Below are positions 1-64,000 of a stretch of 64,000 nt of DNA, one piece after another. The position numbers and the translations under genes were made by a program. How positions within the stretch are numbered: the first letter of the stretch is position 1; every line of letters begins with the position of its first letter. The notes beneath the pieces were generated by a model that made no database searches, was not told the origin of the DNA, and saw nothing but the letters and a program-made list of their open reading frames with translations. The DNA lies in NCBI RefSeq assembly GCF_964355755.1, contig NC_092672.1:20644501-20708500 (forward strand), written 5' to 3'. This DNA is from Antedon mediterranea. Lineage: Eukaryota; Echinodermata; Crinoidea; Comatulida; Antedonidae.

Positions 1-107
1 TTTCCCTCCGAAGTGCTATACTAGATCACGTTATACCCAGATATTTATAATTTATACTACACTCTAGATAGAACAAGGCCAACAGCCATTAAGTCGCGTG
101 CTACAAT

Positions 108-198
108 GCATAGTGATACCGGACCGACAGACAGACTGACAGACAGACCGACAGACCGACAGACAGACAGACCGACCGACCGACATAGTGAACTATAC
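108..198. repeat. GACA/GACC microsatellite with conserved flanks, copy 1
   Basis: A GACAGACC-type microsatellite lies between conserved edges (GCATAGTGATACCGGACC on the left, CGACATAGTGAACTATA on the right). The same edges enclose a second tract at 760-846, so the tract is part of a dispersed element and not a random simple repeat. The minus-strand open frame across it is a by-product of the short period. Confidence 0.85.
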
Positions 199-249
199 TG
201 ACCGAAATTACTGAACATGTTTAAAAATGTTGAAATGTTTAAAAACATT

Positions 250-700
250 TATATTTTTTTAATTTACACGTGCGTAGCCTGTCACTTTTGACGTGCTCGT
301 ATAACGTAATTTCGAGCTGAAAAGTAAGTCAAGAAAACAGAAATCGGGCAAAAAGAGTGCGCAATAACATTTAACGCGCAGTGCGCGCGCAAAAATATGC
401 GCACTCATGGCAATTTTGTAAACGCTTAAAATTGCCTGAAACGTACTCTTATTTCATCGAAAATAAATTTTAAGCGCGCGTACGCATGCGTTACATGCGC
501 TACGCACGTAATTGTATTGCCATTATGATGATTTATGCCCTGAAATTTATGAGTATGAAATTTTATTTAATTGTGATTCATGGTTGTGAAGATATGATTA
601 CAAACGTGATTTCGTTAAATCGTTCGTAGACCGCGTAATTCTTTATTGCGCACCGTGAAAACATAACCACATTGATTCCTGGCCATAAGGAATATACTGT
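250..700. repeat. CpG-rich dispersed repeat, related to 15.9-16.2 kb
   Basis: This stretch is rich in GCGC and ACGT words, unlike the AT-rich surroundings. The part near 268-330 (ACGTGCGTAGCC, then TGCTCGTATAACGT and TTTCGAGCTGA) aligns by eye with 15918-15975 (ACGTGCGCAACC, then TACTCGTAGAACGT and TCTCGAGTTGA). It therefore probably belongs to the same transposable-element family as the element at 15264-16318. No coding potential is visible. Confidence 0.5.
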
Positions 701-759
701 GAAAAATTGACCTAGCTAAATTAAACTGATATCAAGATAAGGTCAGAAAACGATAAAAC

Positions 760-846
760 GCATAGTGATACCGGACCGACAGACAGACAGACCGACAGAC
801 AGACAGACAGACAGACCAACCAACCAACCGACATAGTGAACTATAG
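760..846. repeat. GACA/GACC microsatellite with conserved flanks, copy 2
   Basis: This is the second copy of the flanked GACAGACC tract, with the same edges as 108-198 and a terminal CCAACCAACCAACC variant. It is followed by ATAGAGTCACTTCCACGCGACT. Two copies 650 bp apart may mark the two ends of one element spanning roughly 108-870, or two independent insertions. Confidence 0.85.
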
Positions 847-869
847 AGTCACTTCCACGCGACTAAAAA

Positions 870-1375
870 GAGATCATTAAAACATAATAATATCGATCCG
901 CAAGAAGTTAATTTTGTAATCAATTGTTTATTAAGTGAAAGAATGAGTTGCAACCATAATTTCCACATTTGGCTTGCCTGAGATCATGTTTACTATTATA
1001 AATGCCAATACCTTTAGATTTATAATAGTGCACTCTATAGTTTAGACATAATTTTATAAAACCTCCCGGTAAATTTAATTTTTCCAAATTGATAATTTTA
1101 GGTTCACATGAAGTGACTGCTTTATCATTATCATTATCAGTGTAAGACGCTGCATGGATCCATATCAGTTTGTATATTGCGCTAATTGGGTTGATGACGA
1201 TTTTTTATTTTTAAAATCCTTTTGGCTCATCTGACAAAGCTAAGTCCCATGCAGATCTTCATTTAAAAAATCTCCTCCCGTCATTTAATACTATCGAATC
1301 TTATGTAATAATAGATAAGCTTTGAAATTTAAACAACTTTTAGAAACATTTGAACACTTCTTGCCTTACCTCCAT
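870..1375. other. unannotated AT-rich stretch
   Basis: No coding frame, RNA gene or repeat structure was recognised here. Confidence 0.5.
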
Positions 1376-1545
1376 CTTGGAGTGGAGCTTGATGCTTATG
1401 ATGCTTGGCTACCACTCCAAGGGTCCTGGGTTCAAGTCCCGTCACATGTCAGAATTTTTTTCTAAGGATAAAATTACAACTCCACTCCGAAAGACTTGTA
1501 ATAAGACATTGTTTATGTAGCGCATCTTGTGTATATGTTTGTCTT
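1376..1545 (+). repeat. tRNA-derived SINE, copy with damaged A box
   Basis: The sequence matches the SINE at 26470-26790 over about 170 bp: GGAGTGGAGCT, then GATGCTTATGATGC, then GGGTCCTGGGTTCAAGTCCC, then a T-run and ACAACTCCACTCC. The Pol III B box (GGGTTCAAGTCC) is intact at 1428-1439. The A-box segment is missing about 10 bases compared with the second copy, so this is a degenerate, non-genic copy. Confidence 0.75.
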
Positions 1546-1629
1546 GTGAACCTCTGAGGGTCCCTAATGATCAGCAATTGCTGGATGGATCACCCTATGG
1601 TAACAAAAATCTATCCAATCGGGACCAGT

Positions 1630-2410
1630 TGTATCTTTGATGATGATTTTACTGAAATGAGTATTATGAATGTTGTTTATAACAGAGGTAAAACTATTTC
1701 ACCAAGACAACATTGAGCATGGGAAGGTTAAAGTCGCCGATTAAATGAATTTGGTTGTACAAAGGTCTAAGAGCATTAAGAATTGAAGTTAATTTATATT
1801 GAAATCGTCTTTATTACCATCAGAACAAATGACTTTGTTTGGTAAGAGGCATGGTCTTAGTTCAGTTATTATGATCTCGTCGTTGGGCTCAAGATCATGC
1901 CTTCTGATTGATATGAGAGACGACCTAATGGCACACAGTGTACAAGACCACCACTATTTTTTGGACCAAGTAAACGGCCTTTGCTATATAAGAAATAACC
2001 AATTTGAGGTATTTCAGTGTCAGATAGAGAATCATTGAACCACGTGTCAGAGTCGTGTTTTGGGACGACTGGATTACTTCCAAGTCTCTAAACTTGTTGA
2101 CTGTATTACTGCTTCTAGCAATTCAAATGGTGGTTTACATGGTCGCTCTAATCCACACGTTCGTTATCAGAGTCGGAGGCATATTCACTGTCAACAGATT
2201 CTGTATCATTAGTTTTTAAAAACAAGTCACTGAACAGAGGCAAGGAACATGGGTGTAGTACCAGATGTCAACTGATTTCGCGAGAGCGTAAAACTCATCC
2301 TCTAAAAAGTTGGCAAAATTCAGATGGAATCAATAGTTGCAATCGTCGCATTGATTCGATCTGACACACTTAGTACAAGAACCGAATGGATCCTTAGTGG
2401 GCCGGGGTTA
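1630..2410 (-). pseudogene. decayed CR1-like LINE: PHD finger plus AP endonuclease
   Basis: Read on the minus strand with several frameshifts and stops. Near 2280-2400 there is a zinc-finger remnant: CTKCVRSNQ, CDDC, then a W (now stop)-F-H. This resembles the PHD finger found in the N-terminal part of some CR1-type LINEs. Near 1990-2060 comes DTWFNDSLSDTEI, which fits the ETW.N..ISD start of the endonuclease. About 1830-1920 reads RRHDLEPNDEIIITELRP in a shifted frame. At 1727-1738 the catalytic GDFN of the endonuclease is intact (LIGDFNLP). No reverse transcriptase follows. The plus-strand frames at 1799-2038 and 2324-2593 lie antisense to this remnant and are not genes. Confidence 0.7.
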
Positions 2411-2599
2411 TATGCTATATCACCACTCAGTGCGAGAATCAAAAGCGAACAAAATGCAAGATCAGTATATGCAAGTATGGTTTATTTTAAACTTCGGAAT
2501 GACGAACGAATAAAGAATCTATGTATAGGCTGGCAAGTCTTGGAAAGCGTGTTATTATTTGTGTTGACTCCACGGTATCGGCGGTTGACTTGATGAGTA

Positions 2600-3380
2600 T
2601 TCCGCATTCACTTCAAAACGTCCATTTACAAATTACAGATATTAATAGAACTACTATACTAGGGCAGTTCTTTGATGTCCCATGTTCGCTGTATGTGGCC
2701 TGTACAATGCAGACAAATAAATAAATAGATAAACGGTACAGCTTGAAATAAAACAAAGGGATAAAACTCAACTGTAATTTAAAATACAATGGAGATCACG
2801 GTTAAATCAAAACAACTGTACAGTTCTTGTAAGCTTATAACTACAAATTACCGATCTCTTGACAATAATTGTAAAGATGTGGTTCACTTTACAAACTAGT
2901 GTATGATATTGTCTTAAAATGAACTAAAATTAGAACCTGAACGTGAACCTGATTCAAGTTGTCATATTTTACTACAAGATGCACACTAGGAACAATGTTA
3001 ACATATGCAAATTTTTACTTGCGAACTTGATTAAGCTTGGATGGTGTAGACATAATTTACATTTAAGGAGCTTCTCTAATTTGTTTCGGAAAATTTACTT
3101 TTTAAATTCTTAAAATGTTGTATGTATCGGCCTGTAGGCCTAATTGTTAGTGTTATTTCTTTTGTCGAGAAACTACTAGGCCTATATTTGGAAAATCACA
3201 AGAAGGGCAGGGCGTAGGATTGTAATTGATGTCTGTAATTGAATTTAAACAGGATGCATGTGTTGTCTTCCCGGTTGTCTTGGTAAAACGCAATCTGCAA
3301 TATGTATCATCTGCTTCACAAAGAAGATAGCGTTATTCCATCCATAATCCGTACAGGTTACCTCCTACATCTTTAATAAG
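2600..3380. other. unannotated stretch
   Basis: AT-rich sequence without a recognisable gene, RNA or repeat. It has an AATAAATAAATAGATAAA run near 2715. Confidence 0.5.
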
Positions 3381-3692
3381 TCGTTTGTTATACACAGTTC
3401 ATTGTTGCTATATTATTATTCATAGAGAGCACTCCCGGATCACTTTTAAATAATACAATGTTTAACCAGGTTTTATATTTTTTTCTATATATTTGGTATT
3501 AATGAAAATAATGTATTTGTTCTGTATATTGGAAAAAATATATAAAAAGAAATATATTTACAATATGATTTTAATTATTTGTATATAATTTGACACACGC
3601 ACATACAAAGACGCAGACAACTGATGGGTAAACTTTTACTTTGATTAGAAGAATTTAATATTGGATTTGATATAATAATTCTAATTTTTGTT
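3381..3692. repeat. 600-bp-period segmental duplication, copy 1
   Basis: Copy 1 starts TCGTTTGTTA, CACAGTTCATTGTTGCT. It includes AAAGAAATATATTTA and GGGTAAACTTTTACTTTGATT and ends near ATAATAATTCTAAT. The same ordered words return at 3981-4277. The copies differ by small indels and point changes, so the duplication is old. Confidence 0.75.
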
Positions 3693-3980
3693 AATTAGGC
3701 CTATAATCACAGACAAAATGAGATTTTAGGCTACAGTAATCATTCATAATACCGTAAGCATTAATCTACAAGCACATTTGTCATAAATGTAGGCCATACA
3801 ACATTGGAATGTTGGTCCTTAACTCGCTGAGATTCCGTATTAATTACCGTAGGTTAGAGCCTATTTATACACGTATATGCGTAAGCCATGGCGTACGCAT
3901 TGCGTAGCATACGCCTTGCGTGTGAACTAAGCACTTACTACGCCACGGCCATGGCGTTAGATAACGAGCCTAACGCTGTG

Positions 3981-4277
3981 TCGTTTGTTCCACAGTTCAT
4001 TGTTGCTTGATAATTTATTCATTCAGAGCACACCGGAACACTTCATTCAATTTTTCAATAGTATATTTATATAATACAATTTTTAATAACCAGATTTTAA
4101 ATTATATTTTGACCAATTAATGATATATTTAATATGTAATATGTATATTGGACAAAATAAAAAAAGAAATATATTTGACATACTATATTATTATTTGAAA
4201 CAACTAACGGGTAAACTTTACTTTGATTAGAAGAAATAAATGTTTATTTGATTTGATATAATAATTCTAATATTTGC
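3981..4277. repeat. 600-bp-period segmental duplication, copy 2
   Basis: This is the second copy of 3381-3692. The spacer between them (3700-3980) holds a GTACGCATTGCG / CGTAGCATACGCC patch rich in short inverted words. Confidence 0.75.
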
Positions 4278-4300
4278 TACGTCTACTCTAAGACCCGTAA

Positions 4301-4405
4301 GGTCCGTATTAATGACTGGACTATCTCTGGATTTAGTCTGGACAATCTTTAGTCCTGGACTAAACCAGTATTAAAATCGGCAAAAGATAGTCATGAATAC
4401 GGGCC
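4301..4405. mobile_element. short MITE-like element with GGYCCGTATT termini
   Basis: The left end GGTCCGTATTAATGACT and the right end AGTCATGAATACGGGCC are imperfect inverted repeats about 105 bp apart. An internal GGACTA / TAGTCC pair also lies in inverted orientation. There is no coding content. The target duplication could not be fixed by eye. Confidence 0.5.
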
Positions 4406-4950
4406 AATGTGATTGTGGCCTACACTATGCTGTCATTCACAGTAAGCATTAACCTCAACAACAGTCACTGATCGTTTTATACATATATAGATATAGATAT
4501 CACATACCAGTTCATAAATCAAATTTAGTCCAAAAATATCATAACCAGCAACTACAATTGAAAAACATTCATGTCAACAAGAAAAGCAACTTACAAATAT
4601 ATTAATAAACAACTTCATTTAACAGGCCTCATTATTTAAGCCCTTAATTTCAGAACTGAACTTGTCATGTCACACAACAAAGCGGCAAGTACGCCACCAA
4701 TATTTTGGAACGTAAGTGATAACAGTTATCAGACATTCAAGCACTCTCAGTTTATTTAAGTGTTGATATACTACTTGTTAGCAAAGTGTATTTAGTGATA
4801 GTGAGTTGAAAATTACAGTAGGCATGTAAAGATGTCCTATGATTGTGTAATTGCTATTTTAGGAAACAAATGCAATCTTTACGTCTGTTCTGTTATACTA
4901 GTAGGCCTACTTTAACTAAAATCATTGGTAATGTTTGTCTTGCTAATACT

Positions 4951-5240
4951 TAAAGATGTATTGTCCCACAAAAACATGAAAAATAAAGATTAATTAAATC
5001 AGACTTTGAATAGGTTACTTTGTAGTTTTAATAAAGTTAATCGCTTGAAAAAAAAAAATATTTTCACTTAAAAAATAACATAGTAAATGGTTAAATTCAA
5101 CCAAAAATCCATTGGCTGGCAGTCAATTTGACAATTTTTGCTTAAATACTTTTTTTAGATCAAATTTATCATTAAATGGCATATTCAACAACAAAAAAGT
5201 TAAAAATTCAGGGGGACAACGACTGAAATGTGCTCACCCC
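4951..5240. repeat. dispersed repeat family A, copy 1
   Basis: The segment TAAAGATGTATTGTCCCACA, ATGAAAAATAAAGATTAATT, ATGGTTAAATTCAACC and CATTGGCTGGCAG recurs in the same order at 36531-36850, with gaps and substitutions. It has no coding potential and no tRNA boxes. It may be part of a longer non-autonomous element. Confidence 0.75.
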
Positions 5241-5808
5241 CACAATTAAATAACGTGTACTATTTTCTATAAATCGATTACAATATCAGAAGTAAAATAG
5301 GCATACAATATTTTTCCAAACATGCAATTTCGGTAAAAATACACACAATACATTTTTCAATAAAAATAGGTAGTCTGTGTAAAAAATAATAATAAAAATA
5401 TATTAGTTGTTAAGGTTTTTGTTTTTTAATTGTTGATTTTTATGTTTGTCTATTGTTTAGACAAAACGACAACAAAACATAAAAAATGAATAACTTCTTA
5501 TAGCATGGAGGTATTTATTTTATACCTTCATGTTTATAGTTCAGTTAAAACTTAAGAAAGCGATAAAATGGCAAGAGGCAATAATAAAAAGATTAAAATG
5601 TAGGCCTACAATAAAAATGCAAACATTTTTTTAAATTTGGAATAATTAATATAACTTTATAAGTCATTGCAGTCATTTCCCAGGTACGTACTTCTCAAGA
5701 TCCAGGTCATAGAATGTAGAGTAACTCTTCTTCAACAACAGCAGCACACGTGTGGCATGATGGCTCATCAAAAAAAGTTCTCACAATGAAACATGTATTT
5801 ATGTGGTG

Positions 5809-5817
5809 AACAAGTTG
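5809..5817. repeat. 9-bp target-site duplication, left
   Basis: AACAAGTTG lies directly outside the left terminus of the foldback element. The identical 9-mer follows the right terminus at 13318-13326. A 9-bp duplication is the length known for Drosophila FB and Mutator-like elements. Confidence 0.85.
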
Positions 5818-5970
5818 GCTTGTGTCAAGCTAGCCAACAATAAGCCAGCCAACAATAAGCCAGCCCACTTTTATTTTTTCCAGCCAACAATAACTATGAA
5901 ACGCGGTTTGTGCATTCTTTACATTTTCATTGTTACTTATGGCTTTTATGGTATTAGGAATTAAATATTT
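5818..5970 (+). repeat. foldback element, left unique inverted terminus
   Basis: The 153-bp outer domain starts GCTTGTGTCAAGC, a 5-bp-stem hairpin. It carries direct repeats of a 15-mer, AGCCAACAATAAGCC, at 5832 and 5847. A partial copy follows near 5862 and another at 5882. Such outer-domain repeats are candidate transposase-binding sites (inference). Its inverted partner is 13165-13317. Confidence 0.9.
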
Positions 5971-8900
5971 GTGAGAAAAACGGCGGATTGTTCCTGGGAT
6001 TCACTTGGTGGGATTATACTAGGGTACCTCGTTAGTCGTCCAGTATAGGTTAGAGTTGGACCACTGGTCCCGTTTACTCAGCCCTCATCTTTTAAATTTC
6101 AGTATAACTCAATTACGATTGTTAATATATAGTGAAATTTGATATTGTAATTGTGAGAAAACGGCGGATTGTTCCTGGAAGTCACTTGGTGGGATTATAC
6201 TAGGGTACCTCCTTAGTCGCCCAGTATAAGTTAGAGTAGGACCACTGGTCCCGTTTACTCAGCCCTCATCTTTTAAATTTGAATGTAACCCAATTACGAT
6301 TTTAAAAATATAGTTAAATTTGAAATTCTATCTGTGCGAAAACGGCGGATTGTTCCTGGGTATCACTTAGCGGGATTATACTAGGGTACCTCCTTAGTCG
6401 TCCAGTATAAGTTAGAGTGGGACCACTGGTCCCGTTTACTCAGCCCTCATCTTTTAAATCTGAGTGTAACTCAATTACGATTTTTAAAATATAGTTAAAT
6501 TTGAACTTGTATTTGTAAGAAAATGGCGGATTGTTCCTGGGAGTCACTTGGTGGGATTATACTAGGGTACCTCCTTAGTCACCCAGTATAAGTTAGAGTA
6601 GGACCACTGGTCCCGTTTACTCAGCCCTCATTTTTAAAATTTTGAGTGTAACTCATTTACGATTTTTAAAATATAGTGAAATTTGATACTGTATTTGTGA
6701 GAAAACGGCGGATTGTTCATGAGAGTCACTTGGTGGGATTATACTAGGGTACCTCCTTAGTCGTCCAGTATAAGTTAGAGTGCGACAACTGGTCCCGTTT
6801 ACTCAGCCCTCATCTTTTAAATTTTAGTGTAACTAGCTAAATTACGATAACATTTTTAAAATATAGTGAAAATTGATACTGTATTTGTGAGAAAATGGCG
6901 CATTGTTCCTGGGAGTCACTTGGTGGGATTATACTAGGGTACCTCTTTAGTTGTAGAGTATAAGTTAGAGTGGGACCACTGGTCCCGTTTACTCAACCCT
7001 CATCTTTAAAGTTTGAGTGTAACTCATTTACGATTTTTAAAATATAGTGAAATTTGATACTGTATTTGTGAGAAAACGGCGGATTGTTCCTGAGAGTCAC
7101 TTGGTTGGGGATTATACTAGGGTACCCCCTTAGTCGTCCAGTATAAGTTAGAGTGGGACCATTGGTCCCGTTTACTCAGCCCTCATCTTTTAAATTTGAG
7201 TGTAACTCATTTACGATTTGAAAAATATAGTGAAAGTTGATACTGTATTAGTGAGAAAATGGCGGATTGTTCCTGGGAGTCACTTGGTGGGATTATACTA
7301 GGGTACCTCCTTAGTTGTCCAGTTTAAGTTAGAGTGGGACCACTGGTCCCGTTTACTCGGCCCTTATCTTTTAAATTTGAGTGTAACTCAATTACGATAA
7401 AATTTTTAAAATATAGTGAAAATTGATACTGTATTTGTGAGAAAATGGCGGATTGTTCCTGGGAGTCACTTGGTGGTATTATACTAGGGTAGCCCCTTAG
7501 TCGTCCAGTATAAGTTAGAGTGGGACCACTGGTTCCGTTTACTCAGCCCTCATCTTTAAAATTTGAGTGTAACTCATTTACGATTTTTAAAATATACTGA
7601 AATTTGAAACTGTATTTGTGAGAAAACGGCGGATTGTTCCTGAGAGTCACTTGGTGGGATTATACTAGGGTACACCCTAAGTCGTCCAGTATAAGTTAGA
7701 GTGGGACCACTGGTCCCGTTTACTCAGCCCTCATCTTTAAAATTTGAGTGTAACTCATTTACGATTTTTAAAATATAGTGAAATTTGATACTGTATTTGT
7801 GAGCAAACGGCGGATTGTTTCTGAGAGTCACTTGTTGGGATTATACTAGGGAACCTTTTTATTCATCCAGTATAAGATAGAGTCGGACCACTGGTCCCGT
7901 TTACTCAGCCCTCATCTTTAAAATTTGAGTGCAACTCAATTACAATTTTTAAAATATAGTTAAATTTGAAACTATATTTGTGTGAAAATGGCGGATTGTT
8001 CCTGGGAGTAACATGGTGGGATTATACTAGGGTACGTCCTTAGTCGTCCAGTATAAGTTAGAGTGCGACCACTGGTCTCGTTTACTCAGCCCTCATCTTT
8101 TAAATTTGAGTGTAACTCAATTACGATAAAATTTTTAAAATATAGTGAAAATTGATACTGTATTTGTGAGAAACTGGCGGATTGTTCCTGGGAGTTACTT
8201 GGTGGGATTACACTAGGGTACCTCCTTAGTTGTCCAGTATTAGTTAGAGTGGGACCACTGGTCCCGTTTACTCAGCCCTCATCTTTAACGTTTGAGTGTA
8301 ACTCAATTACGATTAATATTTTAAAATATATTGAAATTTGATACTGTATTAGAGAGAAAATGGCGGATTGTTCCTCAGAGTCACTTGGTTGGATTATACT
8401 AGGGTACCTCCTTAGTTGTCCAGTTTAAGTTAGAGTGGGACCACTGGTTCCGTTTACTCAGCCCTCATCTTTTTAATTTGAGTGCAACTCAATTACAATT
8501 TTTAAAATATAGTTAAATTTGAAACTGTATTTGTGAAAAAACGGCGGATTGTTCCTGGGAGTCACATGGTGGGATTATACTAGAGTACGTCCTTAGTCGT
8601 CCAGTATAAGTTAAAGTGCGACCACTGGTCCCGTTTACTCAGCCCTCATCTTTTAAATTTGAGTGTAACTCAATTACGATAAAATTTTTAAAATATAGTG
8701 AAAATTGATACTGTATTTGTGAGAAAATGGCGGATTGTTCCTGGGAGTCACTTGGTGGGATTATACTAGGGTACCTCATTAGTTGTCCAGTATAAGTTAG
8801 AGTGGGACCACTGGTCCCGTTTACTCAGCCCTCATCTTTAACGTTTGAGTGTAACTCAATTACGATTAATATTTTAAAATATAGTGAAATTTAATACTGT

Positions 8901-11356
8901 ATTAGAGAGAAAATGGCGGATTGTTCCTGAGAGTCACTTGGTGGGATTATACTAGGGTGCACCCTAAGTCGTCCAGTATAAGTTAGAGTGGGACCACTTG
9001 TCCCGTTTACTCAGCCCTAATCTTTAAAATTTGAGTGCAACTCAATTACAATTTTTAAAATATAGTTAAATTTGAAACTGTATTTGTGAAAAAACGGCGG
9101 ATTGTTCCTGGGAGTCACATGGTGGGATTATACTAGAGTACGTCCTTAGTCGTCCAGTATAAGTTAAAGTGCGACCACTGGTCCCGTTTACTCAGCCCTC
9201 ATCTTTTAAATTTGAGTGTAACTCAATTACGATAAAATTTTTAAAATATAGTGAAAATTGATACTGTATTTGTGAGAAAATGGCGGATTGTTCCTGGGAG
9301 TCACTTGGTGGGATTATACTAGGGTACCTCATTAGTTGTCCAGTATAAGTTAGAGTGGGACCACTTGTCCCGTTTACTCAGCCCTCATCTTTAAAATTTG
9401 AGTGCAACTCATTTACGATTTTTAAATTATAGTGAAACTTGAAACTGTATTTGTGAGAAAACGGCGGATTGTTCCTGAGAGTCACTTGGTGGGATTATAC
9501 TAGGGTACACCTTAAGTCGTCCAGTATAAGTTAGAGTGGACCACTGGTCCCGTTTACTCAGCCCTAATCTTTAAAATTTGAGTGTAACTCATTTACGATT
9601 TTTAAAATATAGTGAAATTTGATACTGTATTTGTGAGAAAACGGCGGATTGTTCCTGAGAGTCACTTGGTTGGATTATACTAGGGAACCTCTTTAATCAT
9701 CCAGTATAAGTTAGAGTGGGACCACTGGTCCCGTTTACTCAGCCCTCATCTTTAAAATGTGAGTGCAACTCAATTACAATTTTTAAAATATAGTTAAATT
9801 TGAAACTGTATTTGTGTGAAAACGGCGGATTGTTCCTGGGAGTCACATGGTGGGATTATACTAGGGTACGTCCTTAGTCGTCCAGTATAAGTTAGAGTGC
9901 AACCACTGGTCCCGTTTACTCAGCCCTCATCTTTTAAATTTGAGTGTAACTCAATTACGATAAAATTTTTAAAATATAGTGAAAATTGATACTGTATTTG
10001 TGAGAAACTGACGGATTGTTCCTGGGAGTTACTTGGTGGGATTACACTAGGGTACCTCCTTAGTTGTCCAGTATTAGTTAGAGTGGGACCACTGGTCCCG
10101 TTTACTCAGCCCTCATCTTTAACGTTTGAGTGTAACTCAATTACGATTAATATTTTAAAATATATTGAAATTTGATACTGTATTAGTGAGAAAATGGCGG
10201 ATTGTTCCTCGGAGTTACTTGGTGGGATTATACTAGGGTACCTCCTTAGTTGTCCAGTTTAAGTTAGAGTTGGACCACTGGTCCCGTTTACTCAGCCCTC
10301 ATCTTTTAAATTTGAGTGCAACTCAATTACAATTTTTAAAATATAGTTAAATTTGAAACTGTATTTGTGAAAAAACGGCGGATTGTTCCTGGGAGTCACA
10401 TGGAGGGATTATACTAGAGTACGTCCTTAGTCGTCCAGTATAAGTTAAAGTGCGACCACTGGTCCCGTTTACTCAGCCCTCATCTTTTAAATTTGAGTGT
10501 AACTCAATAACGATAAAATTTTTAAAATATAGTGAAAATTGATACTGTATTGGTGAGAAAATGGCGGATTGTTCCTGGGAGTCACTTGGTGGGATTATAC
10601 TAGGGTACCTCCTTAGTTGTCCAGTATAAGTTAGAGTGGGACCACTGGTCCCGTTTACTCAGCCCTCATCTTTAAAATTTGAGTGTAACTCAATTACGAT
10701 TAATATTTTAAAATATAGTGAAATTTGAAACTGTATTTGTGAGAAAATGGCGGATTGTTCCTGGGAATCACTTGGGGGGATTATACTAGGGTACCTCCTT
10801 AGTCGTCCAGTATAAGTTAGAGTGCGACCACTGGTCCCGTTTACTCAGCCCTCATCTTTTAAATTTGAGTGTAACTCATTTACGATTTTTAAAATATAGT
10901 GAAATTTGATACTGTATTTGTGAGAAAACGGCGGATTGTTCCTGAGAGTCACTTGGTGGGATTATACTAGGGTACACCCTAAGTCGTCCAGTATAAGTTA
11001 GAGTGGGACCACTTGTCCCGTTTACTCAGCCCTCATCTTTAAAATTTGAGTGCAAATCAATTACAATTTTTAAAATATAGTTAAATTTGAAACTGTATTT
11101 GTGAGGAAATGGCGGATTGTTCCTGGGAGTCACTTGGTGGAATTATACTAGGGTACTTCCTTAGTTGTCCAGTATAAGTGAGAGTGGGACCACTGGTCCC
11201 GTTTACTCAGCCCTTATCTTTAAAATTTGAGTGTAACTCATTTACGATTTTAAAAATTTAGTGAAATTTGAAACTGTATTTGTGAGAAAACGGCGGATTG
11301 TTCCTGAGAGTCACTTGGTGGGATTATACTAGGGTACACCCTAAGTCGTCCAGTAT
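5971..11356 (+). repeat. foldback element, left tandem array (~30 units)
   Basis: The unit starts GTGAGAAAACGGCGGATTGT and continues through TGGGATTATACTAGGGTACC and the 15-bp palindrome GGGACCACTGGTCCC to CTCAGCCCTCATC and TATAGTGAAATTTGATACTG. Unit starts fall near 5981, 6162, 6343, 6524, 6706, 6896 and so on to 11293. Spacing is 181 bp in one class and about 186-190 bp in another class that has an extra AAAATT or ATTAAT in the AT-rich part. Variant combinations recur in blocks, giving a higher-order pattern. For example, the CATGGTGGG...CTAGAGTACG variant occurs near 8537, 9095 and 10375. Confidence 0.92.
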
Positions 11357-13164
11357 AAATTTCACTATATTTAAAAAATCGTAAATGAGTTACACTCAAA
11401 TTTTAAAGATGAGGGCTAAGTAAACGGGACCAGTGGTCCCACTCTACCTTATACTGAACGACTAACGGTGTACCCTAGTATAATCCCACCAAGTGAATCT
11501 CAGGAACAATCCGCCGTTTTTTCACAAATACAGTTTCAAATTTCACTATATTTTAAAAATAGTAAATGAGTTACACTCAAATTTTAAAGATGAGGGCTGA
11601 GTAAACGGGACCATTGGTCCCACTCTAACTTATACTGGACGACTAAGGGGGTACCCTAGTATATTCCCACCAAGTGACTCCCAGGAACAATCCGCCATTT
11701 TATCACAAATACAGTATCAAATTTCACTATATTTTAAAATATTATTCGTAATTGAGTTACACTCAAATTTTAAAGATAAGGGCTGAGTAAACGGGACCAG
11801 TGGTCCCACTCTAACTTAAACTGGACAACTAAAGAGGTACCCTAGTATAATCCCACCAAGTGAATCCCAGGAACAATCCGCCATTTTCTCACAAATACAG
11901 TATCAAATTTCACTATATTTTAAAAATCGTAAATGAGTTACACTCAAATTTAAAAGATGAGGGCTGAGTAAACGGGACCAGTGGTCCCACTCTAACTTAT
12001 ACTGGACGACTAAGGGGGTACCCTAGTATAATCCCACCAAGTGACTCTCAGGAACAATCCGCCGTTTTCTCACAAATACAGTACAGTATCAAATTTCACT
12101 ATATTTTAAAAATCGTAAATGAGTTACACTCAAATTTTAAAGATGAGAGCTGAGTAAACGGGACCAGTGGTCCCACTCTAACTTATACTGGACAACTAAG
12201 GAGGTACCCTAGTATAATCCCACCAAGTGACTCCCGGGAACAATCCGCCATTTTCTCACAAATACAGTATCAAATTTCACTATATTTTTTAAATCGTAAA
12301 TGAGTTACACTCAAATTTTAAAGATGAGGGCTGAGTAAACGGTACCAGTGGTCCCACTCTAATTTATTCTGGACGACTAAGATGTACCTTAGTATAATCC
12401 CACCAAGTGACTCCCAGGAACAATCCGCCATTTTCTCACAAATACAGTTTCAAATTTAACTATATTTTAAAAATTGTAATTGAGTTACACTCAAATTTTA
12501 AAGATGAGGGTTGAGTAAACGGGACCAGTGGTCCCACTCTAACTTATACAGGATGACTAAAGAGGTACCCTAGTATAATCCCACCAAGTGACTCTCAGGA
12601 ACAATCCGCCGTTTTCTCACAAATACAGTATCAAATTTCACTATATTTTAAAAATCGTAAATGAGTTACACTCAAATTTAAAAGATGAGGGCTGAGTAAA
12701 CGGGACCAGTGGTCGCACTCTAACTTATACTGGACGACTAAGGAGGTACCCTAGTATAATCCCCCCAAGTGATTCCCAGGAACAATCCGCCATTTTCTCA
12801 CAAATACAGTTTCAAATTTAACTATATTTTAAAAATTGTAATTGAGTTACACTCAAATTTAAAAGATGAGGGCTGAGTAAACCGGACCAGTGGTCCCACT
12901 CTTACTTATACTGGACGACTAAGGGGGTACCCTAGTATAATCCCACCAAGTGACTCCCAGGAACAATCCGCCATTTTCTCACAAATACAGTTTCAAATTG
13001 AACTATATTTTAAAAATCGTAATTGAGTTACACTCACATTTTAAAGATGAGTGCTGAGTAAACGTGACCAGTGGTCCCACTCTAACTTATACTGGACGAC
13101 TAAGGAGGCACCCTAGTATAATCCCACCAAGTGAATCCCAGGAACAATCCGCCGTTTTTCTCAC
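11357..13164 (-). repeat. foldback element, right inverted tandem array (~10 units)
   Basis: The same unit appears reverse-complemented, with CAATCCGCC marks near 11508, 11688, 11874, 12054, 12239, 12421, 12602, 12782, 12966 and 13147. At the switch the direct unit breaks after GTCCAGTATAA (about 11357) and the inverted unit begins at once with ATTTCACTATATTT. There is no spacer, so a transcript or single strand would snap back into a near-complete duplex of about 1.9 kb. Confidence 0.92.
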
Positions 13165-13317
13165 AAATATTTAATTCCTAATACCATAAAAGCCATAAGT
13201 AACAATGAAAATGTAAAGAATGCACAAACGGCGTTTCATAGTTATTGTTGGCTGGAAAAAATAAAAGTGGGCTGGCTTATTGTTGGCTGGCTTATTGTTG
13301 GCTAGCTTGACACAAGC
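13165..13317 (-). repeat. foldback element, right unique inverted terminus
   Basis: This is the near-perfect reverse complement of 5818-5970. It ends CTAGCTTGACACAAGC and is followed directly by the 9-bp duplication. Confidence 0.9.
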
Positions 13318-13326
13318 AACAAGTTG
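13318..13326. repeat. 9-bp target-site duplication, right
   Basis: AACAAGTTG is identical to 5809-5817. Confidence 0.85.
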
Positions 13327-13419
13327 TTACGTTTGTTACTGGTAATATTTTGTGGTAATAATGTATAGTTTAGTGAATGTTGATAGACAAAAATGGCGAA
13401 ATAAATGTAAAGGTACACT

Positions 13420-13760
13420 CTACTCTACTACACTACTAGGGCCGGCTAGGCTAGCCTAGCCTAGCTAGGCCTAAATACTACTCTACTAGTAGGCCTAGGC
13501 CCTAGCTAAGCCCTAGGCTAAGTGTCTGTAGGCGTACTTATGTAGGGTGATGTAGGCCTATGGCTATACTAGACAAAAAGGGTGCTGGAGTAATAGTATC
13601 GTAGAAGGAACAGGTAGGCTGGCCCAGGTCTAGTAAAAGTTAGGCCTATAGCTAGCTAGGCCTAGGTACTGTTTAGGCATAGCCTACTACGTACTAGGTA
13701 GGCCTGTCTTGCTTACTAGGCATATTATTAGGCCTATAGGATAGATAATCATAGCACTTT
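13420..13760. repeat. CTAG/GGCC-rich low-complexity patch
   Basis: This stretch is built largely from CTAG, TAGGCCTA and CCTAGG words (for example GGCTAGGCTAGCCTAGCC near 13445), unlike its flanks. It has no period long enough to be a minisatellite and no reading frame. It may be a local expansion of the TAGGCC word that recurs across the window. Confidence 0.7.
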
Positions 13761-14537
13761 TCCTACTGGAATTACGGAAAGACTTGATGATTTTAGGGGC
13801 CAAACCATATCATATAATATAATTATAAATAAAGGAAGTAAATTTGTTAAACATCTTTGTATCAAAATTGATTAAATTCACATCTTTAATGAATGGTGGC
13901 ACAGAATAGTTGTAGCTCTGTTGTTAAGAAAGCTAATTGTAATACTGTACTCCCTGCCCAGCTTGGTGGGCTGCCTTTTGATGGCTTACTTCCTGGCCTA
14001 GCCTTTGACGATAAGATGGAAGCAATGGATTAACTGAATAAAGTTTACTTAGAACAGTAGGTGTGTGTTTATAACAAAGAAAGATGAATGTTTTCATTTT
14101 TTAGTGAATTACTGATTCTATTTAACTCAGCTCTGCCTTGAAAATTTCTCCCCATTACATTCAACTCACAAACATTCAAATATTTGTATACTAATGCCAA
14201 GGCATGATAACATGCTGCCACAGCTGCCAGCTATACTACAGTATCACCTAGTTTATTTAGCAGGGTTCTGGAATATCAGCAGAAGTTGTAGCAAAGCATC
14301 TTGTATCTTATGGATGTTACCTTCTGTAGCTATTAAATCAAATCAAAATCACAGGAAGAATGGCAACATTTTATTTTAACATATTTAAAAACACTATATT
14401 TAAACTGTACCTTAGTATATGAACATAATAAAAACTGTAAATCCAGAAGAACAACATAAAAAAGGTAAGTCACAATGTGTAAATCATTCAAAAGTCTGAT
14501 GGAATATGAATTGATGATACAAAATGAATTTAAATAT
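13760..14537. other. unannotated AT-rich stretch
   Basis: No gene or repeat was recognised. The short frames at 14194-14379 and 14333-14560 show no domain and overlap on opposite strands. Confidence 0.5.
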
Positions 14538-14860
14538 CTTGTCACCTGACCATTGCACAATCTTAGTGAATTCAGTCTTTTATCTCATTTTTATTTACCA
14601 AATAAAGAGTGATTTAAATCCTCACATATTTTCATAGCCTTTGTCAGCTTATTGGGGTTTGATCATGTCATCTGGACTGATTTCAATAATATTTGTTCTT
14701 CTTGTCACCTGACCATTGCACAATCTTAGTGAATTCAGTCTTTTATCTCATTTTTATTTACCAAATAAAGAGTGATTTAAATCCTCACATATTTTCATAG
14801 CCTTTGTCAGCTTATTGGGGTTTGATCATGTCATCTGGACTGATTTCAATAATATTTGTT
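14538..14860. repeat. 163-bp tandem duplication
   Basis: Two near-identical 163-bp units begin CTTGTCACCTGACCATTGCA at 14538 and 14701, both running through GGGTTTGATCATGTCATCTG. The near identity implies a recent duplication. Confidence 0.9.
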
Positions 14861-15263
14861 TTTCTCTTTTATTCTCTATCTAGAAAATCATGGCACTTTC
14901 AACTTTTAAATCCCAAAAAATAAAAAAATTATTATAAACACTCATGTATAGAATTTGTCAAATTTTATATAAATATTTATTAACATAGTAAATAAGTCAA
15001 TACAGTAATTGTGTCATATTTGTTGTGATTGTTTGTTATCCAAACATGATAAATATTTGTATACATTACCTTTTTTTTATTCATCATTAATGATCATAAC
15101 AGTTTAAATTTGTAACTTATCATCTAGATTTTTCCTCCTTCACTGTAAATGAAATGATAAAATGCACTTTGTGAAGTGAAACAAATTAATGTAATAAAAT
15201 TAACTTAATGAAATAAATTAAATCAATAAACTAGACATGGAACTCGTCACTTGACGACGAGTT

Positions 15264-16318
15264 TGGTTATCCGCCCGCAACAAAACGTATCTTGCGCATT
15301 CAATTACTTTTCAGTTATGACTTTTCCAAAAAGTATCCTATTCAAAATTAAAACTGCCTTTTCGGTGTAATAACCAAATAAATCTTTTTATTTAATTGTT
15401 TTCGCCTGATGAGATTCGAACCCGGTACCTCTGATATTAAAGGCGGTTGCACTACACATCGAGCCATATGAGCACCTGCTGAAGAAAATCCGAAGAAAGA
15501 TTACTCGTTCACTCGTGAACCCCTCGATGCAAGTTGATTATTACATACCGAACTAATCATAATTTTTACTATTATAAAATCTTCACAAATTTTAAACAGT
15601 GACATATTATGAAAGTTTATGAAGTTTCATATATTACAATATGAAGAAAAAAGATAAACGTTATGTTTATTGTTTTGTTTTTTGAAAATGTTATTGTTGG
15701 TTTGATTGTAAAAATTTCAAAAATTATATTTAATATGCAAATAATGTAGCCATCAAACACGTTTTAACATTCAACAATATAATAAATCACATCTATGATT
15801 CATACACTGCAACAAAATAAAATAAAAAATAGGGGTAACCTTGCATTCTGATGAACTGTATCGTTTTTAAAAGTAGACATATTTTGCAACATTTTCACAA
15901 TTTTTTAACGTTTAACGTGCGCAACCAGTCATGTTTAAAGTACTCGTAGAACGTCATCTCGAGTTGACTAGTGAATAAAATAACATAAAATTGTTAACGG
16001 AAGTTTGAAAAACACAATTAATGTAAAAGAAATGCTCATACGCGTTCCCTGTGCCGTGCGCGCGTAAAAATGTTATGTTAAATACGCAAAATTTATAAAA
16101 TCGCGCGAAAGTCACGTTGCACAGTTGCAAACGTCGTGAAAACCTTCACTGCACAACTTCATTGAATGGCGATATGTTGAGAAAATTACGAATCGTTATG
16201 TTTGCAAGTTTTAGAGATACGCGTGACACAAAAATTACAGAAAGAAGAATAGGGGAAAAAAAAATATGATTTCGTACAATCACAAGAGGTTATCCAGCAA
16301 CTTCGTTGCGGATAACCA
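15264..16318. mobile_element. ~1.05-kb non-autonomous element with TGGTTATCCGC ends
   Basis: The left end TGGTTATCCGC (15264-15274) and the right end GCGGATAACCA (16308-16318) are inverted. The right end also folds into a hairpin: GGTTATCC and GCAAC, a TTC loop, then GTTGC and GGATAACC. The interior is CpG-rich, shares sequence with 250-700, and contains a tRNA-like segment on the minus strand. There is no protein frame. A Helitron-like reading was considered because of the 3' hairpin, but no CTRR end is visible. Confidence 0.55.
15400..15484 (-). repeat. tRNA-like (SINE-type) Pol III box segment
   Basis: On the minus strand, TGGCTCGATGTG (A-box-like, 15455-15466) is followed 43 bases later by GGGTTCGAATC (B box, 15413-15423), which is tRNA spacing. 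The predicted T stem and acceptor stem do not pair properly, so this is a tRNA-derived repeat and not a working tRNA gene. Confidence 0.5.
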
Positions 16319-16319
16319 A

Positions 16320-17448
16320 TTTAAACTTAGATTACAAATACTGCCACCAGTGTCCCAACATTTGAGATCACTTCTTTCTTATAAATATACTGCCACCAAT
16401 GTAAGCTTATTTGTTATCTTTGCTGTTCTATATTTGTAATCAATACAAAGGTTAAAGTTTAAATATTACCTTTTTATGGATTCTCTCCCTACAGTGTTGA
16501 GCCTAATCTAATACTGTTTTACTTAAATTGTACAAAGGGTTCTTAAAGCTTATCCACATGTCTAAATTAGACGGAAGTTTTTCAATTCAATTGTTATTTA
16601 CAGTTTTGCTGTAAGAAATTGATAGGTTGCTAATTTAAATTGATTTAACAAAGTTACGAATGTGAATTGAGATTGTTCCAAATGGCTGGAATGACATAAA
16701 AGAGTTACAATGGACAAAAGGGATACAGAAAGTGGGGAAATCTCTTCTTTGATTAATAAAGTATTACAGACAAAAACGTTTCATTATTTTGTGTTTTGGC
16801 CTAGAGGGCGTTGTTAGGAATTGTGTTGTTAATTGTTCAAACATTTTAAAAGATTACTTTGTACTGTTCATATTTATTTTACAGGGTGTGAGTGAGTGTA
16901 GCTACTGTATGATACAAAGTACAATGTTATTGAACTTCCTTCAATACAGACTTGTAAACAATTGACTATTTTGTAATTTGCACATTTTGAGCTTTGCTGT
17001 CATGTGACTATACAATCACTCAAATTTTAAATAAAATCATGAAATTCATTTTTAAACATTTAATTTGATTTATTCACCATGTGACATGATCAAAAGGAAA
17101 AATCAATATGCATCTGTAGTATAAGATACTTTATTAAAATGTCATTATAGCACACGGGAGAATTGGAAGTAAAGTTTCACAATAGTAAAAAATAGTTGAA
17201 ATGGTAAATCATACAAAATGAAAAATCTATACAAAATTAACAAATCAGGATAACAAGAAACAAACATAATAAAAATAAGATAAAAATTTATTTGACATTG
17301 ACATTATCTTATATTATGACCTTTGGATTTTCTATTTATTTTACCTTGTCTTTAACCAATATTACATTTGAAATTGTAGGGCAATGATACAATCAAAGCA
17401 AACATTAAATCATGCGACTTTGAATACTTGATTGACGCAGACAATATA
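16320..17448. other. unannotated AT-rich stretch
   Basis: No coding or RNA feature was recognised. A short direct repeat, ATACTGCCACCA, occurs near 16339 and 16388. Confidence 0.5.
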
Positions 17449-17796
17449 ACAATTCTTGTCCAGTATTGGTCTTCATTATTTCAAATCTTTAAAAGTAAAA
17501 TGTTTACTGTAGAGTATTTGTGTTGTAGCTGTTTAACAATTCTTGTCCAGTATTGGTCTTCATTATTGCATATCTTCAAAGTAAAATGTTCACTATAGAG
17601 TATTTGTGTTGTAGCTGTTTAACAATTCTTGTCCAGTATTGGTCTTCATTATTGCATATCTTTAAAAGTAAAATGTTCATTATAGAGTATTTGTGTTGTA
17701 GCTGTTTAACAATTCTTGTCCAGTATTGGTCTTCATTATTGCATATCTTTAAAAGTAAAATGTTCATTATAGAGTATTTGTGTTGTAGCTGTTTGT
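17449..17796. repeat. 87-bp minisatellite, 4 copies
   Basis: Units beginning ACAATTCTTGTCCAGTATTG occur at about 17449, 17536, 17622 and 17709, with a period of 86-87 bp. Because 87 is divisible by three, open frames with repeated peptides run through it on both strands (17553-17915 and 17576-17845). These have no start context or domain and are not called as genes. Confidence 0.92.
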
Positions 17797-17799
17797 CAT

Positions 17800-18930
17800 G
17801 TTGGTTTACCTGCTTGTCTTTACATTCTATTTGTATGTTAAACATTTTGTACAGAGAGTTAAGTTTTACATGTTACCCAGTTGTTTCTTGTGTATGGGCA
17901 AAGTGTAATAAATAATAATCTTTATTGAAAATGATACCTTAATATTTTCATCTGTTGCAACTGATATTACAATTTCTTGAGTCGTAGATTGTATACCTTT
18001 GAAATCTCCTGTCTGATTCAGCAGCCGGTTATCTAATGTATACATTTTAGTTTTCTTATAGTTGTTTAACTTCATAGGTAGAATAATCATGTTGTCATAC
18101 TGTATGTCATTTATTTGAATGGGTTCATACAGCACAACTTAATTTGTTTGTATTAATAGTTCATATGATCATTTTCTTTGGTTTTTTGCCTGTAAACATT
18201 CAATTGGTTAGATTTTGTCTTGTCTCTCATTAAGTAGGCCTACTAAAATTGTTTAATAAAGAATATATTTAACACCAATGTTGGCCATGCCTGTTGTTTG
18301 AACTTAGACTACATTAATATAATAACCTTTGCCTTAGTTTACTGTTTGTTTTCACCCTCTTATTTCCCCTTAGTAATATCATCTGATAAACAAGCAAATA
18401 TTAAACCAGGCTTTGTTGCACTATTGTACTTGTAGCATTGAATATAGTAGGTTTATTTATATACTTTTTTAAACACTCTAAAGTAAAATTCACAATAAAC
18501 TATTTACAGTTTGTCTTCTGTCTTTATACAATTGTGTTTCAATATTATTATCAACCAAATTACAAAATAGTGTATAATTTACTTTATTAATATTTAAAAC
18601 CAAAGTTGTTTTTTTAAATCTTTAAATTCAACGATCAAAGTCTTTATCAGATTGTCTGTTGACTGATTAGCAATTGTGCTCTGTATTTTATTTACTATAA
18701 ATTTATAAAAATTGACAAGTTATATTATCATTCAAGCAATATAAGTTTTTTATTTTTTATAAACAATAAACGTGAGTCTTTGAAGAATTTCATTTCGCTT
18801 CTAAGTTTATCAAAGAAAGAGTAAACGGAGAGTACTTTCCTCCATGCTCAAACGTTTAAATCTCTATATGAAATCTTTATCACCTGACGTCATGACATCA
18901 TCAGTTGTTGATGATGTTGTATTGAAGGTC
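17800..18930. other. unannotated AT-rich stretch
   Basis: No gene, RNA or repeat was recognised. Confidence 0.5.
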
Positions 18931-18933
18931 ATG

Positions 18934-19110
18934 CGGTCCCTGGCCAGGTGAGAATGCAATTAGGTGATTGTACAGATTGTTCATTGTTTTATCTATCTTC
19001 CTTCTAATGTTTGACTCTCTAATTGACTCTGTCTATCTTTCCATTCTGTTTCCTTAGATAGGATGTTTGCCTCCCAGTTTGGTACATGATTTTCACCTGG
19101 CCAGGGACCG
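18934..19110. mobile_element. 177-bp element with perfect 18-bp inverted ends
   Basis: CGGTCCCTGGCCAGGTGA (18934-18951) and its exact reverse complement (19093-19110) bound a 177-bp segment of low-complexity pyrimidine-rich DNA. The core TGGCCA is itself palindromic. This is probably a small MITE or foldback remnant. No target duplication could be assigned. Confidence 0.6.
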
Positions 19111-19959
19111 TACAACCTCCAATCTAAAACCGGAAGAGGCGTACTATGTCAGCATCCTTTAATAATTCACCTTTGACACAGAATGTGATAGAGTTAAGTT
19201 ATGAATCATTGTTATATTGTTCAAAGATCTAGAGCACAAAATATCTATTCTATTATTGGAATAGCGTTCAGTAGGACCAACACAATTTCAGTCGGTATTT
19301 GATTTTCACATTTATTTTCGTTTTTTCTTAACTTTAATTTTTTTATCGTGTGCTTCACTTTGTATCATTTATACTTGTTTTTATTACAACAGAAAATTTA
19401 TTTAAATAAAAATGTAAAATTGAATGCAAAACTTTCTTTGTTTTGTTGATTACAGCTTTAATTGAAGCCATAATGAAAAAAAAAACCAAAAAACTCTGGC
19501 ATATAGTAATGTAGGAAATATAAATAAGTGAATATTTACAATTAAAACAAATTTATAAATTTACAAACTACCCATTAACAATGCTGAAGTATCCAAAGTC
19601 CAAATACAGTGTATTTTGTAAGGACCTTTTGTTATCACTATTAGTGGTTGCAGGTTATACTTACACCACCTGATTTACAAAAACCTATACATTTATGTTG
19701 ATATTGTTTTTGTTATCCTAACTCCAGGGAAGTGACTTGAGTTTCTGGCAGTGGCACTCTTTGTTGTAATGTTCATTTGAATAATGTCTTGTATGAACCT
19801 CATCTCATTTAGTGATTGTATTATAGTATTTTGTCTAATTTTAAGTACAATTATATAATTGTATTTTTACAAGACCTTAATCAGTCATTATTAGAGTTTA
19901 CCTGAGGTACCTTGATACACCTTGTTTGCTTTACCTAAAATAGTAATTCACGTTGGTTT

Positions 19960-20205
19960 GTAGTTGTAATCAACTAAATGATAAGAACAAAGCAAACACT
20001 AAGTCACGCTATGTTGTAATTTGTATAGAATCCATTGAATTGCACTGGTTATCACTATATAAATAATGATATAAAAGTGTTTGGTCTTCTGTACAACAAC
20101 CACTTGCATTCAACTTTTGAAAAGGAAACGTTGCATATTTTGGATTTCTTTTATTTTAGCATTACCACTGTAAGTGTATGTAGTACTTGTAGGTCTAAAT
20201 AATGT
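19960..20205. repeat. diverged duplication of 25150-25390
   Basis: Words such as TTTGTAGTTGTAATCAACTA, ATTGAATTGCACTGGTTATC, TTGGTCTTCTGTACAACAA and TTTTAGCATTACC recur in the same order just upstream of ankyrin-gene exon 1 (25160-25360). The alignment continues after the minisatellite: 21325-21430 matches 25440-25560. Confidence 0.7.
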
Positions 20206-21314
20206 TATAACATTATTTGATAGAGAAAGCATTGCTTGAGGAAATTGTTGATAGAAGAGACATTGGATTTTATATTTACCCTATTTCAACATCATGTTAT
20301 AACATTATTTGATAGAGAAAGCATTGCTTGAGGAAATTGTTGATAGAGAAGACATTGGATTTTATATTTACTCTATTTCAACATCATGTTATAACATTAT
20401 TTGATAGAGAAAGCATTGGTTGAGGAAAGTGTTGATAGAGGAGACATTGGATTATATATTTACTCTATTTCAACCTCATGTTATAACATTATTTGATAGA
20501 GAAAGCATTGGTTGAGGAAATTGTTGATAGAAGAGACATTGTATTATATATTTACTCTATTTCAACATCATGTTATAACATTATTTGATAGAGAAAGCAT
20601 TGGTTGAGGAAATTGTTGATAGAAGAGACATTGTATTATATATTTACTCTATTTCAACATCATGTTATAACATTATTTGATAGAGAAAGCATTGGTTGAG
20701 GAAATTGTTGATAGAAGAGATATTGTATTATATATTTACTCTCTTTCAACATCATGTTATAACATTATTTGATAGAGAAAGCATTGGTTGAGGAAATTGT
20801 TGATAGAAGAGACATTGTATTATATATTTACTCTCTTTCAACATCATGTTATAACATTATTTGATAGAGAAAGCATTGGTTGAAGAAATTGTTGATAGAA
20901 GAGACATTGATTATATATTTACTCTCTTTCAACATCATGTTATAACATTATTTGATAGAGAAAGCATTGGTTGAAGAAATTGTTGATAGAAGAGACATTG
21001 TATTATATATTTTACTCTCTTTCAACATCATGTTATAACATTATTTGATAGAGAAAGCATTGGTTGAAGAAATTGTTGATAGAAGAGATATTGTATTATA
21101 TATTTACTCTATTTCAACATCATGTTATAACATTATTTGATAGAGAAAGCATTGGTTGAGGAAATTGTTGATAGAAAAAGAGACATTGTATTATATATTT
21201 ACTCTATTTCAACATCATGTTATAACATTATTTGATAGAGAAAGCATTGGTTGAGGAAATTGTTGATAGAAGAGACATTGTATTATATATTTACTCTATT
21301 TCAACATCATGTTC
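20201..21314. repeat. ~92-bp minisatellite, 12 copies
   Basis: Twelve units of about 92 bp start ATGTTATAACATTATTTGAT, then GAGAAAGCATTGGTTGAGG and TTTACTCTATTTCAACATC. Units 4-12 are nearly identical. A single degenerate unit survives at 25388-25452 in the duplicated segment, so the expansion happened on this copy after the duplication. Confidence 0.92.
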
Positions 21315-21374
21315 AGTTCTTGTATATTTATATTTGTTACTTTCAAAATTAGAGGGAGGGATGCTTTTATTTAG

Positions 21375-21500
21375 GAAAAGGGTGATTTAAAGCCACAACA
21401 GTTTGTAGATGATTCTAATGATGTTGATCAGATTTCTGTAGAAGCTAATGCACTTGTCAATTGTATGACCCACTATACGACAAGATTACATGGTTTTGCA
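21375..21500 (+). pseudogene. possible exon or exon remnant
   Basis: After a good 3' splice-site sequence (TGCTTTTATTTAG) an open frame reads EKGDLKPQQFVDDSNDVDQI, followed by SVEANALVNCMTHYTTRLHG. The residue composition looks like real protein, unlike the surrounding AT-rich frames. The paralogous DNA at 25520-25690 keeps the LKPQ..DD.ND frame in a 99-bp tandem pair. No good 5' splice site follows. I do not recognise the protein. It could be an upstream exon of the ankyrin gene or a pseudo-exon. Confidence 0.3.
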
Positions 21501-21644
21501 AATATTTTTTTCCCCATATTTTTTAATTCCACAATTTTTCCAGTCATTTTAATTTTGTAAAGCTCGGTTTACACTACACTTAACAACTTCTTGTGTTTGT
21601 ACTACAATTCAAAAGGAAATCATGTGTAGGAGTTTTGTAAATGA

Positions 21645-21915
21645 ATTGTATAGAATTCTAAAGTGAAATTCAATAGAATACTTGTGTATTGTGCTTCTAT
21701 ATTTAATAAGTGCATAGACCGTGGACACCTTTTTGTGATATCAAAGTTAGGTACTATTCATTGTGAATACTATATAATAGAAATATACTCTAAAGAGTAG
21801 ACAGTTGGTGCTATGAATTGATTGAATTCAGACAACTAGAAAGTCAGTCCAGTTATTGTGAATTACCAGATTATTCCAGTTTAGTCAATAATAATGTAAG
21901 TTTGCAATGTAGATG
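21645..21915. repeat. segmental duplication, copy 1
   Basis: AAGTGCATAGACCGTG, AGAGTAGACAGTTGGTGCTA and TAAGTTTGCAATGTAG recur in order at 22695-22975, with moderate divergence. Confidence 0.75.
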
Positions 21916-22694
21916 TAAAGTACAGTAAGATATACAGTATATTGCTAGTTTTATAGATACATTTTTATAAATTTTATTTTATTATTTTATAATTTTGATT
22001 AATATTAAGAGTAAGAGTTTTAAGGAAGAAGGAAGCTGAAATAAGCTGGTTGAGAATTGAAATGTTTGGATACAAGAGAAGAAAATTAAATGAGTTGTTA
22101 CAACAGGATATGTCTATGTTTAAAGATTTAACGTTAAACTTACATTTTGTGTTAGTTTTGCTCATGATTGACAGTTTTATTAAATTCAGACAGTGCTAGC
22201 TAATAGAAACAACTGTTAATGCCAGCATAGAAAAAACAACAGAAAGCCTAAAAGAGAAAATGATCAACAGTATGTAGATTTAGGAGAACACTTTAATATA
22301 GTTTAACTGTATTTCCTTAATAACATATCATGTTTTATAGCCTGATAAAATTGTATACTTCTTAGTCAATGTAAAGTTAGGCCTATACTATAATAATTTA
22401 ATTTAATTTATATATAATTTATTCCTGTTGGTCTGTCAGTTTTTTAAACAGGTAACAAGTTAGATCTAGTATACCAACAGACCTACAGAAATCAATTGGT
22501 ATACTAGATGTAATGTGTTAAATGTTTTATTATTTTTTCTTTCTTAACTTTCAGTCCTGTAGTTACCATACCGAGAATTTTCCTAAAATGTGTAGTAATA
22601 AATTAAAATACTATTTATTTTTTTTTTACCTAAAATAGCAATTATTTACTAATAAAAACTGTTTCCCTCTAGTACTTTTTAGGGGTTTTATAGA

Positions 22695-22975
22695 AATTTA
22701 ATAACAGAATTCTAAAGGAAATTCCACAGAGTATTGTGAATTGTACATCAACAAAAAGAAGTGCATAGACCGTGCAAAAGTTGTTATGACATCATAGCTA
22801 AAGTCAATAAGCATATTATGTGAATTAACACTAAATATGAAAATAGACTGTAAGGAGTGGTAGGCAGTTGGTGCTACAAATTGGTTGAATTTTGAGTTGA
22901 TTGGTAAAGTCAGTATAGTTATCAAGATTTCAAGTTGAGTTGTAATTTGTAAGTTTGCATTGTAGTTCATATTAA
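22695..22975. repeat. segmental duplication, copy 2
   Basis: This is the partner of 21645-21915: AAGTGCATAGACCGTG, then GGCAGTTGGTGCTA, then TAAGTTTGCATTGTAG. The minus-strand frame over it is not considered coding. Confidence 0.75.
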
Positions 22976-23129
22976 AGCAAGAAATACTACCCTAACTATT
23001 ATCAGATCAATTTATTTACAAATCTGATAAATAAAATGAATGAAAATAAACACCGAAATACTGTTTGGATCTGAGTGCAGCAAACAATTTTTGTAAATTT
23101 AAAAATGACAATTGTGGAAAGGGAGTTAA

Positions 23130-23474
23130 AGGCCCATCTACACAAGGGCAATAACAATTGACAATAAAAAGATAAATATGCATTTTTTATTTTCAAAAAG
23201 AAAAGAATTTTAAAAAGTTTTCATCCTAGAACTGGATTATCATCTATGCTGCCTCTAATGAAAATAATATTTCCACACGTCCAATCAAGTGACGTCATGA
23301 TTTAATAGTAAGAGCAATAATATTGGGACAATACAATGATTTTATTGTTTTTATTGATCATGATGCCATTTGATTAGATTTTTTTATCAGATACAGCATA
23401 AATGATTATCCTATAGTTCTAGAACGAAAACTGTTGTATCTATTTATCGTTATCGCCCTAGTGTAAATGGGCCT
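23130..23474. mobile_element. 345-bp MITE, PIF/Harbinger-like
   Basis: The ends AGGCCCATCTACACAAGGGC and GCCCTAGTGTAAATGGGCCT are inverted. The inversion extends inward: TTTTCATCCTAGAACTGGAT against its diverged complement near 23410-23430. The element is flanked on both sides by TAA (23127-23129 and 23475-23477), a 3-bp TWA duplication typical of PIF/Harbinger. It is non-coding. Confidence 0.75.
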
Positions 23475-23479
23475 TAAGA

Positions 23480-25040
23480 GTATAGGAGGGGCAATTGCTT
23501 TCACCCATAATTAGGAATGTCAGAGCCTAAAATCTGTGAAATCTCTAGGCTTTATTGTTTTTTACCTAGTCACCATGCATACAGATTTACGAAGAAATTA
23601 TATTTTGAAAGGAAATTCTAAATAATTGAACGAAAATGTCAAAATGTCATATTAAACATTTTTTTGAACGGCAACCGATTATATTTAAAAAATGCCGAGA
23701 TTTAAATCATTTTACAATGCAATTTCTTGACTTAAAAAAAAGTAAGTAAGCACTTTAATGGGAATCTCAGAGTTCCATAGTACTTGTTACTTGACATGGC
23801 TGGTGGTCTAGAGCTGTTTGTGAATCCTCTGAATTTAAACAGTACAAGTAAAATGTTTGGAATAATAGTGCAATTTTCCAGCATTAGCCTGAACCATGTA
23901 TGTGGGCTAATTTACATTTTCCAGTAAATCATTGCCAAAACTAGCCTTTGATCCCCACAGTGCCTCTGTATTAAACTACAAAATGATATCTTAAACCAGT
24001 TCATTGAAAATATGAAAAGACAAATCTGATAAACTTATAGACACTATATACAGTATAGACCTAGGTTTTTTGTAAAAATAAATACTATTACTATATAGAC
24101 CTATTGCGAAAAAAAAATTGATTCTAATAATTTTATCGGCCTGTTTTAAATCCCAACGTGCATCGCGTGCGGATTGATATTTCATATTGTGAGGTGATGA
24201 TCGGTCACATAATGTAAGAATGCAGTGGCGAACCATCCCCATGCCATTCGTAACGATTCATACAAAAGACACCGCCATACAACCGCCCCTAGGCCTACCT
24301 ATTGTTTAGCTGACAGTCAGTAAGCATAAATAAAAGTGTTTTTATATACGTCAAAAATGGAACGCCGTGGTTACCTACAGATCATCATCATAGAGGATAT
24401 GTTAATAATAATATAGTACACTAACTGTGGTAACTGTGTACTGTAGTATACATTATAGCAACCTATTTTTTTTCAAGGCCATCCACCCAACTGTCAATAC
24501 CGAGGCTATTTATATATTTAATTTCTTCAACAAATTGATGTAAATAAATATTGAGCTATAATAAGCATTAAATTTTGCGCTTTTTTCGGGGCTTCCCCTA
24601 GATGCACGTTCGCAATGAACTAAATACTGAGTGAATGAAATCGGCAACAAAATGTTATATCGCCCTGCAATTAGTCACATGTGTTTATTGGAGGGGAAAA
24701 GTATGATTGTTTTGCTCATTGGTAGCATGCTACTGTACATATGAGAGTGTCTTTTCCTGCAAATTAGAGGTGCCATTTATCATGAATTTTATGTGCGAGA
24801 GTACCATTTCCAGCCATCTAGGGCGTCATTTAACATTTTAAGTTCGCTTTGCCATAGGTCTTGTCGACGGCCCTGGACAAGCACCTTTTTCCACCATTTG
24901 CAAACGCTAACTTGCTCGAAGCGCCCTGTTGTGACGGAAATTGGGGGAAATGTCACCCTTTAGTAGGCAGTACCTCAACTCATCCCCAACCAAGGTAGGG
25001 CTGAGTTGGTGTGGACTCTCTACAGTTGCGCCCCCTCCCC
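23480..25040. other. mostly unannotated stretch
   Basis: No gene was recognised. The frame at 23991-24242 (-) has no domain. CpG-containing patches near 24130-24260 and 24840-24930 look like old repeat debris. Confidence 0.4.
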
Positions 25041-25048
25041 CCTTTCAC

Positions 25049-25069
25049 AAAATCCTCGATCCGCCCCTG
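25049..25069 (-). mobile_element. isolated hAT-like terminus
   Basis: Read on the minus strand, CAGGGGCGGATCGAGGATT matches the CAGGGGCGGAT-type terminal inverted repeat of hAT-family DNA transposons. The opposite end was not found within 1.5 kb, so this is probably a truncated remnant (inference). Confidence 0.4.
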
Positions 25070-25149
25070 GAATGCATTAATTAATTTATTAATAGTAAAA
25101 GCCAAAGTTGTTTTTCGATTGTACTTTATTTCCTTGCACCTGTTTTTAA

Positions 25150-25560
25150 CTGTACATGAGACAGTATGCGTTTGTAGTTCTAATCAACTATATGATAAAA
25201 CAAGGACAACCTATGGTGTAAATTTTACAGAATATATTGAATTGCCCTGGTTATCAGATAAAAGTGTTGGTCTTTTGTACAACAATTTGCATTCAAGTAT
25301 TAATATAGAAAAAGCATTATATATTTTAGATTTTTTTGCATTTCAGCATTACCTACTTGTAGAGCTAGAATTAATATATTATTAATTGATATAGGAGGCA
25401 TTGGTTGAGGAAAGTGTTGATAGATGAGACATTTATTTACTCAACATCATGTTCAGTACTTTTAGTCCTAGTACTGTATTTATATTGATTATTGTCAAAA
25501 TTAGAGGAAGGGATAGTATATAGGTTGAGTTTAAAGCCACAATCTACAGATGATCCCAAT
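25150..25560. repeat. diverged duplication of 19960-21430
   Basis: This is the partner of 19960-20205 plus 21325-21430. It lacks the minisatellite expansion and keeps one degenerate unit (GGCATTGGTTGAGGAAAGTG). It lies just upstream of the first ankyrin-gene exon. Confidence 0.7.
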
Positions 25561-25697
25561 GATTGCTTCATTCTTTGCCATTGTGATGAGCTGTCAACAT
25601 TAGAGGAAGGGATAGTATTTAGGTTGAGTTTAAAGCCACAATCTGCAGATGATCCTAATGATTGCTTCATTCTTTGCCATTGTGATGAGCTGTCACA
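25501..25697. repeat. 99-bp tandem pair
   Basis: Two units of 99 bp begin TTAGAGGAAGGGATAGTAT at 25501 and 25600, nearly identical through CATTGTGATGAGCTGTCA. The frame LSLKPQSTDDPNDCFILCHC is open in both units and echoes the possible exon at 21375. I do not call it a gene because no splice-compatible borders are clear. Confidence 0.85.
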
Positions 25698-25893
25698 CAA
25701 GTTTCTTTTTATCATTAAGTATCTACCACTAGTATTCAAATAACTCATATTATCATCATGTTTTAATGTCTGTGAAAAGAAGCTGTGTATTTATTAATGC
25801 AGTTTACTTTAATATAAAAATATTTTTATTTGAATTGAAAAATTGTTTTTTTTATAATATAACATTATACATTGTTTTTGTGTTTTCTTTCAG

Positions 25894-25956
25894 TTTAGCA
25901 ATACAATGGCTTTCAATGGATGGCTGGTTGATCTTTGTGCAGAAAATGGTCTTGAG
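25894..25956 (+). CDS. ankyrin-repeat protein gene, exon 1 (start-codon exon)
   Basis: The exon follows a strong acceptor (TTTTCTTTCAG) and ends at GAG|GTAGGC. From ATG at 25906 it encodes MAFNGWLVDLCAENGLE and leaves phase 0. The four bases-triplets upstream of the ATG are also open (FSNT), so the exon could be internal to a longer protein. An ATG start in the second exon of a gene with a non-coding first exon is my preferred reading. The next exon continues IAREKTAEEICHF, and the join reads smoothly into ankyrin repeats. Ankyrin repeats are helix-turn-helix protein-binding modules. The specific protein, its partner and its cellular location cannot be told from four exons. Confidence 0.65.
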
Positions 25957-26469
25957 GTAGGCAAGTTTACACTGTTTTAGGATAATAGCATTTAACCAGC
26001 AACAATTTAAGCAATGCTATCACATTAGCAACTTAATAAATTGTTCTATTAGCTTATGATATGGAAACAAAAGAGAACTAAAACAAGTAACTAAATAAAT
26101 TAAATAGTGACAACAAATTACAGTATTACAATGAACAAAATAATCACTGTAGTGCTTATATGCTGTTGGCTCATTTGATGTGATTGTTTTGCTTTAATTA
26201 TTTGACCAGCATAATACATCAACACATTAACATACAATACAACATAGAGATGAAAAATGCTGGGCAGGGGCAACTTAAGTAAAATACATTACTGTAAATC
26301 AAGTCAGCCAGCTACCCCTCATACAAAACAAAATAATTAAATACAAATTTCATTCAAATTTTTCTATAAAAATATGTCTACAAAATTAATGTAAATACAA
26401 AATTTAAGACAAGAAGAAAAAAAAACTTATTTATTTGGGCAATCTAATATTATTATAATGATATGATTT

Positions 26470-26790
26470 GGAGTGGAGCTGTGGCTTGGTGGTTATGATG
26501 CTGGGCTACCAATCTAAGGGTCCTGGGTTCAAGTCCTGTCATATGTCAGGGTTTTTTTCTCATGACAATTTACAACTCCACTCCCAAAGACTTAATAATA
26601 AGTCTTTGTCTATGTAGAGCATCTTGTGTATATGTTTGTCTCTACTGTTTGTCTTATATGTCTAGTGCAGTATATGGAAAGCCATCTCGATAGTGCTTTG
26701 CACTCATGGCAATCCTCAGGGTGCTGCACCGCTGTGTTGTCATGTATGTTTGCCTGAAAATTGAATAAAATAAAATAAAATAAAATAAAA
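26470..26790 (+). repeat. tRNA-derived SINE with (AAAAT)n tail
   Basis: The head contains an A box (GTGGCTTGGTGG, 26481-26492) and a B box (GGGTTCAAGTCC, 26525-26536) at tRNA spacing. An unrelated body follows (CAACTCCACTCCCAAAGAC, TATGTAGAGCATCTTGTG, AGGGTGCTGCACCGCTGTG), then a 3' tail of five AAAAT-type units (to 26790). The order head, body, A-rich tail defines a tRNA SINE. It lies in intron 1 in the sense orientation. A 5'-half relative is at 1376-1545. Confidence 0.85.
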
Positions 26791-26924
26791 GATAATATTG
26801 TAATATAATGGCTGTAATTTAATACAACATGGAATGTATGTTGTCGTATATGTTTACTATAGTATATGAATTTTAATGAAAAATGTAACTGAATGCATAT
26901 TGATCTATATGTTTTATTTCATAG

Positions 26925-26999
26925 ATTGCAAGAGAAAAAACTGCTGAAGAAATTTGCCATTTCATTGTTAGCAACAATGCTGTCAACATCAAGAACCAG
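26925..26999 (+). CDS. ankyrin-repeat protein gene, exon 2
   Basis: This 75-bp exon (25 codons, phase 0 at both ends) lies between TTTATTTCATAG and CAG|GTATAC. It encodes IAREKTAEEICHF followed by IVSNNAVNIKNQ. The ending matches the loop that precedes the first canonical repeat, like the N..D/N..NQ-NG.TAL junction of ankyrin capping repeats. The helical first half with EE..CHFIV suggests a divergent N-terminal capping repeat. Intron 1 is 968 bp and holds a tRNA SINE (26470-26790). Confidence 0.75.
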
Positions 27000-27445
27000 G
27001 TATACAATCAATTTGTTTTCCCTTGTAATGAATTTGATAATACAAACCTTAAATTACTTGACACTAATTAAAGTGCATCAATACTAATTTGTTTTTAAGA
27101 TCTTTTATAAGTGTTCTCTGGTTGCATATTTGTAGTTAACATTCACACTGATTGTTAAAAGCATCATATTTGTTTCACTTCTTGAGTATTTTTTAGTGTT
27201 AAAAAGTATATTGTGTGTTTATATCTTATCTTAGCTGTATGTTAGATGGTTTGTCAATATAATTTAGTACATTATAGTCTTTCAGTACAATTTGCTTAGA
27301 CAATTTGATTGGCTAATACCCGATTTGAATAATGGCTTGGTAACCCAATCCCCTGTAATTGTAATTAATTTCAGAATCTGAACAATGATATAATTATTCA
27401 TCTGTTGAACAAATAACTAAACAAACTTCATAAGGAATATATACA

Positions 27446-28010
27446 TCACTGAAAAAAAATACAACGCACAAGGCAGTGAAAAAAAGGATGAACATGTGTC
27501 AAACACTTCTATCTATACGGCCATACTGCGTTGAAACACCGGTTCTCGTCAGATCACCGACGTTAAGCAACGTTGGGCCCGGTTGCGTTCTGGATGGGAG
27601 ACCGTCTAGAAATCGTGACGGGTGCTGTATATACTGGAGAGTGATGGTGTAATGGTAATATCGGACTAGCATGTGATAGGCATGGGTTCGAGGTTTATCT
27701 GTACCATACTAATTGCATCCTTAGGCAAGATGCTTTACTCTCATGGCCTAATCTGGTAGGCGCTGCACTGCTGGCTGCCGTGGGTCCGTGGAGGGCCTAA
27801 TCCTAATTTCCTCACTGAGGACAAATATTAATACAAAATACAAAAAAAAAAAATACAAAATATCCACATTGGACCCCTTGTACAAATAACAAAACATAAA
27901 AATACAAACATTTAGGATATAACAATAGCTGAAATGGTACTTTTTCCAGTTTCATATATAAAGCACACAGACGCAACATACCAACATTTACGACCTGGCC
28001 ACAACAAGCA
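27446..28010. repeat. local duplication copy 1, split by a SINE
   Basis: 27446-27523 plus 27861-28010 align with the uninterrupted 28228-28435 (TGTCAAACACTTCTATC, CACATTGGACCCCTTGTAC, AGTTTCATATATAAAGCA). Copy 2 is therefore the pre-insertion state for the 5S/tRNA SINE. Confidence 0.85.
27524..27860 (+). repeat. compound 5S rRNA / tRNA SINE, copy 1
   Basis: 27526-27632 is strikingly 5S-rRNA-like: TACGGCCATAC, CCGGTTCTCGTC, GATCACCGACGTTAAGCAA, GTTGGGCCCGGTT, TGGATGGGAGACCG, GGGTGCTGTA. It is followed by a second Pol III head with a tRNA A box (TGGTGTAATGGT, 27645) and B box (GGTTCGAGGTT, 27685). A central body follows (CCTTAGGCAAGATGCTTTAC, GGTAGGCGCTGCACTGC), then an A-rich tail. The insertion is flanked by TATC (27520-27523 and 27861-27864). 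Its borders are confirmed by the SINE-free duplicate at 28228-28435. Chimeric 5S-tRNA heads are known from the AmnSINE-type class. This copy lies in intron 2 of the ankyrin gene. Confidence 0.88.
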
Positions 28011-28227
28011 TAATGGAGGTACATACCTAATAGGTGACAGTGGCTAAGGCTGCTTTTGTGCTTTCCTACATTGTCATTCATGCTTATATTAACAAATAAT
28101 GCCTATTTTTTTCTCTCTCTCTCTTTTGAATATAGATTACTTTTTAAAGGCACATAATTTAGCTCATCAGCTTTTGTATTTTTGTTATATGAACAAATTT
28201 CACACAGCAGTTTCATTTATTAAACTT

Positions 28228-28435
28228 TATCACTGAAAGAAAAATACAAGGCACAAGGCAGTGAAAAAAGTGATGAACAGGTGTCAAACACTTCTATCCA
28301 CATTGGACCCCTTGTACAAATAACAAAACATAAAAACACAAACATTTAAGATATAAAAATAGCTGAAATGATTCTATTTTAAGTTTCATATATAAAGCAT
28401 GCAACATGCCATCATTTACAACCTGGATTTCACAC
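28228..28435. repeat. local duplication copy 2 (SINE-free)
   Basis: This is the partner of 27446-28010. It reads ACTTCTATCCACATTGGACC without interruption at the SINE insertion point. Confidence 0.85.
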
Positions 28436-28513
28436 AGCAGTTTGAAACAAACAATTCAATTTTCCATTTATAAAATGTACCATAACATTAACAAATTGAC
28501 AAAACCTAACCAT

Positions 28514-28807
28514 TTAAAAAAAAAAAAAACCTAAAACATGGTAGAACACTGGAGGCCTTTTGTTTCCCCTTCCACCACCAGTCCCTGTGGCTGATTGTTC
28601 AAACTTTATATGATCATTTAAATGATCATCCCAACATAGGTATGATGCTATTTTGACACCAAGATTAGTTTGTGTTTTCTCAAAGATACAACCATTCTTC
28701 TGATAAAAATATGTGATGAGATGTTTATCATGTGATATAGAAATAATTTGAAAATTAATTTCCCATGTTACTCCATTGAATAAGAACATCATGTCCATCT
28801 GCAGCAA
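28514..28807 (-). pseudogene. hypothetical frame with GTGGG motif, possibly transposon-derived
   Basis: This 97-codon minus-strand frame has protein-like composition. It ends HIKFEQSATGTGGGRGNKRP followed by PVFYHVL. An (A/R)xTGGGxxN stretch after a charged helix is common at the C-terminal edge of Myb/SANT-like DNA-binding domains in PIF/Harbinger-associated proteins, so a decayed fragment of such a protein is possible. No upstream continuation or transposase was seen. The C-terminal FFFF comes from an A-run. Identification is tentative. Confidence 0.3.
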
Positions 28808-28889
28808 ATGACAGTCATCAATGTTAATGATTGACTTGTAACATTTTCCCTATTTAAAATATACGTCATGAACCAATCATGCACATTAA

Positions 28890-28985
28890 TTTAGATGTTG
28901 GTGCACTACCCACTGCTTCTTGAGGCTGACATCAAACCCTATCAGCTCAAGCTCTGTGTTGTATACAGATTTAACCACCAGACCA
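28890..28985 (-). repeat. degenerate tRNA-like SINE head
   Basis: On the minus strand, TGGTGGTTAAAT (A-box-like, 28969-28980) is followed 42 bases later by GGTTTGATGTC (B-box-like, 28928-28938), which is tRNA spacing. The downstream text resembles SINE heads elsewhere. No tail was identified. Confidence 0.4.
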
Positions 28986-29278
28986 GTGACTGTTTTATTA
29001 CTACAGTATTACTATTTTATTATTGTATTAAATTATTCAAGACCCAACAGTGTATCAAAACACCAACCAACACAGGATCAAAATAAAAGTACAATATAAC
29101 ATATTTACATGATAAAAATATTAACATAATTAAAAAAATATTCATTAAACATTAACAATTCAACAGATTTAGTTATTCAAGTTATTTAAAATGACATTAA
29201 ATGCTGTATAAGTATTAATGTGTAAGTATTACAACTAAAAATATCAATGTTAGGAAAAATTTAACTAGATCATTATAA

Positions 29279-29445
29279 AGCTCTGTTTACACTATTAAAC
29301 TTTATGTGACAAAAAAAATGTGATTTGCCCATATATGGACAAAATGATGCCATATCACCACCATATTTGGGCAAATCACCACCATATTTGGGCACATCAC
29401 ACATTTTTTTGTAAATCTAGTCTAGTGATAGTGTAGACATAGCTG
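29279..29445. mobile_element. ~167-bp MITE-like element
   Basis: The ends AGCTCTGTTTACACTAT and ATAGTGTAGACATAGCT are imperfect inverted repeats. The interior carries a direct repeat, ACCATATTTGGGCAAATCACC / ACCATATTTGGGCACATCAC, and a GATTTGCCCATATATGG arm inverted to it. It is non-coding. Confidence 0.6.
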
Positions 29446-30452
29446 AAGTTGAGCAACATGACAGAAAGAACTGTTTTTACTATATAACAGGCACATGAAC
29501 ATGAGTTTTAAACCGCCTGATTATATACTGAAATTTGAATAATTAATTTGAAACAATAAAGATGAGGAAACATAAGAATATTTAAATTACAAATAAATTG
29601 ACATTTAGTCCTTATGACACTCAAATCTTAAAACATTAATCCCCTCAACATTTTAAAAATTCTATAAGAATAATATTTAATATAATGTTGTTTTACTCTA
29701 CTATCACTTTGTTCTATATTTATTTTACTACATGTTTGTGTCTTTGTCTTTCTGATTCTGAAATATTTAAAGTTATTGGTGAACTGTACACAGTAGGCAC
29801 ATTGTAAATAAACTATAGAAATTGATACCAAGAACTATGTTTATCCTCTTTCTTTTAGAGATTCAAGAGGCATTTTGTGGATCATTTAATTCAAGATGTT
29901 CTCAATAATCCTCATTATGAGATTATTTGAAAAATATGTTAGCACTGTTAAAATAAAAAAACCAAGTTCACATGAAGAAAATGTTGTGAATGAAATCATT
30001 AAGATTAGATTTGGGTTATGGCTGGTAGATGGTATACATTAAAAAAAAAAAATAATAAATAGTAAACTGAATCAACAAATTAAACTTGTATAAATGATGA
30101 CAAATACTCACAATAAAAGCTTAAAAAATGTTTGCTCATTTGACTGGCACATAATTAGTATGTTATGTTCAGGCCTAATCTATATATAAATTTACGTAAG
30201 GGCAAAATTCGGTAAATCGCGCCTTACTTCTAGAATTTTCACTTGATGGTATGTAAAGTTGGTTCGTACTTTCGGTACTGATTTTAACCGCCTGATGTAA
30301 CCCTGTTTACTAATTAAATTGAGTTAGATAATTAGTTATTGACGATTAAAACGAATTTAGGTTCAAAGATTTGCCCCAAATAGGGGTGTTTTCCGATCGT
30401 GGTATACACTGTCTAATGGATGTCCATCTTGAAAAATACCTGCCAAAAAAAT

Positions 30453-30758
30453 GCGAGGAGGCTTTGCATTTTTCTATCTCCTCCTACGATAATTGTTTTT
30501 AATAGCTGAAAACCGGTTGAACAGCTAGAGTACACCATCATAATGTTGAAGACAGGCCGATTTTCTTTAAAAAATACTATTTTGATAGATTTAATATACG
30601 ATTATACAAATGTATTGATTTGCGATGAATGGAACATCCCAATCTCTCAGTCTGCCAGAGTTTGGTTTAACACAAGTACTGTAGGTAAATTTATGAGCCC
30701 TTGGTTTAACACATACGGTAGGTAAATATATGGGCCCTTTGAGAATAAACTTGCAATA
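30453..30758 (+). repeat. module duplicated inside the Helitron-like element, copy 1
   Basis: The module runs from GCGAGGAGGCTTTGCATTTT to GAGAATAAACTTGCAATA and is repeated nearly exactly at 31222-31576. Copy 1 has 22 extra bases (CAATCTCTCAGTCTGCCAGA region) absent from copy 2. Confidence 0.88.
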
Positions 30759-31221
30759 CTTTGACAATACTGTAAATACCTATTAACTATTTTTCATTTG
30801 AATCGAACATTTCTTACTGTGAATGTTCGTACTGTTAGATGTAATATAAAAATATATACAAATAAACTTTATTACTGAGACTGTGGATAGGCTCTACTGT
30901 TAGATATACAAATAAACTTTATACTGACAGTTCCTTCTCAACGTTTGTATTAATTAATAATTACCAAAAATATAAACGTCGTAGTGGTGTATCGTGACAT
31001 GTACTTTAATATTTCAATCGATTATGACAGTGACAGTTTTAACAAAGTATTAAATCGCAAATGTTTTAGGCCTACTGTATTTAGAGGTATATTATTTATA
31101 CTATATAGGCCTATAAAACATGAACAAAATATTTCGTTACTCAGTGGATAAAAAATATATTTAAAAATTTTTCCTCTTTGTACCTATCCGCTTTCCCATC
31201 CCTCAACCCTAATGTTACATA

Positions 31222-31576
31222 GCGAGGAGGCTTCGCATTTTCCTATCTCCTCCTACGATAATTGTTTTTAATAGCTGAAAACCGGTTGAACAGCTAGAGT
31301 ACACCATCATAATGTTGAAGACAGGCCGATTTTCTTTAAAAAATACTATTTTGATAGATTGCTAGAGTACACCATCATAATGTTGAAGACAGGCCGATTT
31401 TCTTTAAAAAATACTATTTTGATAGATTTAATATACGATTATACAAATGTATTGATTTGCGATGAATGGAACATCCAGTTTGGTTTAACACAAGTACTGT
31501 AGGTAAATTTATGAGCCCTTGGTTTAACACATACGGTAGGTAAATATATGGGCCCTTTGAGAATAAACTTGCAATA
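31222..31576 (+). repeat. module duplicated inside the Helitron-like element, copy 2
   Basis: This is the partner of 30453-30758, enlarged by an exact 68-bp tandem duplication (31293-31360 and from 31361) starting GCTAGAGTACACCATCATAA. Confidence 0.88.
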
Positions 31577-33586
31577 GGTTCGGAAAATGTTAAAAACCAA
31601 TTTCTATTATTTGAATCGGTAAACAGTTTCCATTTATTATACATTGATAATGAAACATGAAATATTCCTATTTATGTCCCTCGAGGTTCATTACAATTTA
31701 TATTTAGTAGTCCCACGGACTTCATCTTAGCCACTCCCCCGAGTGCTAAGGCCAAATTTATGATACCCTACTTTCTATGTAAGTTTAGTTACAGTTAGTT
31801 CTTGACGATAATACAACGAATTTAGGTTACACCCTTCGGCCGCGAAAACGTTTCTGTACAAATATGATACCGATTGGCTTTATTTCATTCAACAGCGACC
31901 ATAATCTCGCCAATTACAGGATAGATAAACTATTTTATTATTGATGTGCTTATAAATTAAGACTCATGTAAACAGCTTGATTACATCATTTTACAGATAA
32001 ACGAAACTTTTTTAAACCTACTGTTTCAATAACTGAGTATAATACAGTATACGTTTTCATAAGTAAGTGCATATACATTTTCGTGTTTTCATTGACGAGA
32101 TTGTAATAGTAACTTCAGTAACTATTACAGTACTTATTTATTATACGACACAAGACAATTGTATCTGACAGGTACGTACATTATTCTAAAAAATAAGTCT
32201 AGATAGATCTCTTAGGCGTCATAAATCACAGGCCAACAAATCAGTACTCATGACAGAAATTCGACCCAGTTTGGTTCACACAAATGTTTACAGGAAGTTC
32301 AACACCACAACCGATGATTTGCCCTAAATATTTAGGTAGACTACAGTTTAATTTTTCACTGAATAGGAGCTTGAATTTCCGATTTCCATTTCGCAGAATG
32401 TCTAGGTCTATTTATTTAGTTTGGTTCTTATAATATATAAATACAATCAACTTTATTACTGCGGTTCCATCACCACCACCACGTGCCGCCGCCCAATTCC
32501 CGTACATACATTTCCATTTCTCCCTAATTTCTTTAATCCACATAAATTAATTGTCCTTTATGGAATCCAGTATTGGTTTTGTTGTCTCTATTTCTGAATA
32601 CCCCAATTAGGGGGACACTTCCGTTTTTGTTTAGTGTCCCAAAAAAGTCCCCGTCCGTGGATTCTACTGTATTCGAGAACCATCTGTGAGCACCCCTAGA
32701 TGGTACGCGAGCGAAGCGAGCGTGCCATCTAGTTTATCTAATTTTCTTTAGTACCGTACTTGACTACAGTCGGTATAACATAGTATAATAGCAATAATTC
32801 ATGTTATTCTTTCAATGAATGTGAACATACTGTCTGTTATTATTTACTAGATCCTAAATGTATATCAAAGCAATGCTGAAAATTAGTATTATACCGTATT
32901 GTTTTTGTTATACAGATATTAAGTTTTAATTGATTAATTTTATTAGATATATTTTTGACACAGCAAAATAATATGATTGTAAAAAGGTGATGTTATATTA
33001 AATTACACTGTCAATTGTGTATGAAATAGAAATGCCTACACACAAACACACACTAATCAGTAGGCCTAAATGATTATCAGCAAGTATGCTTATTACAAGT
33101 TGGAGTGGTGTAATTGAATAGTGAAAACCTGTTATTAACAGCTACAACACAATTTGAAATTTAAAATAAATTTTCCAGATTTATAATTGCACTGTAAAAT
33201 AATACTATAAAATTGTTCAAAATATGTAGGATGAAGGTTTATTTTAAAATAGCTTTTAAATTCTGCCCAACTATTTCAAAATAAAATTGATTATAGATGA
33301 TATAGTTCTAGTATTATCTGTTTTATATTTCATAATTCAAGTATACCTTGATCATGACCATAAGAATAGTTTACAAAAAACAATACATTTTACAATGCTT
33401 ATAGAAATAATCATTTAAAGTTGATAGTTATTAGAAAAATATCTTTCAACATTGAAAACAAAGTAATAAACTGTTATCAATTAAGGATATTTATTTACAA
33501 GATTATTAGTCATTTTTTTGTTTAGATATTAAGGAATAAGATGTACATGTTTTGTAACTTTGTTTACTATTTAATATTTTCAATAG

Positions 33587-33685
33587 AATGGCACTACAGC
33601 GTTGATGTGTGCTGCTTTGGGAGGTAATGCAGCCATCTGCCATCAACTTATTGATGGTGGAGCTGATATTAACCTACAAGATAAG
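33587..33685 (+). CDS. ankyrin-repeat protein gene, exon 3 (one complete ANK repeat)
   Basis: The exon is exactly 99 bp (33 codons, phase 0), between ATTTTCAATAG and AAG|GTAAGT. It encodes NGTTALMCAALGGNAAICHQ followed by LIDGGADINLQDK. The ankyrin consensus G.TALM.AA..G....C..L...GAD.N..D is matched from TALM through GADIN. The one-repeat-per-exon, phase-0 layout is the classic substrate for exon duplication. Intron 2 (27000-33586) is packed with SINE, MITE and Helitron-like insertions. Confidence 0.92.
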
Positions 33686-33809
33686 GTAAGTAATACGCAC
33701 ATTTTTTAAATAAAATTATTGAACCTTCAGTGAAACAAATCAATGAATTGAAACTATTGTTTTAGAATTTATATGCTACCACCACTATAACTTTAGGAAA
33801 ATCATATAT

Positions 33810-34057
33810 TGTCTCTTAGTGTACGTGAATTCTGTAATCCGATTGGTCAATATATGAGATATAATTCCGTATTACGCCCATTACTCAGTCAAGTGGATCA
33901 GAAGGGTAATATATCCCGTATACCTGTTTGATGTTTCTACGCGCGCGGTGTTTATGTATTGTATTTTTGTCGTTGAGCGCATGCGTAGTTGTGATTTCAA
34001 CCATCGAATATGAACCAGTCTCTTGTCCAATTGCTTATATGTGTACACTAAGAGATA
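33810..34057. mobile_element. ~248-bp MITE-like element
   Basis: TCTCTTAGTGTAC (33812-33824) and its exact reverse complement (34043-34055) bound a segment with a CpG-rich centre (CTACGCGCGCGG, GAGCGCATGCG), about 125 bp downstream of exon 3. The short frames on both strands inside it are not genes. Confidence 0.6.
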
Positions 34058-34099
34058 AAATCGTTGCACCCTATAATAACACAATACTGGTGTGTGTAC

Positions 34100-35720
34100 T
34101 GTATATAGGTCAATATAGAAATGATGTAATAACTTATTTTCTTCTCACATAAAACATTTTACATATTCTCAAAATATTCTGTTTAAACTTGCAATCAAAT
34201 GTTTGTATTAAGAAAATGTATACTTCAAGTTACTTGTTTACAACATTAATATGTGTATTCAATAATATACACATTTATTTTCCATAATTCGTTGCCGAAT
34301 GCTGCTTTAGAAATAAAGTGTGAAATGAATTTTACAGCACAGTTTTTAAATATTTTTGCTATTGATTATAATAATTTAACTACTATACTGTAAAATAAAA
34401 AATGCTGATAGCATACACCTAATCATCAAAGTTTGTACAGTTAAATGGTATCAAAGTCAGTATGTTTTATAAATTGATAACATTCAATAGAATGCTCATA
34501 ACACAAACTTTATTCTTTTGAATATTTAACTGTATTTTAGTATTAGGCAGGTTAGATAACAGGAATAACATTTGTTAATATAAGTTTAAAAAATAAATGT
34601 ACATTTTAAAAAAAGGTTGTGAATATGAATCATGTCTATCATCAACCTCCACCTTGATTCCTTTGCTCTTTATATTTTACACATATATTATACAAAATTT
34701 CATATTTTGGGTGGTATTGTTCTGTATAATTTTGAAGATTCTAAGTTGTTTAAATTTAACCAATGGCAGCATATCATATTGAGTTGCTCCTACAGCCTTG
34801 TGTTAAATGTTAGTTGGAACCATTGTTATAATTTGAAATCTTTCGGTTTATGAACCAAATCCAAGCCTATTAAATTCTATTGGCTTGCTACTCATATATC
34901 TTATATAAATTTAGCCATTAGGCCTTTCAACAATCTACAACATTCTAATTTTTATGGGCTAATTAAAATGCAGTATTATTATTATTTGAATTTTCGAAAT
35001 CTATAGCGTTAAGCTAATCTTGGTTTATTTAAAACGGATTTTAAATTGCTAAAAGATCACATAACCAAAAAAAACTTGTAATTTTTATTTTTTGGTGTTA
35101 AACAGTTTATGAGAAAAAATTGCCTTACTTGAAGCGTAACAGTATTGTGGTTATAATCAAGAAATTGCAAATTTCAAGGCAATTAAATTAGTTTACACTG
35201 ATAAAGGTACACACAAGTGTAGCCAACAATTCTTGAGTAAGCTACATTTTAATTTCTACATAATGCATTGCTCTATAGTTCTAAATTTACGACTGAACCT
35301 CGCTCTTCAATATTAGTTTGAATTATACTAAATTGTTTGGTCTATAAATGAAAGGAAAATTTCTTATATAGTAGTTTTCATTAATTCATTTATTTTTAAT
35401 CCCATGAATTATTAAACAAATAATTACATATCTAATATGTATTTTTGTTTATGTGCATAGTAGGCTAGATAATAAGCAGCACTCAGCACAATCAATTGAT
35501 TGTCTACAAGATTGCAATTGTACAACTCTGTCAATAACCAATGCAAATTACATATAATTCTAGCATTCAATTTGTTATCAAACAATAGATAACAAATTTA
35601 ATACATAGCAAAGCAGAATTATTTCTATGAATTAAAATGTACCACATGTATAGTAATGAACACAATGATGATGAAAACAATTATGAAGTATTATATCAAG
35701 AAGATATACTGTCACACTTT
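34100..35720. other. intron 3, unannotated AT-rich part
   Basis: No exon, RNA or repeat was recognised. The overlapping frames at 34597-34853 carry no domain. Confidence 0.5.
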
Positions 35721-35724
35721 GTAA

Positions 35725-35880
35725 TAAATCAAATCAAATCAAATCAAATCTTTATTCGTTCCATATACTAAATTGTACATGGAAAAATTGTTTTCCTCGA
35801 TAGAAAAATATGGTAAAACATTCATAATGACATAATACATAGAACAGGGAGTAATAACAACTCCCTGATCTGATAGTGAA
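35725..35880 (-). mobile_element. 3' tail of an L2/CR1-like LINE
   Basis: On the minus strand the segment ends in TATGGAACGAATAAAGATTTG followed by (ATTTG)n, about five pentamers. A short 3' UTR ending in a pentameric microsatellite instead of poly(A) is typical of CR1/L2-clade 3' ends. Only the tail is present. Confidence 0.55.
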
Positions 35881-36530
35881 GATGATACACCTTTAAAGCT
35901 GTTTTTCAACTTTCATTTTGCATTAGTGTTTAGTGGTTACAAAAATATATAAACCACAAAATGATAATTGTCCAACGCTTTCTGTGTACCAATCCAGTTG
36001 TACCCAATGTTTCAAATTAATTGATCAAAAATATTTGTGGTTAATTAAATTAAATTCCACAAATGTAAAATTTATGGAGGGCGACATTCACTAGTTTATC
36101 TAAATTTTGTGCACAATAAAAAGAAGTTTGCTATTCATTTTGTATAACAAACACATGGAATATTTTAAAACACATTTTGTTTCTATTGTTCACTAATCGT
36201 TGTATACAAATATTGTTTTATAGCATTGCTATGTTTTAATATTGTTGGTGTTCCACTTTAGTGCTTTTTGACAATTAGGCTTAAATATAGTTGTTACTGT
36301 GTACAAAACAATATCAGTTTTTTTTGTGGCAACAGTGTACAGTTATATGCTCTAATTTAAAATATAATCTTTAATGTGTATTATTATCAATACATAATGC
36401 TATACATTATGTTTTTTCACGCTATGGTCATAAATTTCCATTTGAAACACTTTATAAAACATTGAAAACAATAGTGTCTTGACCATTTTATTAAATTAAA
36501 TATTTTTTTTAAACAGTATTTAATCAATAG

Positions 36531-37245
36531 TTAAAGGTGTATTGTCCTCAAAATCATGAAAAATGAAGATTAATTAAATCAGATTTTGAATATGTTATTT
36601 TGTAGGGTTTTAATAAAGTTACTGTAAGTATCACTTCCGTAGAAAAAAAACGAAAAATAATATTGTTTTAACTTATAAAATGACAAATAAATGGTTAAAT
36701 TCAACCAAAAACCCATTGACTGGCAGCCAATTTGAACATTTTTTCATTAAAATATTTAATTTGAAATATTTTCAGGTAAATACATTTTTTTTGGATCAAA
36801 TTTTTGGTCAAAATGGATAACTATTATGTTACATTAAAATGGCATATTCAACATATTGTTCAAAATAATTTTTTTTTTCAGGCAGACATTACATCTTTGA
36901 CAAAAACACTTAAAATTTCACAAACCTTCAATTTTTTTTACATATGATTTTGTATTTTAAAAGTGCAATTTTCACAAATTGTTTTTTAGACAAGTCACTT
37001 ATATGCCCATGATCCCTGTGTATTATAATTATCAAAGATGCTAGTTGTACTGGATATTTTAGTATGATGTTTTATTCATCATCTTTATTAATGTATTTTG
37101 CCATACTCTTTTTTATTGTCAACACACTACCAACTCTGTCCACCACCTCCTCCTCATTAAATAGTGAAGAGCAATGATATTAAAGGATGTAATATACACC
37201 CATTTTAGACCCATTTTTAGTTTTCCATAATACATTACAAGGGCC
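36531..37245. repeat. dispersed repeat family A, copy 2 with extra 3' part
   Basis: The first 300 bp match 4951-5240. The later part (ATCAAAGATGCTAGTTG, TTGCCATACTCT, CAACACACTACCAACTC) matches 44200-44420 and 59545-59720, tying this intron repeat to the A/B segment downstream. Confidence 0.7.
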
Positions 37246-37249
37246 TATA

Positions 37250-40200
37250 CATTTTATATTACACAGTGCCCTCACTCATCATTTATTTTACTTTTTAAAA
37301 TTTCTTTTTTTGTTCGCACTTTCAGTACCAGTGTACTGTTCAACAAAAACCAATGTACTTGACAGTGATTATTTTGCTTTTTATTAAAAGAAAGAAATTA
37401 ACAAACACAAATAAAAAATAAAACTTGGTCTACTAAAATCCGTAAATAAGTGCATATATATTAAAAGCTTTGGTTGCAGTGCAAGTTAGTTGACCAATAA
37501 CCAGTAATTTGTTTAGTTTTGATTAGGTGTACTGTAATAATATCATAGGCTATAAAACATGTACATTTACTATCAAAATTTATATCCTAATGAATTTCAA
37601 CATTTCTTAAGAGCTACAGTAAATGTAACTTAGTCTACAACCTAGTTTTCCTGATAATATCTATCTGAGATAAAACTTTGTTTTAATACACTTATTGATA
37701 GATTTGATAATAAAACAAAGGGATTGTCATTGGCAACCCTTATCACCATGGTTAGGAAAAGACTGAATAAGTCAAATTGTTAAAGACTGTTCGTTTCATG
37801 TCCAGGATTTGAATTATTTAATTTTTATGCGGGGAAATTACTATTAGTCAATCAATGAATTCTACTACAAATAGAAATATGTTGTAAATGCAATATTGTG
37901 GGCATGCAATGCATGGTGGTGGGGTGTTTACTCAAGGAAATAGTAGGAGGAGGTGGGAGGGTTGTCCAAATGATGTTCTATGGGGATTATTCAAAAAAGG
38001 GTGTTTAATCAAATTGTCATTCATGCACCCTACCAGGTCCCCATCTCTGAAACCTATCAGCACTACTTCCAGCCAGGTCCAATACATTTTCTAGTAAAAA
38101 GACCCCCACCTTCATTAACAACCCAGAAAATGGGCATTTGATATGGAACACAATCTAAATTGTTTGTCACCGAAGTTGAGCTTGAGTGACAGTCGATACT
38201 GAAACACACATGGAATTTGATTTAGTGATTTGAATAAAATAAATTTAATTAATTTCAAACAATGACAATTTATTTAATTTATTTAAAAATTGATATCAAA
38301 ATATAAAGCATTTTGTTCATTTAATCTGGGGATGGCAATTGGGTAAAAAATAAATAATAATAATTTAAGTATAGCTAGTGAAATAGTTTGTTTAGCAGAA
38401 TTGCTATGGAAGTTTATTCAATAATATAGTTCTACTGTTACCACTATTACATTCTAGAATGATTAATTAAAACCAAACATGTTGAGTGCTTTTCTTCCTT
38501 TTTAGCTTACATACATTTTGCCATTTTGGTGCTTAATATCAGGTGAATAGCATTAAAGTTGGCACCACCTGCAGTTGATTGAATGTATCAGTTAAATGTT
38601 CTTGATTATAATTTCCAGGGCATGGACCTATTATCATTGATACAACTGAAGTATCTTAACCCTTATCTATCTTATCTAGTTTGTTAACTCTTCTCAAAAT
38701 GAATTAACAAGGTTCTTCTAGATAATGTAGTGTTTTTTCGTTTGTTTTTTTGTTCACTTGCCTAATTTTAGGTCTTGAAATTTAAAAATGAATATTTGGT
38801 TGAAAGAAATGAAAAAATGATGAAAATGAGAGCCTCTGTTTAGGATGTACACCTTTATGTATTAAACAGTATAGTTGTAAAACAAAATGAGAGTGATAAT
38901 GGGTTATTACATTCTATATACTTAAATTATGCATGGCTACGTATGGCTGTGTATTAATTATATAAACAGTTTAATTTTCTATTAATACCAAACATATTGG
39001 ATAATCATTTGACTAATATCAAAAAAAGTTTATTGTTTAATAATATTTTGCTTTTATAAATAATCATAGTTATACTAAATAAAATACCAAAAAGTAATGA
39101 ATTTATTATTTAAAGTTTTTATTATTCTAATACACAACAGAAATTAGTTTTGCTTATTATTAGTCTGTGAATCTTTTTAGTTTCTTTGTAATAATAGTTA
39201 TTTCTTGTTTATATTGTTTTAAAAGTATTTGTACTAAAAAAATATTACTTTAATAAGTAGTATTTTTAATGATTTCAGTAGGCTGTTAATCATTTTAGTT
39301 GTATGCCTAATTACTGTAATTATATTATAAATTGTCAATATTATCTTGTAGTTTAAAAAGTATAAACTAAAATATAATAAATTAAGACTCTTTGTACACA
39401 TGTTGTACATCATTGCTTTTTTTGTTGTTGTACATCATTGCTTTTTTATACCGTTGCCACCGCATTTTCGGTCTTTGCAATACCCATGTTTATACTGTTA
39501 TATACATTAATATCTTTCCTTTTTTAGTAGTGCCATCTATGTTTTGATATTTTCCAAAAATGTTATAGTGCATGCTATTAGTGTGGACATACTATCATAA
39601 AACCTCTCAATATTTCATTTGTTCAAGTTGAGATGTCATACTTTAATTCATCGTTCACATCAGCAGTTGATTGAATGTAATGTTTAAATATTATCTACTC
39701 AACAAAAATATGTTCCATTTGTATAATGTACAGTAAGCATTAATAAACTTTACATTATTTTTTCTTTGCGTATCTAAATACCCTATAAAGTATGAATACA
39801 CATGTGGTTGATAACCACAATAAAATAAAATATAGATAAATTGGCCAGACAAATTGGTACACATACTGGCCCACATCTTTCTGTTTCACTACATTATACT
39901 GGTACTGCCAGTAACTGCTGCTGCTAATAACATTATCAATTCCAATTATTCAGACAACAATGAATACAAATAAAAAACAACAAAAAAACAACTTTTTCCC
40001 ATAAAAAAGACTTTCTGAGATAACAGTTTTAATTATTGTTCTTTCTTCATTAAATGCTATTTTTTAAATTGATATTCTATTTAATAATTTAAGAAATAAA
40101 GATTTATTATCAATTATTTTTGTTTAAAAATCAGTAGTAAACATTTTGTGTCACATAAAAATAGTTTGAATTACTATAGACAATAGTACTATGCATATTC

Positions 40201-40300
40201 TTAGTGGCGTTACTCCTTAAGGTTGGAGTGACCCACTCATACCCCCAAACATTTCAGTGAACAAAAACATGTATAATTTGTCATGAGCCTTCGTTGTACA
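37250..40300. other. intron 3, unannotated AT-rich part
   Basis: No exon or element was recognised. A small direct repeat TTGTACATCATTGCTTTTT occurs near 39402 and 39427. The frame at 37888-38094 has no recognisable domain. Confidence 0.5.
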
Positions 40301-40310
40301 GCAGCAGCCG

Positions 40311-40323
40311 ACAAACGTACTCA

Positions 40324-40397
<74 letters not shown>

Positions 40398-40409
40398 CGA
40401 GTACGTTTG

Positions 40410-40447
<38 letters not shown>
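40311..40447. repeat. (TA)n tract inside an inverted repeat
   Basis: ACAAACGTACTCACTAAT (40311-40328) and ATTAGCGAGTACGTTTGT (40393-40410) are inverted with one mismatch around about 64 bp of (TA)n. A second (TA)n tract follows to 40447, where a SINE has inserted. The structure should extrude readily as a cruciform and is prone to length change. Confidence 0.85.
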
Positions 40448-40450
<3 letters not shown>

Positions 40451-40790
40451 GGCCATACTGCGTTGAAACACCGGTTCTCGTCAGATCACCGAAGTTAAGC
40501 AACGTTGGGCCCGGTTGCGTTCTGGATGGGAGACCGTCTAGAAATCGTGGCGGGTGCTGTATATACTGGAGAGTGATGGTGTAATGGTAATATCGGACTA
40601 GCATGTGATAGGCATGGGTTCGAGGTTATCTGTACCATACTAATTGCATCCTTAGGCAAGATGCTTTACTCTCATTGCCTAATCTGGTAGGCGCTGCACT
40701 GCTGGCTGCCGTAGGTCCGTGGAGGGCCTAATCCGAATTTCCTCACTGAGGACAAAATAATAAAATAATAATAATAATAATATATATATA
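40448..40790 (+). repeat. compound 5S rRNA / tRNA SINE, copy 2
   Basis: This is nearly identical to 27524-27860 over its full length, and its 5S part is closer to canonical (GATCACCGAAGTTAAGCAA). The tRNA B box is GGTTCGAGGTT at 40617-40627. The tail is an ATAAT-type repeat running into (TA)n. The high identity of the two copies points to recent activity of the family. Confidence 0.88.
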
Positions 40791-40860
40791 TATATATATA
40801 TTCAGGTTGAAATTTTCAGACCGTTTGGATAGAGTGCTCAATACCAAGGTAGAGCATAAA

Positions 40861-41061
40861 TAAATAAAATAACAGCAGAAAACTTGGTTACTTCATTGTT
40901 TTAATCACTACAAATTTGTTTCGTACGACCAGCATGTAGCTGGCCGCACTCTTCAGGTGAAATATCTGAAGAGTGCGGCCAGCTACATGCTGGTCGTACG
41001 AAACAAATTTGTAGTGATTAAAACAATGAAGTAACCAAGTTTTCTGCTGTTATTTTATTTA
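40861..41061. repeat. perfect palindrome with 96-bp arms, Penelope-like terminus?
   Basis: 40861-40956 and 40966-41061 are exact reverse complements around a 9-base loop (GTGAAATAT). The arm sequence CTGAAGAGTGCGGCCAGC ... GTACGAAAC followed by a T-rich end resembles the CTGAAGA...CGAAAC signature seen at terminal repeats of Penelope-like retroelements, which can carry hammerhead ribozymes. On the left the element continues outward (GAGTGCTCAATACCAAGG), which the right side lacks, so this is a head-to-head junction of one full and one truncated copy (inference). Confidence 0.85.
40966..41013 (+). ncRNA. candidate hammerhead-like core
   Basis: CTGAAGA (40966-40972) fits the hammerhead CUGANGA box. 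It is followed by an 11-bp stem II (GTGCGGCCAGC with GCTGGTCGTAC, two G-U pairs) closed by a TACAT loop, then GAAAC (41000-41004). ACAAATTTGT follows as a minimal stem III and A41013 as the cleavage-site H base. Stem I is weak or absent, so activity is doubtful unless a dimer forms. The left palindrome arm carries the same core on the minus strand. Confidence 0.35.
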
Positions 41062-41267
41062 TATATATATATATATATAATAAAAAAATTCATTATCTAT
41101 ATACCCAATTCGCCAAAAATATTTACCATAGAGGAAGTATTGTTTTGACCATTAATTATTCAATGATAATCTGACGTTAATTATACTTAGCCCCTATGTT
41201 GACAGCCAAAACATTGTTTATTGAACATAGGTCAAACTAATGTCTATATACATCTCATAGACTCTCT

Positions 41268-42122
41268 GGGCCTGTTTCTATAGAGCAGAGAATACGGTTT
41301 TGAATACCGTTCTTTTCAAGAACCGTTTTTTCTTGCCAGCAGAAATGGGTCCCCGCAAAAAACCACAAAAAAGAACCGATCTTAAAAACGGTTTCAAAAA
41401 CCCCAATTGATTGCGGTCTCGATCGCAAAGAACCGTTCTGAAACCGGTTTCCGCGGAGCAATTTTTAGCTGCAACACAATCGCGGTCTCAATTTGACCCC
41501 AAAAACTGAACTCTGCAGTCTGCTGCACTGGGATGATTGCGGTCAACTCGCAGTCAAACTCGCGCGATAGGACCTAGGCCTAAGTCATTTTTATTTCTCT
41601 AGATAGTGAGTATTTTATTTAACTAAAAAATGTTGACCGATGCTATTACGAGGTTCGTAAAAAATATGTGAAGGAAAGAAGATGAGGGGACTTGTCGGGA
41701 GTCGAAAGAAAGACTCGCGTATAACTATAATAGGCCTATATGTTTTTAAGAATATTGTAAAGCGTGTGAAAAATAGACGAGTTCAACTTGACAATATCAG
41801 AGGGTGCGACGTACCTATACTTTAACCAAGGACCACAATAACGTTTCAGGTAATAATTCCCCCTTCTATGATGAAATGGATGCTATTTCTTGGGGATCGC
41901 GCTATGCGAAAAAAAGTAAACATGACCTCGATCAAATCGCGCTTCCGCCTAACGAACTGCATTGTGGTGTATATAATGACGTCATTCATAACGAACGCAC
42001 ATGGACGGAACCGGTTGTATTGGAGTAAAAATTGAGCTGCAACGCGATCTTTATTTATAAACAACAGCCGAAACCGGTTTCCAAAAAACCGTTCTTTTTT
42101 TATTTTTCAATAGAAACAGGCC
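41268..42122. mobile_element. ~855-bp TIR element with RGGCCTGTTTCTA ends
   Basis: GGGCCTGTTTCTATAGAG at the left and CAATAGAAACAGGCC at the right are inverted. Internal AACCGTT / AACGGTT and GAAACCGGTTTCC words repeat near both ends, like subterminal transposase sites. TCT flanks both sides (41265-41267 and after the right end), but a 3-bp TCT duplication is not convincing. The CpG-rich interior has short overlapping frames (41804-42028 and its complement) without a domain. The superfamily is unresolved. Confidence 0.65.
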
Positions 42123-43627
42123 TTCTGTGCGCATGCCCAGTTTGAGTTAAAAAATTCCCATTTAGACTCTTTTCCCAGACGTGCTTAGAGGTGTGCTCAT
42201 GTCCAGTTTGTGTTTCTAAATACCCATTTGTTCAGCCTTAATAAACTATTATAAGCCTTGAATGTAACTGCCTACAAAAAAAAACTTGTTGTGTACTTTT
42301 TGAAAATTTACTTTTTCATTAATTTTATTTACTGAAATATAAAACATTTCAATAGAATAAGCAATGATTGGAACATGTGATACAGCACTTTATTTGTTTA
42401 TTGGTATACTCAGTATGCATGGTCTACTAGGAAAGTTGTATGTAGCCTCAGTGAATATTATTCACATCCTATACACAATATATATTATTCCACTGTTTGT
42501 CTTCAATGTTCATCAAAATAATATATTAATATTTATTAGCTTGTTATAAAATCATTAGTTATAGGATTTATAGTATAGATAATTTTTAGTTGCATTGAAT
42601 CTTTTTCAAATGTTGGTATATACACATGTGAATCAATAATGTTTATTTCTTTGTTATAATTACTGTATAATGACTTATTTCCAGTGATTTTTTTTATATC
42701 TTTGAATTAAAAAGAATAACAATTTTTATGAATTTGTTTTAATGTAAATTTTATTAATTTTTTGTAAGTCAATTCAATAAGTATAACACAAATAATAAAG
42801 ATCTTAAAATCTATTAAACTGTATAAATGTTAAGTTTGCATTTCTTATGTACTGTATTGATTTTCAGATTCAATATTTTTCACATTGATATGATTTGTTA
42901 GGTTGTTGGTATTCAGGCATCAGCCAAACCTTTACCCATTTTAATTCTCTGACAGGCTTGAGCTATCCAGGGAGGTATAAAAATGATCACGGTGTTTCTA
43001 AAAACTGTCCATTTGATCTAACAACTTTAAAAATTAAAACAAATATGGTTAAAAAAGATGTCTACAATTAAATTGTCCATCTTTTTTTTATCAGATTAAA
43101 CTCAAGATTAACATTGTTAATGTTACCATCAATATTTAGACTAATATGCTACACTTGCAAGAACTTGTACTAGCTAAACTCCACCACCACACCATAGAGC
43201 AATGAACTATTTCTTTGCTCTATCATCACATAAAGGATAATTAACATAATGCAGTTACTTAAACATGCCCCTGAAAGTAAAAGTTTGTATGCCAAACCTT
43301 CAGTAATTTAATATTTAAAAAAATTTATATAAATAAAACTAAATGTGATTGATAATTTTAATACCAGCAACAACATTTTGACATTAAAATTGAAATAATA
43401 CAAAATTGTATAAAAGTATATAACATAATTATCATATTAATAAAAAATTATATACAAAAGTAGAAATCAAATTCAGAAAACTAATTTGACTTGGTTCATT
43501 GCGTATGATGATGCAGTAAATAGTTGCAAATTGATTTTTGTAAAGTAACCCTCTGTATAAATTACATAACAAATGAATATGTGCAACTGTAAGATATAAC
43601 CAATATTGTATGTATTTCATATTATAG
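42123..43627. other. intron 3, final AT-rich part
   Basis: No element or exon was recognised up to the acceptor of exon 4. Confidence 0.5.
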
Positions 43628-43726
43628 GATGGTTGGACAGCTTTGCATTCAGCAGCAGCCTCTGGTTACACAGCTTGTTGCAGCCTGCTGGTGAATGAAG
43701 GAGCAGTTGTCAATCTATCAGACAAT
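43628..43726 (+). CDS. ankyrin-repeat protein gene, exon 4 (one complete ANK repeat)
   Basis: The exon is 99 bp (33 codons, phase 0), between ATTTCATATTATAG and AAT|GTAAGT. It encodes DGWTALHSAAASGYTACCSL followed by LVNEGAVVNLSDN, a textbook ankyrin repeat (DG.TALH.AA..G....C..LL..GA.VN..D). Joined to exon 3 it gives LQDK-DGWTALH without gain or loss of a residue, so no exon is missing between them. No further repeat exon was seen in 43727-64000, so the next intron is at least about 20 kb, or the remaining exons are missed or out of frame by eye. Confidence 0.93.
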
Positions 43727-44787
43727 GTAAGTCATCTTCATTATTATTCATTTTCATTTTTAAATATATAACATTTTATTTTTTAATTATAATGGTCTTT
43801 TGGGTAATAATATTTAATGTATAAAACTTCATTGATGCTGAAATTGGCATAATTTGAAGTTATTCAATATATTTTTTTTTTATATTTAGTCATAAAAATT
43901 GCTATGACACTACATTAACATTTTGTCATGTATTTCCATTGAACAATTAAAACAATGAAAATGATAGTGTCAATTTTACTTAACTAAACTACAGCAACAT
44001 GCTATATGCACAATTGCAATATATCATCCTTATTCCAATGTTGATATACAGTAATTTAAACAGTATTATGAACACTACAACTTCACAAAATTTCAATTTT
44101 TCTTTAGATCATTATGATTTTGTATATCTTAAAAGTTCATTTTTTAACAATATTTTTTAATAACTTTTGAAACACTATGATTCTACCTATATATCACATA
44201 GAGGTACAAATGATCAAAGATGCTAGTTGATAGACATATAGACTGTATTCATTTACTTTATAATTATCATCATACTCATTTGCCATACTCTCCTTTATTC
44301 CTTTCAACAACATCACCACCAACTCCAACCACCTACTGGTTTTAGTCACCAAGGATGATGATGCAGAATTTGGTTGAGCGCCAAAGTGATCTTTTATTAC
44401 ACACCCACATTATAGTTTTTTTTTATTAGGTTGTAATTAATGATTTTTTCCATACAATATAAGATACAGATAGTATATCTGCCACTTATCTTTTATCTAT
44501 CTTTATTTATTCTTTCTTTATACTCAGAATAACTTTTTTAAAGTGACACATCTAAAAACAACAATAAAACTGAAATAGTGGTACAAATATAATTTGTTTA
44601 TTTACCGTACCTAGGTTTTAACAAATCACCTTACATAATAATTACAGTATCAAACCACCATTACAATGTCATAAAAAATTTGTAAAAATAAACAAATCAT
44701 CATTAGCATAACTAGGTGCAATATTTTTAGTCTATTGAAAAAAATGTTTCTTTCTTAAACATTTATTTAAATATACATACACGTCAC

Positions 44788-44795
44788 ATAGTAAA
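44788..44795. repeat. 8-bp target-site duplication (3' side of the LINE)
   Basis: ATAGTAAA is repeated at 48132-48139. The uninterrupted paralogous site in copy B (60047-60054) has it once. Confidence 0.8.
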
Positions 44796-47700
44796 AACTG
44801 ATAAACTGATAAAAATACTTTTATTGCAACTTTTGGGTTGAATTATACAAAAATATATACTTATACTTAAATGAAAAAATATATCAAATCCATCAACGAT
44901 ATAAATCAAATAACACAAAAACATCGAACAACAGACAAACTGAAGTCAAGTCAGGGAACGAAGCGACTGTGCAGGGATATATATGTATGCTTACCACTTG
45001 TGAAAGAGACCAAAGTTTACAATAAAATTTTTTGATCGTTCCGTTTTTATTTTTGGAATGCAAAATTCTTTAACTTGTCTTAAATTGTATCTAGATTTGG
45101 GCGCTTTTGGAAGAAGGTGATGTAGTCTATGGGAAGGGTTTTTAAGTTTCTGATAGTAATCCTTGCACAGTCTAGTTCGACGTTCACATAGCACAGGCAC
45201 ATTACATTGAGCCATTGCTTTGTTGTAACTGAGCTCTGGGAACGTGATTCTAAGCGCCCTTCGTTGGATACTTTCCAGTTGGTCAGACTGCAATTTAGTT
45301 AAGCACGTTCCCCAAACGGGGACGGCGTATTCTAGTACAGGTCTGATAACACAACAATAGAAATAGCATAAGGCTTGGGCGTCTAGACCTGACCGGCGCA
45401 ATTGTTTAAGGAAATATAACCGTGAGTTTGATTTAGCTATCAAAGACTCAATATGGGGTTGCCATGATAAATTGTCACATATAATAATTCCAAGGAGCTT
45501 AGTACGGCAAACCTGGTTAACACTACATTTATTAATAATTAGAGGATTAAATATCGACTTGTTTTTCTTACAACTCACAATTAATTCACATGTTTTTTTA
45601 GCATTGAGGGTCATATGGTTAAGCCGAGTCCATGCAAGGGCCGAGTTAGCTATATTTTGCAAGTTACTATTGGACAGTTTAGACACCCTTTCGAATACAG
45701 TAGTATCATCCATAAATTTAACACATGGTTTACCATTTAAAAGGTCATTGATAAAAATAATAAACATAATAGGGCCAATCCACGACCCCTGGGGTATGCC
45801 TCCGTTTGGCGATAGCCATTCAGAAAGACTATCACCAATTTTAACACGTTGTTGTCGGTTATACAGGAAGGCATTAACCCATCGGATCAGGTGACTATCA
45901 ACCCCCAGCGCAATGAGTTTGTTTAAGAGAATTTTGTGGTCGATCAAATCGTAGGCCTTTTTAAAATCCAATAATAAAACTCTAACCTCTTCGCCCGCAT
46001 CAGTGGCAAGGAAACAAACATTAAGGAATTCAATTAAGGCGTCAACCGTAGAAACACCTTTACAACAACCAAATTGGTTTAGGTTAATCTTATCCTTAAC
46101 TTGGTGCCAGATCATTTCGCCCACTAGGCTCTCAATTACCTTTGCCATTATAGGGGTTAAAGCTATTGGGCGGAGATCACTTTCGACCAACTTTGGGGGA
46201 AACACTTTTGGGATTGGGACAATATTGGCTCGTTTCCATTCTTGGGGAACCCATCCGTTTCTAACACTTGAGTTAGCAATAGCACATAAAGGACCACTAA
46301 GAATCTCAGCACCCTCTTTAAACACCCAGGGGGGAAGGTCATCTGGACCAGGGGCTTTATTACATTTAATTTGATGAAGTTTAATCCTGACAGTTTCCAG
46401 CTCTATGATAAGGTGACTAGGGATTTCATCAATATCTAATAGTGGATCTAGGGGAGGGAGGGGGTTAAATTCCGTGGTCAATGAGGCAAAAAATTGATTA
46501 ATTTTATTTGAAAGCAAGGTTTTATTGCCGTTACACAGCAAATTTGACATTCCTACAAGTGCATGATTTTCTTTGCATCCTAGATTGAGAAACCTTTTGG
46601 TGTGTTTCCACCAGGATCGGGAATCCGAATTCAAGAGCTTAGCTACATTGTTTTTGTAAAAAGATTTACGTAGGGATTTTGACATCCGGTTAACTTTGTT
46701 TCTCAGTGAGCGGAACTCAATAAGATTTCCTTCCTTAAAAGCAATTTGACGTTTACGAATAAGATTCTTGTATTTGGAAGTAACCCAGGGTTTATCCATC
46801 ACATACTGTGTTAAGGGAACAAGGGGAAAATGATGGTTATATAAAGATTGTAACTTATCATTCAAAAACTTAAATTGACTATAACAATCATTTAACTTAT
46901 ACATATCATGCCATCTAATACTACAAATGTCCTCAAAAAACAAAAGTTTATTGTTCAGTTTAAACAACCTCTTAAGGCTCTTGTTAGTGTAGTAGTGATC
47001 AAGTTTCACATTTGCGACCGGCTTGCAGATAACTACCCTATGGTCCGAAAGGCCAAGAGGAGGCTCGGTGATAGGGGCCAAATAAAACTCTCCCAATGAC
47101 GTATAAAACAAATCGAGAATCGCTTCCTTTCTTGTGGGTATTTTAACTAGTTGCTTTAGCGGGAACTTTACCAATTTATAGTCCTTCATGCGGTTAAAAT
47201 CACCAGTAATCACGATGCCGGTTTCCGGGTGCTTTGAGCACACATAATCAAGACTGTGAATAATATGGTTGCACATTTCTAAATCATTTGAATTTGGAGG
47301 GTGGTAGATCAATCCTATGGTTATATTCGCGATTTTGCGTGGCAAGCGTTTGGGACGAATGGTTATCCATATACTCTCGAATGCTTCATCCTTAATTTCT
47401 GACCAAACTTTATAAGGAATTGAGTCTTTCACATATACGACTACTCCTCCGCCTCTTCTATCGCCTGGTCTATCTGATCTAATAAGAGAGTAGCCTTCAA
47501 TTTCCACAATCGTATTTAAAATAAATGGTTTGAGGTGAGTTTCCGTAATTGTAATGATGTCGTAGGCAGATTGTTTAACTCTATGGACAAGTTCGTCCAT
47601 TTTGTTTGGTAGCGATAGAGCATTAGTACTAAAAAACGAAGGAAAATTCCACCCAGTATATTGTTGAGCGAGATGAACAAGGTTGTTAGGGTTACATCCA

Positions 47701-48131
47701 CTGGAACCTTTTCCACACTGCCTATGGTTATGTCTTGAGGATATCCTAACTGGTATTACTCTCTGTTTGAATCTACCTCCACGACAACCGCGATGGTGGG
47801 TGGCTAGAATTCCCAGCTCTTTAAGAGAAACGAATACATCCTTGCTTAGTTTAGCGTCGGAATGCTTATAGCCTGCGATACGCTCTCTACTGAAACACAT
47901 TGTTATGCAAATGAGGATCACTGGAATGCTCCGTCAGGACAAGCCTCTCCACCACTGCAACGTTTCCGGCGAATCCGAGATGTTATATGTACCAACAATG
48001 GGCCTAGCTTTAGTACAGTTCCAACTTGACAATTTTAAGACAGCACAAACAAAGTTTCACCAAACAAATCACATCACCACAAACAGACAGTTCAATGCAA
48101 ACAGAATATCCACACCAAACATCAAAATTAT
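44796..48131 (-). mobile_element. CR1-like non-LTR retrotransposon, 3.3 kb
   Basis: The borders are set by comparison with the empty site in copy B and by an 8-bp duplication. The 5' end lies at 48131 with about 210 bp before the open frame. The 3' UTR (44990-44796) ends in a tandem TTTATCAG motif instead of poly(A), as in CR1-clade elements. A complete endonuclease-RT frame fills most of the element. A separate ORF1 is absent, so the copy may be 5'-truncated or from a single-ORF lineage. Confidence 0.9.
44991..47921 (-). CDS. endonuclease-reverse transcriptase of CR1-like LINE
   Basis: The 976-codon uninterrupted frame encodes a retrotransposition enzyme that nicks target DNA and copies the element's RNA at the nick. 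The AP-like endonuclease occupies about residues 108-300: TETH (E127), RRGGGVVVYV (about 155-164), IVITGDFN (GDFN 240-243) and SDH (292-294). A basic linker follows. The reverse transcriptase begins near NKAPGPDDLP (521-530) and has LDFKKAYDLIDH (651-662), GGIPQGS (707-713) and the catalytic FMDD (736-739), a variant of YADD. The thumb and C-terminal region reads RPVLEYAVPVWG. No frameshift or stop is present, so the copy may still be functional or was very recently so. The first ~100 residues are low in similarity to anything I recognise, and the true start could be M108. Confidence 0.92.
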   Translation of the reverse strand: MILICITMCFSRERIAGYKHSDAKLSKDVFVSLKELGILATHHRGCRGGRFKQRVIPVRISSRHNHRQCGKGSSGCNPNNLVHLAQQYTGWNFPSFFSTNALSLPNKMDELVHRVKQSAYDIITITETHLKPFILNTIVEIEGYSLIRSDRPGDRRGGGVVVYVKDSIPYKVWSEIKDEAFESIWITIRPKRLPRKIANITIGLIYHPPNSNDLEMCNHIIHSLDYVCSKHPETGIVITGDFNRMKDYKLVKFPLKQLVKIPTRKEAILDLFYTSLGEFYLAPITEPPLGLSDHRVVICKPVANVKLDHYYTNKSLKRLFKLNNKLLFFEDICSIRWHDMYKLNDCYSQFKFLNDKLQSLYNHHFPLVPLTQYVMDKPWVTSKYKNLIRKRQIAFKEGNLIEFRSLRNKVNRMSKSLRKSFYKNNVAKLLNSDSRSWWKHTKRFLNLGCKENHALVGMSNLLCNGNKTLLSNKINQFFASLTTEFNPLPPLDPLLDIDEIPSHLIIELETVRIKLHQIKCNKAPGPDDLPPWVFKEGAEILSGPLCAIANSSVRNGWVPQEWKRANIVPIPKVFPPKLVESDLRPIALTPIMAKVIESLVGEMIWHQVKDKINLNQFGCCKGVSTVDALIEFLNVCFLATDAGEEVRVLLLDFKKAYDLIDHKILLNKLIALGVDSHLIRWVNAFLYNRQQRVKIGDSLSEWLSPNGGIPQGSWIGPIMFIIFINDLLNGKPCVKFMDDTTVFERVSKLSNSNLQNIANSALAWTRLNHMTLNAKKTCELIVSCKKNKSIFNPLIINKCSVNQVCRTKLLGIIICDNLSWQPHIESLIAKSNSRLYFLKQLRRSGLDAQALCYFYCCVIRPVLEYAVPVWGTCLTKLQSDQLESIQRRALRITFPELSYNKAMAQCNVPVLCERRTRLCKDYYQKLKNPSHRLHHLLPKAPKSRYNLRQVKEFCIPKIKTERSKNFIVNFGLFHKW

Positions 48132-49980
48132 ATAGTAAATTATAGTTAACAAAAAATAGTGACATTGTTTAACACTAAATAACTAAGAAACACAAGAAAC
48201 CTGAACTAGACTTAAATGTTCATACAAACATGTAACAAGTTCAGAGTGTATCCAACATTTAACATTATGAAATATTTTAGACCACTGACAATGATGATCA
48301 CCAGTGCTTTGCAAAGTCTGCAGTTTCTGTAATTATTCATTCATATTTATCTCCATCATCCAACATTATCAAACAAAACTGTTTTGAGGATAAGCATAGC
48401 TATATGTAAGGTTCAACTTTAATAATTTTTAAAAGTTTTACACACAACACAAATAAGTAAAGCTTTCCCCGTTTATTCAAAGTATACATTTAACAATACA
48501 TAATATTTATTTCTACTGATACTGTACAAGCAATGCTAAATACTACTAAAGCTTAATAATAAACTACATTTGGCCTCTTGGGGGCTACCACTCATATGAC
48601 ATCGCTGTATTAAAGGTCCAGTGTGTTGTCACAGGAGCCAGTAAATCAAATGGTTGAGTATATCGGAAGGATGTAAGTGACATCCGTTAGGTAAATTGTG
48701 AAATTTGGGGGCAAAATAATTCCCCAGAATTATACCAGCCAAATGAGCGAATAGCATGAGTAACATATGAGTTAGCGCCTGTGTTGAAGTTAGGTGTTGG
48801 ATGATGCCAGGGGATGGCTGGGTGGGAAGATTGAAAAGTTTGTACAACTATTAAACGGCTAATTTAACAATGAAGTCTGCTATTATGCATCTTAGTAAAC
48901 AACTAAAATACCCATTGGTTGCCAATTAGAAATTAGCCTATCCTACATTTTGTGGCTCCACTATTAGATATACCCGTTGGTATAGATAGAAATACATTGT
49001 CAATTACTGTGGTTGGAACTTTAATTACCTGTAGAAACAATATACCATTCATCCTAACACTTCTGTAACTCTGAAATCTACCCACATTATATACCACATC
49101 CTTAGTTAAAAAGAAAGTACTTGTGCTGTGTATAAACTATAATTTATTACTTTAAATTTCCTTTAACATTTTCTAACATTAATGTTAAAATATTACTTTT
49201 AAAAGAACTTATATAGACAAATTTCAAATTTCAGTACAAGCTATTTAACTATTTAAAAAATAAATATGCCAAGTTATATTTTAATCAATGGATGTAAATG
49301 ACTTTGCATTATATAAATGTATTACAATTGTTTATAAACTCTTCATTTTTGTAGCACAACTAATATTGACCTTGGTTTATCCTTGTTTCAGTTGGATGGT
49401 CCTACCTTTTCAATAGAATTACATTCATTTTCACAGAGTAAATTAAAATTTATCTCCTTTAAAATTAAATTCAATAAACTTTATCCCATAACAATTTTCC
49501 TATGAATAAATAGATGGAATTATTCTTAGTTTATTGATTTGATTCAAACCAATTTCATACACATTTACACATCCAGAAATATTCTGTTCATTTTACTACT
49601 ATTATACAATTCATTTATTAGCTTTGTTATGGGTTTAACAAGCTAAATTCTGTCTGTCATATAATATAATAGTCAAAGGCAAAAAATGTCTTAATAGGCA
49701 AACAATTTCTATTAATCATACATCCTAATAATCTATCCATAATTGTTTCATAATATCACATAATAATTTTGATTTTTATTGCGCTACAGTACAATAAAGT
49801 TCAAATTACACAGTAACATCTCTATTCTTTTGTACATAAATGATAGAGAGGCACTTTAAACAAAAATTGGAAAAATAAACGGTGTTGTAAAGAATATTAT
49901 CAGATGACTATAATATAGATAATATAACGTTACGTTGGTGTTTTTATGGTCAAATTTTTGTTTTATTGTTTATTGTGGCT
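48132..49980. other. copy A, non-coding part
   Basis: This matches 60047-61140 in copy B. A frame at 60530-60781 is broken here by frameshifts, arguing against a gene. No function was recognised. Confidence 0.6.
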
Positions 49981-49984
49981 AGAA

Positions 49985-51760
49985 CTACACTGTTTCCTTC
50001 GCTAGGCTGATCCTAATGCTAATCCTAATGCTCCTAATGTTCACATGATTATCATGGAACGATATGTCCCCCACCTTCAAATGAATAACCTTATTTTTTC
50101 TCATAAAACCAAATAAAGAAAGCACTAGATCAAGCATTTAGTAAAAATTGTATACCTGCATTTTCTTACGCACAACGCCTTTGCACCTACGCTTAGCACC
50201 TTCCAATATCATGTGCAATTACACTTGAGTTATTGTCTTCTTCTTCTAGACTGCAATCATGTTCCCATTTAATACTGAAATATGGAGATTCAATCCTGGA
50301 ATAGCACCAATCACCATCACAACCAAATACAACTTAGCATTTGTTCAACATTATCGACTCCATAACTCAATTAACTATTTAGTAGGTAGCCTAACCAATA
50401 CGGTTCCTGCCACAATCATCCAGTTTATGGGCGCTTGGTCTGTGGCTGTAGCCATTCAGTTTTTCTTAGTCATTTGACTTAACAACATTCCCACTTGGCA
50501 ATTGGCAAGCGTCTATACGCAAACACAACACTGAGCTACTAAACCGAGGAGTTACAAAAATAGATGACTTCATGCTTCCCTGGTCCAACAATTCTTCTGG
50601 ATTTGGAAATCTCATTAGACCGACTATAAATCTGTAAAAACCCCCATCGCTTCCAAACACTATCAGCCAAAAAAACTGGCCACTCCGGAATGACCAAGGT
50701 ACCATGTGCCCTTCATCGCCTTCCTGATGAGACTGATAGGCAGAACACCTTTCCAATCATTGGCGAAAGCATCTACAGCAGAAAGTTTGGACATCAAAAT
50801 TTTGTTTGAGAATTTTCCTATCTTAAAATTAGGGTCATCCGTGAAGCTATCAAAAGTGTGTGGACCCCAAATGGCATCCAAATTATAGAAAAAATCCCAA
50901 TCATAAAAATCTATCTCCCTGCTGAGCAGATCAGCCTCCCAATTGAGCTCTCTATGCACCCATTGGACGTCTCTGAATAAATTGTTTCGCAAAGCTCTAA
51001 AGCCAACTGATTCAAGTCTTTATGCATGCTACCTTTCCTACAAATTGAAACAACACCTCTGTTATCTGTAAATATTTTAATTTTTTTCTCTTTTAAGTTA
51101 GAAGAAAATGCTTGCAATGCCAATAACACACCATTCAGTTCTCTCCACGTACAGCTTCTGACTGACTCATGCTGATTCCAGCCGAGACAAACTGCAAACG
51201 GTCATAGACTTCGCTCCATGCTGATTCCTAGTCATAGTTGAGCACCTTATACGCTCCACAATTCACTCCACTAGCGTCAGTAAATGTAATTGCCTGTGGA
51301 GAATAATCAAAAAAATATTTTTGCTTCCAGAAAAATATCTCCTCAATAACTAGACCCCCACTCGCTGCAGTAATAAAATGCCACAACTTGAGAAAGGGAA
51401 ATTATCTTCCCCACTAGCCTCGCTAAATCTCTGGACCTGTAGTGAGGGAGACCCTGATTGACCTCTAATAAACCCAAACCAGCCATAGCCAGGTTACAAC
51501 CGGACTTAGATCCTACATTGATTTTTTGACGTTTTAACAATGTTAGAGACTTTAGTACATGCGGCATGGGAACCTCTCTTACCAACCATCGTCCAAAAAT
51601 ACTAGGATCCAATACATCACTAATGGGCCAAGAACCTTTGTAAAATCCTTGAATACGATAAATGGTTGAATCAAGACTATTCCACTTATATTTGGGGTAA
51701 AACATTATAGTTTTGTTTAAAATAATTGCAAAACTCTGCAATCCTCCAAAAAACATAGAA
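49985..51760 (-). pseudogene. DIRS-like (tyrosine recombinase) retrotransposon, RNase H to recombinase part
   Basis: Read on the minus strand with frameshifts. 51756-51343 gives the region after the RT palm (SRDLARLVGKIISLS). About 51310-50910 gives the RNase H: FTDASGVNCGAY, then TWRELNGVLLALQAF (partly in a shifted frame), then KIFTDNRGVVSICRKGS. 50992-50663 continues WVHRELNWEADLLSR and WGPHTFDSF, the RNase H-to-recombinase connection of DIRS elements. About 50210-49990 gives the start of the tyrosine recombinase: ILEGAKRRCKGVVRKK, then LVLSLFGFMRKNKVIHLKVG and DISFHDNHVNI. The catalytic H..R..Y end is missing in this copy but partly present in copy B (61400-61650). The copy is dead. Confidence 0.8.
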
Positions 51761-51899
51761 AACCTCTATTTTAACAAACATAAAAGTGATTGAATCAGTA
51801 GTGTACAACTCACTTGGTTTGTCAATTAAAAAAAACCAATTTAAATATATTTTTTGTTTAACTACTTATTTTGCCACAAAGCATCATTGTTTGGTTTTA

Positions 51900-53260
51900 A
51901 AAAATAATTGCTAAACCTTCACTCTCGGATTAGAGGGGGCGTAATTACCAGCCCAAACAATGTTACAGTACTGTATAATTAAAACATTTTATTTTAATTT
52001 CTTTAGAATACTAATAATTATTTAGATATTTTATTTTATAAAAATTGTTGGCGGCCAATAATCCAATTAAAAGACCAAGGAATGATACTTCACTTATTAA
52101 TTTTCCATCAAAAAAAATATAACAATTGTTGTGTGTAAGTCTAATTCAATTTGTTGTAGCCGTATTAATTAATAATTGGTTTGTAGTGAACCATTCACTA
52201 ACTTACTTAACTCTCAATTTAAAAAGTTTAACAAGACATCAATATTGTTATTATAATAAAATAAAGTTGTATCATCTGCAAAAAATAGTAAAATATTACT
52301 ACATAAAAGTTGTCTGGAAGATTTATTATTATTGATTTGAAATAATGATTTCGATCTGTAAGATCTTTTAAACCAATCTAAAAAAATGCCTCGAAATACC
52401 ATAGCAAAACAACTTGGAAATTGAAATATCATGGTTAAATGCTTTTGATAAATCTTAAAAATAAATTGTTTTCAAATGCAGTATTAACAGAATTAGTGAG
52501 TTCAAGAAAAGCATGACAAGTGGTATTGTATGCATACATTTTCAATATTTTGGAAAAATGGGTAAAATTAAGATTGGTATAATGATTAATACTGTATATA
52601 AAGTAGATTCGTTTTTAAATACAGGATTAACTTTTAATATGATTAGGTAATTAACCCATCATGAATGATAAATTAATGCTGTATGTGAGATGGATAATAA
52701 TTAACAGCAACCTGTTTAAGAATCATGCCCTCAACCTTTACTTGAATTCAAATTACTAATTATATTAAGCACTTCTATTTCAGATATAAATGAGGGGCTA
52801 TATCTTTGCCATTTTTAGGAATATAGAATTCCAAGTAGTTTTACAAATTTCTGAAAAATAATCATTACATTCTGGCTAATTATGTTTGTATCATACATAT
52901 TCATCATTCATTTTTTAAACATGAGGTGTATTTTCACTTTCTTTACCAGGATTAATTACAGAATGTATTACTTATTTTTTATGTTAAATTTAATCTGATT
53001 GAATTTATTTTTTTTTTTAATTTGACAGAGTGCAGTAATAATGTTGCTTTACTTTTTATATCTTGAGATATTGGAACATTTATGAATTTGTTAAAGTTTA
53101 TGCTTATGTTTACTAAATTTATTTAGGTTGGGTGGGTAGAGGGATGTCGTCCATAGTTGTTTTAGTGTTTTTTTCTTGAACTGCAAAAAGCTTATAAAAA
53201 AATGTATCAAACATTAGAATTAACTGTACAGTTTGAGAAAGATAAAAGCAAAATGCACCT
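51900..53260 (-). pseudogene. decayed L2/CR1-like LINE, RT domain (copy A)
   Basis: On the minus strand, in shifting frames: FISEIEVLNIISNLNSSKG (about 52790-52730), KVNPVFKNES and ILILPIFPKY (about 52640-52550), an FxDLSKAFNHD core broken by a stop (about 52460-52430), FRGIFLDWFKRSYRS (about 52390-52350) and FADDTTLFYYN (about 52280-52250), the catalytic YADD box. The order is correct for a reverse transcriptase. The same ruin recurs at 62880-64000, so this LINE was already in the segment before it duplicated. Confidence 0.8.
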
Positions 53261-53299
53261 ACAGTATATCTCTAATTCAGTATGAATGGTCAAGAACGT

Positions 53300-53420
53300 C
53301 AACCTTATTTAATGTTAATCATAATCAATTATTTTTAAACTTGGTAATTGATCAGAGATTTCTGAATTGTAATACCCGATAAAATATCAAAATTGGTAGG
53401 TCTATGGTTTGTGAAAAACA
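53300..53420. other. unannotated spacer
   Basis: AT-rich; nothing recognised. Confidence 0.4.
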
Positions 53421-54149
53421 GTGGTGGCGCCAGCGGGGGCCTACCGGGGCTCTAGACCCCTTATCGGGGAGCCTAGCCCCCCCCAGGTACTTTTTGTTGG
53501 GGAATATAATATACAGTAAAAATCGTTTGCGTTCACTTCGTAGCTTCAGCGCCTAGAAAACTGCGACGTTCCATTGACCGTGAGTACGTCAGAGGGTTAT
53601 TATGCACTTTATATGCATTCATTATTGCCAGCGATCTAACTACTAGCTAGGTACGCACTTGTCTGGCGGTATCCCTTTGTACGAATCGTTCAAGGTTGGG
53701 TCCAGATGCGTGATATCATGTTCCATCCAGGGACCAAAAGTGTACTGTGTAGTTACTTTCCAGGCGAAGTTTAGCGACGGTTACGTCGTGTACTGTGTGT
53801 CGACAGACGCTACACTACAGGAAAAACGAATTATGTTGTTCGTATGTTCACCAATTTTTTTATTTACAAGTAACGCTCTGTACCATGGGGCACCTAAAAT
53901 AAATATTTCATACATTACTAAACAAAAAAACATACAATTTTTGCTTAGCCAACATCTTATTATAGCTAAGTTATTAAATTGTCAATGTCCTGTATGTCAT
54001 GAACTTCTCACCACTCGGAAGTCCAGATGGTACGAAGGCATACACTTGGGAGGTATAAACTGATTTCCTCGACTGAAAAGGGTCTACGCTTGTGGACGCA
54101 CCCATCCCCCCACCCAAATAAAGGCAAAACGGACCACTTTTTTAAGCCT

Positions 54150-54400
54150 GCAGCTCTAGTTTTAAACATTTTAGCTCAGCTCCAACCATAAGTCGGTCAT
54201 ATTTCAAAGTTCAATAAGTGCATTTTCCGGGACCTAACAGCTCTATTTTTCCAAAATTTCTTAGCTAAGTCACAACCATGATAGTGACTTGTATATTTTC
54301 TTTCATGTTTTGAAGTTTAATAAGTCCAATTTCTAGGACCTCCAACTCTATTTTTCTAAATTTTATTAGCTCCATCCCAACCATGGTTGTCTGGTTCTGT
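54150..54400. repeat. three degenerate ~100-bp tandem units
   Basis: Units marked by AGCTCTA/AACTCTATTTTT, TTAGCT, then CAACCATRR recur near 54151, 54240 and 54346, with TTCAATAAGT / TTTAATAAGT and GGGACCT / GGACCT in matching places. The period is irregular (about 90-106 bp). Confidence 0.6.
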
Positions 54401-54559
54401 AGACTTGTAATTTCAGGTCAGCCCAAGGAAATTTACAATTTTTGCATCCCCAGACAGCAACCAGCCTACGCCTCTGCGATATACAATATAGGCCTACCTC
54501 TTCGTCTGTGGGTACCGTACGTTTTACGTTCGCGTATATTAATTTTTCTATGCTACAAT

Positions 54560-54600
54560 TTAACCAATAAATAAAGGCATATTTTGAACTGAATTGAAAA
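54560..54600 (+). mobile_element. possible L2-like 3' tail
   Basis: AATAAATAAAGGCATATTTT is followed by GAACTGAATTGAAAA, resembling the TTGAATTGAATTG end of the LINE at 58355-58374. Too short to be sure. Confidence 0.3.
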
Positions 54601-54879
54601 ATATGGATAGAATCATTGCGCATCGTTTTTTTGCACGCAGTATTTTATTTATGCATTATAAAAAATGGAAAAAAGTGGCTATCCTAAATCTGATTAAAAT
54701 GGCCTCAAATGACGCTAGAACGCGTTGCTTCCGGAGGCTTCGCCGCTTGGACCCCCACCGGAGACCCTTGGCACTGGCCCCCAGCTTAGTGATGCTTCGC
54801 TAGATAGCCCCCTCGTCGAGGAATGTATTGTAGCCCCCGCATCAGGAAGATCCTGGCGCCTGTAAAATAAGTTCTGCAT

Positions 54880-55256
54880 TATATATATAGGTAACTTTAT
54901 TTCAAAAATGTAACAAAACCACGCACTGTGGATTTACAAAATCTGATACGTTCTTATATGCATGCATCCTACAACAACAAAAAATATAAAATTATGTAAA
55001 AATAAAGATTCAAAATAACAAAAGCCACTTATCTCTGTTGCTGGCAATCTCACGCAAATTAATTAGGTCGTTTAAATTATTTATCTTAAAATTTCTGATA
55101 AATAAATCATTTCTAAGTGTACTTAACAGATTGGTTTGATGTTTTCCAATTCGCCCTTTTATTGGATTAGAGTGTACTATACCAAAAACCAATGCTGAAA
55201 AAGCAGGAGTATCTTCACTCATTCTAAGTATATGGCCAAGCATAGACCAATCCTTT
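54880..55256 (-). pseudogene. 3' part of an old minus-strand LINE (split by a nested LINE)
   Basis: The minus-strand frame encodes WSMLGHILRMSEDTPAFSAL, GRIGKHQTNLLSTLRNDL and NLREIASNRDKW. This is the conserved C-terminal tail (W..LGHI.RM....GR.G...) of a group of non-LTR retrotransposons. A 3' UTR follows with AATAAA-type signals near 54895 on the minus strand. The upstream part of the same protein is at 58375-59570, on the far side of the inserted plus-strand LINE. Confidence 0.78.
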
Positions 55257-55257
55257 G

Positions 55258-57997
55258 GTCCAACTCCCAAATTATAATTTTGTCTCTAACCACAGAACCC
55301 ATAAAGACGGTGGAGGAGTCGCCATGTATATCCTTGATACTCTACAATTCTCCATTAGAAGTGACCTACACCCACACCCTTCCAACTGCGAATCCATCTT
55401 TATTGAAATTAAACGGCCTCATCACAAAAACATTATAGTGGGTACTGTATATAGACCCCCCTCCTCTGACCCAAATCAATTCTTAATTGAACTTGACATT
55501 GTCCTTTCCAATTTAACAAAAGAAAATAAAAATGTTTATATTCTTGGAGACTTTAACATTGACATTCTTAAACATGAATCCGACAATACTGCCCGTCAAT
55601 TCATTAACACACTGTTTAGCAATCACTATCTTCCACTTATCGACAGACCATCCAGAATAACAAATTCCACAGCCTCATTATTAGATAATATTATTACAAA
55701 TCAATTTGATTGTTCTCATATAACTTATAAGTGGTCTGCTATATAGTGATATCTCTGATCATCTCCCTGTTTTTAATATTTCAAACCTCTCTGATAGTTT
55801 TGCCACTAGCTCAAACAATGAAGAGATCCCATCTCTCAGACAGATTAACAATACGTCTCTTAACAACTTTTACCATGATGTCTCTAATCAAACTTGGTTT
55901 GATATCCTTAATTCTAATGATCCTGACTTTGCTTATGACCTCTTTGATAACACACTTAAAGCCCTTTATGACCAACACTTCCCGTTACTGAAAAGGAACA
56001 ATACAAACAAGAACAAAAAAATTAAATCTTGGATGTCAAATGGACTGCTAAAATCAATAAAGTATAAACATAAACTCTATGCAAAATTTCTTCACCGCCC
56101 TTCTCCTGCCAATGAAATCAAATATAAACGATATCGTAATAAACTTAACTCCACTATCAAAATTGCCAAAAGAATCCACTTTCATGATATTTTCACCAAG
56201 CAAAAAAATGATATTAAGGCAACCTGGAAATCAATTAACTCTTTATTGAACCATAAAAACCGAAACCAACACAAAGGCAATACCCCTGTCAACTGTAACG
56301 GAGTACCAACTAAAGACCCCGTCATTATTTCTAAAGCATTTAATGATTTTTTTGTCGAAATCGGACCCTCTCTTGCTAACAAAATCCCTCCCAGCAATGT
56401 TTCTTTCAAAGAATTTCTTCCTCAACCAAATCCGAAATCAATGTTCTTAACCCCCGTCCTAGAAGAGGATATCATAAGAATTATCTCCTCCTTCGATAAC
56501 AATAAAGCTCCTGGTACTGATGATTTCCATACTAAAGCCATTAAACATGTTATAAACCTTATCTCCCTTCCCTTGTGTCACATTTTTAATCTTGTCCTCT
56601 GCAAAGGTGTTTTTCCGAACAGGTTGAAGCTGGCGCGCGTTACCCCTGTTTACAAATCTGGCCCCAAATCCAACCTTTCTAACTATCGTCCTATCTCCAT
56701 CCTGTCAATCTTTTCGAAAGCCTTGGAAAGAATTATCTATGATAGAACATTTTCATTTATCAGCAAACATAACATCCTCTTCAAGAGACAATATGGCTTT
56801 AGAAAAGGACATAACACCTCCATGGCTTTGATCGACCTCACTAACAAAATTATTCATGCATTCGAAAATCGTCAATTTGGAATCGGACTTTTCATCGACC
56901 TTTCCAAGGCTTTCGACACCATTGATCATAATATTCTTCTTTTTAAATTGTCTCACTATGGAATCCGAGGACCCGCCTTAAACGTTTTCAAAAGCTATCT
57001 CACTAACCGCTCCCAATGTACTAAATATTTTAACTCTATTTCTAATTTTTGCCCTATCACCTGTGGCGTTCCCCAGGGCTCCTTACTTGGCCCGCTTCTG
57101 TTCACCTTTTACATTAATGATATCCACCGAACCTCAAACCTGCTAAATTTTTTTCTATATGCTGATGACACTACAGTTTTTCATGCCAACAAAAATATCC
57201 AAACTCTTTTTGACACCTTTAATACCAACGTTATCCCCTTGTCCCAGTACTTTATTGCCAACAAACTCTCCCTCAATCATAATAAATGTAGTTACATCCT
57301 ATTCGGAACCCCGCAGTTGACTAGAGGTATTGATGTGTCCCCATTTAAAGTCGTTATTGATAATCAAGAAATCCCCTCTGTTAAGTATAATAAATTTCTT
57401 GGCATTATCATCGACAACTCTCTCTCATGGAAACCCCATATCCAAGAAATTGAGAACAAAGTGTCTAAGAACCTTGGGATCATTTCTAGGCTTTCTTCCT
57501 TCCTCCCAACTAATATTCTCAGGACCCTTTATTGCACACTCATCCTTCCTTATTTGAGCTATGGTAACATTGTCTGGGCCAACACTTACCCTTCAAACAT
57601 CATTAAACTCTCTATCCTACAAAAAAAAGCTATCAGGACTATATCTGGCGCTCATCCACTGTCACATTCCTCCCACTTATTCTCCAAACTCAATCTTCTC
57701 AAACTCTCGGACATTAACCTATCCCAGCAAGGTGTCTTTGTTTTTTTGGCCACTCACTCACTTCTCCCTTGCCATCTAAACGACCTTTTCGCTCCTAATA
57801 ATACCGTTCATAAATATTATACTAGAACAAGAAATAACATATATATCCCTAACCATAACACCAATTATTTTCAACATAGCATTAGATATTCTGGACCTCT
57901 ATTGTTTAACAATTTACCCCCCTCAATTTCCTGTGCTGCCAACCGCTCTTCATTTAATAATAACATAAAAAATTACCTTTTGTCTCATTACTGATCG
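55258..57997 (+). pseudogene. endonuclease-reverse transcriptase of the nested LINE, one frameshift
   Basis: The first frame (55258-55729) carries endonuclease blocks GGGVAMYI, GTVYRPPSS and ILGDFNIDIL. A single-base shift at about 55729-55731 moves the frame to one that is then open to the stop at 57995. It continues [16 protein letters not shown], so the catalytic SDH is intact after the shift. Counting residues from the Met at 56033, the RT has [10 protein letters not shown] (156-165), [15 protein letters not shown] (285-299), [14 protein letters not shown] (344-357) and YADDTT (376-381). The C terminus has the [10 protein letters not shown] block and GPLLFNNLP. It is broken only by the 5' truncation and one frameshift, so a relatively young insertion. 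Confidence 0.9.
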
Positions 57998-58355
57998 ATA
58001 TGATTGATATGGTCGTTTTTTCCATGTTCCGTGACTTGCTATCTTTATTATTCAATTGTCATCATATTCGCTATATGCCATGCAGCTGTACTTTTTTCTG
58101 TTCTTTTTTTATTTTTTATTCCAACTTTTATCTACTGGTTTTATATATATTTTGTATTTCTTTATTGTCTAATTAATTTATTTTCTTTATTTATATATTT
58201 TTTTTTTTTTTTTCTTCTCTTATTTAAATATTTTGTAAAGGCAATCCCGTCACAAGATTGTAATCTTTTTGGGATTTGCCTTCGTCCATTTTCTTGTTTT
58301 ATCACTTGCCATTTTGTTTTTGTTACTTTTGTCTTTTGGACGTGAATAAATGTTC
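57998..58355 (+). other. 3' UTR of the nested LINE
   Basis: T-rich, with a GTGAATAAATGTTCCTTGAA end before the pentamer tail. The 113-codon hydrophobic frame at 58004-58345 is a product of the T-runs and is not called. Confidence 0.7.
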
Positions 58356-58374
58356 CTTGAATTGAATTGAATTG

Positions 58375-59570
58375 ACCTATGTTTATTTACATTCTCAGAT
58401 AAAGGGTTACCAAATATAACTTATTATTGCTAATCTTTTTCGGATATTTCACATCAATTATAGTTCTTAAGTGGGACCTATGACAGGTATCAATTTTTTA
58501 CATAACAACTTTGGGAGCAGACCAGCTATTGCAATTATACAATAAAATAGATACTACTAATACATTATATAACTTGAGTTTCAAATCAGTTGCAATATTT
58601 TTCTTAAGCCACACATTATTAAAGTTGTTAAATGCTACATTTGCTAATATAATTCTATGCTTAATATCTTTAGTAGTATCTAAAAATGAACCTAAGACCC
58701 TATGAGACCTCCATACTTCAGATTTTGGGTCCTTACTATCAATAAACACATGGTTAAACTCAGTCTTGCTTTCATTAATAAATAAATTCCAATCTTTAAA
58801 AACAGCAATTGGCAAGACATTATCAAGTTCGCTCTTGAGTTCAGAAAGAAAGTCAATATCGTCAGCATAGGAGAATTCAAGCGGGAAACATTTAATGTCA
58901 ATTGGTGGATTAGGTCTGAAAGTAGTCATTATAGCTCTTAACTGGTACAAGCTCCAGCAAATGTGATAGTAAAAAAAGTCCTGATAAACAATCGCCTTGA
59001 AACGAACCTATTACAGATTCAAACGAACTGGAAAGTTTACCACCAACTTTTACTTTGTAGTTTGGTATTTGACAACATAAACCTAACTAGGCGTATGTCA
59101 TCGTCAGAACAACCAGCATCGCTTAGTAAACGTAACACAGTACCACGTTTAATAGTATCAAACGCAAGACATGTCTAAACCCATTTTGTAGAATTCGGTT
59201 TTCCAGGTTTTTGCAGGGGTATAATTAAACCTTCAGTTATACTCTGCAGATGTATATTTCTTTCAAAACATTGATTAATGATGCAAGCGTAAAGCACATA
59301 GACATCATCACTCGCATACTTGAACAATTCTGGTGAAATCTTGTCAGATCCACAAGCTTTATTATTTTTTAAAGAGGAAGCAGTATTAGCCACTTCACTG
59401 ACCGTTATTGGGTAGTTTAACTTTCTTGGTGGACCATCAAATGCGTTTATTGGATCAATGCTGACATCAGTTAACTGTTTGCAAAACCAATCTTTCACGA
59501 CTTCTGCTTTCTTTTGATTTGAATAAATTGCACTTCCGTCATACTCATTTGCCATACTCTCCGCCATACT
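58375..59570 (-). pseudogene. 5' part of the old minus-strand LINE: reverse transcriptase
   Basis: On the minus strand: KKAEVVKDWFCKQL (about 59500), then SSLKNNKACGSDKISPELFK (about 59400-59330) and EGLIIPLQKPGKPN (about 59230-59190). After a small deletion and frameshift comes AFDTIKRGTVLRLLSDAG (about 59160-59110), then SFQGDCLSGLFFT (about 59000-58960) and FSYADDIDFLSEL (58870-58830, catalytic YADD). Next are KVWRSHRVLGSFL-like and LLYNCNSWSAPKV (about 58540-58500), then DTCHRSHLRTIIDVKYPKKI (about 58470-58420). The protein resumes beyond the nested element at 55256. The clade is not certain: the QGDCLS and D.CHR.HLR blocks fit RTE/Ingi-type elements better than CR1. Confidence 0.82.
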
Positions 59571-60046
59571 CTCCTTTATTCCTTTCAACAACATCACCAC
59601 CAACTCCAACCACCTCCTGGTTATAGTCACCACCACCAATCCCAAGAATGATGATGCAGAATTTGGTTGAGAGCTAAAGTGATCTTTTAATACACACCAC
59701 AATTATAGTTCTTTGTTATTAGGTTGTAATTATTTTTTCCATATACAATATAAGATACAGATAGTATATCTGCCACATTTATTCTTTATACTCAGGATTA
59801 ACAAACATAAATAAAACTGAAATAGCGGCACAAATATAATTTTGTAAGTTATTTACCGTACCTAGTTTTTAACAAATCACCTTACATAATAATTACAGTA
59901 TCAAACCACCATTACAATGTCATACAAAATGTATAAATAAACAAATCATCATTAGCATAACTAGGTGATGATTGATCCATAGCAATATTTTAGTCTATTT
60001 AAAAAAATGTTTATTTCTTAAAATTTATTTAGATATACATACACAC

Positions 60047-60054
60047 ATAGTAAA
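60047..60054. other. empty (pre-insertion) site for the CR1-like LINE
   Basis: ATAGTAAA occurs once in the continuous context ACACACATAGTAAATTATAG. In copy A the 3.3-kb LINE sits between two copies of the same 8-mer. Confidence 0.85.
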
Positions 60055-61379
60055 TTATAGTAAACAAAAAATAAATGGAAATTGTTTAACACTAAACAAC
60101 CTACATTAGAGGTGAAATACCACTAAGAAACACAAGAAAGCAGAACTTAGACTTAAATGTTCTACACAACTGTAACAAGTTCAGAGTGTATCCAACATTT
60201 AACATTATGACATATTTTAGACCACTGACAATGGTGATCACCAGTGCTTCGCAAAGTCTGCAGTTGCACTTTATATCATGTTTTATTCATTCATATTTAT
60301 CTCCATCATCCAACTTTATCAAACAAAACTTTTTTGAGGATAAACATACAGTAGCTATATGTATGGTTCAACTTTAATAATTTTAAAAAGTTTAACATTT
60401 TCTAACATTAATGTTAAAAGATTACTTTTAAAAGAACTTATATTAAAATTTCAATTTTCAGTACAAGCTATTTAACAATTTTAAAAAATATATGCCAAGT
60501 TATTGTAGCATAACTTTATATTTTAATCAATGGATGTAAATGACTTTGCATTATATAAATGTATTACAATTGTTTATAAACTCTTAATTGTTGTAGATTC
60601 TATTTCAGTACAACCTTTTTTTAAAACTAATATTGACCTTGGTTTGTCCTTGTTTCAGTTTGATGGTCCTACCTTTTCAATAGAATTACATTCATGTTCA
60701 CAGAGTAAATTAAGATGTATCTCCTTTAAAATTAAATTCAATAAAACTATATCCCATAACAATTTTCCTATGAATAAATAGATGGAATTATTCGTAGTTT
60801 ATTGATTTGATTCAGACCAATTTCATACAGATTTAGCAATATTTTTTTCATTTTTTAACTAATAATATGCATAGAAAATGTTTATTTTACAACTACAATA
60901 CCTCATTAAGTAATTCATTTATTTACTTTTTTATGGCTTTAACTAGTTGAATTCTCTCATGGTACCAATATAAAGTCTTAATCGGCAATATCTATTGATC
61001 ATACATTCTAATAATTTATGTTTCATAATTTTTTGGATTTTATTGTGTTACAATAAAGGAAAAATAAACGGTGCGGGAAAAAACATTATCAGATGACTAA
61101 ATATATGTAATATAACGTTTCAATACATTTCTGGTGTTTTTGTGCAACTTCAAATTTTTATTTTTGTGCTATAGTTTAGTAGTAAACTAAATTTATCTTC
61201 CCATTTCCACCCTTTAAGACAGAATAGTCCAACTTCCCTTCCCCTGTAGTAGAGCACCGTATCAAGAATGTTAAATAACAGACAAGAGACATAAAATTGC
61301 TTGTCTACATACACTTTATTCACAGTACACATTTGGCTGAATACATATAACAACATTACTATAAGCCCAACAACTGGGA

Positions 61380-61660
61380 AACCTTTAAGATGTGGCTTAA
61401 CTTTCATTGGTCATGCTTTATAACAACCTACCTTCAACCCCTGCGTTAGCGGCTGCGGTAACACTAACCCAGCGAATGCTATGCAGTCCAAATAGATACT
61501 CATTGTACCCACATCTTCGTAAAATATCCTTAAACAGCACGGCAGCGTGAATAGGACATCTTTCTAGCATGTGGCTACTAGTTGATTTCACTGACTAAAT
61601 AGTGCTAATGTGGTTCTATGCCTTCTACTCTCTCTATCAGCATGTATAAAGACCCAGGTA
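61380..61660 (-). pseudogene. DIRS-like tyrosine recombinase, C-terminal part (copy B)
   Basis: The minus strand reads DTDTWVFIHADRESRRHRTT (about 61660-61600), then in a neighbouring frame HMLERCPIHAAVLFKDILRR (about 61575-61515) and FGLHSIRWVSVTAAANAGVE (about 61495-61435). H-S-I-R followed by TAAANAGV is the HxxR active-site box of DIRS-type tyrosine recombinases. Copy A lost this part and kept the RNase H and recombinase N-terminal half, so the two copies have decayed in complementary ways. Confidence 0.75.
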
Positions 61661-61664
61661 TCTG

Positions 61665-62560
61665 TGTCCAACAATAATGTCCAACCACCAATAGTTTTGA
61701 TAGTTCAAACACTGAATTATTTAATATTTTAAATAAACCAAAATAAATTTACACTATCTAGTATCTTTGTAAAAAATTTATAAAATATGCACTTGATGTT
61801 AATTTTCCTTTTATCCAAACCTTGTATTATTTTAGATAAATACAGAATTTAATTTACAGTATTTTGGTACAAAACTATGGAACCAAGACCTTCTGTTTCT
61901 GAATTATTTCTTGTAGATGTTAAAACTTTGATTAGTTTTATAAACTACACCTTTTCACCTTCTGTCAATTATATAAGAATGTATTTATTCTGTTACTGAC
62001 ATTCAATGATTCAGGTTTCTCCTTCATCTAATGTTCAAGCAGCATTGTTATAATTTTTTTTTATTGAGAATTGTCCTATAATTTCACATATAAATTCATT
62101 ATTCCCTCAGATTTGGAATCAAAATAAAATGTACAATGACTTAGGAATGTATTTAATAATTGCCTTGATTTAATGCACAACTATTAATTTAGATTGTATA
62201 CTGGCTTTTTCTTTTATCCAAATGTACATATGAAAAACATAAGCACTCATTTGAGGACTTGTGATGAGTTGAAAATCAAATAACAATATTATCAAGTTAA
62301 AGTTCACTACACTTTTTTCTGTAATGGTCAAATGAATACAAAACAGAAAATATATTTAGGTTACATTTGTTTAAAAAGTAGCATGAAAATATATAAAATA
62401 AAATACATGAATAAAGGTAATGACCATTACAGGAACCAGAACTTAAAACTAATAAATAAATTCAAAAGAAATATAGACAATAGCATATTATTTCATCAGA
62501 AAAGTAGTTGGACAGATAATGATTTTTCAAATATCATTTAAAAGTTTTTACAATTAGAAA
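61665..62560. other. unannotated part of copy B
   Basis: No match to copy A was found by eye and no domain is seen. The frame at 62332-62541 (+) is AT-driven. At 62570-62600 the match to copy A resumes inside the DIRS linker sequence (ATTCCACTTATATTTGGGGT). Confidence 0.5.
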
Positions 62561-62689
62561 CAATGATTAAATCAAGACTATTCCACTTATATTTGGGGTA
62601 TCACTTGGTTTGTCAATTAAAAAATTTAATATATTTTTGTTAAATACTTAATTTTGTAGTTAAGCATCATTTGTTGGTTTATAATTGCT

Positions 62690-64000
62690 AAACCTTCACT
62701 CTCGGATTAGAGAGGGCGTAATCACCAGCCCAAACAATTTTACAGTACTGTATAAGTAAAACATTTTATTTTAATTTCTTTAGAATACCAATATATTTAG
62801 ATATTTGATTTGATAAAAATTGTTGGCAGCCAATAATCTAAAAGACCAAGGATTGATACTTCACTTTTTCTTTAAATTAATTTTCTATTAAAAAACATAA
62901 CAATTGTTGTTTGTAAGTTTATATCTAATACAATTAGTTTTAGCTGTATTAATTAATAATTGGTTTGTAGTAAACCATTCACTAGCTTATTTAAATCTAA
63001 ATTTAAAAATTTCAACAAGACATCAATATTGTTATTAAAATATAATAAAGTTGTATCATCTGCAAAAAAAGGGTTGTCTGGAAGATTTACTAATTATTAA
63101 TTTGAAATAATGATTTTCATCTGTAAAATAGCTTTTACACTAATCTAAGAAAGGCCCCAAAATACCATAACAAAACAACTTGAAAATATTATGGTTAACA
63201 ACATCAACATTTTAGAAAATCTAGAAAAGTACTTCATAAAATTAATTGTTTTCAAATGCAGTATTAAGGGAATTAGTGAGTTCAAGAAAAGCATGACAAG
63301 TGGTATTGTATGCATACATTTTTTATTATTTTTTGAAAAAAAATGGGTAAAATTAAGATTGGTATAAAAGTATCCGTTTTTAAATACAGGATTAACTTTT
63401 AATATGATTAGGAACAGAACCCATCATGAATGATGGCTTATAATTAATGGCGCAACCTTTTTAAGAATCATGCCCTCAACCTTTACTAGAATATAAATTA
63501 TTAATTATATTAAGCACTTCTGTTTCAGATATAAATGAGAGGCTATATGGGAGGTGGTAATTAAGAGATTAGGTCTTTGGTATTTTTAGGAATATAGAAT
63601 TACAGGTAGTTCTACACATTTTTGAAAAATAATCACTGAATTCTGGCTAGTTAGATTTGTATAATATTCATCATTCATGTATTTTTACTTTCTCTACCGG
63701 GATTAATTACAGAAATTTTTACTTCTCATTTTTTTTAAATGTTACATTTAATCTGATTGAATTTAGTTTTGTAGCATTTTTTTCATTTGAAGTGCAGCAG
63801 TAATGTTGCTATACTTTTTATATCTTGAGATATCGGAACATTTATGAATTTATTTAAAGTTTATGCTTACGTTTACTAAATTTATTTAGGTGGAGTGGGT
63901 AGAGGAATGTCATCCATAGTTTTTTTAGTGTTGTTTTTTTCCTTGAACTGCAAAAAGTTTATTTAAAAAAATGTATCCAACATTAGAATTAACTGTACAG
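62690..64000 (-). pseudogene. decayed L2/CR1-like LINE, RT domain (copy B, partial)
   Basis: This follows 51900-53260 in order and identity (CAAATGCAGTATTAAGGGAA, AGTGAGTTCAAGAAAAGCAT, TTTCAGATATAAATGAGAGG). It has additional small deletions, for example in the YADD region near 63060. It continues beyond the window. Confidence 0.75.

Follow-up and report, generated by a model that had tools for sequence, protein, structure and literature searches.

A coreless foldback element with 181-bp satellite arms is one of many related copies in Antedon mediterranea, among them a long copy with a coding centre

The window, by which we mean the whole 64-kb stretch of Antedon mediterranea DNA that was analyzed (C3:20644501-20708500), carries at positions 5809-13326 a 7.5-kb element made of two facing arrays of 181-bp units without a core. 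It is very probably a recently active mobile element, one of many copies in its genome, and by its structure we filed it as a foldback. Taken as a whole, the explanation we consider likely is that it is a non-autonomous foldback transposon of the cut-and-paste type, which is moved in trans, became coreless through loss of its core and has a long relative bearing a protease. The features of the element, with window positions and strand, are as follows.

5809..5817, no strand: left target-site duplication (TSD), 9 bp, AACAAGTTG
5818..5970, plus strand: left terminal inverted repeat (TIR), 153 bp, starting with GCTTGTGTCAAGC
5966..11358, plus strand: left arm, 29.5 direct 181-bp units (Tandem Repeats Finder)
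11351..11361, no strand: central junction, about 11 bp compatible with a direct as well as with an inverted unit
11357..13169, minus strand: right arm, 10.0 inverted 181-bp units (Tandem Repeats Finder)
13165..13317, minus strand: right TIR, 153 bp, 1/153 mismatch against the left TIR
13318..13326, no strand: right TSD, 9 bp, AACAAGTTG

A sequence-only reading of this DNA had described 9-bp duplications, near-perfect inverted ends of 153 bp, about 30 direct units followed by about 10 inverted ones, and a loop-free, non-coding body, and these descriptions proved accurate. The copy numbers given by Tandem Repeats Finder were matched by anchor counts of 30 on the plus and 10 on the minus strand, with the strands never interleaved and an anchor spacing of 180-190 bp in the left arm. 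The same program detected a 15-bp repeat of 2.6 copies inside the left TIR at 5827-5865, and the 15-bp repeats of the right TIR lie at 13270-13308. No unique loop was found between the arms, which abut at 11351-11361, and no ORF longer than 72 aa overlaps the element among the stop-to-stop frames. Elsewhere in the window, neither the terminus nor the unit gave a further match at E 1e-3. When the outer 1.96 kb of one arm was aligned with that of the other, 1849 positions were identical and 105 mismatched; of the 53 gap positions, 39 are the length difference between the two compared pieces. A duplex near the previously proposed length of about 1.9 kb is therefore possible.

The terminus was then searched in the element's own genome (354 Mb, 18 contigs), which yielded at least 40 matches; this number is a lower bound, since 40 of the 105 candidates were scored. 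By position and strand, the scored termini formed 17 facing pairs that lie 7.5-33 kb apart, with six termini left without a scored partner, and the terminus is thus not single-copy. Both flanks were read in 15 of the 17 pairs (C5:1140428 and C4:17145035 were left out). A perfect, in-register 9-bp TSD was present in ten of them, namely the window element, E2, E4, E6, E7, E9, E10, the 33-kb copy, the C11 pair and C1:2165586. The TSDs of E3 and E5 were perfect at 8 bp, bringing the perfect cases to 12/15, and the other three carried one or two mismatches (8/9 positions matching in E1 and C4:3743353, 7/9 in E8). When flanks were swapped between elements as a control, 0/210 combinations were perfect at 5-11 bp and one was perfect at 4 bp. 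By sequence comparison, the copies showed themselves to be a multi-copy family with near-identical 153-bp ends, 8-9 bp TSDs and 181-bp satellite arms. The proposal of a foldback-type mobile element is therefore upheld by a terminus that is multi-copy in facing pairs, by 8-9 bp duplications, three of them imperfect, in 15/15 pairs with both flanks read, and by a relative that combines these ends with coding sequence.

These data also bear on the reading that the element is a local satellite array with an inversion, or an assembly artefact, and not mobile. Its body is indeed a tandem array, inverted repeats would be hard to assemble, and the anatomy was taken from the assembly alone. Against this stand the 17 facing pairs at separate loci, the exact 8-9 bp duplications in 12/15 pairs, and the variable arm lengths with several different centres. 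We regard such an origin as ruled out by the multi-copy ends with TSDs and give it a negligible probability.

The window element and ten others (E1-E10, loci L031-L049) were read end to end, and some of the rest in part. All eleven have the order TIR, direct array, inverted array, TIR without a core, so the loop-free centre holds throughout this set, and long inverted repeats with internal tandem repeats, a trait of the foldback class, were present in 11/11. The asymmetry of 30:10 had been put forward as a distinctive trait, which did not hold up, as arm ratios vary widely among the eleven elements: the anchor counts were 30:10, 17:23, 25:31, 35:16, 36:22, 28:32, 36:23, 36:38, 45:36, 37:36 (omitting one anchor match that lies inside an insertion) and 59:23. 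This corresponds to 10-59 units per arm, arms of 1.8-10.8 kb and element lengths of 7.5-15.3 kb. Left and right TIRs of the same eleven elements differed at 0-3/153 positions, plus two gap positions in E10, and judging from these sequences the family is taken to be young. The left arm of E9 contains an extra 1.4-kb insertion starting with CAGGGGTCCCAA, which is later than the element and looks hAT-like by eye. As for single ends, L008, L009 and L030 were array throughout the 1.5 kb examined, the end at C9:22916734 continued for roughly 70 units, interrupted by about 0.8 kb, before giving way to other sequence, and those at C5:15757205 and C8:2838729 were short remnants. No coding core was seen at the points sampled in C1:2165586, C4:3743353 and C11:35179, where 5/5, 3/3 and 3/3 samples, respectively, were array, or in C5:1140428, where the left 8.5 kb and 1/1 sample were array.

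The central junctions were compared among the elements read end to end. E6, E7, E9 and E10 have in common a junction, which in E10 is seen from the opposite strand; its 17-bp filler is copied from part of the inverted unit sequence. Another junction is common to E5 and E8, in opposite orientation, and the window element, E1, E2 and E3 have four separate junctions, one each; that of the window element was absent from the other ten elements, as judged by eye and from the phase of the units. On our reading of the sequences, the centre of E4 would be that of E6 after a deletion. Overlaps and fillers at junctions are a typical trace of microhomology or template switching in the gap repair of DNA transposons. 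Since one odd junction is common to four elements, coreless forms multiply as such, and arm lengths drift after they do. Junctions are kept among relatives, so the centre can mark descent while the arms gain or lose units.

In total, 651 units were cut out, which differed by 9% on average. Anchor spacing was mostly 180-190 bp with extremes of 166 and 193 bp, in a pattern particular to each arm. E4 (on C4) and E6 (on C7) showed an identical order of units at 99.9% identity across 35 units of the left arm and 21 of the right; their TSDs differ, and E4 is 177 bp shorter, with the difference located at the centre. Such identity at two loci indicates that one 11-kb coreless foldback is present whole at both, and the comparison of sequences thus showed an identical coreless form at separate loci with different TSDs. 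The window element and E2 have the outer 26 units in common in one arm (97-100%) and the outer six in the other (98-100%), after which they diverge; across 5543 bp of one arm the identity was 98.25%. Outer units of both sides and the centre are common to E7 and E10, and likewise outer units and the centre to E5 and E8, less clearly on one side, while the interiors of the arms are not. As far as the sequences tell, close relatives were thus shown to vary in arm length while their outermost units, and in some cases also the centre, are retained.

The unit and the TIR were also compared with each other. Local alignment scored 20 in direct and 14 in inverted orientation, shuffles giving a mean of 18 and a maximum of 31, and a derivation of the units from the TIR was rejected because these scores are not above the shuffles. 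The unit was examined for sites resembling the TIR and yielded none, and binding of a transposase to units is accordingly without sequence support. The unit consensus has a palindrome, GGGACCACTGGTCCC, whose conservation is no higher than that of the whole unit (two positions at 81-82%).

One pair, at C3:8279859-8313032, is 33.2 kb long and has family ends, family arms and the perfect TSD ATGTGCGAG. Among eight 200-bp samples of this copy, the outer four (two per side) were array, with direct units in the left pair and inverted units in the right pair, and the inner four, together with 2 kb near the middle, were not. Its plus arm was seen as far as 8286.7 kb and its minus arm from 8306.0 kb onwards, which confines the centre to at most 8286.7-8306.0 kb. 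We read 5.0 kb of this centre at seven loci (L057, L060-L063, L078 and L079), and it shares not a single 13-base word with the unit consensus. In L078 and the adjoining L063 (C3:8303000-8305200), a frame is open for 570 aa from the first base, so the ORF is 570 aa long or longer. In Pfam, the 503 aa in L078 matched UCH (7e-20), a ubiquitin protease domain, and Peptidase_C48 of the Ulp1 family (2.4e-19), a SUMO protease domain. All three residues of the SENP1 catalytic triad (His, Asp and Cys) were found in the alignment, and on inspection by eye the UCH part seems to have undamaged Cys and His boxes. One of the closest proteins was an uncharacterised one from Strongylocentrotus purpuratus (44% identity, 82% coverage), in a cluster whose 14 member sequences are no proof of copy number because one contig is listed for it. 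A protein of Anneissia japonica (50% identity, 56% coverage) has the same layout as the UCH + Ulp1 ORF, and the two others of the four protein matches were an unnamed protein (33%, 54%) and a fungal one with a weak score. At 8290 kb, a frame without any Pfam match was discarded once 200 further bases revealed a stop that closes it upstream; the four ORFs of L057 matched Pfam entries only below the curated cut-offs.

The sequence-only reading had suggested looking for an autonomous relative with the same ends and a transposase. The 33.2-kb copy bears out the part about same ends and coding sequence, but neither the 5.0 kb read of its centre nor a genome search with the MULE model PF10551 revealed a transposase in this copy. 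In that exon-by-exon search with one model, 36 places were detected in the genome, 0 of them inside the 17 paired elements. The outer 1.6 kb of the arms of the 33.2-kb copy was no more than 94.4% (left) and 96.0% (right) identical to any other end compared, which makes it a relative rather than a proven direct parent. It is the one gene-bearing copy known and the best candidate parent of the coreless foldbacks.

In the likely explanation, a transposase would be supplied in trans, most probably by long copies like the 33.2-kb one on C3, and would act on the ends and thereby move the coreless element. Coreless forms would have arisen more than once, from a break inside a long copy followed by incomplete repair, which would join a unit to an inverted unit at short common words, once with a templated filler, and delete the coding centre. 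Since any unit can pair with any inverted unit, core loss would be easy, with a new junction each time. The UCH + Ulp1 protein may act on silencing factors of the host or on the transposase by stripping off their ubiquitin or SUMO.

A different origin of the foldbacks, which we consider very unlikely, is that the family was coreless from the start, its arms having grown until they met as one was copied from the other through gene conversion, a process that has been discussed for Galileo. All of the 11 elements read being coreless would agree with this, and the available part of PMC3573991 describes for Galileo both copies consisting of two TIRs and copying of TIR regions to the other side. The 33.2-kb copy, however, possesses a centre. 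Furthermore, the nearest relative of the 651 units lay in another element for 566 (only there for 400), in the same arm for 231 and in the opposite arm for 20, with ties counted in every category (22/595 in the opposite arm when E4 was omitted). This comparison is not strict, because other elements supply more units to match, and it shows merely that opposite arms are not kept alike.

We see a greater, though still rather doubtful, chance that a transposon located elsewhere in the genome mobilises the coreless foldbacks and that the 33.2-kb copy is no parent but a foldback with captured host genes, i.e. a Pack-element. No transposase was seen in this copy (with PF10551 as the model and 5.0 kb of its centre read), and fly FB4, according to the accessible text of PMC8277862, contains a captured gene and is a non-autonomous element that depends on an unidentified transposase for its movement. 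The closest proteins, from S. purpuratus and Anneissia, do not represent an ordinary conserved host gene, which argues weakly against capture, as does the discussion of Ulp1 in a paper on Ginger DNA transposons (PMC2836005, 21 occurrences). A bolder view, which we consider unlikely, places the 33-kb copy as an autonomous element at the head of a lineage of giant, satellite-armed transposons of echinoderm-like animals, whose own ubiquitin/SUMO double protease would strip SUMO-dependent silencing from the arms, with the coreless foldbacks carrying satellite DNA and seeding it genome-wide.

With regard to known systems, TU elements of sea urchins have a foldback plan with 15-bp repeats in their ends, and the 15-bp repeats of the present TIR resemble these by description alone. 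A 7-bp TSD, the trait of Galileo in the P superfamily, was perfect in 0/15 pairs; P elements make TSDs of 8 bp. As described in the available part of PMC3573991, Galileo has very long, internally repetitive TIRs, and its unit number changes independently in the two TIRs, but these TIRs measure up to about 1.3 kb, compared with mostly 9-bp TSDs and arms of 1.8-10.8 kb in the present family. FB4 of Drosophila is similar in its foldback plan and has TSDs of 9-10 bp, whereas its TIRs, at about 0.7 kb in the accessible text of PMC8277862, are far shorter. Compared by description, Tetris of Drosophila virilis is like the present family in its unique outer TIR domain, tandem repeats (about 220 bp) and 8-9 bp TSDs, the last in three complete copies; its repeats also occur in long arrays of up to 66 copies (PMC4079207, accessible part). 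In contrast, Tetris has TIRs of at most 1.7 kb and possesses both an inner domain and a middle part, while the present arms of 10-59 units meet directly, and the same portion of that paper reports no coding copy, whereas the present family has a long one.

Rehavkus-1_TC of Tribolium, a 9.5-kb DNA transposon, likewise carries a satellite, of 164 bp, in its inverted termini, although its arrays mostly comprise five and eight units according to the available part of PMC10218199, compared with 10-59 here. The Rehavkus TSD of 9 bp was perfect in 10/15 of our pairs, and TSDs within 8-11 bp together with long TIRs agree with the definition of MULEs, both traits as given in the accessible portion of PMC6446971. 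The TSDs and satellite ends point to Rehavkus/MULE as a candidate superfamily; Rehavkus is characterised by a DDE transposase with a PHD finger. Kyakuja-Dileera-Zisupton (KDZ), with its transposase PF18758, was considered as a further candidate. The parts at hand of a review on giant transposons (PMC6431247) and of an arthropod MULE survey (PMC13359780) contained nothing that decides the case. In the accessible open-access literature no foldback combining arms of tens of long units with a UCH + Ulp1 relative was found, which carries little weight. As satellite-armed foldbacks are already known (Tetris, Rehavkus-1_TC), the present family is a large new variant.

In the available texts, Tetris (PMC4079207) and FB4 (PMC8277862) are foldbacks for which no coding parent is known. 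The present chromosome-scale genome contains young coreless copies together with a long coding copy with the same ends, and the unit order and central junction of the coreless copies serve as bar codes. The family therefore allows tests of the origin of foldbacks, of how satellite arrays travel and grow in transposons, and of the mobilising factor. The UCH + Ulp1 fusion is a concrete candidate for an escape from SUMO-linked silencing and is accessible to enzyme assays.

The consensus of the 181-bp unit that makes up the array of the foldback element (window 5966-13169) contains the palindrome GGGACCACTGGTCCC. E9, a further family element that was read end to end (L046/L047), carries a hAT-like insertion of about 1.4 kb, CAGGGGTCCCAA...TTGGGACCTCTG, in its left arm, and GGTTTAC flanks this insertion at either side. 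At the centre of the 33.2-kb gene-bearing copy, UCH and Ulp1 protease domains are fused in a single frame (L078:2-1513, with L063 preceding), with relatives in sea urchin and crinoid.

Other features were also observed in the window. A 92-bp tandem unit is present in 12 copies with 97% matches at 20202-21313, parts of which are repeated at 25170-25563 with 68-88% identity. The 211-bp stretch at 40856-41066 is self-inverted (96%) and is perhaps a small inverted-repeat element; an (AT)n run lies nearby at 40327-40449. Judged by eye, long ORFs at 44991-47933 (minus strand) and 55246-57994 (plus strand) resemble the endonuclease and reverse transcriptase of non-LTR retrotransposons. Several blocks are shared between 44271-53231 and 59553-64000 at 77-82% identity, as would be expected of two old copies of one repeat.
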